Of a stretch of 64,000 nt of DNA, positions 1 through 64,000 are shown one piece after another. The stretch is from Isoperla grammatica (lineage: Eukaryota > Arthropoda > Insecta > Plecoptera > Perlodidae). Below the pieces are notes generated by a model. It was not told the origin of the DNA. It did not search any database and worked only from the letters and a program-made list of their open reading frames with translations. The DNA lies in contig OX246743.1 in NCBI GenBank assembly GCA_945910005.1, positions 43,682,736 through 43,746,735 of the forward strand. The letters run 5' to 3'. Position numbers and translations under genes: made by a program. Every line of letters starts with the position of its first letter. Within the stretch, counting starts at the first letter, position 1.

Positions 1-1090
1 CGAACCAAAACCAACGTGGTACCGACGCCGTTTTACGACTCAAATACATGCCTAGACTAGCAGCGGAATCCGAACCAAATCCAACGTGGTACCGACGCCG
101 TTTTACGGCTCAAATACATGCCTAGACTAGCAGCGGAATCCGAACCAAATCCAACGTGGTACCGACGCCGTTTTACGGCTCAAATACATGCCTAGAAGAG
201 CAGCGGAATCCGAACCAAAACCAACGTGGTACCGACGCCGTTTTACGACTCAAATACATGCCTAGACTAGCAGCGGAATCCGAACCAAAACCAACGTGGT
301 ACCGACGCCGTTTTACGGCTCAAATACATGCCTAGACTAGCAGAGGAATCCGAACCAAATCCAACGTGGTACCGACGCCGTTTTACGGCTCAAATACATG
401 CCTAGCCTAGCAGCGGAATCCGAACCAAATCCAACGTGGTACCGACGCCGTTTTACGGCTCAAATACATGCCTAGACTAGCAGAGGAATCCGAACCAAAT
501 CCAACGTGGTACCGACGCCGTTTTACGGCTCAAATACATGCCTAGACTAGCAGAGGAATCCGAACCAAATCCAACGTGGTACCGACGCCGTTTTACGGCT
601 CAAATACATGCCTAGACTAGCAGCGGAATCCGAACCAAATCCAACGTGGTACCGACGCCGTTTTACGGCTCAAATACATGCCTAGACTAGCAGCGGAATC
701 CACCCCAAATCCAACGTGGTACCGACGCCGTTTTACGGCTCAAATACATGCCTAGACTAGCAGCGGAATCCAAACCAAATCCAACGTGGTACCGACGCCG
801 TTTTACGGCTCAAATACATGCCTAGACTAGCAGCGGAATCCACCCCAAATCCAACGTGGTACCGACGCCGTTTTACGGCTCAAATACATGCCTAGCCTAG
901 CAGCGGAATCCGAATCAAATCGAACGTGGTACCTACGCCGTTTTACGATTCAAATCCTCATTTAGTATAGCAGCGGAATCCACGTTAAATACAACGTTGG
1001 ACCAACGTTGGATTGGCGTCGGTAATCGAAGAAAAATTTCCCGCCGTTGCACGCCACAAATACAACGTCGTTCCGACGCAGCTGTTCTAC
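1..1090. repeat. 70-bp tandem satellite, about 14 units plus degenerate end
   Basis: Fourteen head-to-tail units of exactly 70 bp run from 1 to about 980; each starts near CGAACCAAA and ends CAGCGGAATC. Units differ by a few point changes only. From about 905 the copies decay, and 981-1090 keeps only fragments such as CAACGTTGGACCAACGTTGG. The array begins at the window edge, so its full length is unknown. It lies upstream of, and presumably in an intron of, the axotactin-like gene. Confidence 0.95.
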
Positions 1091-1194
1091 TTGGGTGGGT
1101 ACTGCTCGCATTTTGAGAAAGGTTCTATAATATTTTGATATCAGTTTTTATATTGAAGTCTTTATGTTATGTTTATATAATTGTTTTATGTAGT

Positions 1195-1295
1195 TTTTAT
1201 GACATTGCGTGGTCCTGCGATGCGGTGCGGGTGTTTTGGGTTGGCCCGGGTTCGTACCGCGTCGCACCGCAGGGACACGCGGTGTCATGAATTGA
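1195..1295. repeat. GC-rich imperfect inverted repeat
   Basis: The stretch from GACATTGCGTGG (1201) to CACGCGGTGTC (1287) folds back on itself with mismatches around a GGGTT centre. It stands out as GC-rich inside AT-rich DNA. It may be the end of a small foldback element or part of the adjacent retroelement tail. Confidence 0.5.
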
Positions 1296-1399
1296 ACTAT
1301 ATTTGATTTATGTGTAATATAATAATCTTTGTGATATGTAAAATCTTTTTAAAATGTAATTATCTTTGTAATGTGTAAAATCTTTGTAATGTCATATTT

Positions 1400-1496
1400 T
1401 GTAATGTGGGATGGTTGCAGCACCTAAGAGGTGAGGATCACCTTTGGTGCTGTAGACTAATAATGTACCTGCCATCTGGTGATGTGATAAATAAAG

Positions 1497-1553
<57 letters not shown>
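1400..1553 (+). mobile_element. Possible non-LTR retroelement 3' end with (TAA)n tail
   Basis: A short unique block (cacctaagaggtgaggatca onward) runs into GTGATAAATAAAGA and then a pure TAA repeat (about 1497-1552). A short 3' fragment ending in a simple trinucleotide tail is typical of truncated non-LTR elements. No coding part remains. The tail ends only about 40 nt upstream of the Kunitz exon acceptor. Confidence 0.4.
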
Positions 1554-1558
<5 letters not shown>

Positions 1559-1591
1559 TTACATTTGGAGCATGTTGCACTGTGTTCCTAG

Positions 1592-1762
1592 ACCGGTGTA
1601 CGGGGAAACATGAGACCGGGCCTTGCAAGACATTCCTACACAAGTGGCACTTCAACTCCACGAGCCAGACTTGTCACACTTTCATCTACGGGGGCTGCGA
1701 GGGGAACAACAATAGGTTCGACTCCCGCGACGAGTGTCTGCATTACTGCATCGGAGGGGACC
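1592..1762 (+). CDS. axo: axo-like exon 1 in window: Kunitz domain
   Basis: Acceptor TTCCTAG, donor GTGAGTG; starts with two bases completing a codon, ends phase 1. The single exon holds a whole Kunitz/BPTI domain with six cysteines, the GPCK inhibitory-loop start (lysine at the P1 position), FIYGGC and GNNNRF. Because it enters mid-codon, at least one coding exon (signal peptide) lies upstream of the window. Confidence 0.92.
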
Positions 1763-4700
1763 GTGAGTGCATTGTCATCATCATCATTATTATGATTATT
1801 TCATTGTTGTTAATATGTACACATGTTTTAGTTTAGTTTTGGTTTAGTTTAGTTTAATTGAAGTGTAAGCGTAGTATTTAGTGTTTAGAAGGCTCTTCGC
1901 GGCACAAGATTTCTTAGGATTTTAAGTGTTTTAGCATAATGTTTGCTAGCGTCGACGCCGTTTCTTGTCAAAACTTTTAATTTTTTTTTGTGATGACAAG
2001 AATAGACAATTAATCATAATAATAATAATAATGTTGTGTTGTGCGGGCACAAACATGAAATACTTCCATGTGTTAACCTTACTTTATTCTAACTTACTTT
2101 AGAGTCATTTAAATGCATAATTGTTCATATTATTTTATCCAAAACAAACTGAAGACGGTATATTATATACTTCTTTACTAACTTATTGAAATCCAAAGGA
2201 CATAATACATTGTACTGTAAATGCGTATGGAACAACTACATACAGTTCTATACATTACGGTTGTGGCCGAATTGTGGTACCGGTATCCATTATAGCAGTC
2301 ACTCTTCGTAGGTATGGCTGCAAACGCACGAAAACCACTATAAGGATGCGAAACAGTTGACCTCATAGTATTTGTATCTATGCATGTAATCTATTATATC
2401 CCCCACACACTAATAAATAGACAATTCACACGCTGGGCTCATGTTAGGATCTATCGACATGGAATGGACCTATTTATTACTCACCGCGTTTACAAGTTCC
2501 CGGGTCTAGCTGAACTGTAATAAAACCCATGTTTTTGTACGCGGATCACGTTCCAGTGCGGTTATGTCATTAAACACAAGACACATAAATCAGACTTCGT
2601 ACTTATCACCGCGTGTTGAAATATATGCAACAAACTGTTCTCGTTGGAGGAAAGTGATCTTTCTTGTTTTCTTTTCTGTTTCGTATACCGTATACGATAG
2701 TTATCTGGTCAATAGCTTCGTTTGTCTGTCCTACACTTTACACTCTAGTGTAAGTTAGTGTCGTTACTTTTCGGGTATGGTCACAAAATGATTGCTTTTT
2801 CTATAAAGATCAGTTTACACACTATGCTAAGGTTTAAGATTTAACTAAAGGCTAACACAGTTGAAAGAAGCCATAAGAAACCATAGTAACTTGTTAGGGT
2901 AGCTCTTATCCCTAAAATTCTTAGCCCAGCCAATGAGGGGCGACGATTTATAAAACTGGCCAGTGGTAGCGATCCTAAGTAAAACAGGTTAGGAAAATAC
3001 GTGTCTAGGAACAAAATATTAAATCATAAATCTTAGGAAAGTGCCGTCTCCAATGATATTTAACAGCTATAGTAGGCTAGATGCGCTACCTAGCAACCAC
3101 AAGCGTGTCAATTAGAAGCCATCTTGAATTGGGCAATTACTACAGGCAGGAATAGGAGTCTCTAACTCGACTTTCTGCCGCTCGCAGCGCTAGCAGTACT
3201 GAAAGGTCCAAATTAGCATGTTGTAAACTGCCCAATTCAAAATGGCTTCAAATTGCTACGCTCGCTACTGAGTGAAAGGTTGGGGGACTGGTGATCTAGC
3301 CTACTATAGCTGTTGAATATCATTGTCCGTCTCACACTTCTACCGCCCTCTAATGTCTGTCTCCTGGCGCAGACACACTGCCCCCCTACCTGGACACGAC
3401 GCCTGTAACGCCGACCACCGAGCCAGCCCCCGTGGAGACGACGCCGCCCCCACGACGTACAGTCACGTACGTCCCCACGGTCCCCACCCCGCCCCCAGTC
3501 CCCGTGGACCAGCGGGGGGCGGAGCTGACCTTCGAGGAGACCGGACACCAGAAGGTGTTCATGTTTGCGCAGTCCAATACCTTCATCCAGCTGGACGCCA
3601 ACAGGATACCCACCTTCCAGCTCAGGTATATATTTATTTGACGAATACAGAAATAAATAATTGGTATAGATATAGAAAACAATTTAAATTAAGGCTGGTC
3701 CACACAGATTTTTAAGACATACGATTTAAGGTTTAACGCGTAGTCGTAAAATTGGATCATAGGAAACACGTACTGGCGTTCACACAAAGTTTTAGTTTTA
3801 AGACGTTGTTTTCATTGTTGTTTTTAAAACAACGTCTTAAAACCTTATACATTATGTTTTCAAAATCTGTGTGGACCAGCCTATACATACAGTAGTAATA
3901 AAATTGCCTCTGATATTACGATCTCTGTATAACTTTTTATCCTTGGGACCACTTGTTTTCCCCATGGCAATCACCAATCAGAAGCTTTAAAATGTTGCTT
4001 ATTCCGAGGATAAGTTTATCTAGAACCTAATCCGATAGCGTAATTTACGGAAACTTATAGATTTAAGTATTTATAACATGAGGAAAAAGTAAAGAAAAAA
4101 CTCTTCCGACTGTGTGGGTTATGATGAGAGTTTATGTGTTTGTTTGTTTTGGTAATGAACGATCTTTGGCAGCTGTGACGTCATCCGCTGCCCGCCTACG
4201 TCATGTTACGTCAAGTCAATTGTGTTTAGGTCTCAGAATAGTCGAGTTGAAGACGCGAATTCAATAAAACCTTCCAGATATTTATTTTTACCCCTTTGTA
4301 AACTTCCTTTCAGACTTGACATTTGCTGAGGGAACCGTGTACAAATTTGGCAAGTTCTAAACTGTCTGCTATTAATAGATATATGAAGTGAAAAAAACAT
4401 TCAATGACAACAGCCAGTTCTATTTACAACCTTAGCCATTATATTGTAATACGTAATTAGTTTCATAATCGTCTGGGATGTAAATATGGTAAACCCAAAT
4501 AAACAGCCGCAAGTTAAATGTATGTTACGCGCGTTTAATGAAAGGTCCGTTTTAAAGTGACCCTTAATCAAACGGAATTGAAGGTCTCTACATTCGCAAT
4601 TAATTAGAAATAATTTAAAAATCAACAATCTAAGCCGTAAAAGGTTATCTCATATTATTTACTGCTAGATTTAAATACATGTTGATTGTCTACGGCTCTA

Positions 4701-7700
4701 GAGACGCCCATAAATCTTTTCTTGACATTGTTTATGTATATCTTGGCCACATATTCTATTACTCCGTTTCTTAGCCTATCGTCTTCGTTGCCAGCTAGCC
4801 AGGCCAGACACAACCTCATCCCCAACCTCTTCCTCATCTTCCTCTGCTGCCGTAAGTCTGTTCACTAGTTCTTTCCATATTTCCGCGATGTTTCCATAAT
4901 CTTTCTGTACTCGTATTTTGTATACTCATGCACATTTGTATAAAAATCAAAATGTGACCGGTGAACGTGTCCGATCTCCTCTTAACTGTTTCAGGTTATG
5001 TCGCGAGATTTCCTTCCAGTTCCGCACGCGTCTGCCGCACGGCCTCCTGGTCTACCACAGCGTCAAGGGTCGTCCAGAAGACCTTGACCCCTACGCCCTC
5101 TACGTCATCGTAGAGAACGGTCAGCTCAAGGTCGTCCACGTGTTCGGGAAACACTCTACGTCACTGACGGTCGGCGAGGGGTTGAACAGAGATCACTGGC
5201 ACACGGTCGAGGTCAGGATCGACGTCCACGGAGCGAGACTCATCGCGAGGGTAGACGAGGAAGAGACGGAGACCAAGTTGTTGGGGTTGGATGAGTCGAG
5301 CAACTATGGGGTTCCCACTGACCTACCGTCCGTTGTGCTCATTGGAGGTGGGTATAGTCGCGTCGCGTTAACTTGCAAGGTGGTGTCGTCACGGATTATG
5401 TAATAGTGAAGTGACGCGTGTGACAACTACCAACCTAAATCTAGTTGCATCCCGTTCTCCTGCCTCAGATATTGTAGTGATAATATCGCCCGCATGTTGT
5501 CAGACGTGGTGGGGTCGCATTCCATTCACGGTTGGTGCAGTCGATACAGTGGACAATAACAATGCAGATATCGGCAATCTCGAGTTGAATACCGTTGAAA
5601 TAGACCGTGTGGCGCGACCGTCTCTTCTCAGAATTTTAGGGGACACCTTGTTTCTTACGGCGTCGACACTGCACACTGTATTACATCGTAGTATCGAACC
5701 TCGCAAATTTAAAGATTACCACAATCTTTAGCCATACGTAAAGCCGCAGGTTGTGAGGATTTAGTTGATTATTTTCCCCATTCATGTAATTGCCATTCAG
5801 TAAAGCTGATGTGTGTTCTATCTGCACTTGACTCCCTTTTGTCGCCGCATGTTTATAGGTATTGTTATCAGTTGTTAGAGTCTCGTATCAGCTAGGTTTC
5901 TTGTTACTTCCTGTAGGTAGTTATTTTCCTTCCTTTCTTTCTTCTGACTGTGTTCAGTAGTCAGTCATTATGGTGATAAGCGTTTACCTGGTTGTGGAGA
6001 CTCTTATTGCACTGAAGATGTGTAAGGTTACAATAATGTTAGATAAGCACTAACACAAGTGTACATGAATCAAACTCACAACACAAAATAATAATGATTT
6101 CTGGATACAATTGGTATAACAATAAAATATAATGAATATATTGTGTTCTCGACTGTCTCTCCTACTAAATAGTAAATACTACTTCAAACAATGTATACAA
6201 TTTTTAAGGATAACCTAAAATTAGCTCTTAGGTAGCGGCAAACAGGCATCAGGTGCACACGTCCAAGTCTTTTGACTTATGTGTGCACCAAAATATACCA
6301 TTTTTAATAACACGATTGTATTGTTATTTGACAATGTATACTGCCAATAAAAATTGAAATTGAAATTGAATTGAAATTGAATTCAATTTGTGTTTAAATT
6401 CAGTAATCAATGAACACAAAAATTGCCTAAAAACAATTGCAAAATAAAATGCAAAATAATAGTGTAATGTATATGTTGCAGGGTTGAGTCCAGAAGAGAA
6501 GCTGCACGGAGTAAAGTACATCATAGAGTCGTTTGTGGGCTGCATAAAGCACATGACCCTGAGCGCGGGCAAGGCTGTGTCCGACCTGTTGCCCATCAAG
6601 CCTCTCATCGCGACCAAACACGAGAACGTCGTCGAGGGATGCTCCAGCAAGTAGGCGACTTGTTGCACATCCACATCCACCTCTAGGATAACTTGCACAA
6701 CCTAACTAGCGTCATTTTTACTAAATAAACGAGCCCACTTCTCTAGTTCTCACCACCTACTTGAATCAAGTGCACTAGAAGGACAATGTACACCCTTGGG
6801 TTGGAGACATGGAAGTTCCTAACACTGTAGGCGTGACAGTGCACTCTACGAATGTGGGTAATAACGCCAGGAATCTATGGATTTTCGTTGAAACCACGCG
6901 CGTAAAAGGGGCAGTAGATAATGACAATGCGACTAGTATAGATACCCAACCGCTGCGGTTGTATGTCTACTGCTTCGTACAGCTGAACGTAATCTAGTCG
7001 GCTAGTACATAAAGGCAAGTGCGTGGACGATGACAGCGCACGATAGTAAAGAGCAGTGATTCGTGCATGCGTTTGCATTCTGCTACTAGCCGACTAGATT
7101 ATGTTGACTGTACGAAGCGGTAGACAACAACCGCAGGCGTTGGGTTTACGTAATAATGCAATCAATAAAACATGAAATTAGATAATGTATAAACGGCTAT
7201 GGAATATCAATAACTATTACCGTATCTTATGTAACAGGTGTCACTCGAGGCGGAATCTGTGCTTCGTGGGCAGCCGATGTGTCAACCATTACAACAAATA
7301 CACCTGCGACTGTTTCGGAACAAAGAACGAGGGAGAACTCTGTGATCATAATAGTAAGTATATTCGTGTTACGTCTTTATTTCCACAAAACCATCTTCCA
7401 AAATCTCCGTCTGGGCCCGAGGTAGAATATTCCCAGGGTGACTCTGCCAGTCGTAAGAGGGGAAAACGGAGATCATGTCTCGTTCCCACCCACCCACTTG
7501 ACCATTCCCTCCCTTGCTGGACTTTCCTTATGACGACCCCCGCAATGTATAATGGATCTGATTCGGAAGACGTCATATGACCTGAGCTGTCCAATTGTTA
7601 CAGCCGCCACGGTAATCACCCTCCGCGGCTCCTCGTACCTCTCGTACCGCGTCTACGACTGGAAGGATCGCGTCAAGTCTAGCGTGAATCGCATCAGCCT

Positions 7701-10700
7701 GTTCTTCAAGACTCGCTACGATGACTCCGTCCTGTTTTACGCGAGCGGGGAACCCTACGAGCATCACTACATCGCCGCAGCCATCAGGAACAAGACTGTT
7801 CACGTGGAGATCGACTTCGGCGATGGCGCCATCAAGACGACCATTGGCGAGGACGTCGCGTCCAACTACTGGAACAACCTTACCATCGCGCATCACAGGT
7901 ACGGAGCACTGATTGATTGATTGATGATTGGCCTGCATTACAGTATATAAATCCAAACAATGTTTCATTTGGTCATCAAAATAGCTAGATTTAGCGAATG
8001 AAATCATTATAATAATAATTTTTCGTAGGAATACCCGTTATAGGATGCACACCAGCTTTACCTGATGTGCCGCTCTTCAGGTGACTAACTAGGTTATTAG
8101 GGTGTTTGGATATCTGGGGAGGAATGTCCGAGGGCTGTTAGTAGGACTCAATCCCAGCATTCGCCTTTACGTCTGAGGAAAACCTCGGAACCTTCAGTCA
8201 GGACTGCCAGTGGCCGGAATCGAACCGGCGACCTCCTGAATTGGAGTCTCGCGTCTTACCGCTGAGCCACCTCTATCGGTAAATCATTATGTGGGTGTCC
8301 TTGATCACAGGGAGGTGATCAGTATTCACCTCAACGAGGAGACGAAGGTGTTGGAACTGCCGGGACCTCACCGCCATCTTTATATCGACCCTGAGATCTA
8401 CATCGGGGGAGGTCCGGACCTTGAAAAGAAGAAGGAGTTGGCGTCCGACAACAACTATGCAGGTTGGTGACTAACACAATACTACCAACCTTATGATTTC
8501 TAAAAAAGAACTACCCCTTTAGTGTCCGTGACGCATCCATTAAATTTTCCCATATTAAACGTTACTCTTCAGACAGAGACTATTCTCTGCCTTTTGACTA
8601 AGAAAATGCTTTTTTAAACGTATGGTGCATTCACAAACTTTTACGCTGGCGGAAGAAATTCTATTCGAAAATGGGAGGCGTCGTTTAAGACGTTACGTAT
8701 CCTGATTGGAAAACGATTTTACGCGATATAAACTAGCGTAAGGGCTTGTGGTTCGTGAAAGTGCATCGAGTCTAAAATTTCTCCCAATTCAACGCATTGT
8801 TTTAATGTTTGTAACACCACGATGAAACTAGAACTACCATGATGAATCTAAATATCAAATTCCTTTCAGGTGTCTTGAAGTACGTCTTCTTCAACGACAT
8901 ATCCATCATATACGAACTCCAGAAGGCCAACCCGAAGGTCCATTACATCGGCGTCCTCGCCCCGGAGATGTACGAGGTGGACGTTGAAGTGTTGCCCCTC
9001 ACCTTCCCCTTCCCCTCCACCCACATCTGGTGGCCCACCGCCTCCAAGGCCTCCCTCTCGCTCGACCTGGGGTTCAGGAGCACAAGGGCGGTGGCCGCGC
9101 TGGCCATGGCCAACGTTACCACCCCAGAGACCGGGACTCAAGGTTACTGGGAGCTGAAGACGGTGGATGACGAGATACGCTTCGAGCTGGTCGCTGATAG
9201 GTCCAAGAATGAGACACACGTCACGGCGGTCAAGTACGACTCGAGGGGGGCGTGGCATTCGGTGAGTCATTTCTACTCCAATCACAGAGCTTAGATACGC
9301 TTCCTAGCGGGTAAACTTATCCCTAGAGCCAAGGAGTACTGACGTAGCGCGCGCATCGTCTAGCTTGGTGCGGATTGGACGACATTGCCCTTATTTGTAG
9401 ACTACTACAAGTACTCTTTGTAGCCGCCATGTTGTCTTGATAATTCGTCTTTGAGATAGAGAATACATGTAGAGGAGCCAGAGTTAGTTGGAGCAGTAAA
9501 TTCTCTAGAAGATGCCAATGTCATAATGTTTCATTTTCTTTTACAACAATTTTAAAGCGTCCGGTAGCCATTTTAGGCGTGAGAAATCATGCATTGCACT
9601 AAATTGGTAGACACAGCCTTTATTTGTTGTCTAACGCCCACCGTCCCCTGCCTGTCGTACGAAGGTACTGACGTCACACGCTTATCTGTATCTAGGTGGA
9701 GCTGAGGTATCAAGACAACGAACTGCGCATGACTATAGACTACCGCCACAAGGTATCAGACAATCTGACCTTCACCCCGGGCCACCTGTTGATCCTGGGC
9801 AGCGGACACAAGACAAGTGTCACGAGAGACTAGTATGTAAATGCGTGTCTGTGCATGTCTAGGTGGAGCTGAGGTATCAAGACAACGAACTGCGCATGAC
9901 TATAGACTACCGCCACAAGGTATCAGACAATCTGACCTTCACCCGGGGCCACCTGTTGATCCTGGACAGCGGACACAAGACAAGTGTCACGAGAGACTAG
10001 TATGTAATGCGTGTCTGTGCATGTCTAGGTGGAGCTGAGGTATCAAGACAACGAACTGCGCATGACTATAGACTACCGCCACAAGGTATCAGACAATCTG
10101 ACCTTCACCCTGGGCCACCTGTTGATCCTGGGCAGCGGGCATAAGACAAGTGTCACGAGAGACTAGTATGTAATGCGTGTCTGTGCATGTCTAGGTGGAG
10201 CTGAGGTATCAAGACAACGAACTGCGCATGACTATAGACTACCGCCACAAGGTATCAGACAATCTGACCTTCACCCGGGGCCACCTGTTGATCCTGGACA
10301 GCGGACACAAGACAAGTGTCACGAGAGACTAGTATGTAATGCGTGTCTGTGCATGTCTAGGTGGAGCTGAGGTATCAAGACAACGAACTGCGCATGACTA
10401 TAGACTACCGCCACAAGGTATCAGACAATCTGACCTTCACCCTGGGCCACCTGTTGATCCTGGACAGTGGACACAAGACAAGTGTCACGAGAGACTAGTA
10501 TGTAATGCGTGTCTGTGCATGTCTAGGTGGAGCTGAGGTATCAAGACAACGAACTGCGCATGACTATAGACTACCGCCACAAGGTATCAGACAATCTGAC
10601 CTTCACCCGGGGCCACCTGTTGATCCTGGACAGCGGACACAAGACAAGTGTCACGAGAGACTAGTATGTAATGCGTGTCTGTGCATGTCTAGGTGGAGCT

Positions 10701-11310
10701 GAGGTATCAAGACAACGAACTGCGCATGACTATAGACTACCGCCACAAGGTATCAGACAATCTGACCTTCACCCTGGGCCACCTGTTGATCCTGGGCAGC
10801 GGACACAAGACAAGTGTCACGAGAGACTAGTATGTAATGCGTGTCTGTGCATGTCTAGGTGGAGCTGAGGTATCAAGACAACGAACTGCACATGACTATA
10901 GACTACCGCCACAAGGTATCAGACAATCTGACCTTCACCCTGGGCAACCTGTTGATCCTGGGCAGCGGACACAAGACAAGTGTCGGCCTGGTGGGCTGTA
11001 TGCGAGGCATCACCGTCAACGGGGAGTATGTGGAGCCGCGTTACGTCGTACACACCGAGAGGGCGGTGGGGGAGATATCCATGGACAACTGTGTGCTCGT
11101 TGACCCCTGTATGAGGCCCAACACGTGCGAGCATGGGGGAAAGTGTTCCGTCAAGGAGGACAAGGTCATCTGTAACTGCAAGGGGACCGGATACATCGGC
11201 AACAACTGTCACTTTGGTGAGTTTATTTATTTCACATTGATTATGTACATTCTATTGATATTGCTTCTCAAAGAGAGAGTATGAAATTATAACTTATGGA
11301 GGGGGTGACA

Positions 11311-11378
<68 letters not shown>

Positions 11379-11450
11379 AATGACGATGAAGATGCCCTTG
11401 ACGATGACGATGACGATGACGATGACAATGACAATGACGATGATGATGAC

Positions 11451-11482
<32 letters not shown>

Positions 11483-14400
11483 TGAGGAGATAATGAACAA
11501 CTGTCTGACTGTTTCGGTTACAGCCGAGTTCCGCAAGACGTGCGAAGAGTTGGCCCTGCTGGGATACACCAAGCCAGACGTCTACCTTATCGACATAGAC
11601 GGCAACGGACCATTCCCCCCCGCCCACGTCAAGTGCGAGTTCCAATCGAAAGAGTTCGAGGAGTCGACTAAAACCATCGTCGAGCACAACCTGCCCAGCC
11701 AAGTAGTACGTATCTCACAGAAAGGTCGTGATATGAAAGAAATACCATATTTTAATCTGCGATCCCCCCACAATACTGAAATGGTTATTTATTATAATTG
11801 CCAGATTTGATTTCGATTGATCAAATACGTTTCAAATGTGATAATCATTACGGCTCTCATCTTGCAAACTAATTAACTCACAGGGACAAGTAGAATGTGA
11901 AGGGGATGATGGAAAGGGAAGGACGTGGACTGCCTTTCGTTTGATTTCTCCCCCTCGACCTGTCCGGCTAGGGTGACCCTACCAGAAGCATACGCTTCCG
12001 CTGATATAGCTCTCGGGATCAGTAAAGCACACAATCCTGGACAGGACAAGGCAGTCCCTGGGCAGGTAGGAAAGTGGTATCAAATCTTATAACGAGCAAC
12101 AACTTGCGCTGTTTGCAGGACGTGCGTGGTACGACCGAGAACGACTTCCGGTTCAACATCACCTACCGCGAGTTCAGCGCGGAGATGCTACAAGAGTTGA
12201 TCTCTCACTCGCTTCACTGTAGCCAACACATCAAGTACGACTGTTATAAGGCGCCGCTAGAGCTGCACTCTGCTACGTGGTTCTTCTCGTCGGCCCGGGG
12301 TAACATAGTAGACTACCTGGGCAACGTGAACCGGGGCGTCTGTCCGTGCGCTGTCAACAGGTAAGACGCTGCATCTCTCACTGTAGCCAGCACATCAAAT
12401 ACGACTGTTATAAGGCGCCGCTAGAGCTGCACTCTGCTCCTCGGCCCGGGGTAACATAGTAGACTACCTGGGCAACGTGAACCGGGGCGTCTGTCCGTGT
12501 GCAGTCAACAGGTAAGATGCTGCATCTCTCACTGTAGCCAGCACATCAAGTACGACTGTTATAAGGCGCAGCTAGAGCTGCACTCTGCTCCTCGGCCCGG
12601 GGCAACATCGTAGACTACCTGGGCAACGTGAACCGGGGCGTCTGTCCGTGTGCAGTCAACAGGTAAGATGCTGCATCTCTCACTGTAGCCAGCACATCAA
12701 GTACGACTGTTATAAGGCGCAGCTAGAGCTGCAATCTGCTCCTCGGCCCGGGGCAACATCGTAGACTACCTGGGCAACGTGAACCGGGGCGTCTGTCCGT
12801 GCGCAGTCAACAGGTATGACGCGCAGGACGATGCAAGTAGTTTTAGACTGTCTATTCCTTGGTACATAGTGAATGCACATGCTTTCACGTTGTTTCTGCA
12901 CCAGTATTTTGTTGTTGTGTTACGCCGTTCTCGACAGCTAAATCATAATAAAGTGACGTCGGGGAGTGACTGGAGGAAGACTATTCTTAAGTGTTCAGAG
13001 GAGGAAAAGGGAAAGGAACGGGGTCTCATTTTGTGGCCTTTTACGACTGGCAGTCACCCTGGGCTTAATTCCATCCCGATCGCAGAAGAGTATTGTTTCT
13101 CCAAAACCGAGTTTGGGAACTTTTGGCGGATGTATGAGATAGTTTGGGGGGCAGCCATTATTACGTCACACTTCGTGAGTCACCTTCAAAAGAAGAAGAA
13201 CCAGGGGGGGGGTGCATCTATAAGATGGGAAGACCAATCCCCTAAGGACAGTCCGATCCAGATCTAGGGCGAAACCATTGAGTAATATTTTCAACTTTAC
13301 ATGAATCAATCCTTCTACAAAGTGTTTTCGTCTGCAGTCCTGAAATTCTTAATCCTTAATACTGGTGTTGATGTTTTCAGGACCTGCCTGAGTCCCAGTC
13401 AGTCGTGCAACTGTGACATGTCCGAGGGCAAATGGTTCTCAGACGAGGGTCACTACGTCACACCAGAAAGTCTCGGAATTACCGAAATGGTATTCCTACA
13501 ACAGAAGGAGTTGAGTAGCGACGCTCAAGGCAGGATAACGCTGGGCCCACTCGAGTGTGTGGAAACAAGTAAGACACTGCTATAGATAAACTGCTATAGG
13601 TCTCTCACAGCAAGAAGTAAGATAGTATCAGGATCGCCCACATTTAGTTTCCAACTTAACAAGCGCGAATCACTGACGTTTTTCCCGATTATCTAGTACA
13701 ATTTGGCTGCGGTAAATTTTTTGACGGTAACGCACAAGAAAACGTGCAAGTATGTTTCCGTCAAAAAACTTAACGCAACCAAATTGTACTAGATAATCGG
13801 GAAAAACGTTAGTGATTCGCACTTGTTAAGCTGGAAACTAACTGTGGGCGGTCCTGACTCCCCTGACACTATCTTCCTTCTTGGTGTGAGAGACCTTTAC
13901 TGCTCTGCTACAGCTTGTGGGTAAAGTAGTTGACAACTTGTGTTGGTCGCTGCTTCCAGATACCCAGCAGTACGTCGTTACCTTCACATCTAGTCAGTCG
14001 TACATCGAGGTGCCCGGCTGGAGGAAGGGGGACATCTCTTTCAGCTTCCGGACGACGGGGGAGAAGGCCATCCTACTGTACCAGCCTCCCATCAGACCCC
14101 ACCATCCCTCGTTCATGGTCGCCCTAACCAGCGGTAAGATATGAAGATGATGCTTGGTCGCAACTTTCAGGTCGGAACTTTAATCTGACCCGTAGTTTTA
14201 CATATTTTACAGAAAGCGCTCGTTCTAGCCGATTTGGCGACGAATTTAAAGTTATGCTGATAAACTATCTACAGAAAATCAACCTATATGACTGGTCAAA
14301 GCTACACTGTCCTTTCGGATGGGACGTAAAGCCGATGGTCCTCTTGGTACTTTTCGACAGGAGTAGGCTACGTGCCGGTACCAGGCTTCCCCTCCTCCTC

Positions 14401-17194
14401 ACTATCATTCATCAATCATCACTCATCAGGCTAAAGAGGGCATTGTGCCCTATACACTCGTCTTAATTACAATAAAAGTAAAGTATAAAAAATCGCGATG
14501 GCATTAAAACAAACGATTATCGCGATTTCAACTCTAAAATCGATTCAAATCGATCAATGACAAAATGTAATGTAACATTTGTAAGAAGAGACATTGTTCC
14601 CGCAGACTTTCACCTGACGTTCAACTTCACCCTCAACAACGGGATGTCGCGCGAGCTGCAGATAAAGTCCCAGCGTCGACTCAACGGGGGAGAATGGCAG
14701 AAGATCTGGATCGACTACAACGAGCATCATGTGCGCTTCATGATCAACACTGACTATCAGATGGTCGATCTGCTGCCCTGGGAGGAGTTCGGCCCGTTCG
14801 AGGGGAGCATGTTCATCGGGGGAGCCACAGAGTAAGAGCAAAGGGGGAGACTACCGGGGGAGCCACAGAGTAAGAGTATATAGAGGGAGACACTATCGGG
14901 GGAGCCACAGAGTAAGAGCAAAGGGGGAGACTACCGGGGGAGCCACAGAGTAAGAGTATATAGAGGGAGACACTATCGGGGGAGCCACAGAGTAAGAGTA
15001 TATAGAGGGAGACACTACCGGGGGAGCCACAGAGTAAGAGTATATAGAGGGAGACACTATCGGGGGAGCCACAGAGTAAGAGTATAAGGGGAGACACTGT
15101 CAGGGGAGCCACTGTAGAGTAAGACTATAGTGGAAGACACAAACTAAAGGGGAGACACGCACTATCGGGGGAGCTACAGAGTAAGAGTATAGGAGAAGAC
15201 ACACGTACTAAAGGGGAGACACACACTATCGGGGGAGCCACTGTCGAGTAAGACTATAGGAGAAGACACACGTACTAAAGGGGAGACACACACTATCGGG
15301 GGAGCCACTGTCGAGTAAGACTATAGGAGAAGACACACACTAAAGGGGAGACACGCACTATCGGGGGAGCCACAGAGTAAGAGTATAGGGACACACACTA
15401 TCGGGGGAGCCACAGAGTAAGAGTATAGGGACACACACTATCGGGGGAGCCATAGAGTAAGAGTATAGGGACACACACTATCGGGGGAACCACTGTAGAG
15501 TAAGACTATAGGGGGAGACACGCACTATCGGGGGAGCCACCGAGTAGGACTATAGAGGAAGACACATTATGTGTGGGGAGGGAGGGGTATTTCTTAAATT
15601 TAATATCTACCCTGCAGTGATTTCATTTTAACCAACAGTGTCATTCTTGCACTAAAACCCCTTGGCGTGCAAGGAGATGAGGGCCAGATGCACAGTCTAA
15701 CTAATTGTATAGGATTTGTTCATGGTTGCTGTAGAGTTTGTGTTTCTTTTGGAAAATATCATGTAATAAAAGAAATCCATAGCAAAAAACAGTTGACTGC
15801 GCATCTGGCCATTAGTGTTTGATTTTTAAAGAGATATAAAAAAGAGGTTGTCATTGCCTTGCACCTTGCAATGTATCATTGTATGTTTAAAAAATCGGAA
15901 ACCCGATATTAGTAGATAGTTCCTCACCAGGCTATTGTTTGTAGAGGTATGCTGAAGAAGAGCTCCGTGCAACAAGGCCTGATCGGGTGTTTCCGCGGCC
16001 TCGTGGTCAACGGAGAGATCCTAGACATCTACTCCTACATGAGTGTCCACCTGTCCGAGATCATCAAGGACTGCAAACCCTCGTGCGACCCCAACCCCTG
16101 CAAGAACAAGGCCCAGTGTAAGGAGCTGTGGAGCACCTTTCAATGCGTCTGCGAGAACCCCTGGGCACACGTCGGCACCTACTGCGAGACTAGTGAGTGT
16201 ACACGCAACTAAAACTATCAATTTATTTATTTTTTGGTGTTGCCTACCCCTCGGTACAGTCAACATACGCTAGACAGATAGTAGCAGAATGTAAACGCAT
16301 GCACGCATCACTGGTCCGTACTATCGCGAGCTATCATCGTGCACGCACTTGCGTTCTGCTACTAGCCGACTAGATTATGTTGAGTGGTACGAAGCAGTAG
16401 ACGGACATTCACATCAAAAGCAAAAAGCAAATACCTTAATAGGAATTATTTGTCAAAAGGGTTGTTTGCACAATGCACAGCCTTCTTTTGCTCACCGCTG
16501 CTTCTTGCAGACATCAACACTAAGGCGGTGACTGTCCTTACCCACCGTGTTGCTTGCACAGCCTTCTAACGCTTTCTACTTATGCTTGCAGACATCAACA
16601 CGAAGGCGGTGACTGTCCTTACCCACCGTGTTGCTTGCACAGCCTTCTAACGCTTTCTACTTATGCTTGCAGACATCAACACGAAGGCGGTGACTGTCCT
16701 TACCCACCGTGTTGCTTGCACAGCCTTCTAACGCTTTCTACTTATGCTTGCAGACATCAACACGAAGGCGGTGACTGTCCTTACCCACCGTGTTGCTTGC
16801 ACAGCCTTCTAACGCTTTCTACTTTTGCTTGCAGACATCAACACGAAGGCAGTGACTGATCCTTACCCACCGTGTTGCTTGCACAGTCTTCTAATGCTTC
16901 CTACTTATGCTTGCAGACATCAACACGAAGGCAGTGACCTTCCTCCGCGCCGAGGCCTACATAAAGCGCAACTACCTCGCCAACGTGACAGACGAGGAGA
17001 AACTCTTCCTGACCCATCTGATGAACGAGAACATTCTGATAAACCTGCGGACGTACGGCGAGAACTCTCTCGTGCTCTACGCCAACGATCATCTCAACAA
17101 CTTCGTGCAGTTACACCTGTTGCAGGGGAAGTGGGTTGTCTTCATGTTCAACGTGGGCCGCGAGATACATAACGTCTCCGTGGAGTACCCAGGT

Positions 17195-17230
<36 letters not shown>

Positions 17231-20200
17231 GGAGTACCCAGGTAACTCTCTCTCTCCGTGGAGTACCCAGGTAACTCTCTCTCTCTCAGTGGAATACCCA
17301 GGTAACTCTCTCAGTGGAATACCCAGATTCTTTTCTCTCACGTCTTACCATGGAATGCCAATGACAGCAGAGCAGTGAAATGCGCGAATTACTCTTCAAA
17401 TTTTTCATTTTTATTCAGATAAAAAATAGCATTTACCTGTGTTTATTATATATTAAGTAATTCCTATAGGTAAGCTATTGTTATTACTGATAAAGATTCC
17501 TAGACTATTAATTATCATTGTTAATTACTTTTACATTTTATTGTGAAAATTATGTTTTCATAATGCTTCTACCAGTGCTTCTACCGTATTAAATGCTTTC
17601 AGTGCCAAGTGGTACCACTTAGAATTTCGAAGCACGTATAGAAGTCTCAATATTATGTTTAGTGACTCGATTTTACGGCTGTCTGTATCGTTGCAGGACT
17701 CAACAGCGGAAAGTCGGTCCAGGTAGCGATCGTGAGGACCGAGGCAGAGACGATCCTGCACGTGAACGAGCAAAGCGCGTCAATATCGGCACCGATCCTC
17801 ATGTTGTCTGAATACTCATACAAGCCGTGGACAAACCCAGAGAGAGGTAAAATATATCAATATATAAACTGGGCTGCTGGAGACGATGAGTGGTTGAAGG
17901 GTGTCCCTAAACTGCGTGCAAATTTATGCGGGACTCGAATCCAAGTCCCTTAATTGGCACCACAGCCTTACGATACGATATAATGTTAGACCAAATCAAC
18001 GCACTATATAAGCACACAGTTTTATATTTTTATCTTTGTTTTCAGAGGTTCTAGCCCCCCAGCGCCCACCTGCACCCCCTACCGAATACTTCCAGATAAA
18101 TCTGGGGGGTTTCGACCCTTACAACTTGATCTCGGGGTCCGACGCCCCCCAACTGGACGGCTACGTGGGATGCATAAGGGGACTGCAAATAGGGGACCAC
18201 TTGGTAGATCTTCCAGCGCAGGTACCCTACTCTATGAAACGAGGTAAGTCAGATGAAATACCAAAATTTAAGCGTACCTATAAAAGCGTGGTCACAAGGC
18301 GAAACACAATCATTGGGGGGGGGGGTTGTTGGGCAGTAGGTCGCAGAGGGCCAGCATGAATGAGAATTAGAAAAGACATCAAGACGAAAGAAGGGGGAAT
18401 CACTATGAATTAACTGAACGGGAGCCCACATTGATTGATTAATTAATGGGGCTTAACGTCTCATATTTATGCAACGATGGCTAATCGAGACGATGAGCGG
18501 GTGATAATGAAGATGAGAAACACTTTGCGGGCATCGGTCACCACGAGAAGGGAGTAGGGACCCACCTCGACTGCTAGGGAGACGTTAAACATTCGATAAG
18601 CATGAATCTAATAGGTTTATTTTATGTTCAATCAGAAATTTGACAAATATTTTTGAAAAATCTGATTTTAACTAAATTTCGAGTTAGTTTTTTCGGTTTG
18701 CAGCAGTGTGTTAGTATAGTGGTATGAACGTGTTCTAGACGCAGAGGGAGTGAAGGCCGGATGTCAGATGAAGTGTGACGAGGTTCCTTGCAAGAACCAG
18801 GGGATCTGTATCGAGGACTTCCTAAAGGGAGAGAGCTCGTGTGACTGCGAGCAGACATCCTACTACGGAGAGTTCTGTGCCACGGGTAAGAACGCAAACA
18901 CAAGCTTACTTTTACTGCATTGTATTTAAACTTTGTCATTTCACGGTACTTTTACAACCTTACGCAAGGAGATGATTGTGGAGGTGAATGAGAGAGTGGC
19001 TGAGGTGTGTGTGGTAGAGGATGCAACTTTTGTTAACAGCAGGTTGTGGGTGGGAAGGGGCTTACTGTCAGGGGATGGGTTGCATCTGAATAGGAGTGGG
19101 GCAAGAGAGCTAGGTAATCTTTTTGTTAGGATAGCAGGTAGTCTCGCGTGACAGGAGGATGGTCAAACCAAAGGGAGGGATATTCAGGGGAGGGATAAGG
19201 GGAGGGTTAAGATAATGTCAATTAATTGCAGGAGTGTAAGGAGTGGGGAAAGATTGGAGCAAATGTGGACGTTGATTGAAATGTATGAGCCGGATGTAGT
19301 GGTATGTGTGGAAACATGGTTGGATGACGAGATTCTAAATGGGGAGCTAGGGCGTAAGGGATATAACGTGTTTCGCAAGGATAGAAATAGATATGGGGGG
19401 GGGGGTGATGATTGTCTGTAGGGAGAATGTCAAGGGCACATTGTTGTGGGTAGATAATGCGGTTGAAATGATGTGTGTGCAAGTAAGGGTGGGGGGAGGT
19501 TCTTGTGTGGATGTGGTGGGAGTATACAGGCCTAAGGATAGTGGGGAGTGGCAAGTGTTAGATAGGTTGGAAGAGGTAGTGATGGGTGATAGAGGAAGAG
19601 TGTTAGTAATAGCTGGGGATCTAAACTTGCCTGGAGTTCACTGGGAGGGGGGGAGGGAGGATCTTGGAGGCAGAAGGCAGGAATGGGCCTGTAAACTTAT
19701 TAATGAGGGGTTAGTGCAAACGGTAGGAGAGGGGACGAGGATTTGTGGGGAGGGGAGGAATAACATTTTAGATGTAATATTAGTAAGGCCGGAGGAAGCA
19801 TGGGTTCACTCGGAGGTAGTAGAGGGAATGAGCGATCATAGGGCCCCAATAGTAGAGTTAGCACTAGGTAGTGGGTGGGAGGGAAGGCAGGGAAATAATA
19901 GTGAAAGTAGGGACAAGACAATCTGGAGATATGATAGAGCTGATGTTCAGGGTTTGCAAAGGGAGTTACTGGTAATGTATGAAGAGTGGTCTAGTAGGGA
20001 TGTGGGAGTAAATGAAATGTGGGAAAGTTTTCTGCAGATATATAGGGGCTTGTTGGAAAGGTTTGTGCCGCAGGTGACTAAGGGGGGTGGGACTGACCCA
20101 GTATATTATAATAAAAGAATCAGGTGGTTGAAGAGGAAGTGCAGAGAAATATATAAGAGGTATAGGAAGACTGGTAAAGGTAAGGAGAAACTTAAGGAGT

Positions 20201-22372
20201 GGGAGGGAGTTCTTAATAGGGCAAAGGTCGATGCAAAGGATGATTATATGATGCACTTAATGGATGATGAGGGATTCCAAGGTAAAGGGAGAAGGTTGTA
20301 CGAGTCACAACATTTAATCTGTAATTATTATGTTTTGGACAATACAACTTTCTCACAAATTCGAAGTTCTACATAATCTTGTAGCCTGCAGCCTTAATTA
20401 TCTAAGGAACCAGAAAGGGGGGGGCGAAATACCCACACTTAAGGGGACTGGGGATGAGTTATTTACTGGTGATAAGGACAAAGCGGAGGTTTTAAACTCA
20501 CACTATGGGGAGGTATTCCAAGAGAGGGAAGATTCTAGTATGCAGTGGGAAGGGGGGAGGGGTAGCAAGCCACTCACGATAACGAATCTTGATATTAGAA
20601 GGGTTTTAGGAAAGATGGGAGGGAGAAAGGCATCGGGGCAGGATGGGTTGATGTGTAGATTTTTGAAAATTGGGGGGGAGGGGGTGGTTAGGTTTGTAGG
20701 GGATATTTGCAGGAAATCGTTAAGGGAAGGTACTATACCGGAGGGTTGGAGGGAAGGACTTGTAGTGCCAATACATAAGGGGGGGGGATAGAAGTCAAGT
20801 AGGGAATTACAGACCTGTTAGTCTCACTTCGGTAGGGAGCAAGATAATGGAAAAGGTAGTAGCAAATTATGTTAGGGAGGTGTTGGAGGGGGAGGGATGG
20901 TTGGTAGATAGCCAGCATGGGTTTAGGGAGGGGTATTCTTGCGAGACGCAATTGATAGGTCTTGTTCAGGATATAGGGGAGGCTCTAGATAAGGGGGAGG
21001 AGGTTGATGCAGTTTTCCTTGATTTTGAAAAGGCTTTTGATAAAGTGTCTCATGGGATTTTGATGAGGAAGGTTGATAGTGTGATTGCAGATAAAGGGGT
21101 TGTAAGGTGGATGGGAGATTTTCTAGCAAATAGGTCGCAAAGGGTAAGGGTGGGGGGTAGCATATCAGCAGCTATCGAAGTTACATCGGGGGTGCCGCAG
21201 GGGTCGGTGCTGGGTCCACTGTTATTTATAATGTTTATTAATGATATAGGAAGGGATATTGAGTCAAGATTAAGGTTGTTTGCTGATGATTGCGTCTTGT
21301 ATAGGGTGATTAAGGGGGTGGAGGATGCTAAGTTGTTGCAGGATGATTTGAACAGGATAGAGGAGTGGGTTGATGTTAATAGGATGGGTTTGAATGCGGG
21401 AAAGTGTAAACTGGTTGGGTTCACGCGTAAATTAAAAGGGGATGCGAGAGAGTATTTTCTTGAGGGGGTAGTTCTAGAAAAGGTAAAGAAGTATAAGTAT
21501 TTGGGAATTTTATTGGCCGAAGATTTGGGATGGGGGGACCAGGTGCAGGAAAGTGTAAGAAAGGGATATAGAAACTTGGGGTTTGTTATGAGGAATTTGA
21601 AGGGAGCTAGTAGGGAGGTAAAGGATATGGCTTACAAAACAGTGATACGGCCTATATTGGAATATGGTGGTGCGGTGTGGGATCCATATAGGAAAGGGGA
21701 AGTCATGGAATTAGAAAAGGTGCAGCGTAGGGCGGCAAGGAAGGTTACAGGACAAGTTAGGAGATGGAGGTATGTGGAAGATAGGTTAGGGAATGTGGTA
21801 AGGGCTTATGATAGTGTTACAGCAATGATGGGGGAACTGGGTTGGGAGTCCTTAGAGGAGAGACGGAGGAGTGATAGGATGTGTAATTTATATAGAGCAG
21901 CTAGGGGGAAAGGAGGGTGGGGGGAAATCCAGAGCAGGTTGCAAGAAGGAGTTTATAGAGGGAGGGGGGATCATAATTGGAAGTTTCAGCGTCGGGTAGT
22001 GAGAAGTGATCTGGGTAGGTTTGGTTTTGTTGAGAGAACGGTAAGGGAATGGAATGAGTTACCCGAGGAGGTTGTTGAGTGCGAGTCAGTAAGGGAATTT
22101 AGAAATAGATTGACAAAAAGGAGGTGACGAGGGAGGTTTGGATAGGTTGCCACCGGGTAGTTGTGGCCCATTTGCAGCCTTTAAGTGTTTTAATCTAATC
22201 TAAACCTTGTTTGACTGTCGCCATCTGACAAAATTAGTATTCTACACTATTTTGTAAATGGCCTGCACTCAAGTCTCCATGACTTTGCAGGCTTCTCCAA
22301 CTTTATATAAATATTAAATAGCCACTTTTTGAGTAAACGTGTATGTATCTGTGTGAGAATAAAATTATCTGA

Positions 22373-22408
<36 letters not shown>

Positions 22409-25400
22409 AACTGCAAACGGAAATTTTCGGTAATTGAAGATAATTTTTTTTTTTAAGAACTTTTTTCACCGGAAAACCGTAGATTGTGCAGAAAATGAAA
22501 GGGAAATGAAAAGGGTGTTTGCTCGACAGAAAAGGGAGCTGACTTTGGAGGTGAGTCCGCCCTGCAGCGCAAGTACTTGCTGGACGGTCCGGTCAACAGG
22601 GTCAAAGTTCAGCTGGCCTTCTCAAGCAACGACCAGCGCCAGTACCGGACAGTGCTGCTGCTACTCCAGACGCAGAACAGGTGAATACTGAACTAACATT
22701 TCGAACAACACAGTCCACATATTAATATTTAATTTGATCATGGATTTATAATAGTTAATTGATTATTTGGTGTTGATAACGACGTACTTGACAGCTTAGG
22801 TCATATGACGTCTTCCAAATCGGATCCATTATACGCGGGGGTCGTCATAAGGGGAGTCCAGCAAGGGAGGGCAGGGCCAAGTGGGAGGAGGAACGTCTTA
22901 AGTGAGACAGTAGAGGGAAGGAGACAGGGTCTCCTTTTGTCGCCTCTTACGACTGGCAGAGTCACCCTGGGTCTATTATACCCCCCCCCCCCCTCAGACA
23001 AGCAGATTTAAGATCTGAATTAAAATAGCTTTACAGCAAAGAATACATCAAGTAGCTATAAATATAACTAACAATTGTTGTGTTTTCCAGGCGCAGTTAT
23101 TACCTGATGGTGGCCCTGACTAGCGAGGGTCATCTTATCTTCGAGGAGGACAGAGAAGGGACAGCAATGGGCGCGATAGTCAAAGACAGACATTTCCTAA
23201 ACGGAGCGAGACATTCTGTCTATTACCAACGCACGGATGATACCGCAGTTCTACTCGTAAGTGCAAACAATATTATAACTTATAACCGATAGAGATGGCT
23301 CAGCGGTAAGACGCGAGACTCCAATTCGGCAGGTCAAGGGTTCGATACCAGTAGTCCCGGCTGAAGAACCCTTCAGTCACAAGGCTAATGCTGTGATTGA
23401 GTCATGCCATCAGCCCTCGGACACTCCTTACTCCTTCTCTATACTATTCCAAAGATCAGAATACTATAGTCACCTAAAGAGGGACGGTTTCTTATGAAAA
23501 ATTAACACTATTTACATAAAAAAAGGCGGCTGCCTCTCAAGTAGGTGGCCTCCCATACACACACATGCGAGATACTCTAAAAGGGGCAATGCCTTGATAG
23601 GTACCTGGCATTTTATATTATATAGACTATCATGGCCCGAGTTAATGTAGAAAAATGAACACTTTAAGGTTTATTCTACCACGTCAGTTATATATATATA
23701 TATATGGGATGCTTATAGTAATTGGTTGTATAATGTTCCCTCAGCGAAAATCAGTGTCTTGTAACTGTGTGGGTCGACACCAAACACAAATGTAATTTAT
23801 TAGTAATAAATGAACCTTCCTAGATTGACCGCGAGGTGGTCGCGCTGGAGACGATCCCGATCACGAGGTTGACGGAGGTCAGAGTGGCCGACGAGGGCGC
23901 CAACGAGGTCCAGGTCGGAGGGGTCAACACAAGTGACCCTCGCTTCGTCGCCTACAAGAGCTACAGTGGGTGCCTCTCAAGTAGGTGCCCTCCCATACAC
24001 ACACATGCGCAATACTCTAAAAGGGGCAATGCCTTGATACCTGGCATTGATCTTTCCCTGCAATGAACTAAAGACGGATTCAAGATAGAATCATTAAAAT
24101 ATACTGTATTGAAGTGATCTAATGCAAATGGCAGTATGAAAATAAAATGAAAAATGCTCCGACACCGGCAATCCTCACTACAGGGCCTGTATATCCACAA
24201 GAGATCCAAATTGTGTGAATTTATAAAACATACTATTGGAATTTCAATTGTGTCTTTGTTTCTATACTAGGAGTTAAGAACTTGAAAACTACTAGCTTCA
24301 CATTCACAAGAGATACAAAGTTAGACTGATCTTACAGTTAAGTTCAGAAAAGTCTTAAGACCTCTTGTAAATTCAGGCCCAAGTTTTGTTTCTCTCAGTC
24401 ATTTAAACGCTTGGATTAAGTTAACATTAATTTTTTTATTCAACATCATTCAAATTGATACAAGATAGTCCTATAAATATGAAATAATTTAGCTATGTAG
24501 TTGTTTATGTTTTGTTGTGTCCGTCAGACGTATTCTTGGAGGTGAACTCGTACGAGATGAAGCCGCTAGAAGAGTACATGTTGTTCACTAAGACGGGCAG
24601 CGAGAAGGTGAACGTGATGAACGCTGGGGGAGTGAGGAGTGCTCAGTGTTCCTTCTTCGACGTCGTCCAGAAGCCTCAGCCGGGACCCTCGCTCAACCTC
24701 AGTCTCGTGAGTCAATTGGTTCACGTGGACATTTCCTGGAAAGAAAAGCGGTGTTAGAAATAAGAAAAACTATAGAGAAGAGTTCTTTAATTCTATAATT
24801 TATTAATTTAATTTAATTGTTCTAATAATTTATATATTATTAATTCTATTTTATTATATATATATATATATATAATACTCACGTCCATGTTCTCTGTTTT
24901 CAGGGTCTCCACAAGGGATGGGTGGACGAACCACCAGCCAAGATACCCTACGTGTTCACAAACGCTTATCCATCAGAGGAAGAAAATGGTTCAACACAAA
25001 GTAAGTTAGCAACAATATGTCACCATAAATGTCGTCGCCCCGTATGACAGGCAGAGCTACCCACCACAAGTATGGGGGTGCTCGTCATAGAAACTATAGT
25101 TCCGAAACTAGTTAGTTCGTGCGGTGGGACCCTCCAAACTCACTATCCCCCCCCCCAATATTAAAATAATGTTACACATTGGGTGGCAGCGTATCCTACC
25201 TTCTATTGCTCTATATGAAAGTATTATCTGGTGATTACTATCATTATATTGTTAAATTGTTTGCTTACCTAATTGGTAGAAACATATGTATATGAATGTA
25301 CAGAATAGACCATGTTCATTTGCAGATGAAACTTGGAGGAAGTTAAATTAGAAGGTTAACATGTACGTGTGAGTTAGGCTCCAAGTATAACCAGAACATG

Positions 25401-28400
25401 ATTGCTGCTTCGTGTGCAAAGTATGTATTTTACATTTATATCGATAGTTCTTCAACGACTTATATATTTGCTTGATTCCAGTAATATTCCTAGTCCTGAC
25501 CACTTTCTTCGTTCTCATCGTCCTGCTGGGCCTATGCCTGGTCTACCGATCTCACCTCCAATACAAGAAGCGCATGGAGGAGGAGACAGATGCCGCCATC
25601 TTGTGGCAGAAAGGTCAACCAGTCAAGTACCAGGACCCGGTATTGAGTCCCAACGTACAGATCACAGCGTACAAACCGATCCCGCAACAGGATCTCAAGC
25701 CCAACGGTACCGAGCTCAAACCGATTGTAAAGAACGACTATAAGCCGGTGTCAACGACGCCGCCGGCCGAAGACTTCCCCGTGTTCAGCGATAGTAAGCC
25801 GCCTGAGGAAGGGAATGAAGAGCCCGAAAAGCAGCCGCGGAAAGAAAATGATCTGCTCATTCCTCAGGTATTTATCACAAGTTGATAAACAGATGCAGTG
25901 AGCCTACACCTACACATATAATATAATATTTCTACATAAGAATTGAGTTACACAGATTGTACTACAACATAAGTTATGTAGCTAGGGAAAAACATCAACA
26001 GTAAAATGGGATTATAGCCAACAGCTGTGAAACCAATACAAATTTTAGTGGAAAATTAGTCACTTTTGTCTAACTTTGTAAATTTATCATTAATGTAATC
26101 TGTCCAATAATAATAACTTAAAGTTTGCATACATTTTTCAGTTTTGTGAGGGGGACAGGGTCTGATTTTGTCGCCTCCCTCCACAGAACAATGATTTGAT
26201 TCGTTCAAGTTAATAGTGACGCCAATGTTTCAGCCGTTCGAGGACTTAGCGCGAAGCTTACACAACAGCATCGCAGAAGAGGACGAAGGTGACGTAGAAG
26301 ACGACGAAGATGAGGAAGAAGAATTACTCGACATTCCCAGCAAACCGGTAAGCAGGTCACTTGCTAACATGGCCCCGCTTAGCACACTCAGCGAGGTCAC
26401 GCTTAACGCTTTCGAGTGATGGTACAGCGATCTGTCTTGTGATCCTTCGCGCCTGTGTACTTAGAAACCTTTGAGTATAGAGACAGGGTGGAGGCTCGAC
26501 GTCAGCGGCTAAATAGAGTATTAGTGTGACGTCACGTCACGCTTAACGCTTTCAAGTGATGGGACAGCGATCTGTCTTGTGATCCTTCGCGCCTGTGTAC
26601 TTAGAGACCTTTGAGTAGTGGAAGCTCGATGCCAGCGGCTCTTTGTGCACCGCCCAATAGACCAATTTAAAACTTTGTGTGATTCTCATCATGGTCCTTT
26701 AAGTCTTCAAGAACAATAATATACAAGAATTAAAAATTAGTTTTCAAAATTTTATAATTAGATTAATTGATGCATACAAGATCACCATCTACTACCTTGA
26801 TTTTAAATTTTTAAATGGCATGTATTGTTGCACATAAAGATTTAGACAAACAGCCATTGGTATTGGCAATGGTATTGGTTATCTAGTCAACTTAAATGGT
26901 TCTATACTCGAAGATATAATCGTTGAGTGAGAAGCTCACTCAACAATATAAGGTTACTTCTAAGAGGCCACAACACAAATATTGATAGTGTTAACTTATT
27001 TCTACAGCTTTAAACCAATGACTAGTTAAATGTTTAGTGGGCCATTGTGTACTTAATTAATGAGCTGATTGGTTGCAATGACAACTTAGATTAAGAATAG
27101 TGAATATAGTGAGTGCTCTCATTTGTGAACATGTATGGATACGTTTGATGAACAAAATCACATAAAACATTATCAGGGTTGCCAGTTTCAAACATTACTG
27201 TAATAAACAGTTATCTGTATAGTTACTTCTAGGAGTAGGACAACTGTTGTGATAAAGTTTTTCTAGGCAGGTGATTTAAATTTAGGACACTAATTTGTTA
27301 TTCAATTAAGATCACTCCAAATTTTATTGTAATTTTATTTTTTAAATGATTCGTTATGTTCTTTATATATGAACAATCTCAATCAAATTGTAGCCAAATT
27401 TGTCAACCAGTTAAAAAAAACTTTAACGGAAACTGGCAACCGACAGTTTTTTTTAGAAATCTACGAGATTTCAGAATTTTTTTGTCGCAGTCATGCATTA
27501 AAAAACACAAACATACTCTTGAAAATATTAGTCTAGTCATTAAGTGTCAAAATGAGGACATTCAGAAGAAATATAAGAAACCAATGATAATGTAAGAAGA
27601 AGAGATGACATTTTAGAGGTACATAAGAAATGATATAGCAGTATGAAAGCTTCCGGGCGGGTTCTAATAGTACTTTCCCATCCTCGTGTGCATGTAAGTA
27701 ACCAAAACTCTACAGTGTGAACATGATACTCAGTGGTGGAGGTGCCTGGGTCCCGTACACAGTGTTCTACACGGAAAGTGCTGTTCACATATCTATCACT
27801 GTACGGGCATATTTCTACAGAGAATCTAAGGTACAGAATATGGTACAGGAGGTGAATGCACTGGTTCAGGGTTTCTACACTTGTTACTGTGTGTGACACC
27901 AACATGTTTGTGTGTTGCACTCTTTATTGTCGGAACAATTGTGGTAATATTAGGACCCCCATGAATTTCACTTCCGATATATTGTTTCTTATGAAATTAT
28001 TAAAACAAAAAAAAAGTCAAGAAAATATACTTTTTCTTGTGTCATCGGAAGGTATATGACGAAACATGTAAGTAAAACTTGAAGTAAAAGTAACATTGGA
28101 AACAGTTTAAATTCTAATTTGGCCCCATGCCATCCAACTTTTCAATGTGACTTGACTGACTTCACATATTTGTACTATCTTGTTCGTTGTATTTGAAAAT
28201 GTGTAGAAACTAGATTCTAGATAGTATAGACAAGAGTAAGTCATACGTTTACTAATTAAATGTGTCCATTTTGTATGTATTTAAATAAGCTATAGAGAGA
28301 ATAATAAATCAAATTAAAATTTCAACCAAGTTAGCAAAATTTCAATTACAAGAAAAATGGTACGTAATTCTGTTTACAAATTCATACTTTGATTGATTAT

Positions 28401-30858
28401 TTTTATATGTGCAGACCCGTTTCACAATAAAATCTCATGATATCAGCAAATATTGAATTTTAATTTCATTGCCAAAGATGACCAACTCCTATTGTATGTT
28501 TTGTACCCATGTAGACTGTGATCGTCTCTCTATGTTATTAGTCTAACTGTGAACACTGCTAACAATCAATGTCGTCCAAATACAAATATCCCTAACAACA
28601 GCACGAATTAGTAGAAATCACCTGTGACAAATGGGATGCTCTTATAACCATGACTACATAACTGATTAAACAAAAAATCGAATAGATTTTATTTTATACC
28701 ATAGAGCATCGAGATTAGAAGGAGTATGTATAACTCAATAGATTTCACGACACATTGACAAAATTGGAAAATTTATGCCATAGATTTTTGTAAAATTGAT
28801 TTGAGGCTGGTTAACTTCCAATTTTTAAATTACAATGTAGTAGAGAGCGTGCTGACAGTTTTGAATTCAAACCAAGGTTTATCCATCCAAATAAAAAAAA
28901 ATAAATTAAACAACTGAATTAACATTGAGGACCTTTCCTGCAAAAATGTAAAACCTTTCGAACTGAAATTCCTCCACGTCCGTTTAATTATATTTGTCCA
29001 GAGTAAAATCATATTACAAAGATTGTTTATAGTTTTAAAATATTTTGTATACATATACATTATGAGTTCCAAGGACAAATAATTGCCATTTCTTCCTCCA
29101 AATCTTTCTAACTAACCAACACAAACCGAAGGTATCCGTAAAACCCTCAACACGTCGTATATCCGCACCCCTTGCACGCCACCAATTAACACTCCTTGTA
29201 TCAACAACATTAACATTTTCAGGTGTACAATCACAAACTGCCGTATAGTATTGATGAAATAGGCAGCATCGAGATTACCGTCACTCCTTACGTTTGACAC
29301 GAAGACACTCATACCAGTACCAGTACTTCCTTAAATCTAAGGTGAAACAAGATGAACTTTATCATGAAATACTTCATACATTACATTATACTCGTCTCGA
29401 AACAACCATACTGAAATAGTTCGTCATAGGCGAGCGGATTTGACCAATCAGCGATCGGTATTTGAAATTGAAGCTCGCTGATTGGCTATGAATCATTCAC
29501 CTAAGACGAAAGCATCCGTTAGGTTGTTTCGGGACCAGTACTATAATATTAATGTATGTACTACTTTGCATGGACTCGTAAATTAGTTTTGTGTCTTGCA
29601 TGTTGTGTTGGTATAATGTTGCATGTTGGTTTCGCATGAGTGTTTGCATGTTGTCGAGTGAAGCAATGTTGCGTTTTCAGTTTTGTGTTGTTTTGTCAGG
29701 GGCAAGATGAGGTCGCTAATGGGGATGGTGACGGCAATCATGGTGGTGATAACAACTCTTCGGCACTTTTGTCACCTCTCCCCGGAGACGAATCTAAAGC
29801 TAGAGGTCAGGCATCTATGCAATATTCTCCCACCTCCCCTTGCTCCCTCCATACGCTCTCCTGTTGACGAATGATAACACAAGTACAACAGGCATCAGTT
29901 TATTTATTTACAGGTAGACTGTCGACTGTCGATAGAAACATAAAGATGAGAAAACGAATAAACCAACAGGTTTTGGCTAACTTGTAGTCTTGATCGGATA
30001 CCGTACAAGATAATATTTCTACTATTCCGAAACGTCTCGGCTTCATTTCTATTCTCACCTATACGTTTCTAGCTGCAATGTTTAAACCGGGTTGGTTGTC
30101 CTTCTGTACCGTTACCCTCACGTGAACATGTTCTGCATTCGTAGTTACAGTTATCTCAGAGATAAAAATAAATTGCTGTACGGTACCTATTTGATTGACA
30201 TTTGACCCTATAACTTGATAAAATACAAATAGAGAAACCATTTCTCAACACATACAATCCAACGTTTAAAGTTTGTAAACACCATGTGTTTCGATTCACT
30301 ATAAAATTTATTATTTCAGAGAATTGTAAACTAAGCATCTGCATAATTTTATGTATTATAATTGGTATTGTCCCCATTTATTAGTAAAAATGTATGTTAT
30401 TACCAGAAAACAATAGCTCTATATTACTAGCACTACAGTTTTTGGATACCCCCCACCCCCAAAAAGGATTTTAATATGTACATAAAAGCAATAGATATTA
30501 TTTTTCTTTGCCCATATCTTCCCCTACTCTTTCTCTTAGACAAGTACTAACTACTAGTCCTCTGCAAAGACACAAACCCATTCATATTTCATTTACATGT
30601 GAACTACTAACAACTACTAACGTTCCCAGCACTTTGCACGAATTCACAAATATTGCTTTGTACATACTACTTTCAGATTCGTTAATGCCCGACGCCGTCG
30701 TGCCCCGCGCCTTCATGCCAGGAGGCATTCTATCCCCAGTGTTTTTGTCGGAAGATCAACGCACGTTTGCAAACCCCATTAGTTATTTGGGCGGCCCTCG
30801 AATAGCTTACCCAAACACAACAAGTTTGAGTAAGGAGTCGGACATATCTCTCGACTGA
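1592..30858 (+). CDS. axo: Axotactin-like neurexin-superfamily transmembrane protein (5' partial)
   Basis: Seen: 28 in-phase coding exons at 1592-1762, 3373-3625, 4995-5347, 6482-6650, 7238-7353, 7604-7898, 8311-8462, 8870-9261, 10859-11216, 11524-11702, 12119-12360, 13381-13568, 13960-14133, 14606-14831, 15945-16192, 16917-17192, 17697-17846, 18046-18243, 18739-18885, 22530-22680, 23091-23256, 23824-23980, 24528-24706, 24904-25000, 25482-25867, 26234-26347, 29700-29805 and 30677-30858. About 1,940 residues: Kunitz (1-56), linker, LamG1 (~108-310), EGF1 (~315-353), LamG2, LamG3, EGF2 (~714-753), Caspr-like fibrinogen domain (~754-930), LamG4, EGF3, LamG5, EGF4 (~1392-1428), LamG6, TM (~1679-1702), cytoplasmic tail. 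Known: Drosophila axotactin is a glial neurexin-related protein of axon tracts, linked to axonal conduction; Caspr relatives organise septate-type junctions. Inferred: glia/neuron surface adhesion. The signal peptide lies outside the window. A shorter form can end in exon 26. The name rests on domain order. Confidence 0.85.
3051..3325. mobile_element. Foldback/MITE-like inverted repeat
   Basis: The left end CAATGATATTTAACAGCTAT (3051) is matched in reverse complement by the right end near 3300-3325; inner blocks around GCCATCTTGAATTGGGCA and TGCCCAATTCAAAATGGC also pair. No coding capacity. Its right end is 47 nt before exon 2. Confidence 0.8.
3373..3625 (+). CDS. axo: axo-like exon 2: Pro/Thr linker and start of LamG1
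   Basis: Acceptor GGCGCAG, donor GTATATA; phase 1 in, phase 2 out. The first ~50 residues are a Pro/Thr-rich linker (PTTEPAPVETTPPPRR) joining the Kunitz domain to the first laminin-G domain, which begins AELTFEETG. Much higher GC than the flanking introns. Confidence 0.9.
3692..3882. mobile_element. MITE with ~20-bp terminal inverted repeats
   Basis: The left end AGGCTGGTCCACACAGATTT and the right end AAATCTGTGTGGACCAGCCT are perfect reverse complements. The interior is AT-rich, has its own inverted repeat around AAGACGTTGTTTT and is non-coding. The target duplication is not clear, so the superfamily is not assigned. Confidence 0.88.
4995..5347 (+). CDS. axo: axo-like exon 3: LamG1 core
   Basis: Acceptor CTGTTTCAG, donor GTGGGTA; phase 2 in, phase 1 out. 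Contains the laminin-G strands ISFQFRTRLPHGLLVYHSVK, YALYVIVENGQLKVVHVFG and DHWHTVEVRIDVHGARL, ending in the V-L-I-G-G turn that precedes the final cysteine loop. Confidence 0.92.
6482..6650 (+). CDS. axo: axo-like exon 4: end of LamG1
   Basis: Acceptor ATGTTGCAG, donor GTAGGCG; phase 1 in, phase 2 out. Encodes the FVGCIKHMTLSAGK segment, the conserved GCI...V.N closing loop of a laminin-G domain, then EGCSSK leading into EGF1. Confidence 0.9.
6945..7144. mobile_element. Foldback element, family A copy 1
   Basis: The left arm (CCCAACCGCTGCGGTTG to ...TAATCTAGTCGGCTAGTA) is matched in reverse complement by CTACTAGCCGACTAGATTAT to GCAGGCGTTGGG on the right; arms of about 65 bp with a few mismatches. 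No coding capacity. A second copy lies near 16252-16413. Confidence 0.85.
7238..7353 (+). CDS. axo: axo-like exon 5: EGF1
   Basis: Acceptor TATGTAACAG, donor GTAAGTA; phase 2 in, phase 1 out. One EGF-like module: CHSRRNLCFVGSRCVNHYN, then YTCDCFGT and a final cysteine in GELCDHN. It separates LamG1 from LamG2. Confidence 0.9.
7385..7592 (-). mobile_element. Dispersed repeat family B, reversed copy
   Basis: In reverse orientation this matches 22780-23000 and 52515-52680 over GACAGCTTAGGTCAT, GACGTCTTCC, GGGGGTCGTCATAAGG and CTTACGACTGGCAGAGT. Its 5' end stops about 11 nt before the acceptor AG of exon 6, so part of that acceptor's upstream region is transposon-derived. Class unknown (SINE- or MITE-like, non-coding). 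Confidence 0.8.
7604..7898 (+). CDS. axo: axo-like exon 6: LamG2, first part
   Basis: Acceptor ATTGTTACAG, donor GTACGGA; phase 1 in, phase 2 out. Begins ATVITLRGSSYLSYRVYDW, typical of a LamG start, followed by RISLFFKTRYDDSVLFYASG and YWNNLTIAHHR. Confidence 0.92.
8011..8280 (-). mobile_element. tRNA-derived SINE with 10-bp target duplication
   Basis: In minus orientation the head carries a pol III A box (GTGGCTCAGCGG) and B box (GGTTCGATTCC), followed by a ~180-bp body and an ATT-rich tail. Flanking direct repeats AAATCATTAT at 8001-8010 and 8281-8290 are a perfect target-site duplication. The head lies about 30 nt upstream of exon 7. A related copy is at 23285-23505. Confidence 0.93.
8311..8462 (+). 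CDS. axo: axo-like exon 7: LamG2, middle
   Basis: Acceptor TTGATCACAG, donor GTTGGTG; phase 2 in, phase 1 out. Encodes EVISIHLNEETKVLELPG and IDPEIYIGGGPDLEKKK, the strand and I-G-G-G turn of LamG2. Its acceptor is immediately beside a SINE insertion. Confidence 0.9.
8870..9261 (+). CDS. axo: axo-like exon 8: end of LamG2 and first half of LamG3
   Basis: Acceptor ATTCCTTTCAG, donor GTGAGTC; phase 1 in, phase 0 out. GVLKYVFFNDISIIYELQ closes LamG2 without the usual cysteine; LamG3 starts around LTFPFPSTHIWWPT and continues SLSLDLGFRSTRAVAALAM to GAWHS, which joins VELRYQ of exon 9. Confidence 0.92.
9696..10858 (+). repeat. Seven extra copies of the exon 9 acceptor and exon start (166-bp units)
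   Basis: Units start at 9696, 9863, 10029, 10195, 10361, 10527 and 10693; the eighth copy (10859) is the complete exon. Each unit holds the first ~125 nt of exon 9, a divergent tail CACGAGAGACTAGTATGT, and a new acceptor CATGTCTAG. Read from any of these seven acceptors, the protein frame runs about 45 codons into the TAG of GAGAGACTAG. The gap from the GTATGT in one unit to the next acceptor is only 29 nt, too short for a normal intron. Confidence 0.95.
10859..11216 (+). CDS. axo: axo-like exon 9: end of LamG3 and EGF2
   Basis: Last of eight near-identical acceptors (GCATGTCTAG), donor GTGAGTT; phase 0 in, phase 1 out. VELRYQDNELHMTIDYRHK and VGLVGCMRGITVNGEY finish LamG3; CMRPNTCEHGGKCSVKED and CNCKGTGYIGNNC form EGF2. 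Only this copy is open all the way to a donor. Confidence 0.93.
11308..11485. repeat. (GATGAC)n hexanucleotide array
   Basis: About 28 units of GATGAC with occasional variants occupy most of intron 9, ending about 40 nt before the exon 10 acceptor. Open frames on both strands here are repeat artefacts (Met-Thr or Ser runs). Confidence 0.95.
11524..11702 (+). CDS. axo: axo-like exon 10: Caspr-type fibrinogen-like domain, start
   Basis: Acceptor TTCGGTTACAG, donor GTAGTAC; phase 1 in, phase 0 out. CEELALLGYTKPDVYLIDID followed by GNGPFPPAHVKCEF is the signature of the fibrinogen-like domain of contactin-associated proteins. This places the protein nearer Caspr/axotactin than classical neurexin. 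Confidence 0.92.
12119..12360 (+). CDS. axo: axo-like exon 11: Caspr-type fibrinogen-like domain, middle
   Basis: Acceptor CTGTTTGCAG, donor GTAAGAC; phase 0 in, phase 2 out. Encodes RFNITYREFSAEMLQELI, the CSQHIKYDC cysteine pair and ATWFFSSARG, then RGVCPCAVN. The exon end and donor are tandemly repeated downstream. Confidence 0.92.
12361..12813 (+). repeat. Three extra copies of the exon 11 end and donor (151-bp units)
   Basis: Donor-like junctions CAACAG|GT recur at 12512, 12663 and 12814, exactly 151 nt apart from the true donor at 12361. Each extra copy carries the last ~110 nt of exon 11 lacking 13 nt (around ACGTGGTTCTTCT), so the copied coding frame is shifted. The fourth junction reads GTATGA rather than GTAAGA. 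Confidence 0.95.
12955..13115 (+). mobile_element. Dispersed repeat family B, partial copy
   Basis: Matches the family at 22780-23000 over TTACGACTGGCAG and GTCACCCTGGG, with weaker identity elsewhere. Lies in intron 11, downstream of the donor array. Confidence 0.6.
13381..13568 (+). CDS. axo: axo-like exon 12: end of fibrinogen-like domain, start of LamG4
   Basis: Acceptor GATGTTTTCAG, donor GTAAGAC; phase 2 in, phase 1 out. CNCDMSEGKWFSDEGHYVTP is the conserved Caspr segment following the fibrinogen-like fold; GRITLGPLECVET leads into LamG4. Confidence 0.92.
13596..13900. mobile_element. Foldback element with ~130-bp arms
   Basis: The arm from TAGGTCTCTCACAGCAAG through TCTAGTACAATTTGG pairs in reverse complement with CCAAATTGTACTAGATAATC through GTGTGAGAGACCT. 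Short loop around 13735-13765. Non-coding; fills nearly all of the intron between exons 12 and 13. Confidence 0.88.
13960..14133 (+). CDS. axo: axo-like exon 13: LamG4, first part
   Basis: Acceptor CTGCTTCCAG, donor GTAAGAT; phase 1 in, phase 1 out. QSYIEVPGWRKGDISFSFRT and KAILLYQPPI are the first LamG strands, ending MVALTSG. Confidence 0.92.
14606..14831 (+). CDS. axo: axo-like exon 14: LamG4, middle
   Basis: Acceptor GTTCCCGCAG, donor GTAAGAG; phase 1 in, phase 2 out. FHLTFNFTLNNGMSRELQI, GEWQKIWIDYNEHHVRF and EGSMFIGGATE. Reading past the donor meets TAA at once. The donor region is copied about fifteen more times downstream. Confidence 0.92.
14832..15560 (+). repeat. Minisatellite of exon 14 donor junctions (~16 copies)
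   Basis: Units of roughly 38-70 bp built on CGGGGGAGCCACAGAGTAAGA, each repeating the last ~14 nt of exon 14 plus the start of its intron. Early units alternate GTAAGAGCAAAGG and GTAAGAGTATATAG tails; later ones add ACACACTA and lose identity. Almost every unit keeps a donor-consensus AGAGTAAGA or CGAGTAAGA. Confidence 0.95.
15945..16192 (+). CDS. axo: axo-like exon 15: end of LamG4 and EGF3
   Basis: Acceptor TTGTTTGTAG, donor GTGAGTG; phase 2 in, phase 1 out. QQGLIGCFRGLVVNGEILD closes LamG4; CDPNPCKNKAQCKELW and FQCVCENPWAHVGTYC form EGF3. Confidence 0.93.
16252..16413. mobile_element. Foldback element, family A copy 2
   Basis: Shares GCTACTAGCCGACTAGATTA, GGTACGAAGCAGTAGAC and the TACAGTCAACAT start with 6945-7144, in the same orientation, with the central part diverged. 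Lies in intron 15 upstream of the acceptor array. Confidence 0.75.
16480..16916 (+). repeat. Five extra copies of the exon 16 acceptor (81-bp units)
   Basis: Acceptor-plus-exon starts CTTGCAG|ACATCAACAC occur at 16511, 16592, 16673, 16754 and 16835 (81 nt apart), then at 16917, the real exon. Each extra copy keeps only ~25 nt of exon, then CCTTACCCACCGTGTTGCTT. From any extra acceptor the frame NINTKAVT reads about 20 codons and stops at TAA in CTTCTAAC. Confidence 0.95.
16917..17192 (+). CDS. axo: axo-like exon 16: LamG5, first part
   Basis: Last of six acceptors (ATGCTTGCAG), donor GTAACTC; phase 1 in, phase 1 out. KAVTFLRAEAYIKRNYLANV, NILINLRTYGENSLVLYAND and LLQGKWVVFMFNVGREIHNV are LamG strands, ending SVEYPG. 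Both of its splice junctions are tandemly duplicated. Confidence 0.92.
17181..17336 (+). repeat. Repeated exon 16 donor with CT tracts (four donors, one decayed)
   Basis: The 12-nt block TGGAGTACCCAG followed by GTAACTCTCTCT recurs: donors at 17193, 17242, 17271 and 17302; a fifth block ends CCAGATTC without GT. Between copies, CT-rich runs mostly end CTCTCAG, so the block is often flanked by an acceptor and a donor. Confidence 0.92.
17697..17846 (+). CDS. axo: axo-like exon 17: LamG5, second part
   Basis: Acceptor TATCGTTGCAG, donor GTAAAAT; phase 1 in, phase 1 out. GKSVQVAIVRTEAETILHVN continues LamG5; ends WTNPER. Codon phase matches exon 16 whether or not the VEYP repeat is added. Confidence 0.88.
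17860..17985. mobile_element. Possible SINE fragment
   Basis: Contains a pol III B-box-like core GGGACTCGAATCC inside intron 17, with no clear A box. Too short and diverged for a firm call. Confidence 0.3.
18046..18243 (+). CDS. axo: axo-like exon 18: LamG5, end
   Basis: Acceptor TTTGTTTTCAG, donor GTAAGTC; phase 1 in, phase 1 out. PPAPPTEYFQINLGGFDPYN, then LDGYVGCIRGLQIGDHLVD, the GCI closing loop of LamG5. Confidence 0.92.
18445..18600. mobile_element. Dispersed repeat, unclassified
   Basis: The stretch with GCTAATCGAGACGATGAGCG and GGTGATAATGAAGATGAGA resembles 62790-62850 (TTAATCGAGACGATCGTTGA). Non-coding, inside intron 18. Confidence 0.4.
18739..18885 (+). CDS. axo: axo-like exon 19: EGF4
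   Basis: Acceptor CGTGTTCTAG, donor GTAAGAA; phase 1 in, phase 1 out. CQMKCDEVPCKNQGIC and SSCDCEQTSYYGEFC give the six cysteines of an EGF module. The next intron carries the retrotransposon. Confidence 0.92.
18933..19151 (+). pseudogene. Retrotransposon ORF1 C-terminal fragment (esterase-like)
   Basis: About 70 residues ending SGDGLHLNRSGARELGNLF. The D-G-x-H-L arrangement resembles the last catalytic block of SGNH/GDSL-type esterase domains in ORF1 of CR1-group elements. Everything upstream is missing, consistent with 5' truncation. It ends about 60 nt before the ORF2 start. Confidence 0.6.
19215..22127 (+). pseudogene. Retrotransposon ORF2: endonuclease-reverse transcriptase, frameshifted
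   Basis: Endonuclease motifs INCRSVRS, VETWLDDE, VIAGDLNLPGVHW and MSDHRAP are followed by RT motifs YRPVSLTSVGSKIMEKVV, QHGFREGYSCETQLI, FLDFEKAFDKVSHG, SGVPQGSVLGPLLF and LFADDCVLY. The FADD core is intact. The frame is broken near 19400 and 20785 (both at runs of G) and near 20296-20400, where about 90 nt unlike the element interrupt it. Homopolymer breaks may be real decay or sequencing error. Confidence 0.88.
22530..22680 (+). CDS. axo: axo-like exon 20: LamG6, first part
   Basis: Acceptor TGCTCGACAG, donor GTGAATA; phase 1 in, phase 2 out. EKGADFGGESALQRKYLLDG and VNRVKVQLAFSSND. The start was chosen because the phase-1 join to exon 19 restores a continuous frame; there is another frame open across this region that lacks LamG similarity. 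Confidence 0.85.
22777..23003 (+). mobile_element. Dispersed repeat family B, near-full copy
   Basis: Highly similar to 52515-52680 and the reverse of 7385-7592: CGACGTACTTGACAGCTTAG, CATATGACGTCTTCC, CGGATCCATTATA, then GTCGCCTCTTACGACTGGC and a run of C at 22981. Non-coding, in intron 20. Confidence 0.85.
23091..23256 (+). CDS. axo: axo-like exon 21: LamG6, second part
   Basis: Acceptor TGTTTTCCAG, donor GTAAGTG; phase 2 in, phase 0 out. SYYLMVALTSEGHLIFEEDR and HFLNGARHSVYYQRTDD are LamG strands. Confidence 0.92.
23285..23505 (+). mobile_element. tRNA-derived SINE, plus orientation
   Basis: The head ACCGATAGAGATGGCTCAGC contains an A box; the B-box-like GGTTCGATACC follows. Same family as 8011-8280, more diverged. 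It begins about 28 nt after the exon 21 donor. Confidence 0.85.
23516..23620 (+). repeat. Displaced copy of the exon 22 donor region
   Basis: The donor block TGCCTCTCAAGTAGGTGGCC (gt at 23541) and ~80 following nt repeat the true exon 22 junction (gt at 23981) and its intron start, exactly 440 nt away in direct orientation. This copy lies in intron 21, upstream of exon 22. Confidence 0.9.
23824..23980 (+). CDS. axo: axo-like exon 22: LamG6, third part
   Basis: Acceptor CTTCCTAG, donor GTAGGTG; phase 0 in, phase 1 out. EVRVADEGANEVQVGGVNT and YKSYSGCLS; joined to exon 23 it reads GCLSNVFLEV, the closing loop of LamG6. Confidence 0.92.
24528..24706 (+). CDS. axo: axo-like exon 23: end of LamG6 and juxtamembrane region
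   Basis: Acceptor TGTCCGTCAG, donor GTGAGTC; phase 1 in, phase 0 out. VFLEVNSYEMKPLEEYMLFT then AQCSFFDVVQKPQPGPS, with the final LamG cysteine. Confidence 0.9.
24904..25000 (+). CDS. axo: axo-like exon 24: extracellular stalk
   Basis: Acceptor CTGTTTTCAG, donor GTAAGTT; phase 0 in, phase 1 out. GLHKGWVDEPPAKIPYVFTN and an acidic end EEENGSTQ. Short linker between LamG6 and the membrane. Confidence 0.88.
25482..25867 (+). CDS. axo: axo-like exon 25: transmembrane helix and cytoplasmic tail
   Basis: Acceptor TTGATTCCAG, donor GTATTTA; phase 1 in, phase 0 out. IFLVLTTFFVLIVLLGLCLV is a clear membrane span, followed by basic QYKKRM and a Pro/Lys-rich tail with repeated YKPI/LKPI/YKPV motifs. 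This makes the product a type I membrane protein rather than a purely secreted one. Confidence 0.92.
26143..26190 (+). mobile_element. Dispersed repeat family B, short fragment
   Basis: The block GACAGGGTCTGATTTTGTCG matches the family interior (GACAGGGTCTCCTTTTGTCG at 22925). Only about 45 bp remain, in intron 25. Confidence 0.55.
26234..26419 (+). CDS. axo: axo-like exon 26: acidic tail, with short alternative C-terminus
   Basis: Acceptor AATGTTTCAG, phase 0 in. Encodes PFEDLARSLHNSIAEEDEGD, a strongly acidic run, then IPSKP. At 26348 a donor GTAAGC can splice to 29700 (long form). If unused, the frame stays open as VSRSLANMAPLSTLSEVTL...AFE and stops at 26417-26419 (short form). Both readings look protein-like; transcript data would be needed to rank them. 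Confidence 0.82.
   Translation, partial: PFEDLARSLHNSIAEEDEGDVEDDEDEEEELLDIPSKPVSRSLANMAPLSTLSEVTLNAFE
26396..26645 (+). repeat. Tandem duplication across the short-form stop codon and 3'UTR
   Basis: The unit beginning CACGCTTAACGCTTTCGAGT (26398) recurs 140 nt later as CACGCTTAACGCTTTCAAGT, followed by ~75 shared nt (GACAGCGATCTGTCTTGTGA). The copy lies after the stop codon and is presumably 3'UTR or intron. Confidence 0.92.
26420..29699. other. Intron 26 / short-form 3'UTR, no further exon seen
   Basis: AT-rich sequence. An AATAAA at 27202 could end the short form. Apart from the duplication at 26396-26645 and the foldback near 29396 I see no coding exon. Confidence 0.5.
29396..29534. mobile_element. 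Small MITE-like element, family C copy 1
   Basis: The ends TCTCGAAACAACC and GGTTGTTTCGGGA are inverted repeats. The interior GCGATCGGTATTTG and GACGAAAGCAT match 62308-62405, so at least two copies exist in the window. Non-coding. Confidence 0.65.
29700..29805 (+). CDS. axo: axo-like exon 27: distal cytoplasmic tail (long form)
   Basis: Acceptor TGTTTTGTCAG; phase 0 in, phase 1 out. Encodes GQDEVANGDGDGNHGGDNNS then LSPLPGDESKAR. The donor (GAG|GTCAGG) is weak, but the phase fits exon 28 exactly, while exon 26 to 28 directly would be out of frame. Confidence 0.65.
29905..30135. mobile_element. Foldback family D, diverged copy
   Basis: GTCGATAGAAACATAAAGATG and TAGTCTTGATCGGATACCG resemble parts of 32229-32519 and 44290-44600; the closing part GTCCTTCTGTACCG also matches 44576. 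Intronic and non-coding. Confidence 0.5.
30677..30858 (+). CDS. axo: axo-like exon 28: C-terminal exon (long form)
   Basis: Acceptor ACTACTTTCAG, phase 1 in, stop TGA at 30856-30858. SLMPDAVVPRAFMPGGILSP, FLSEDQRTFANPISYLGG and a C-terminus ending SLSKESDISLD. Composition and codon use resemble the other tail exons. Confidence is lower than for the ectodomain exons because the tail has no recognisable domain. Confidence 0.7.
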
Positions 30859-32228
30859 ACGAGAATGGACATCGCGAAGTGTTAGTCAAATGTTTGGTAA
30901 CATTTTAGAACGGTAGCGAAACAAGTATTATTTAATTAAGGACAACAAGTGAAAACTGTGAAGTGGACCTAGTTAAAAGAACTGTGAATTATGTTATTCA
31001 TGACTAATGAACTCGAAATAATAATACAAGTGACACGAATTGAATAGCTTAAATCTAGAATGTATTCGGAGCCCGAATGTAATACCAACAATCTGGTATT
31101 TCACAGAAATATAACAAAAGTAATAAACTATATTTTTTCAAATACGACACAGCGAGGTTGAGTCACTACTGGATGCTTATTGGCTCATATATAGAAAGTT
31201 TAACTCAGAAATATAATTTGTTTCTATGGATAAATGCCAATACTCTTTCAAATTTTGGGTTTGTTGCATCTGGGTATCACAAGCTATATGTTCAATCACT
31301 TTTTTATTATTTGACAGATATTCTTAGAACGTATTATTGTATTGTGTAAATAGTAATTTAGATTTAAGAAGTCAACTTTGGGATCAAAGCTTATAGGAAA
31401 AAATGTACATAATTAATTATACGAGATCTGACTTTTTTTTTATTGAGATGGTCTTTCGGTTTCTTTAACCTTCTTAGAAAATGAATACCTGGTCTATGCC
31501 TTTCAACTAAATATTTAAGTCTCTACTAGTAACTTGTATCACCATGGCCACACAAGGTAGCAAGCTGTAAAATCAAGTTAGTTGACAACCAGAAAATTTG
31601 GTTGGAAGTCATAAGATCGGGAACAAGGGTGTTAAATAGTATTTAGACTGTCAGCGTAACCAACTTTAAAGTGGCGAACAATATGTAAATATTAAATAAA
31701 GTATTGCTGCAATATGCGTATGATGTATGGAAGCAAAGATAACAAGACAATTATAAACTCTAGGAAAATATTCAAGAGGCGTGATTCATGATCATTGATC
31801 AACCATTTTCAAACAAAAATATTGCCACAAAAATAATTGTAGCAAATTACTCATTTTGAAAAGACCAAGCATCTAGTTTTAAAGTGTACCACTGCATTTG
31901 TTTATGTTCTTGTGTTGTTTTGTTCTGTAACTTGTAAGTACGTATATGTACGGAAGTGTGAGCTTGAGCGACTTTTACTGTATTCACGTAATTCCAGCTG
32001 TACCAATAACGAGAGATCTTGGCACTTTTTGGAAATGTTACAAGAGAATAAAAACTAAAACATCAAAAGCTGCACAAGTGTTACCTACTTATTACTACTA
32101 ATGAGACAGTAACTTGCATGGATTTTACCTTGTTTACTATCAAAGTATTTTCAGATAACCTACTAATGCAAGTTTGTATAATAAACTTCATTTACAATGT
32201 GAATTTGTGTAAGTTTGCCTAACGGCTG
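30859..32228 (+). other. Probable 3'UTR and downstream region of the axo-like gene
   Basis: No coding exon seen. Candidate polyadenylation signals AATAAA at 31122-31127 and 31695-31700 on the plus strand. Confidence 0.45.
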
Positions 32229-32519
32229 GTTTGAGCTTGGAGGGAAGGATAGGAAGGAACCAACAGCTTACCTTGTAGTAGTTGCGGCCTTCGGAGTCGA
32301 TAGAAACACAAAAAGATATATACACAAAACGTCGAGACTGTTTCGGCCTGACCTGGCCTTGATCACGACGTCGGGTGATCAAGGCCAGGTCAGGCCGAAA
32401 CAGTCTCGACGTTTTGTGTATATATCTTTTTGTGTTTCTACTTTCTATCGACTCCGAAGGCCGCAACTACTACAAGGTAAGCTGTTGGTTCCTTCCTATC
32501 CTTCCCTCCAAGCTCAAAC
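32229..32519. mobile_element. Near-perfect palindromic foldback, family D
   Basis: About 140 bp from GTTTGAGCTTGGAGGGAAGG to GGCCTTGATCA repeat almost exactly in reverse complement, around a centre CGACGTCGGG. Few differences between arms imply recent formation or correction. Both strands show the same mirrored open frames, which are artefacts. Confidence 0.92.
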
Positions 32520-33775
32520 TTCATTGACAGTAAGTAATGGCACTGAGTTTATATAATGTTCTTTATAAACTCAATGGTAATAGTTTGTCTATAGGATTTT
32601 GCAAAACTATTGTCTAGATTTAATAGTATGAACATGTACGTACGTATATGAATGCAGACACGTCCTAATATATAAACACCTTGGCATCATATCCAAATTT
32701 TAGTCGGGTTGAGGGGACTCCATTACATGTACTCATATTATTTTTACTTCAGTTGAGTACAGTACAAGGAACTGCTTAATTACATCCATTTATGAGTTAT
32801 TACGAAGTTACATCAATGACATTTTCCCCAGTTCATTCTATCAGGTTTGATACTAAATTAATTCTAAAAATATTTTAAATCTCCTATTCTTGGTTAGGAA
32901 AATGTAACTTGGTTTTAACTGTAATAAAATACAGAAGGTATTAAAAAGATACTTTATTATATTACCATATTTTTAATAGGCAAAAAAATTCACAGGCATG
33001 AAATTGGGGGAAAGCATTACGACATCAACAGCTTGTAATCTTTGCAGTGGAATAGAGAGCCATAAACTTATATTGCAAACCACCCCAAGCCATGCATTGT
33101 TTACTGCAATCATTCGAGACTTGAACAGTGTTTTCTGGATGCCAAACGTTAAATGATACAGACCCATCTTTGTAGTTTACGTGGTTTAAGGAATGGGCCC
33201 CTTGTATTTAAGTTATCACAGTTTGGCGTAAATCAATGTACTCGCAACACTTTCAATGCACTCATTTCTTTAACAACTCATCACATCTTTGGGACAGTGT
33301 ACAGATCTATGTACTTGAGGAGGCATGCTTATGTTGTGTTTATGGCCAGTTAGTCGTTACTAATGAGTAATGATATATCATCCTAAGAATGTATTTCCTT
33401 GCTTATTTCTTTCAATTAGGACCACTGCAAACTATACAATACCAATATTAACCTATTCTCACGATCCAATGGAAGATAATAAAACAAAACTCATAATACG
33501 TAGCCAATATGCTGACGCAATCGCTGGCATAGTAGCATTGATCTGATCAACCATGATTCCTGTGTTCGAGGTTGGAATCTTTGCTGGGGCACGTACGCCA
33601 TGTATATCTTCATAATACACCATCCTTCACTTATTGTCTTGATTGGAATCATCACAATCCATAATGATAAACCCAACTCAACATTCTGCACAAGATCAGG
33701 CTGTATCATTACCAAGTTACGTATTTGTGCATCCAGTAAGGCGTGCCCAAAACATCAGCCAGTATATTATTAATG

Positions 33776-33855
<80 letters not shown>

Positions 33856-36072
33856 TTGTGTACAACTGTACATAAATAAGTACTTGAGAATAGTCCAAGG
33901 GAAAGTATTTTGGTTCTACTATGTCGTTGCAGTTACCCAGTCGTTCAAAGTACAACATGCATTTACATTAGCAACACATGTGAATTTAAAGTGATCACAA
34001 TGTTACCTAATATATATGATGCAGTATTGTACAGCGATGTTTAAAAATTTGTACAATTCTACAACAATAGACACTTCCATACATTTTATTGATCACATCA
34101 TTTTTAAGTTAATACAATTGGTCATTACTTTCCGTCAAAACACATATTAAAACAAGACATTTTAATAATACTTGTGAAATAGTACTGTACTGTCAATGAG
34201 GAATGCACTCACATATAATACATAGTTAAATGCAGGAATTATTTCACTTCACGTACTGTGATAGTTTTCCATATTTCATTCAAAACACGTTAAAAAAATA
34301 ATGAATTATGCAACTATGTACCGTGTGTGTACTTAGTAAGTAATGAGTGTATACATAGTACAATTAACTTAAGTCTAATTGGAATATTTAGCGCAGTGTT
34401 GTCAATTGCTCTTGGTACTCTTTGGCTTCTTGTTTTCAAGTGCCTTGGAATTATTGGATTATATTTCCAGCTACATACATAGTGAAACCTCCCTACGTAA
34501 GCGCCAGCAACTATATAGAATGTAATATGTATATTTGTATCTATAATAGCATAATATATATAGTATACTTTTTGTAAGATTAACTATTTAAAACATGTTT
34601 CAAGAAGTGGAATACGAAGAAAATTGAAATTGATCGGCATATATTTTTAAATAAATATGTTGTGTATACAAGAAAAGTATTGTATAATACACGATGATTA
34701 TGAGCTTAAAGTACATAAATCTCCTTCAACAATGTCAATTGAGCAAAAAAGACTCGATGTCCATTGATGGGAAAAGTAAGTCGCAACAGGATGTAATCAC
34801 CGGAATATAAACTCAAAGCCTTTTACCATCAATCTACATCTATCACGTATACATACATACACACCGAGTGTGTTTGCAGTATGTGAATGTGTTTTATCCA
34901 ACAGCCACTCGTTGGCATTTCAGTTGACAACAGGATGATCAGCGTGGTTACAGTTTGTGTTAGTTTTAACCAGGTTTCGTATCACTTCTCACCGTGTACG
35001 TTAAGATTGTAGAAAGATACGGTGTCAGTTCCACGAGTTGAAAGGGCTGACCCCCATTTGGACTAGCGGTGAAATACCTCCAGAACAGGACTGTCTAAAG
35101 GGGCTCTATTCAAGGACCCACATTGCGTGACATAATAATGGGGCCCATCTCATGTTTTATGTATAAAACAACTTTTGTTTTCCAATTAATCCAAATGGGT
35201 GAATATACAAAACATAAATGTTTTTGATCAAATCTTGATAATCTTTTCATGAAATTAGCATAAAACACATGCATAACTGCTCACACCAGTGGCATGTACA
35301 GGGAGGGGGTGCAGGGGCAGGGGCTACAGCCAGCCTTACTGATTGTCTACAATGGTGGTAAATATTAAAGGTAACATTCATAAATATATTATTATTTTAT
35401 GCATTGGTGAAGTCGATAATCGTATTTGGCGCTTACTTCTAGTAGGTACAATAAAATAAATACATACAATGATATCATCACAGAATCTGGTGAATTTATC
35501 CCATCCAGCAGAAACCCTGTACTGCTCTAAAACTCTTTAAAAAAAAGCCCGAATACTTCGCCTATTGCTATCGCGGGGAAGGGGCATACATATATTCTTG
35601 TCTACACCACTGGCACACACCCCGTATGTATGTATATATTTATAAATAACGTCGTCTGGCGATTTACTAAAAGTAGTGCAAGACGCTTTACACAGTAAAA
35701 CGTTACAGTACTGCATTCTCTTGTTTTATAGCGTAGCCCAAACAGTCATGATCAGCCTAAAGTAGTTTTCGTAAAATGTACGGCCAAGTAGTTACCCTAG
35801 CCTACTTAAAACGTTGCGCTGGCGAGCATTATCAAGATATGTACGGTTTAACCGACGGTATTTTGTAAAAATCTTGGAAAGATTTATTTGATACCCCCCC
35901 TCATTGGGCTGCTTGACCACAATGGCAGTAATTGTTTAAATACATAATAAACTAAATCATCATAAAAATTAACAAACAATTAAAATGCATTATAAATTTT
36001 GCTGTTAACTATATTACTAATTATCTTACGTATGTTATTAGAAAAGCCAGATAGATACCCATGAATTTATTA
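32520..36072. other. Intergenic, no coding exon recognised
   Basis: AT-rich with a long (TA)n tract. The convergent genes both point into this stretch. Short open frames here lack splice context or family resemblance. Confidence 0.5.
33777..33852. repeat. (TA)n microsatellite
   Basis: An uninterrupted TA run of about 38 units following ATGT. It can extrude as a cruciform; open frames reading IYIYIY are artefacts. Confidence 0.97.
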
Positions 36073-36143
36073 TCATGGGTTAACCGTGGCATCTTTCTTT
36101 GATTCATCGGAGACCGCTGGCTTGGTGTCTTTCTCAGATTCCC
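36073..36143 (-). CDS. Possible distal C-terminal exon of HDAC1
   Basis: On the minus strand, acceptor ATCATTACAG is followed by a frame ESEKDTKPAVSDESKKDATV then NP and stop TGA. Entering in phase 1 it joins HDAC exon 7 at AAAG|GTTCGA, giving ...KPESKGESEKDTK..., a tail of the same Lys/Glu/Ser-rich style. The exon 7 donor is weak. This could instead be the last exon of another minus-strand transcript, or chance. About 4.7 kb downstream of the first HDAC stop codon. Confidence 0.4.
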
Positions 36144-39100
36144 CTGTAATGATCAATACACATGGTGTTACTTGATATTCATATTGTGGTGTGTAAATAA
36201 GCTTATGGGAATGCCGGTAAAGGTCCAGTGGATATAGGAATACGGACAGTTAATAACACATTACAATTTGATGAACATGCAGAGTAGTATTATAGTGTTA
36301 TTGCTACCTATTCCGATTGGTTATTTTCCATGCTGTAAGCACACACATGCAATTTGTTCCATATCAATTCAAAAGCAGGTTTAACATTTCGCAAGGAAAT
36401 GTGGTCTCTTGTTTTAACATTATCAGGGCATAAAAGGTCAGATGATAAAAAAAAATATTCAGAGTTATTAAAAAGTTATAATTATTTAAAGAAAAAATTC
36501 TAAAAATAATATTAATGGACACTGACACTGTACACATAATACATACATAGTGATAGTTATAGAAAATTTCTATTGAGTGAATTTAAGTTTTCATTAGTTC
36601 AAATGGTACAGTGTAGGATATTTAAATTTGTGTATACTTCTTGTTTTTATACTATAAAATACATAATACATATTTTAAATTGTATCCTTGAATAATAAAT
36701 GTGTGCATGTCCTATGCTCTATTGTATAACATATGTATTTAAATAGATAAGGCAACTTAAAATGCAAACTTCTTTCAAATTTCAAACTACAGTTAGTAGG
36801 CCTAAATCAATACAAAAATGAAAAGTAAAAACTATTCATGCAAAATTAAATATGGTACATAATTAAACAAATAAAATTAGTGCTCACTCGATTGGGCGGA
36901 CATATGCTGTTAAAGTTGAGTTAGTGCACTGAGGAAGTCAGGGTATGAGTGAGGAAGAGTCAGGGTATGAGTTGAGTAGAGGGTTAGGTTTGTAACTGCC
37001 GGGTCTAACTACCCAAATATGAATCTGTTGATGTCCTCAGAAGGCAAAATTATTGAGACCAAATAGATACTAATACGTATGTATGAACCGATTGTATCAT
37101 CGTAGTAAATGTTAGAGAGTTGCAGGCTATGCTTGAAATTAGCATTTTAGTAGTTTATTGTATCTAGATAGATATTAGGCCTACATTATTAGATGCTACT
37201 TTCACGTGTACACTCGACAAATCAATACACGTTCACGTAGGCTATGTGTTTTGATCTTCTTGTGTACCAATATTTTATCGTTGTGTATGATAACAAGGAC
37301 CAAACAGGAGAATCTTTATTTTACTAGCCTGTCACTAACAGCAAAATTGGCTTCATCAATTAAAATCATAAAAAGATTCTATGAAAAGATTACATAATAA
37401 AAATAAATGTTTATTTTTTAAAATAGCATAACGCTAGTATTTATATTAACATGAAAATACATGAATCGAAGTGTAACAAATATAAATAATAACCGGTATA
37501 TATACATATAATCAAACTCATACTATAAGTTTGTTTAAGACTTTTTCATAAGTGTGTGAATACAAGCATACAGTAGTAATGCAATTAGTTAGACAAAGAA
37601 TGGCTGAAAGGCCATCTTCGTATAAGAGATAAAAAAAATTTACCTCCATCTGAATTCCGAAGATACGCAACCTACAAGTTAAAACCCATAGCCGGTTAGA
37701 CTATTCAAAGATATTCGTATGACCTGGTACTTCTTCACAACCGATTCAACACATCCCGCGAGTCACGGTTAGTAAACACGACGCACACGCAAGTTATAGA
37801 AACCGTAAGATTTTCAACTTATCGAAATCACATTAACGTAGTATGGTTTGTATAAAATTTCTATATTATTCTGCATTCCCACACGGTCTCATCAGCTGTT
37901 GCAGTCGCACACCGTATCTCAATAACAATTATATTCTACAATATTAGGTATAATATTAATAAAACATCTTACATCAAGATTCAAGTTGCTTGACTTAAAT
38001 GGAAATTGATGTAATGTGGGACTTAGACTACGACCAACATTATAGGATTTCACAAATTGTTAATGTACAAGTGATACTGATAGATAAAAAAAAAATCGTC
38101 TTGTTCCAAAGAACTGAGACTGTACTAAATACTAGTGATATATCGATTCCCTAGGAGACTAGGTCTAATAAAGAAGTATGCCAATATGCAGGATCATTAT
38201 TCATTAGTCATTACTATACGTAATATGTATGTATGAAGAATTTAATGTTTATACTTGAAATTGATTATACTCAAGCAAAGTAGACCTACATACTGGCATT
38301 AATTCTAAAGAAAGAAGTAGGGTGCACAACTTTTAATTATTTTATTTATCGAATTATGGGTCATTACAGTCATTGCCGATAATTAATCACAGCTAAGAAA
38401 TTAACAACAAAATTGTAAATGGTGTGACCCAATCGATCTACGCTACCGCCTTACAATCACAATGAACCAGTCAATCACGTGTGAATAACTTCATTTTTGG
38501 CCTCATTTCACCTACAAGAAAGATATGAAGGAATGAAAGACAGGATACAGGTAAATTGCAAGGTCACAGTATGGAAAGGGTACAAATTCAGTGGGGGCAT
38601 TGACTACAAAACTTTGCTCTAGTTACCATCATGAACTACCGGTAACAAAATTTGAAATGTGAATGCAAAGTTATAAACGTCAAGTATAAAGGTGAGAATA
38701 ATAAAAATACGTACAAATAAAAATGAGATACAAACAAGAAAAGAAGTTGCACTAGTAGCAAATACTAGTGCTGCAAGTCTAGAAAATGAAGAGAACAGAA
38801 CAAGCAGTACATGTGCTCCCAAATTATCTCCCCAGCCTTTCACAGACCATTTAAATTACAACTCAACAAGAGATTACAAGCATGACTCATAGACAAGGCT
38901 GTGCATTGTGCACTCTCAGATCGCCTAACGTTAATAAATGAAAATGAGCCACAGTGTGCTCAGAATCAATTAACTTTTAGCAACCTACATTATAGCTGCA
39001 GTTTTACAGACTGACACCAGTTTTAAGCAAGAAATACAACATGCACAAAATGTATGTACATATGTATATAAAATAAATATCAATCATAAAATTTATAAAG

Positions 39101-39783
39101 TATAGGCCTGCCTATGCCAGATGCACCAAATGTTAGAACATTACTAAATATTGCTTACTGTGGTTTATCTCTTACTTTAGGCTAAATACTTTACACAGAC
39201 AATACTATGATTAGGCCTACATAGGTACATAAAATGCCAATTTTTTTGACACAAAAATAAAAAATGTAAGCTGTTAACAAATCAATGTGCAAGAGAGAGT
39301 TGAAATGTTCAAAGAGGATTGGGAACACTTTCTACACTTGGGGAGATCTACAACTCTTTAGTTGCAATTGCAAGTCAACAGATCATAACACTGTTGTACT
39401 TGCATGAAAATAGTATTGTAATAAAGAAATTACCAAAGCAAAAAAAAGGAAAGGTACAGTAACAACTTAGAGCCAAGTCTACAACTGTAGGTATGTATCT
39501 TCCTATTTTTGTAATCTGTTAGTAATATTTTGATCCCCTGCTAATAATGTCTGCATAGGACTCATAACAGAATGTGCACAAAAATATTTATAGTCTACAA
39601 GAAACTAGTGAATTACCAGTACCTTATGCTACTTGGTATACATAATTATGGCTCAACTTCCTTCCAATCCCAGAACACATACCGTATCTCCCACCACCAA
39701 CTTCCACCTCCCACATTAGCAATTGAAGCTTGATTCACACGGTAAAATAGCCAGTCCAATATGTATTGTAGGACAACGAGTTG

Positions 39784-39850
39784 TAGTGTAGTATACACCA
39801 GTGTAGTATACACCAGTGTAGTATACACGAGTTGTGGTGTAGTATATACA
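39784..39850. repeat. Short tandem repeat, ~15-bp unit
   Basis: GTGTAGTATACACCA or close variants repeated about four times. Each unit is itself partly palindromic (GTATAC). Confidence 0.85.
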
Positions 39851-40613
39851 CTCCGGGAGCATTTAGTGACCACTTTTGTCACACAGTGCACGAGCTGTAC
39901 TGTACTTATTGCATGCACCACCACTGTAATACAGCACGGAAACAAAATTTATCGTAACAAACAACATAACCGATACAGTATGAAAAAACAAAGATGACAT
40001 GTTCTAAGAAGTGTTCCTTCTACTAGGCATAGTTGGATGATTTTATAGTACGATAACAAAACTGTAGGCCTACTTACAAAATTTACCCCGCACTGCAACT
40101 TACAATTCTTGAGTAATTCTGAATCTTTATATATGAAACTGACCATAATACAAACTAGGGTTGCCATTCGATGGTGATTCGAGTAGATAATTAAATTATT
40201 TTAAAGACCTAGACCTACATACTGTTTCAATCAATATTGATTTTGCCCCACTCAATACTGATTATTGATTATGAATACATACCTATTACAAATTAAAATA
40301 TTACCAATAAATATACAAAATAAACAAATCATAGACACAAATAAGATTGGAATATCAAAAGGAATGTGGAGTAGCCGGTTATATTCCTTTGGTCAGATTT
40401 TCGTCTCCTTCCTGTCCAGAAACACAATAAAAAAAACAAAAGAGCTGAATATCAGGTTTGAATCGTAAAATGGACACGCACACAATATAAAGCCAATCTG
40501 ATGTGTATGATATCGAACAGCAGCCCTAGCTAGCATGAAGTATCAACACAAGTACAGTGAAAGCCTTCCGTACAATTCCCGCCATCGCCATAGCACACAT
40601 ACGTTTCAGTATG

Positions 40614-40619
40614 TTTATT
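40614..40619 (-). terminator. Candidate polyadenylation signal of HDAC1
   Basis: AATAAA on the minus strand about 240 nt after the exon 7 stop codon. The cleavage site is not identified. Confidence 0.4.
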
Positions 40620-40859
40620 AAGCCCAGCTCCCTCCACGCATATGAAGGGTTTTCCTTCTTGATAACTCTCGTTTTAATACCAGTACCAGTAAGCCTACTG
40701 TGACTCAGATGGATAAATCTCTACTGGTCGGCTTTTCACCGTACTAGAGCATTCTGAACTGATCAGAACAGACTTGTCACCGTTATCAATGTAATAACGA
40801 GATCTGAATTGCGCGACGCGTACAAGTTTGGACGGAACCCCGAACCGTGTGAACCAGGC

Positions 40860-41208
40860 CTACAGAAGTAAATCATCCATGCTCGAACCTTTGCTCTCGG
40901 GCTTGTCCTCCGTCTTGACCTTCTCGTCTGCGTCCGCCTGCTTCGCCTCGCCCTGCTTGTCGAGGCGCGGACGCTTGCGGCCCTTGAAGGAGCGCTGGTC
41001 GCGACGCCCCCCCTCCCCCTCCTCCTCGCTGTCACTGAACTCGTTGTCGGGGGCGATCCTCTTGTCCAGCGCCGCCTGGGGCAGCCGCTCGTCCGGGCTC
41101 ACTTTGTCCTCCTCGTCGTCCGTATCATTGACAGCGTCCTCCGGTATCGCCTGGACCTGGACACCGGGCGCGTGAGGCAGCATACGCAGGTTCTCAAACA
41201 GCCGCGTC
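40860..41208 (-). CDS. HDAC1: HDAC1 exon 7: C-terminal tail and stop
   Basis: Acceptor TTTGCGTAG; phase 2 in. [20 protein letters not shown], the acidic [10 protein letters not shown] stretch and [11 protein letters not shown], a nuclear-localisation-like basic run; ends SSMDDLLL. Stop at 40860-40862. A weak donor AAAG|GTTCGA lies eight codons before the stop. Confidence 0.95.
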
Positions 41209-44200
41209 CTACGCAAACACACGGTTTCAGTTATTGACGGGAGTGATACCGGCTCGTCGGCTAGGTTACTAAGAACCGTAATTATAAAATATTTACTAAG
41301 CTACTAACTTGGTTTATGATTTTATCCATTGCATCCAGGCTTCCCACTGGTGGTCGGCTGGTTGCCATGGTGAAAACAAGTTAGTAGCCTTCTGAATATT
41401 TCATAATACCGGGCGATAGTTGTGTCAGGGGAAAGAAGACCAACAGCTCACGTGGAACGAGGCAGGTGGCCGCGTGACAAGTAGAATACAAAACGTTGGA
41501 CATTTTTAACATTCCATGTGATTGTGTTAGTACTCCTCTCACGAGGCCGCCTACCATGTTTCAGGTGAGCCGTTTTGTCACTACCTCTCCTCTTTCCCCT
41601 TGGAAACTCAACCTAAGCAAAACTGTGCCATATACACAAAATTGAAAAGAACTTGTCCAACAGAAATCAACTACAACTTCCAGAAAAAAATCAAATTACA
41701 GTAGTAGCCCTACCTTAGTTATTATCTTACAAATTTTTTCGGGGGGGGGGGGGGGGGGAGACTTTAATAAAAAATGTATTTAACAAAACCAAAATAGCAT
41801 GTGAGAAGTAGGCCTACACAAGGTTCATTTACAAATTGTGCAGGTGGGGAATCTATAGGCTACTGAGTTTGCATTGTATGTCAGTCAAACGAAGGTAAGG
41901 TCGCCGCTCTTACTTGATCTTCTCGAGATACTCGGGCGTGTTCTGGTTGGCCATGTTTGACGGGCTGATGTGCAGCTTGAAGTCGGGCCCGAAGTACTCG
42001 AAGTAGTCGTTGTACGGCAGCTCGTTGGCTATCTCGGTGCCAAGCGCGACCGAGGTCTCGTACGTCCAGCAGCGCGAGACGTTGCGTATCGTGTAGCCGC
42101 CGCCGCCCACCATCAGGAACGGCAGGCCGTACTTCTTGACGAACTCTACGCACTTGCCGTGGCCGCGCACCGTCAGGTTGAAGCAGCCCAGCCGGTCACC
42201 TGGGACAACAGCGCATCCAATGTCAACATGCGACTAGTATCGGCAAAGATTACTGAGTGGAGAAGATGTTTCATCCATATGGGAATTCGTCTGCGCGTGT
42301 CTGAGCGAAATTTTCCAAGTCCGACGTGTAGTTCGAATTCTCACCGCAAGAGTCGCTCTTCCAAAGGTTTAAAACTCAAGGTCCACCGAATCCCCTGGCA
42401 CGTACTAGCGATCTAGTAGACCTTGTTTAACGGTAACGAAGTCAAACGCAAGGTCTACTAGATCGCTAGTAGCCGCCAGGGGATTTAGTGGGCCTTGGTC
42501 AAACGTGCAGGGCTAGCGCTCCTTGCGGTCAGAATTCGAACTAGTGGTGAGACATAGAAATTTTCAAAAAAACTCGCGCAGATATTTTAACACGGCGATG
42601 AAACATCTTCTTCACTCAGTAATCTTTGGTATCGGTTACTGGAGGAGTGAACCACATCTCTTTAGGTACCCTCAAGTTGTATATTGACTCCCTGCCCAAT
42701 GATATGAGCAGGCCACAAAAAGAAGCCATTCTATATTGAAAAGTTAAGTAAGAAAATGGCTGAAGAAGCCATCTTAGCATAAGAAGAGGAAAACAAAATT
42801 TAGTGACATACATTAAACAATGATTTCAGAATGGTAGCCATCATGGTTTCAAAAAAACATTCCATTCAAAGTGCACGGTGTCCTCCAGGAGGCGCTACGT
42901 CTGTTCTAAGGAGAAACTCTCCACTCTCAACCCACCTGTGAGCGAGTCGGCCCCACACTGCAAGACGACGGCGCTCGGCTGGAACGTCTCCATGACCTTG
43001 GAGATGATCGGCACGAAGATGGACTCGTAACTCTCGTCGTCCATACCGTCGCGGAGGGGGATGTTTACGGCGTAGTATTTACCCTTGCCCGCGCCGATAT
43101 CCTGCAACACATCGATTGACACGGTTTAGAGATCACACTAGCAACACCTGAACCGTTGCCTCGTTTCTGCCTAGAATGTTTCCCCAGCTTAGAAATAAAC
43201 CAAGACTGCTTTCTGATAACAAACTCTAGGCCTAGGGGTTTGAAGGTCTACCTACAATTGTCAGTATCGGGATCGCAATCCGGAAATAAATATTATAATG
43301 AAGATAACTGACGCCTGTCCTTACTAGGGATGGGCAAAAACGTTAAAAAGCCTAAACGTTTAACCGTTTTTAAAACTCGCGTTTAAACGTTTTATTCGCT
43401 CTATCCCCTGCCACGAGATGAATAAAATTACCGCAAAGTTCCGAAACATTGGGTAAAATTACAATTTGTAGCGAGAAAAAACTATACTAGACTAGTACTG
43501 CTGTACGCTCCGTTGTAAAATATTTGTTTCTTATCTTATAAACAAACACTTCTGTACACACGTTTAAACAAGGCGTAAAAAGTACAAACGTTTAAAGCCA
43601 CTTCCACGTTTAAACGTCCCATCCCTAGTCCTTACCAACTATTTGAGTTCAACATCATCAGCGAGACTCACCCTGAGATCGCCGGTACCGGGGAAGTACT
43701 CCCCGTACTTGTGGAACGAGACCGTCATGACGCGGTCGGTCGTGTAGAACGCCTCCTCGACCCCGTCGCCGTGGTGAACGTCGATGTCGATGTACAACAC
43801 CCGCTGGTGGTACTTCAACAGCTCGAGGATGCCGAGCACGATGTCGTTGACGTAGCAGAAGCCCGACGCCTCCGACTTCTTGGCGTGGTGGAGCCCCCCG
43901 CCCCAGTTGATGCAGATCTCGGACGCCTGCTTGTTGAGCTTGACGGCGGCCGCCACGGAGCCACCCGACGACAGCTGGCAGAACTCGTAGAGCCCGTCGA
44001 ATACGGGACAATCTTCGCCTACATTGACTGGCCAAACAAGCATATCTATATTATATACTCAATTGGAGCTCAGAACAAGATAAAACATGTTCTGCTTCTG
44101 CAAGCTTCTCAAGCTTCTGCTTATGACAGCAACAAAACAAGTTTACACTGTACATATTCTGTATAGCCTACATTAATTTCACTTAAAACATGTTAGCTCT

Positions 44201-47200
44201 TTACTACACTAGATAATAATTGTACTATTATACTTAAACGATCGCAGTGTTAACTTAAAAATGCAATAAAAATGAATCTGAATCTAGTGAAGGGAAAGGT
44301 ACAGAAGGACGACAGCTTACCTGAGAAAGTAGATAGGCCGCTTCGAGAAACATATAGATGAGAAGACAAATAAACTGAGACGTTTCGGCCAACTAGTGGT
44401 CTTGATCACTCAGCGTGAGTAGAAGAACTAAACTAAACTACAACACTAGGACATGTTTTATCTTGTTCTGAGCTCCAATTAACGCAGCCTTTTGGCCTCT
44501 CCAAGTATACACTATATTATATACTCATCTATCTCTGTTTCTCAAAGCGACCTATCTACTTTCTCAGGTAAGCTGCCGTCCTTCTGTACCTTTTCCCTCA
44601 CTAGAACATGTTTATCTTGTTCTGAGTTCCAATTATACGTATGCAGAACACATTGGCTTATACAAGAAATGTTTAATTATGGAAAGTGGATACTAGCCTA
44701 TTATAAACCACAGACGGATGTCCGTGAAATCTACATTCATTAGTGAAAATACATTCTACCAACAGGCTTAACTTGAAGCATAAACTAAACTGTCATTAGA
44801 TCACGATTCAAATCGTTCTCGTACTACCAAACTAAGATGACATATCTACTCATTTTATCTACATACTTGTACCAATACTACAAACATCATGAACAGTAGT
44901 ATGTCTAGCCTATGAAGCAACTGTGACTTTCTAACAGCCTTAGTTAAGCTACACTACATGAAACTAAGTTTTACAAAATTGGCAGTCTAGTACATAGTTA
45001 GTAATTACTGAAAATCTGTTTCCTATCAAAAACGTTAACCTGTCCCACAAAAATTGGATACATTTAAAGTCACTACCATGTTCCAATGCAACAGCAACCC
45101 ATCCCTTCTAGCAAGCATTTTACTAATACAAAATATGATGACCTGCACAATTCATGTGCATTGGTCTAGTTATCTACAGGCATACCATACCTCAAAAGCC
45201 TAACCTTCAAAAGTGTATTTTTCAAATGTTGTACCAAACAAAGATCATTTTGATATTAGGACAGTAGAAAATATTTTGTAAAAGAATCTTAAGTCAAAAT
45301 ATCGGCTTCCCGGTATCTGGTTGGTTAGTAAAGAAAATTAGGTCAATTAGGCAATTTTCCTATATGATCTACAGAACAGTAGTTTTGTATTCTGCTCTAG
45401 CTTTGGAAAAACTCATCAGTTTTGGAACACATACCAAATCCGTTTTCAGCGTCTCTGCAATCGAATGAGATATTTTGGACACAGTTGAGGACGTATGGGT
45501 TACAAGTTCGTACTGGAATTGGAAAGGCAGGGTAACAGGTATCAAGGATACAGCATATGAAATCTGGTAAGGAAGTTCATGGTGAAGGATCATTGGAAAT
45601 GAGTATCTAGAGGTCATAAAAATGATCGTGTACCTTGGCACATTTGGCCTGACAAAAAAAAACAGTCTTACAATAAGGAACATTACAATGTTATTTACAA
45701 GATAAGGAATTTTCTTCAGTAATTATACTTTACCCGTAATTGTAAATTCCAATTGGCTACATGTATTACTACTATACACTACACGTCTATTGACTATCAT
45801 ACATCATTACTGAGAGTCTATTCAAGCATTTAGCAAATTAACTACAGTACAACTACAATATAGGCCTATCTATAGTGGGACTAGCTACATGGGACCTTCT
45901 ATTGCTAAAAAAAAACATGCATAATACACATAAGGAAACTATGTATGGTCATTTTTTACTGTCTGTTTGACAATATTTACTAATTTTTTTCTTGAGTACG
46001 ATAGGTATTGGCTGTGGGCCTACTATAAACTAGGTGATTTCAAATTAGCCATCCAAAATGTACAAGGATCTATTGGTAGGTATCATATTAATGCGTTAGT
46101 ACACCCTACATCCTTTGTTCAAGCGCTACTTTTGACATGAATTTACATATTCTTTGCAAAAACCTAATGGGAAAAAATGAGAGTACTTACAGCGTTGCAT
46201 CTGCTTGTTGTACTCAGACATGTTATCGGGCCTAATACTTCGAAGAAACCGCACATAGTCATCACTGTGAAACTTGGTCATCTCATCAGCAGTAGCTTTA
46301 TGTGGACGCTAGATATAAAAGATTCAGTTAGCTTAGCACTGTAAAGTGTTAACATCATATTATAAACATAGTATCAGTAAATTGTTTTATCATAAGGTCA
46401 CTTACATAAATCTCCATTTTTCTATACAGTCCATAATTTAAAAGTAGATTATGAGTCATCCTTATGCGGTGCGGTTTCATGGGGTGACCTTGCCCATAGT
46501 AATAGTTCCCAATATCACCTGAAACAACAAAGTACATATTGAATATAAGCCTAAATGTACCATGCCCAAGGCCTACTACATGGATCTGGTCTGTTCATAA
46601 TTGTATTTGTTGATTTACTTATATTTGACTAGGAGGCCTACCTACAATGACTGGCTAACGACTTACAGTTTCATTTGCAGTTAGGACTTAGGCGGTTAGG
46701 CCTATTGCTTCAAGTACTCTTTTTAAGTTTTATGAGGGTTTTATTCGGGGTTTTATTCTAAGAGTTCACCAAGAGTAAACTGGTAATAAATCTAAATAGG
46801 CCTAGCGGGTGGGACACAAGCTATTATATTTTAAATTTTAAGTCAATCCTTCTTAAACCGACGCACGATTATGTGCCGGAAGTGGGGGGATTTAGAGGAT
46901 CCTCTGCCACTGGAGAGATATGCCTAGCTCCGCCGCAGAAGATACAAAAGAAGATGAGGTAGTTCTATCGATTGGGTCCACCTGCTTTTCGGACATTTGC
47001 TGTCCTATAAAGTACTTGAAACACTAACCACTCGAGAGATTAATGTTTAAAATGAACCCAAACTAGGTTTGGTGTCTGCTAGAACATCAAAATTACATTT
47101 TTCGACAATCTTTAACAGTGGTGTCACCATTGTCGCCATGACACTTTCTCTACCGCCCAACGTTCTGAAGGGTACCATGACGTAGGCCATTTTAGTGTGC

Positions 47201-48385
47201 GGACCCAATCGATAGATTTACCTAGGCCTACCGAAGATGACATTGGCCATGTCTAAAAATACTATCACTAATAAATTGGTTTAATGCCAGCCATGACGCA
47301 ATGTAAGACCAGCCTTATATTGGACAATGTACTAGGGGCCTAGACCACAGTTGAGCCAATCTTAAAGAAGGTCCTAGGCCTAGGTGTAGGCCTAGGCCTA
47401 GCCTAGCTAGACATAGGGTAGGCCTACGCCTAGGCATAAGCATACCTAGCATAATACCAATTGGCTGAAAATTGGGCCATAGGCCTAGGCCTAGATCTTG
47501 GAAGGCCAAGGCTAAGTTGGCTAGTCTAGGCCTAATAGGTACCATGGCATTAAGTTGAAGTGAACTAGGCCTAGCCCTAGGCCTAGTTCTGTCAAATTAT
47601 AAACCTAAAATGTCAAATAGGTAGGCCTACCATGGCATTAAGTTGAAGTGAACTAGGCCTAGGCCTAGTTCTGTCAAATTATAAACCTAAATGTCAAGAA
47701 AAGGTGCATTTATAGGCCTAGGCCTACGTATGACTGTAGAGGCCTTGGCTAGGCCTAGGCTACTAGGGCTTAGGCCAACACAAATTACGTACTCTGGACA
47801 CCGTAGTTTAAGTTGAGAATAGGCCTAACAGAACAATTTGGAGCCAAATTGTTTTCTGTAAAAACGAGTCAACTACGTCTAGGGCCTAGCCTACATCCTT
47901 AAAAAAAAAATAGTAGGCCTATTCCGAATAACCATTAAGAGATAAAGAATTTACTAGAATGTTATATCACTATTGATAGTAATGTAAGAAAATTTAGGCT
48001 TCCGAAAAACTACGGTTCAACGAATATGGTTGGCATGAGAATTTCATCTTTAAACAAGCATGAAACGAGACCAAACACAAATATCAGCATATTTTCTTCA
48101 ATTATTGTGATTTTTACAACGAAATAATGCATACCAAGTAGGTAAGCTAATATTGAGAGAGAAATTACTAGATCTGAGGGCTGGAAATGTAATAAAATGC
48201 GTCCCAACGCCTCGCCTAGGCCTAGGCCATAGCACATAGGCCTACACAAAGCGCCATGGCAAGGTTTTCAAAAGTGCATCTTTACCTGGAGTAAATAGAA
48301 ACAAAATACAAATAAATAATGTTCAATGTTACTCACTGTCGTAATAATAACACACGCGCTTCTTGCTATGTGGTTGAGTAGCCAT
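40860..48385 (-). CDS. HDAC1: Histone deacetylase 1 / Rpd3, class I
   Basis: Zinc-dependent lysine deacetylase, catalytic subunit of nuclear co-repressor complexes (Sin3, NuRD, CoREST in relatives). Seven in-phase exons (minus): 48337-48385, 46406-46518, 46191-46308, 43672-44027, 42936-43101, 41914-42199, 40860-41208; 478 residues, close to the ~480 of the family. The start [15 protein letters not shown] aligns with the family N-terminus. Seen: [17 protein letters not shown] with His140/His141 at the family positions, [17 protein letters not shown] (zinc Asp/His), GADSLTGDRLGC across the exon 5/6 join (zinc Asp), [14 protein letters not shown] (catalytic Tyr). The acidic tail [18 protein letters not shown] is a class I hallmark. 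Nothing suggests inactivation. Converges with the axo-like gene. Confidence 0.97.
41742..41758. repeat. Poly-G tract in HDAC1 intron 6
   Basis: Sixteen or more consecutive G on the plus strand (C on the transcribed product of the minus-strand gene). Possible G-quadruplex DNA and a likely length-polymorphic or error-prone site. Confidence 0.9.
41914..42199 (-). CDS. HDAC1: HDAC1 exon 6
   Basis: Acceptor TTGTCCCAG, donor GTAAGAG; phase 1 in, phase 2 out. Contains [37 protein letters not shown] with the catalytic tyrosine, and [19 protein letters not shown]. Confidence 0.96.
42244..42630. mobile_element. Foldback element in HDAC1 intron 5
   Basis: CAAAGATTACTGAGTGGAGA on the left pairs with its reverse complement near 42605-42628; a longer match spans AGGTCTACTAGATCGCTAGT around the centre near 42430. 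Arms of about 180 bp with mismatches and a short loop. Non-coding. Confidence 0.88.
42936..43101 (-). CDS. HDAC1: HDAC1 exon 5
   Basis: Acceptor TGTGTTGCAG, donor GTGGGTT; phase 0 in, phase 1 out. [40 protein letters not shown] and CGADSLTG. Confidence 0.96.
43325..43627. mobile_element. hAT-type MITE with 8-bp target duplication
   Basis: The ends TAGGGATGGG and CCCATCCCTA are inverted; flanking GTCCTTAC at 43317-43324 and 43628-43635 is a perfect 8-bp duplication, the hAT hallmark. The interior has repeated GTTTAAACGTTT-like words and no transposase. In HDAC1 intron 4, ending about 45 nt from exon 4. Confidence 0.95.
43672..44027 (-). CDS. HDAC1: HDAC1 exon 4: catalytic core
   Basis: Acceptor TTTGGCCAG, donor GTGAGTC; phase 1 in, phase 0 out. 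[35 protein letters not shown] with the His pair, and [20 protein letters not shown] with zinc ligands. GC-rich with strong C/G third positions. Confidence 0.97.
44060..44640. mobile_element. Foldback family D related block in HDAC1 intron 3
   Basis: AATTGGAGCTCAGAACAAGA (44062) recurs in reverse complement at about 44460-44481. The part at 44285-44410 with GACAGCTTACCTGAGAAAG and GACGTTTCGGCC resembles 32229-32519, and GTAAGCTGCCGTCCTTCTGT closes it. Structure is more broken than the 32-kb copy. Confidence 0.65.
46191..46308 (-). CDS. HDAC1: HDAC1 exon 3
   Basis: Acceptor TATATCTAG, donor GTAAGTA; phase 0 in, phase 1 out. [20 protein letters not shown] and [15 protein letters not shown], conserved among class I HDACs. 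Confidence 0.96.
46406..46518 (-). CDS. HDAC1: HDAC1 exon 2
   Basis: Acceptor TTGTTTCAG, donor GTAAGTG; phase 1 in, phase 0 out. [20 protein letters not shown] and [17 protein letters not shown]. Confidence 0.97.
47380..47775. repeat. AGGCCTAGGCCT-rich region with an 88-bp tandem duplication
   Basis: Dense palindromic AGGCCT/CCTAGG words. Within it, CCATGGCATTAAGTTGAAGT to about CTAAATGTCAA is duplicated at 47541-47628 and 47629-47700. Similar words scatter over 46600-49620. In HDAC1 intron 1. Confidence 0.85.
48337..48385 (-). CDS. HDAC1: HDAC1 exon 1: start codon
   Basis: ATG at 48385-48383, [16 protein letters not shown], donor GTGAGTA after one base of the next codon. The start matches the family N-terminus; no upstream in-frame extension is needed. 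Confidence 0.95.
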
Positions 48386-48560
48386 TATAAAGCTTGCTTG
48401 AAAATATTTTTAATATTTTACTACGGACTTGAAGCCGCTAACAATGCTCTCGCGATTTGAGTTCGACGGACTTGACCCTGGCGAGAGAACGTCGCACTAC
48501 AAAAGATGCTACGTAGTTCGAGACTTCGACGCGGAAGCAGCACTTTTGTATTGCCAACAC
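48386..48560 (-). promoter_or_regulatory. HDAC1 5'UTR and promoter region
   Basis: GC-richer patch just upstream of the start codon, containing TCTCGCGA at 48448-48455, close to the palindromic element found in housekeeping promoters. No TATA box is seen at a suitable distance. The plus-strand open frame starting near 48429 is best read as promoter sequence, not a gene. Confidence 0.4.
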
Positions 48561-50145
48561 CTGAAAACTCTTAAACATAAATATTATAATATTAAATATT
48601 ATTTTCAACTGTAGTAGCCAAATTTTGATCTATTATTGTTATAAATCAAAACTTATATACTATTATGTTATCAAATAAATTCCATTAAATACACAAAAAA
48701 GCAATATTTTTGGTAGTTCGAAATAACTCAATTTTTATATAGTTTTAAGCAGGTTTTCATGAAACGTCAATCCAGTAACACCACACGAAAAGGACTACAA
48801 ACTAAGTTCTCATTTGTCTCCATAAATATGTACACATCATTTTCATTAGGTACATTTGAGTACTAGAATCGGTCTTATTAACTATAAGTACATTTTTGTA
48901 TGAAACTTAAATAATTTCGGAAAGTACTATTTGTGAAATCAACTAATATATTAATGCTTATTTTGTGATACTGTTGGGAAAACTGTTCGCCAAATAACTG
49001 GTGGCAGGGGGTGATTGTGTTTGTGTTGTCAGTTGCTGATAAAGTTGATTTAATTCTCTTTTTACGCGTGTGTTAATTATCAGATTAGTGTTTGATGAGT
49101 CAAGATGCCAGAAAAGAAGAACTGCTGAAGTGACTTTTTATTTGGGAGATCCCAAGGTAAGGATTTTGATTTATTGAGGTCAGTGATATCTTTCTCTTGG
49201 TCCTTGTGTTCTGTGGATTGTGGGTTCAACAATGGCACTGGTCATCTGCATAAATTCCGTCCGGCAAAAATGTTCAAATCATCGTAAAATAACCTCATTA
49301 CATGGCGTGTACTCATCAAAATATGATCGGCTAGCAAGTATTTCACAACAAAGTTGTTTGATCATCTTTAGTTTGACTTTTAGAAGGAAGAAAACGAACA
49401 AAACCATAAACTAGATTTGCAAATTTATGCAGCATGTGTTCGTAAGCTTGCCAGGCGTATAATGCTTTCATTATTTCCTGTCGCGAGTCAGGCCTAGACT
49501 AGGCCTAGGCCTAGTCGTAGGCTACGTATGCCTACTAGACCTAGGCCTAACCTACGATGACATTTCATAGATGTCTAGCCTAGCAGCCTACTTTTACTTT
49601 TAGGGCTAGGGCCTAGGCTAGCTAGGCGATAACTGTATACGACAGCGTGTCATTTTTTTTACTCACGTTTTCCCGATTCCTTCATGGGTTTTCTCATGTC
49701 TACGTGTGATTGATTTTTTATTGCATACTAATGTGTTGTTTTTAGCAACATTTTATTAAAATAGTTGGGGTCTGGGGAGTTGTCGCCCCCCAGGAAAAAT
49801 AAATAACACCTTCAAGTTGTGTCAATACTATGATAAAACAAAGTTACTATTTTTAAGTCCATGCTATGATTGCTATGAATGGGTATTTTCAAATGACAGC
49901 TGTCATATTGTTTTAGGAGCCACTCGTTTTTGTAGTCATTAAAAAATCTATCTGTATAATGGTGATGATGATAGTGAATGTATGTAACTGTAAGGCTTAC
50001 ACTGTAAGTATTTTTTTGCATTTCATGAATATTATATTGTGTACACTGTCTTCGACATCTTGCAAGTGAACGGTTATACATGAGCGATTAGCTTATCTGT
50101 CTGACATGCGCTTATCACCGTCGACTTCCTTTCTATCACAGGATG
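48561..50145. other. Upstream intergenic region with one exon-like segment
   Basis: Mostly AT-rich. The only coding-like segment is 49084-49156; AGGCCTAGGCC words lie at 49490-49625. Confidence 0.4.
49084..49156 (+). other. Exon-like segment of an unidentified plus-strand gene
   Basis: Acceptor-like TTAATTATCAG, a 24-codon open frame reading LVFDESRCQKRRTAEVTFYL then GDPK, and donor GTAAGGA. No family recognised and no partner exon found, so this may be a 5'UTR exon or chance. Confidence 0.22.
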
Positions 50146-50373
50146 TATAAGCCTAGCGAATCGGCATTGAAACACGTTCAGTTCTAACTCGCATCTCTTC
50201 CTAATCGGTTGAGTTTACTGTCAGTGTGTTTCGAGTGCCCCACGAACAAATTGGTCCTTTATCAATAATGTTTTGATGATTATTTCATTTCATTTTGCTT
50301 TGTCACAACATTCATTGTGAAGTGATTGATTGACATTCGTTGATTATCGTCAGTGTCGAAACGTTTTGACAGG
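50146..50373 (+). promoter_or_regulatory. Candidate promoter and non-coding first exon
   Basis: TATAA at 50146, initiator-like GTTCAGTT with A at 50180 (34 nt later), then about 190 nt ending CAG|GTGAGAT at 50374. The arrangement suits a 5'UTR exon of a plus-strand gene lying to the right. Confidence 0.3.
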
Positions 50374-51487
50374 TGAGATAAAAATTGAAACCTATTACTA
50401 GGGATGTGGGTTGGAAAATGTAAAAAATTGGTCATTTCTGGAAAATTTTCATTGTGTAAAAATTTTAATTTTACAAGAAAAACTCTTGTATTGCTACTTC
50501 ATCTAGTTTTCTTTGACACTGATCCATTAAATACGGCAACTAATGCCATGCTTGTAATTCACGGAATTTGACAGTTCCAAACTTAAAATTTCCGAAGATG
50601 AGTCCTCAGTTACTCAATAAGGCATTAACACCCATAATTAAAAAAATTAAAAAATGGCATAATTAACGAGATACTCAAGAAAAAATTAAAACGTTTGTTA
50701 TAGGCTACCGTGGAAAACTACGAAATTGAATTTTCCGGAAAACCAACATAAGACCTGTGTTGTTTGCTTTATGCAAGTGGCTTAGCAATCGATCCAATTA
50801 AGCATGTTAAATATAACTGATTGCGGTGTTTTATGGAGCACTTAGCGGTCACGTATATTGACAAGTGCTTCTCTGTCTAAAGTAATGAGAAATCAACTGA
50901 TAATGTCATTATTATTATGATAATTATACAGGTGTGTTTCATTACTATGTTAGAAAGCTGGGGAAGGCAGTTTCAGTAATACACAATAGACAATAAAGTG
51001 GATTTATAAGTGATATTATGCAGATATGTTATTTATGCGGTGTATAAGCATTCACTTAGTTTTAAACAGTTATTTTTAACGACAACTCGCTTACTTATCG
51101 ATATGCTTTCTATCTCCCCGACATGTTTTATGTACATGGAGACGTGTGCGCATTGTAGGAGAAATCTCGCCACAATGAAGTTTCAAAACTAGATATGTTT
51201 TTATCGGTCTAATTCTGCTATACACATAGGAAGCGCATATTTTCAAATCTCAACAGAGATATCGGGGAAATTTTTTTAGTACAAGGAATTGCCACAGATT
51301 TTCCTCTACCGATAATTACACGTTAAAAGATGGGATGTAAAAACTGAATGTTATATTTTGGTCGGGAATTTACAAGCACGATCGGAATCTGTTTTATCGT
51401 AGGACGTTAAAGAAAAACTAATAGTTGAAGGGAGATTGATTGAGTAGTGGATTCCTAGGGGAGCAGAGATAATGGCCGTTTCGCTCA

Positions 51488-51592
51488 ACCTCTTTTAGTT
51501 TAGGAGAAAAATGAGAAAAAGGAAACTCTCCTTGGTTTCGTTCTAGTCCTTTTAGTTTAGAAGAAAAATGAGAAAACGGAACTTCTAGCCAC
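51488..51592. repeat. Direct repeat, ~60-bp unit, two copies
   Basis: CTTTTAGTTTAGGAGAAAAA at 51491 recurs about 60 nt later as CTTTTAGTTTAGAAGAAAAA, with the following GAAAA and GGAA blocks also shared. Confidence 0.85.
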
Positions 51593-51983
51593 TGGATTTT
51601 GATATCGATATCAAAACACGCATTTATAATATTTCAGTACATAGCCTAAATAATTTACCCAATAAATAATTGACTCTGTACCCAGAGCCAGTGCGCGCTA
51701 TATACGCGCAACTCGTATCACGATATTTATTATTCATTTCCATTCACGGTGAAAGGGGGAGTAAGCTGAAAAAAAAACAAAGCCAGGTGACTGCCAATCC
51801 ATATACAACACACAATAAACCTACCTTATTAAACACACAGCTGTGGTATTTATTATTATCGTCCCCTTGACGTCAGTCATTAGTAACTCATTAACGTACT
51901 AAGTGTGTACTAAGTAGACGAAACATTGGTCCTCGTTCGTTGAACCCGTTCCCTGTTTAATTCAACACAATCTCATTTCAGTT

Positions 51984-52060
51984 TATATAATTTACTTTCG
52001 TGCACTTTCAGCCGGAACAATATCTATATCGGTTTCAGTCTAGTGCGTAGAAACACAGAG
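51984..52060 (+). promoter_or_regulatory. Candidate TATA promoter
   Basis: TATATAA at 51984 and an initiator-like TTTCAGCC with A at 52010, 26 nt apart. No open frame of interest follows. Confidence 0.22.
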
Positions 52061-52511
52061 AGTACTTACGATTATGTATTGTACACACCTTTTATTTGAT
52101 AACTCACTCACTGTAAACATCGCCACGCCACAACATGTTGTTATTGACGGGAGTTATTATACTCTGACAGTAGTTCGGCCAGCCGCTCGTTGGGCCCATG
52201 CGCTTCCAACCATGTATCCTCATGTGAGTACTCAACCGTGGCATTTCGTTCCCGATTGTGTTGCGTTTTTAATTTATTACGCGCGAAATTGTGTTCAGTT
52301 GGCCGTGACAAATGGCGTCGGTGTGGTGCGTGCGTTCTATAAGCGTTTAAATGCATTCTTAGTTCAAATTGGGATCTACAATTAACGTATGCAAAGTTTC
52401 TTTGAAATGGTGAAGAAAACACAAGATTTTCTTAAATATGCGGGGAAGTGTTTAAAATTTAAATCGTGCGCCAACTTTAAGATTGGTTTCGATTGATCGA
52501 TTATTTGTGGT

Positions 52512-52680
52512 TTTACGACGTACTCGACAGCTTAGGTCATGTGACGTCTTCCGAATCGGATCCATTATATACATCGCGGGGGTCGTCATAAGGGGAGTCC
52601 AGCAAGGGAGGACAAGGTGAAGGGAAGGGAAATGGGAAAGGGACAGGGTTTCTTGTTATCGCCTCTTACGACTGAAGTAA
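52512..52680 (+). mobile_element. Dispersed repeat family B, copy
   Basis: Nearly identical to 22777-22960: CGACGTACTCGACAGCTTAG, GACGTCTTCCGAATCGGATC, GGGGTCGTCATAAGGGGAGT and CGCCTCTTACGACTG. Confidence 0.85.
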
Positions 52681-53284
52681 CTAAATGTGAGTAATATATT
52701 TTGTGCTGAGAGGGATTCGAAGTATCAGAATTATAGAGGGGCTATCAAATTCCAGTGAGTGTACCTAGTATGACCAATTGAGATTTCGCTAAAACGGAAT
52801 TCTCGCTAAAAGTGGATTAATCGAATACTGATGCCCCTTTATTCCGGCCACAATGGAAGTTCTGCAAATAAACCGCGACACATTTGTTTTCGTGTTCATG
52901 TTCATGTTCATGTTGTGTTCATGTTCGTATATCGACAACCCTACCACGAAGTGTGTTAATTACTTGTGTGACCCCAGGGTTATACCATAAAGCAGTGATG
53001 TATAAAATAGCAATTCGTGAAATTGTGGTCTAGGACTGTTTGCTTTATCAAGTAATTACATTCGAGGAGAGGGTTTTTAATCGTAAAGTTGTTCCACGCC
53101 CGCGGTTATATAAAAATATAGCGTAGGCCTAGGTTACATAATATAATTATAGTTTTGAAAATTGTGTTTACTCATAATTCTCTTGGGTTAGGGTTTTTGC
53201 TTTCGAAAAGTGTAAAACTATAAAATGTATTCGCTTCTTCTATGCGTCTGCGTGATTTTGTTTTTGTGCACAGTATATTCTGCA

Positions 53285-53450
53285 CGGGTGTATGCATGCT
53301 TGCATGCATGCTTGTGTATGCATGCTTGCATGGATGTATGCTTGCAATGCAGGCCCAGGGTTCGATTCCCGGTCTGGCATACTTGTATAGCACGATGACT
53401 TTATAGTCATCAAGGCAGTAAGACGCTATAAAATGTCCCCTCACTGAATC
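53285..53450. mobile_element. GCATGCTT repeat and SINE-like B box
   Basis: Alternating GCATGCTT words (53285-53345), then a tRNA-like T-arm CAGGGTTCGATTCCCGGTC and a short body with GTAAGACGCTATAAAATG, resembling a SINE 3' part. No A box kept. Confidence 0.5.
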
Positions 53451-54939
53451 CTTGTTACTGAGTTAGTAAATATTTATTTATAAATTACCTATTACTATTA
53501 GTTTTTGTAGAATGATGCGATGATGATAATATTTGATGTGATGCAAATGTCCGCGGTATGTTGTTAATTGGTTACAGCCGCGTTTAAACTTGGGTTTATA
53601 ATCCCGAAGAATCAAGGCCGAGAATGATGTGTTATGTTATAACAAGCTTGCGAGAGCGTTCACACGCTGATTTAAAGATTACCGGCTTTAAGTGATGGAA
53701 TTATAGAATTACACGGACAATTACCCTACCGTAGTATATGTATGTTTTTATTTGATCTATTTATAGGTTTACCATCCGTATTTAAACTCTAGAGACGATT
53801 AGTGTTCGCGGTGTTCACGCAGTGAGTTACTGGAGAACATTAATAACACATAAATTATAAACATTTATCTCTGGTAAGTTGTTGGTAATGTTGGATGTTA
53901 TTAATTGTTTTCTGGGGGAATTTTGAGGGTTGCAAACTTGGTGGAAGAAAGTTTGTATGTTGATGTGTGTTCGATTGGTTTTGATCAATGAATACAGAAC
54001 GGTTGATTGAGTGCATTGTCGATTGAGTTGAGTGCAATGCCGAAAATATTGGAAGAGCTCTATAACCCTGGTCTGAACGAGTTGGTAATGGTTCAGTTCT
54101 CATAAATCCACATAAAACCGTGAGAAATATATGTTAAAACTGGATAAGGTTTGAGGTTAATGAAATGTTATTTTAGTGTAGGTAAATAATATCGTCTAGG
54201 AAAATACTTGAATTCGGTCTCATTTAATGTACAAGTGCATTGTCTGTTGAAGTGTAGCCTACAAAATGAGTGTTCGATATCTCATAGCTTTGGAAAAAGT
54301 TCAAAAAGTTACTCTCTCATAAATTGTACATGTCATCAAAGTCTACCACACTTCGTCACAATTTAGAAAACCTCACAGTTGGTTCCAGAAACGTCCCTGA
54401 ATTGTTTCGTTGATAACCGGCCCCCTTCACTTTTCCTCCCGCAATCCTACTTGTCTCTTTCCTCCAAACATCTTCATATTTTACCCACTCATCGTCTCGA
54501 TTAGCCAGATTGCTAAAATATGTGACGTAAAACCCAAATAGCATCATCATTGAATTGAAATCGTGCTAAAAAAATTTCTTTCAAGGGCGATTATTATAGT
54601 AAATCTCTCAAACAACCAATGATGAATATAATATTGATGTAGCCTACCTATGAAATGAGTTTGTTATTACTGACTCAAAGGTTTTAACTGCGGTATGTTA
54701 AAATAAATAACCCCGGCTTTGTCTATTGTATGTGCTCAATTGTAACGAAACATTTCCCCATAGCCTGCAGACGTGTTTCGCCGCGTACTAACTTTTCTTT
54801 GATGTTCTTTGTGGGGTAATTAGTTCGCGTTCTCTCCACTTGTAGTGCGGTTTTTCATTTTTCTTCCATACGAAATTATTAAGAAAATTCAACTGTAGGT
54901 ACTATGTTTACGCAACACACACATAGGAAGCAATAGCTT

Positions 54940-55108
54940 TATAAAAGACCATATGCTTCTCGTGTACACAACTTGCGTACAATTTAAATTGCTGTTTACA
55001 CTCAGTTTACACTGCTCCGGTGGATCGTTGATAGTAATTTAATATTCTTCAGGCTGTCAAAGAACCGAAGTTTGTATTTACCACACGTGCCCAACATAAC
55101 CAACTTAG
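54940..55108 (+). promoter_or_regulatory. Candidate TATA promoter and first exon
   Basis: TATAAAAG at 54940-54947, then leader-like sequence to CCAACTTAG|GTAAGT at 55109. A good TATA box plus a strong donor about 160 nt downstream. Confidence 0.28.
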
Positions 55109-55383
55109 GTAAGTTTATAGATCGATTCAACTTCGGCCACGGCTTCGCTTGGTGTACAGTGTACACGTACACACCGTCAATTTGACTACGGCTCCATAGA
55201 TCATGTATGAATATTCTATTAGCTCAACTTAGAAGACGGGTAAAGGTAATTAACTCACTAAGTGGAGCCCATCTTCATCAGTAACTCAATTGTTTTATAA
55301 GTAGTTCTAGTTATGTCGTGGTTGATTGAATGTTCACCTGCTCAAAGACTATAGATGATGAGTGAAGTTGGTTTCGAGGTAAT

Positions 55384-55402
55384 GGGGGGGGGGGGGGGGG
55401 GG
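55384..55402. repeat. Poly-G tract
   Basis: About nineteen consecutive G. Similar tracts are at 57110-57128 and 59755-59770 on the same strand. Confidence 0.9.
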
Positions 55403-55654
55403 AGGAGAATGATCATTTAAAACTCATTAGAAAGGAATTCTTTTATATAATGTAAAAAACCAGACTGTTCCCGTTCTATATGTTAAAACTTGTGAATAAA
55501 ACACGGCGTTTCAGAGTGATATCAGTCTAGGAAACGTCGTGAAGTATTCAGTAAGTTTTTATGTTGTAACATATGTAGTACAGCGGAAATAGTCCGTTTT
55601 TTGCAGTATATGAATAATGAATTACGACCACATTTGTACCATCACCTGAATACG

Positions 55655-55765
55655 GAATCTAGAGTCGTGGGTTCGAATCCCGCGTGTGTATGCTTTGACG
55701 GAATTGTCCCTCATACAGTACCCTTGTATTTGTAGTCTTCAAAAAGAACGTAAAGCAAAAACCTA
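55655..55765 (+). mobile_element. SINE fragment with B box
   Basis: GTGGGTTCGAATCCCGCG is a tRNA-type B box; downstream text ending GTAGTCTTCAAAAAGAACGT resembles the tail at 53390-53440. A 5'-truncated SINE is likely. Confidence 0.5.
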
Positions 55766-56297
55766 CACCCTGGCGACTTGCCAAACCGAAAGTTGGTCCT
55801 CTTGTGTAAGAATGTTAATTTGAAAACGTGTCTAACGAATAAGTGAGTAAAGAATAATTGACAATTTACTCCCGCCCCACCCCCTCGTGTCCTTCACTCC
55901 AATTCACACACACAGATGTATTTTATAATAATTTAGGGCATTTCCCTCACTAGAAACTAGTTCTTCAGCTAACTAAATGAACATTATTAAATTCGGATTG
56001 GCGAAACCGATTTTAAACTTAGATTATTCAAGCAGTACTTCGTTTTTAACGGGATCAATCGGTGAATTAGTTTGAAACATCTCTTTATGCTTTCTGCTTG
56101 CAGTCCTTTCATTTTTAAATTATCCCTTACAAAGTATTTTCTGTTGCTATATCTCAGTCTGTCTTTTCTATTTTTTGGATTTTCCATTAATTTTTATTCT
56201 CTGATACTTCGTCGTGCTTCTAAATATGATCAACGATTATTTTTCATTAAGTAAACACAATTTCGTTAGTTTTTAATTAGCGGAGTCTGATTCTAAG

Positions 56298-56690
56298 CTA
56301 ACAATGTTCTACAGACAGCTGTGTGAATCGGTTGATGTACTTCTCGCCAACCGTAGCTCTCTTCTTTACCTGGATGATGCATGCTACATAGATGCGCTTA
56401 TCTGATCCGTTTTGAGAAAACGCAGGACTCTGTTCACGACCACTCGTCGGTCGGTCTACACAAAACTGGACTTTCCCGTTTTGCATATCTCCTTCCATTT
56501 CAGCACCATCAATAACGCTTTGCTGCGAAGTGGGCGTTGGGGATAGACGCGCGCGGTATAACGTTGGAAACCAGTTCGATGGGTGGTTCGGTCGCAGGCT
56601 GCCTCACAGACGCGTAGCAACTCTTTGGGCTCTTTGGCGGATATGTCGTTCAATTTAAATAAACAAGAAATTAAAACATTTCTTATCATT
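56298..56690 (-). other. Unidentified coding-like segment, frame broken
   Basis: Two overlapping minus-strand open frames read KLNDISAKEPKELLRVCEAA and FSQNGSDKRIYVACIIQVKK with a frame change near 56480. GC-richer than the surroundings. I do not recognise a family; it could be a decayed transposon gene or retrocopy. Confidence 0.2.
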
Positions 56691-57109
56691 AAAAAATTAT
56701 GTTTTATATGGCTATAGTCTTTCGTTCTCGCCTCTGGCGTGAACGTTTCAAAGAAAACGTGGCCATCATGATCACATTACGTCGTTATTTGAAAATATAC
56801 TTCCGAACACATTTAGAGTTTTTTAATGTTGATTTAAAAACGGTTTTATTATAAATTATACAAGCAATTAATATTTGTTGAAAGTAACACGTATAGCCAG
56901 TGGCTAAAGTGAATCATATTGCAGTAACAGTAATTCACTGAAATTAAATGTTTACTATAATTTTCATTAGGGACATTTTGGGGAATTGCATCCAGCCCTC
57001 TGCTCGGATTTCAGTTTTAATGAAGGCTAATTCTGTAAGGTAAGGTAGGTGGGGGTTGGGGGTGGGGATTCAAGACGTTAATTAAAATGACGGCTGACAG
57101 GAGTGGGAG

Positions 57110-57128
57110 GGGGGGGGGGGGGGGGGGG
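57110..57128. repeat. Poly-G tract
   Basis: A run of about nineteen G after GGAGTGG. Possible quadruplex DNA; length may be unstable. Confidence 0.9.
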
Positions 57129-58774
57129 CATAATAATCTTCCTCACTAAGTTGGTAAGCCTGGTAACGAAGCTAACCGTTTAGTTAGTTAGATAGATGAA
57201 CGGGGTAACTAACATCATCGAGAATAGATTGCATCATGTCTTCAATTTACATCTCACCACAAGTGATGTCGTAACTAAGTAAAATCCCCCCGATTTGGCG
57301 TTCGAGAATAATTAACGAGATCAACACAAATATTTAGAACATAGAATTGAATTTTAAATTATTTTACTTTCAATATCTACAGATATTCAGACAAAAAATA
57401 TGCAAAATTGTTTGTGTTTTGATAAAATCAGACCATTTCAATAATATCGCAATTACAAACATTTAGTTATTAAACGTCATTGAAAGGTACGAACATAAAT
57501 CTCTAATAAATTCCACTCTTCAAGTTATTTGTGCGCGAACGAGTGTTGTATTTTCATATACACTGCCCCCTTTCTATCGCGGCGAGATCGGTGAGTGAGT
57601 GACTCACAGGGAAACCCATACGCATCCCCCCCTCCCGCTACAAATATCGATAAAGTGGCAGTTTTACAGCACACGAATCGCGTGCCGGTAGGTCGTATGC
57701 CCTAGCTGCCTGGGTGTTGTATACAACTTCATAATAGTGGATAAGACATAACATGTTTTTTTTTTGTACTTTTCCATCTTGTAGTTTACAATAATTTGTC
57801 GACAAGAGGAAACGATAGGTTTTAATGAGTGAGCAGAGATTATATACTACTATATACTCCACGTGGGGTTTCCTGTGTTTTAATCGTGATGTGACGTAGG
57901 TATAATTGGGTGTTTACAAGTACAACTTATATTGAGTAACAAACAATCGTGGTTATGGACAAGTTATATCCTGGTTGTCGCTGCGTCCCGGGTCATCACG
58001 TATTGAAGGACTGTGACTTATGAGAAGAAGGAAGTTACGTGCATGGTAAGCGAGGGGTAATATTAACGGATACCTACTTTACATTATGTTGTTTGCACGT
58101 ACATACTTGATTTAATAAAATGTAAAGAAATAAACGGTTGCTATAGTTTTTTGACGATTTTCTTAAAAAATATAAAATATTGAGTGGGTCGTTGGTCTTG
58201 TAAATTTATTCCTGCTTACAGTGTAAGTCCTGATTTCGACCCCCTGTTTGGGGTGTTTTTTTTTTTTTTTTTTTTATCTTTGGAAATTGACTTAGATCTA
58301 TCTATAATACTGGCGAGTAAAACAATAGTACGAAAAAATAATAATATTTGAGATTGTTCTCTGTTTTTTCCCGTTTGATTCTCTTTGATTTTATGTTTGT
58401 AGGTGTTTTCGTTACTGTGATTTTAAAAGAGGCAGAATAACTTATTGCTTCAATCCATTACAATGAAAGGTATATTGTTCTTAAAATAATGTTCTCAATA
58501 ACACACGTTTAATTAATCCGTGAGTTATGTTCTACGAATCATTTCAGATTGTCTCTTGGGAAGAGAAACCCGTTTCTACCCGCCCGAGGCCCAAATCATC
58601 TGATCGCGTTTAGACGGGGTCGTTATCAAAGCTTGGCGTTAATAATTCCCATCCCCTGCTAGAAAGGGTGAAGGAACATCCGTTTGCCTCGGAACCAATC
58701 AAACGCTCTTTTTATACCCGTCGTCTCATCGGCCGTGATCGATTGAAGTCGGACACGTTCGCTCGCGGGCGACG

Positions 58775-58932
58775 TTGACAGACAGATAGACATATGGACA
58801 GATAGACAGACGGACTGACTGATAGATGGATAGACAGGTTGACAGACAGATAGACGTACAGACGGACAGACAGACAGACGGACAGAGAGATGGACAGACA
58901 GACAGAAGGACAGACAGACAGACAGACGAGAA
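58775..58932. repeat. (GACA)n-type tetranucleotide array
   Basis: GACAGACAGATAGACA-like words over ~155 bp with GGAC and GATA variants. Open frames of Leu/Ser/Val/Cys repeats across it are artefacts. Confidence 0.95.
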
Positions 58933-60120
58933 CTCGACGTTTCAATCGACTGGTCGATAGAGGTGTTTGATTTAGTTGTACAAACATTGCAGCGAGAGAA
59001 TAATGGGCGACGCCATGTTTTTATCTCGCGAGATCTCGTATTGGATTTCATTTTAATTAACTTTGCGAAGCCAACTTGAATGTTACATAAAGCCTCTTAG
59101 AATTATCTTATACATTAATATTTTAGAATGTGCACAAGTAAGTCAAATATAGTGTATAAGATTACAATACACAACGTTGTCTTACGTTCATGAGATATAT
59201 GACTGACGTGCGGCTTTAAAATTTTGTCTACCCCTACGTTCTAATGCTATACAAAGTTGTCATTGTATATACATGCCTATATTGTTTATCGTGTGGCAAA
59301 GTACCCCGACGCTACGCCACTGCTCTCGACTCGAGTTCAATAAATCGTGTCTCTCAATGATTGTTGTCGAGTCATTTCGTCACGTGGTCGCGTCGTCATG
59401 CATTTGATGACTCTCCGTGATGACTCTCCGTGTTCCGTGCATGACCGTCGGCCACCGTCCATCCAGAACCACCAACCAAAAAGCGCGAGCTCCTCTGTTG
59501 ACATTTCTTCACGTCGCGACTCTACTAATAAAAGATATATAACGTTTCTATTCGGTCGCGGAGAAAGAAGAATGTATTTTTAGATGGGCACTTTAACTAA
59601 GTTGTCATGTACCATTAAACATCAACTCCGGATGTTTTTATGCTTGTCTTGCCCTCTCTTTGTGTGTCAATCTCGACGAGTGACTTAACAAACAAGTAGA
59701 GTAAGTAGAATAGAATTCAAGGGCGCTTACAGAATTTTTACCAGAAGTGCGCGTGGGGGGTGGGGGGGGGGATGCAATGAACATTTCGTTAACCTACATA
59801 CACACCCTCGCATTCACACAAGTACACATACAACAAGTGTCTACGGCGTAATAATAAAACCAATAGCAATGCATAATAGTGAATAATAGTGCATAATAGT
59901 TCGTTTGCAGCCAAAAGGGGCGCCACCCACAGTCGCCCTGATCATAGTGTGCTAAAAATATCGTTATTTTATTAGAAAGGTGTTTTGAAATACAGAAATA
60001 TTTAGTGGAAAATGTTTAAAGAAAAATTCATCAGAAAGAACACTAAACTCTCTAAGAGGTGACTTATTTCGTTTTAGTTTGTGACAATTTTAGAGTATTT
60101 TACCACAGATAAGGCTGGGG

Positions 60121-60192
60121 TTCCGCAGGGTATTCTGCAGGATATTGTGCAGGATATTCTGCAGGGCGTTCTGCAGGGTATTCCGCAGGGTA
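60121..60192. repeat. 12-bp tandem repeat, six units
   Basis: TTCCGCAGGGTA, TTCTGCAGGATA, TTGTGCAGGATA, TTCTGCAGGGCG, TTCTGCAGGGTA, TTCCGCAGGGTA. The period is a multiple of three, but no convincing open frame surrounds it. Confidence 0.95.
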
Positions 60193-60589
60193 GCTCGTTT
60201 TAAATGTCCTCCCGCAAGTAGGACGTTATTCCCGTTGGACGCGAGATAATGGGCGAGCGCAGTCTATTTTTAGAGAGTGAATACCCGGGAGTCCACATCA
60301 GCGATTGCAGAAGAGGAAAAACCGCGCTTTTCAACAGCTCCTCGCGATATCACCGGATGGGAAACAGACTTGACGTGGTCGCTCGATAGTGGCGAAACAA
60401 AAAACAACTTACAATCGTTTGTTTTATATCCTTTCGCGGGTTATTACGAACACGTAGGAAAAACCATTGTATGTACATTGAAACAAGCCATGCAGTTATT
60501 CAACATTTGTTAATTAATAATTGTACAACGTTTCTTGTTGTATCTCCGTTGGTGTTGAGGATTTACTCCTGCTTCTAATGAAGAATAGA

Positions 60590-60710
60590 AAGAGTTCGAT
60601 TCCCGGTTCGGGGTTTCTTTAGTTCGAAAAATTACTTATCTGTCTGCTATACATGGTGCGTGTGTTCTATTGAAGCCATCATAGCAACGAAGCACCTAAA
60701 TGGTATAATA
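60590..60710 (+). mobile_element. SINE fragment with B box
   Basis: GAGTTCGATTCCCGGTTCGG matches a tRNA-type B box; the downstream GAAGCCATCATAGCAACGAA resembles the SINE-like tail near 53400. Confidence 0.45.
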
Positions 60711-61235
60711 TCCCCCACTAAACCTCAGTTACTCTAACTGAATGGATATGAAATATATTTTATTTTATATTTATTGAACGTTTTGTCATGGCTGTATAAG
60801 TGAACCGTGTACACCACCCCATTTGTATCGTATTTCTTCTGAATGTGACTAATTTGGAAAAGGCAGTTTTCTGAATTCTACTAATGATTTACGGATCCTA
60901 TTTCTTTCCCCGGAAGAAGTCTGTCCTCGTATAATCCATACATCACAACAGCATTCAAACCAAAATCTAGACCTACGCAGCCACTCCCTTTTTGGCGTGT
61001 CATAGAAATAATATGGCAAATTCGCTCATGGGTAAAAAAATACGCGAAGTAGAGTCAGTATCTACATGTTTTCTCGCTGTTATCTCGCGTTATCAATAAA
61101 TTCGTTTGTTGGTCTTACACCTTTCACAGGAGGTGTGAGTGTGAGTACAACCTTGGCATTCATTGTCGCTTTACCCACTGTGCTAACACCGCTCTAAGTA
61201 TAAACCAACAAACACTCCGTTGAACTTAGCGCTAC

Positions 61236-61560
61236 GTTTACAGTTGGATCAGGGACGTAGGAAGGGAAGGGAAAAGGTGTCCTTCCAACCACTACGTTTA
61301 CAGTTGGATCAGGGGCGTAGGAAGGGGCAAGGTGTCTCTCAAACCACTACATTTATAGTTGGATCAGGGTCATAGGAAGGGTCCCTCAAACCACTACGTT
61401 TACAGTTGGATCAGGGGCGGAGGAAGGGAAAGGGGTCTGTCAAACCACTACATTTACAGTTTTATCAGGGAGGAAGGGGCAAGGGATATCTCAAACTCAC
61501 CATTAATAACCACTACATACAGTTGAATTGGATGGACCAGGGGCGTAGGAAGGGGCAAGG
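61236..61560. repeat. ~60-bp minisatellite, five to six units
   Basis: Units begin CTACGTTTACAGTTGGATCA and continue GGGGCGTAGGAAGGGGCAAG. Copies vary in length. A single further copy sits at 62273-62312. Confidence 0.92.
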
Positions 61561-61895
61561 CTCGCGCAATCGCTCGTCAATCCCATTTGCTGGCCATAAA
61601 AATAAGATTGAAAGGATATCTAATAAGAAAAATAGCCATTAATTGGTGTAAAACGCTTAGATTTCCTGTATCGTGTAGCTTTTTAAAATGAAACGTTTTC
61701 CATTTCCCGATTTGTTTCGAGATAGCTAGTACACGCCCCTGTCACAATATAATTATGTTACCCGGTTTGCATGTTATTCATGGCTACGCCCTTGCCTGTT
61801 ATAAATGTGCAAGCCAAGTCGTAATGCATTTTTTAAAGCGGCTACACTAGAGGTATAATTAAATACATCCTATTCTTAAATGCGTTTAATACCAT

Positions 61896-61990
61896 CTGAG
61901 TCGTTATATAATATTTATTAAGTTCCCTCAACGCAACTCCTACTAACGAGTCGTTATAATATTATTTTATTAAGTTCCCTCAACGCAACG
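61896..61990. repeat. Direct duplication, ~57-bp unit
   Basis: GAGTCGTTATATAATATTTA to TTCCCTCAACGCAACTC recurs directly, starting GAGTCGTTATAATATTAT at 61948. Confidence 0.9.
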
Positions 61991-62039
61991 TTCGCATGCA
62001 ACTAACGATATAGCCAAGTCCAATTATACTACCAATTTA

Positions 62040-62230
62040 TGTTCCTACTTCTCTAGTTCCTATACCGTCGACTTGAAACAGGTGCTTAGGGATAATTCAC
62101 GCCCTTGGGTTGGATACCTGTAAACTCGCAACACAGGGGGCGTGACACGAGACCTCTGCGGAAGACGATTGAACGCCAGTATTCTGTTGATTTTCGTTGT
62201 AGTAGCGTGCATGATAGCTGCTGTAGATAA
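62040..62230. mobile_element. Dispersed repeat related to 6735-6930
   Basis: Shares CTTCTCTAGTTC, ACGCCCTTGGGTTGGA / ACACCCTTGGGTTGGA, GGCGTGACA and TTGATTTTCGTTG / GGATTTTCGTTG in the same order with the intron 4 stretch. Non-coding. Confidence 0.6.
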
Positions 62231-62307
62231 GGATCTGAGGTCGCTATGAGACTTGTTACGCTGAGGCTAGTATACATTTACAGTTGGATCAGGGGCGGAG
62301 GAAAGGG

Positions 62308-62405
62308 AAGAGCGATCGGTATTTGCGCGCTATTGTCTCGGGCGGTTCGCTGATTGTCTAGGAATATCCCGGATGTGACGAAAGCATGTGTAAGGATGTC
62401 TTGGG
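62308..62405. mobile_element. MITE-like element, family C copy 2
   Basis: GAGCGATCGGTATTTG, TTCGCTGATTG and GACGAAAGCAT match 29440-29520; termini are more decayed. Confidence 0.5.
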
Positions 62406-62410
62406 TTGCC

Positions 62411-62620
62411 TATATAAGTATTATTATAATGATGAGTAGTTAGCGGTGCCTTGTTTACTAGTTTGTAGTTGTGGAATTCCGCGCTCGCTTCCGTTTTGGC
62501 CGAGAAATTTTAATTCCGATCTTGCATTCCTGTTTGATTCCCACTTCCGCCGCAGTCATTACGAGCGCTAACGACTCGGCTCGCCGGCGCGTTACTTTGC
62601 TAACTAGTATTTCCCTGATT
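62411..62620 (+). promoter_or_regulatory. Candidate TATA promoter with GC-rich leader
   Basis: TATATAAG at 62411 followed by a GC-richer block (62480-62600) with CCGCGCTCGC and CGGCTCGCCGGCGCG words. Possible upstream promoter of a gene beyond the window. Confidence 0.2.
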
Positions 62621-64000
62621 TTAAATTGCTTTTCAATTTACAGATAGCAATTTTGCGCGTTATAGATAGTTTTGTAATTAATGGTTTAACACTAGGTGTT
62701 ATAACTGCGTGTTCGGCATAACGTTTTTCTTATAATAACGGTAAATAGTTGATGATATTGGGGCTTTACGAATCGTGTTTTGGCAGCGATGTTAATCGAG
62801 ACGATCGTTGAGTACTCGGGTGATCTATGAAGATAATCGACATTGTTGCCCAAGCCGGGATTCGAATCTGAAACGCAAGAAATAGTTGAATGTGGACATA
62901 AATTTTACAATGGTTGTCAGTACGATTAGTCCTACAGGTGTTATGTAGTTTGCACATTATGTATGTTGTGATAATGATAGTTGCATGGCTGTCAGTGTAT
63001 CTATAAACATGCATATATCTAATGTACACGGTTATTCAGGATGGCTAACCCCGATTTTTTAAACATTTTAAATTTTTAATACATTATACAATTGTTCATG
63101 AAAGTAATTGGGATTTTCATTTTTTTTCATGATGAATCTATCTTTCAGTGATATTTTGAATTGTTCGCGAAAAGAAAACTCTTCCGAAGCATAATTTGTA
63201 GCTCTTTATTGTTTTGATAGGTAGGTAGGCCTATACAAGCTTTGATGTTACCTGCTTGTAGTTAAAGGCGCATTATGTGTTTTGTAATATTAAATCGTTA
63301 AAGAGGGCAGGGCCGCACCTGTGGTTTAAAATGATAGTTTTTGACAAAGATCTTGGGCGCCCAATCATTACAGGCGATGGGTTAGGCCCCAGACCGCAAC
63401 GCAAGCGGATGAAGGAAAGGAAATAGACTTGCATGGACCTCACACCTTGCAAAGACACTCCCCGAGTACCGTGTGACCGCACACGTGACCTTATTATCAC
63501 AAGCTTTTCATGTGGCCACAAACACCGCCAAATGAAACTGATCCTTTGAGTAAGAGTGCTGTTTAGTTTATTATTTACTGCTAAACATACTGCCCACTTT
63601 CGATGCGAAGAATATTTTTGCTTTTCCTTGTTGTTGCTCTTTATGTGCACATACCAGTATACATTTACAAGTGGAGAAACTATGTTTGCACAACAAAACA
63701 TGTATACCTTATTTCTAAGGTTTTATATATATTTACAAAGACCGAAACGAGCGTGCGCTTTCGATTACTCAATTCTAATTGCTTAGGATTTGTGACGTCA
63801 GAATTAGACTTAGAAATAGAATTAGTAACGAAAAATAGGCTTTCGGACACGTCCGCAAACATAGTCTTCTCTGTTCTATAATTATATTGTTGACGACATC
63901 ACGAGAGAAACGAAATCGTTTAGTAATTAATTATAGCGGAAAGTTGTAGAAATTCAGTGTACATTTTTGGTCTCCACATATCAAGTTCTCAGTTTGATCG

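Follow-up and report, generated by a model that had tools for sequence, protein, structure and literature searches.

Do the tandem duplications that lie on the exon–intron borders of one stonefly gene point to a process directed at splice junctions, to a function in splicing, or to ordinary repeat growth at places where it is tolerated? We addressed this question in a 64,000-nt window of the Isoperla grammatica genome (GCA_945910005.1, OX246743.1), and all coordinates given below are positions in this window. A first-pass annotation had described seven splice junctions of an axotactin-like gene as duplicated, had read this as growth of existing junctions by a process known from models of intron gain, and had mentioned splice-site buffering or isoform regulation as possible roles.

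Junction arrays in the axotactin gene

We built an axotactin model in which 28 exons form a single open frame of 1941 codons plus the stop (Table 1). One or more further N-terminal exons are expected to lie outside the window. A 1936-codon version of the model, in which exon 22 ended at 23965 instead of at 23980 as set by ortholog alignment, is 67% identical to Periplaneta axotactin over 100% of the length. An Rfam scan of the window gave no match at the gathering threshold.

Table 1. The axotactin gene and its local duplications.
Feature	Positions	Strand	Copies	Relation to the junction
Axotactin ortholog, 28 coding exons found	1592..30858	+		54 internal junctions
Exon 9 acceptor array	9691..10984	+	8 x 166 bp, tandem	spans junction; real acceptor in last copy (exon 10859-11216); 7 decoy acceptors upstream in intron 8, the first at 9696
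Exon 11 donor array	12198..12820	+	4 x 151 bp, tandem	spans junction; real donor in first copy (12360); 3 decoys in intron 11
Exon 14 donor array	14815..15555	+	16 donor copies 38-67 bp apart, tandem	spans junction; real donor in first copy (14831)
Exon 16 acceptor array	16474..16944	+	6 copies of 81-82 bp, tandem	spans junction; real acceptor in last copy (16917)
Exon 16 donor array	17175..17339	+	4 donor copies 29-49 bp apart plus one without GT, tandem	spans junction; real donor in first copy (17192)
Exon 22 pair	23528..24048	+	2 direct copies of about 85 bp at a spacing of 440 bp, displaced	copies exon 22 donor (23980)
Exon 26 pair	26396..26640	+	2 direct copies of about 115 bp at a spacing of 140 bp	in intron 26; donor not spanned

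Most of the seven claimed sites held up. Five are tandem arrays of head-to-tail units longer than about 10 bp, hence minisatellites, that span the junction with the copy numbers first proposed (8, 4, 16, 6, and 4 plus a decayed one), as counted in a single haplotype. The other two are gapped pairs. At exon 22 the pair is displaced, in agreement with the first-pass annotation: the second copy (23968-24048) holds the last 13 nt of the exon and the donor, and the first (23528-23612) lies in intron 21, with 355 bp between them; the extra copy is thus upstream of the exon, which does not fit simple tandem growth. The exon 26 pair (26396-26510 and 26536-26640) begins 49 bp beyond the exon end and therefore drops out, leaving five of the seven sites overlapping a junction as tandem arrays and one as a displaced pair. 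Taken by itself, the Tandem Repeats Finder (TRF) interval of the exon 16 donor array begins 23 bp past the junction, and the first copy becomes visible only when the junction sequence is aligned.

The repeated unit takes in the splice site together with the adjoining end of the exon and a short piece of intron. In all five tandem arrays one exon-anchored copy has stayed intact and keeps the frame, and the additional copies are found on the side of the intron. The reading frame stays open when the last acceptor copy or the first donor copy is used, and the protein alignment shows that the orthologs have no additional residues at any array junction. Each of the five introns also keeps 281-560 bp of non-repeat sequence and so most likely existed before its array. 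The units themselves are unrelated, as first proposed: BLAST among 17 arrays returned 0 cross-array matches, which speaks for several independent duplications of existing junctions and not for one spreading repeat. In a search of the whole assembly that skipped common words, the exon 9 unit had 8 matches, all 8 at its own locus. Column counts had hinted that the breakpoints are fixed at the splice site, but the aligned flanks ruled this out: the duplicated part covers from about 10 to 60 nt or more of intron and from about 11 to 126 nt of exon. The motifs GGGGGAG and CTCTCT are repeated on either side of the exon 14 and exon 16 donors.

Coding consequences of the decoy sites

We then computed what each extra splice site would do to the protein. 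All 33 tandem decoy sites, each used alone, lead to a premature stop, and so do all 7 pseudo-exons of the exon 9 array, in whose decoy units an acceptor is followed 137 nt downstream by GTATGT, which resembles a donor. An in-frame addition is possible only in the exon 16 donor array, where three extra copies hold the 12-nt in-frame TGGARTACCCAG followed by GT, and all 3 are open. Apart from these repeats, no copy could splice in with an open frame as a cassette or mutually exclusive exon would. Since 4 of the 7 exon 9 decoys change G to D at a glycine that is identical across six aligned sequences, and since all 3 exon 11 decoys share a frameshifting gap of 13 nt that are present in the exon, coding capacity is not maintained in the decoys.

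These data bear on the proposal that the additional copies are maintained because they serve, as decoy or U1-binding sites or as poison exons, to adjust the splicing or expression of these genes. The decoys score within the range of real sites in a model trained on axotactin, the exon 9 units combine an acceptor with GTATGT, the 12-nt repeats are in frame, and splice dinucleotide columns vary in only 2 of 28 cases against 7.1 expected, although this last test is biased, most of the variation coming from the unrelated intron flank of the outermost copy. Against such a role stand the premature stops, units that have no sequence in common and the recurrence of arrays in unrelated genes (see below), which gives no pointer to a gene-specific task. 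We consider a retained function quite improbable, and the isoform-regulating role first suggested finds no support.

Junction arrays in other genes and the expectation by chance

We sampled the surroundings of other laminin-G exons in 18 stretches of 10 kb, picked before their repeats were examined. The sample covers laminin-G gene regions plus one Osiris-like neighbor. From the TRF output we dropped rows with a period below 20, fewer than 2.5 copies or less than 90 bp, including 9 two-copy or short rows (from L032, L033, L034, L036, L043 and L044), as well as low-complexity self-match clusters with G+C below 0.2 (L038, L039). L049 and L050, which are window flanks, were left out of the counts; the L050 arrays have no predicted exon nearby. 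The resulting list of 21 arrays was compiled by hand, and two exons that fell below the predictor threshold or within an array (L039 2115-2230 and L047 5064-5162) were also added by hand. In this list, 9 of the 21 arrays span a predicted junction, in laminin-, perlecan- and flamingo-like genes and in an Osiris-like gene; the exon calls come partly from coding prediction, with 5 of the 9 exons backed by Pfam domains. Two more arrays are ambiguous (L035 7529 and L040 257) and are counted only where stated. If only a mechanical rule is applied, contact with the edge of a predicted exon is seen for 8 of 21 TRF arrays from 20 loci. Since other genes show this arrangement as well, the arrays are not special to axotactin, contrary to what the first-pass annotation had implied. 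Counted per junction, such copies occur at 6 of 54 in axotactin, the displaced pair included, and at 9 among 176 predicted elsewhere.

The excess over chance depends on the null. In axotactin, 6 of 8 local duplications span a junction, with P 2e-4 under uniform placement (4e-4 without the LINE), P 0.004 when placement is matched for G+C, and P 0.023, with 3.2 expected, under the strictest null, in which exon-internal arrays that break the frame are also forbidden. Placing the end of exon 22 at 23965 gives 5 of 8 and, under the same four nulls, P 0.003, 0.005, 0.033 and 0.13. For the other genes, uniform placement predicts about 2 (2.0) of 21 against the 9 observed (P 4e-5), and the strictest null predicts 6.3 (P 0.13). 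Pooling both sets under the strictest null gives 15 of 29 against 9.6 expected (P 0.015), or 17 of 29 (P 0.0012) with the two ambiguous arrays. The first-pass annotation had taken a chance rate of overlap as grounds to abandon its reading: under uniform placement the overlap clearly exceeds chance, and with G+C and survival taken into account, chance is approached without being reached.

Junction arrays have a median G+C of 0.58 and the 10 non-junction arrays one of 0.49, against 0.41 in the local background of the latter, which indicates that repeats tend to be G+C-rich even off exons, although 3 of the 10 lie below their surroundings. In the 18 stretches, 68% of 150-bp windows with G+C of at least 0.52 touch a predicted exon. 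G+C and exon are poorly separable in this sample, so that G+C matching may over-correct. Much of the junction excess fits repeats that are born in G+C-rich, mostly exonic DNA and survive only beside an intact exon copy, with a residue left unexplained.

AGGT or AG had been noted at most of the junctions. Duplicated junctions read AGGT in 3 of 6 cases in axotactin and in 5 of 9 elsewhere, together 8 of 15; among the remaining axotactin junctions the count is 12 of 48 (Fisher P 0.057, or 0.047 if counted as 8 of 14). The tie is weak, and 7 of the 15 junctions do without AGGT, which is hence not required.

Origin of the arrays and comparison with known systems

Taking these observations together, we lean, with some reserve, toward ordinary minisatellites that happen to lie across splice junctions, with an origin driven by G+C, survival where they are harmless and no dedicated function. 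Tandem duplication followed by unequal exchange would occur preferentially in G+C-rich DNA, which is mostly exonic in the sampled regions. Wholly exonic arrays would break the protein and be purged by selection. If, as exon definition assumes, the spliceosome pairs the nearest sites across an exon, arrays at a border could survive, the intact copy still being selected and the rest lost with the intron. Introns would become longer and gain decoy splice sites in a nearly neutral manner, and the arrays probably persist because copies in such positions are largely harmless. The residual excess under the strictest null counts against this reading.

That excess is also what would be expected if duplication were directed at junctions independently of G+C, through transcription-coupled breaks, R-loops at exon edges, or microhomology of AG/GT and pyrimidine tracts. 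The AGGT counts and the GGGGGAG and CTCTCT repeats point the same way, but the breakpoints are scattered, the nine arrays of other genes alone do not reject the strictest null, and most junctions are free of arrays; we regard such targeting as unlikely. A wider version, in which duplication biased to splice borders is ongoing in this particular stonefly lineage, junction copies sit at a few percent of introns genome-wide, and spare sites can become exons, microexons (for which the in-frame 12-nt units behind exon 16 would be candidates) or introns, is distinctly doubtful. Intron gain by tandem duplication of a junction, the known model that the first-pass annotation had mentioned, could draw on the complete splice sites inside the duplications and on a potato gene in which a junction-crossing duplication made a new intron (PMC4974935). 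The non-repeat sequence kept in all five introns argues against it, the protein needs no new exon, and we judge it very improbable. An assembly artefact is hardly credible, since the copies differ by point changes in a patterned order and since every axotactin array is shorter than 1.4 kb and can be spanned by single HiFi reads. According to the genome note, the assembly was made with hifiasm from 25.55 Gb of HiFi data in 2.94 million reads (by division a mean near 8.7 kb) and has a QV of 55.3.

If about one junction in 20 carried such copies genome-wide, the genome would serve as a natural experiment in how as many as 15 nearly identical decoys next to a real site are passed over by the spliceosome, and it would show where added intron length and the material for new exons and introns can come from. 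The arrays are also a warning that gene finders will call false exons within them: a simple one made for this analysis called 9 in two axotactin arrays.

The closest parallel is found in segmentally duplicated human genes, in which recent primate paralogs carry internal tandem repeats at exon–intron boundaries, with 30-bp units and 4 repeats on average, and alternative transcripts (PMC2812944). As there, minisatellites lie over the boundaries, alter the extent of introns or exons and favor longer units; unlike there, the stonefly units measure about 30-192 bp, reach up to 16 copies and are present at 5 of 54 junctions in a single conserved insect gene as well as in several other genes. In the potato RdRp gene, a tandem genomic duplication across an intron–exon boundary includes, as in the stonefly, an acceptor and the start of an exon, but there one extra copy yielded a new spliced intron and an extra exon (PMC4974935), whereas the many stonefly copies appear to have been taken up by an intron that was already there. 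Intron gain through tandem duplication of an AGGT-bearing exon, as outlined in a review (PMC3443670), likewise supplies extra GT and AG sites, and 8 of 15 stonefly junctions read AGGT; here, however, 7 of 15 lack it, no new intron is seen and the introns of the five tandem arrays retain unique sequence. Finally, the arrays resemble introners (PMC9860276) in changing introns en masse in one lineage, but introners are copies of one element, and the stonefly junctions carry units without a common sequence in place of a homologous element.

Duplicated junctions of the axotactin gene

We derived a 28-exon model of the axotactin gene from splice signals and reading frame, and the top database matches of its protein were insect axotactins. 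Among the 120 matches listed, the highest identity (72%) was to a partial Diploptera protein, and the Periplaneta axotactin was 67% identical over its full length. Whole-protein alignment with the orthologs placed the end of exon 22 at 23980 and gave a protein of 1941 codons. Since there were no inserted residues at the array junctions in this alignment, the exon-anchored copy is most likely the one used at each of them in the mature message.

The first-pass annotation had proposed duplications at seven junctions of this gene. We could confirm five of them (exon 9 acceptor, exon 11 donor, exon 14 donor, exon 16 acceptor and exon 16 donor) as tandem arrays across the junction, with the copy numbers it had given. 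The duplication at exon 22 is, as described, a displaced pair, with a first copy in intron 21, 440 bp upstream, and a second copy that includes the exon 22 donor together with the final 13 nt of the exon. At exon 26, however, the pair lies beside the donor instead of across it. The units of different arrays were also said to be unrelated, and indeed we found no sequence common between them; the exon 9 unit had no match elsewhere in the assembly in a search that skips common words. The extra copies of the five tandem arrays are all on the intron side, the real site being the last copy in acceptor arrays and the first copy in donor arrays. Four of the seven exon 9 decoys (extra splice-site copies) carry a G to D change at a glycine identical across all six aligned sequences, and the three exon 11 decoys have a common 13-nt gap, which argues that the extra copies are not maintained as coding sequence.

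Decoy scores fall within the range of real sites, although they are not independent because the site models were trained on the real sites of axotactin. The reading frame predicts that single use of any of the 33 tandem decoys, or addition of any one of the seven exon 9 pseudo-exons, would cause a premature stop. In-frame addition would be possible only for the 12-nt repeats after exon 16, with four residues apiece; three of these repeats have a donor after them, two of the three being preceded by AG.

Junction arrays in other genes

The duplications had been presented as belonging to one gene, a claim that does not stand, as junction arrays are also present in other genes of the genome. In the assembly (874,298,753 bp, with the window at C13:43682736-43746735), for which the genome note gives HiFi reads, we sampled 18 stretches of 10 kb around other laminin-G exons, taken from family matches and picked blind to repeats, plus the two window flanks. 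Similar-looking repeats were present in the sampled stretches. We applied a simple exon predictor, which on axotactin returned 25 of 28 exons exactly (with the above end of exon 22), overlapped 26 and made 10 false calls, 9 of them inside arrays. At the sampled loci, 86 of its exons had 30 bp or more lying outside arrays. By a mechanical rule applied to 20 loci, 8 of 21 Tandem Repeats Finder (TRF) arrays touch a predicted exon edge. In a hand-compiled set from 18 loci, 9 of 21 arrays cross a junction and 2 are ambiguous.

Some of these arrays lie in genes that we take to be perlecan-like, laminin-like and flamingo-like, the first with Pfam laminin-G and EGF domains. Pfam domains support five of the nine exons at junction arrays, and for two others the support is their coding score together with their location within the same gene. 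Of the nine laminin-G gene regions, five had no clear junction array in their stretches, one of these five having an ambiguous array; thus, arrays cluster by region.

Other elements of the window and its surroundings are included in the table. ARAGORN and Rfam returned nothing at the two SINE-like sequences, and no predicted coding exon lies near the G+C-rich arrays upstream of axotactin.

Junction arrays in other genes and further features of the window and of sampled 10-kb stretches (L-numbers; L050 is a window flank)
Feature	Position	Strand	Description
Perlecan-like gene (presumed name)			acceptor arrays with a 91-bp unit (15 copies) and a 161-bp unit (7 copies); donor array with a 192-bp unit (4 copies)
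Laminin-like gene (presumed name)			155-bp and 140-bp donor arrays
Flamingo-like gene (presumed name)			donor array with a 57-bp unit (15 copies)
Exon at junction array	L039 389		sub-threshold match only, laminin-G (E 0.16)
Exon at junction array	L040 6233		sub-threshold match only, DUF1676 (presumably the Osiris family; E 0.006)
84-bp repeat	L040 257-1018	minus, open	28 codons; either coding repeat or junction array
High-copy G+C-rich arrays	window 1-955; L050 2927-5492 and 9428-10000		just upstream of axotactin; a 70-bp array continues over the left window edge
SINE-like sequences	window 8225-8280 and 23290-23360	opposite orientations	resemble a tRNA-derived SINE, by eye
Foldback element	window 13595-13899		arms of 104 nt, 91% complementarity; possibly a miniature transposon
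Foldback element	window 32229-32519		arms of 78 nt, 100% complementarity; possibly a miniature transposon
LINE in axotactin intron 19	window 18960-22200	that of axotactin	reverse transcriptase frame (Pfam RVT_1) and separate upstream frames
Histone deacetylase gene (Pfam)	window 40860-46520	minus	no TRF-listed array at its junctions, read by eye

Chance, base composition and origin of the arrays

The breakpoints scatter widely to either side of the junction, and this favours ordinary tandem duplication over a process locked to splice sites; short direct repeats flanking some junctions are plausible seeds of duplication. G+C content as a cause is supported by the arrays away from exons, which are mostly G+C-rich (median 0.49 vs a background of 0.41), with 3 of 10 below their surroundings. 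However, G+C and exon largely overlap in this sample, as 68% of 150-bp windows with G+C of at least 0.52 touch a predicted exon. On the most likely reading, minisatellites would be born in the G+C-rich DNA of exon edges, a survival filter would act against exon-internal arrays, and exon definition would make arrays at junctions tolerated and probably neutral. The structure of the arrays, their effects on the reading frame and their presence in several genes are observed, and their cause, their neutrality and the choice of splice site are inferred.

Whether such overlaps are as common as chance, an objection already raised in the first-pass annotation, depends on the null: uniform placement, G+C matched placement, or G+C matched placement with exon-internal frame-breakers forbidden. 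For axotactin, where 6 of 8 local duplications lie across a junction, P was respectively 4e-4 (without the LINE), 0.004 and 0.023, values that flatter the finding because it was selected for its striking look. The other genes (9/21) gave 4e-5, 0.012 and 0.13, and pooling (15/29, with 3.5, 6.6 and 9.6 expected) gave 6e-8, 2e-4 and 0.015. Uniform chance is therefore rejected at the sampled loci, while the strictest null is not rejected by the other loci alone, though it is by the pooled set. An additional bias towards junctions may act on top of G+C and the survival filter.

Among the best matches listed from the open-access literature, none described an insect genome with arrays of this kind at numerous junctions, which is weak evidence of absence as most subscription journals are outside this scope. 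Related published cases are minisatellites at exon-intron boundaries in human segmental duplications (PMC2812944) and a tandem duplication crossing a boundary in potato (PMC4974935).
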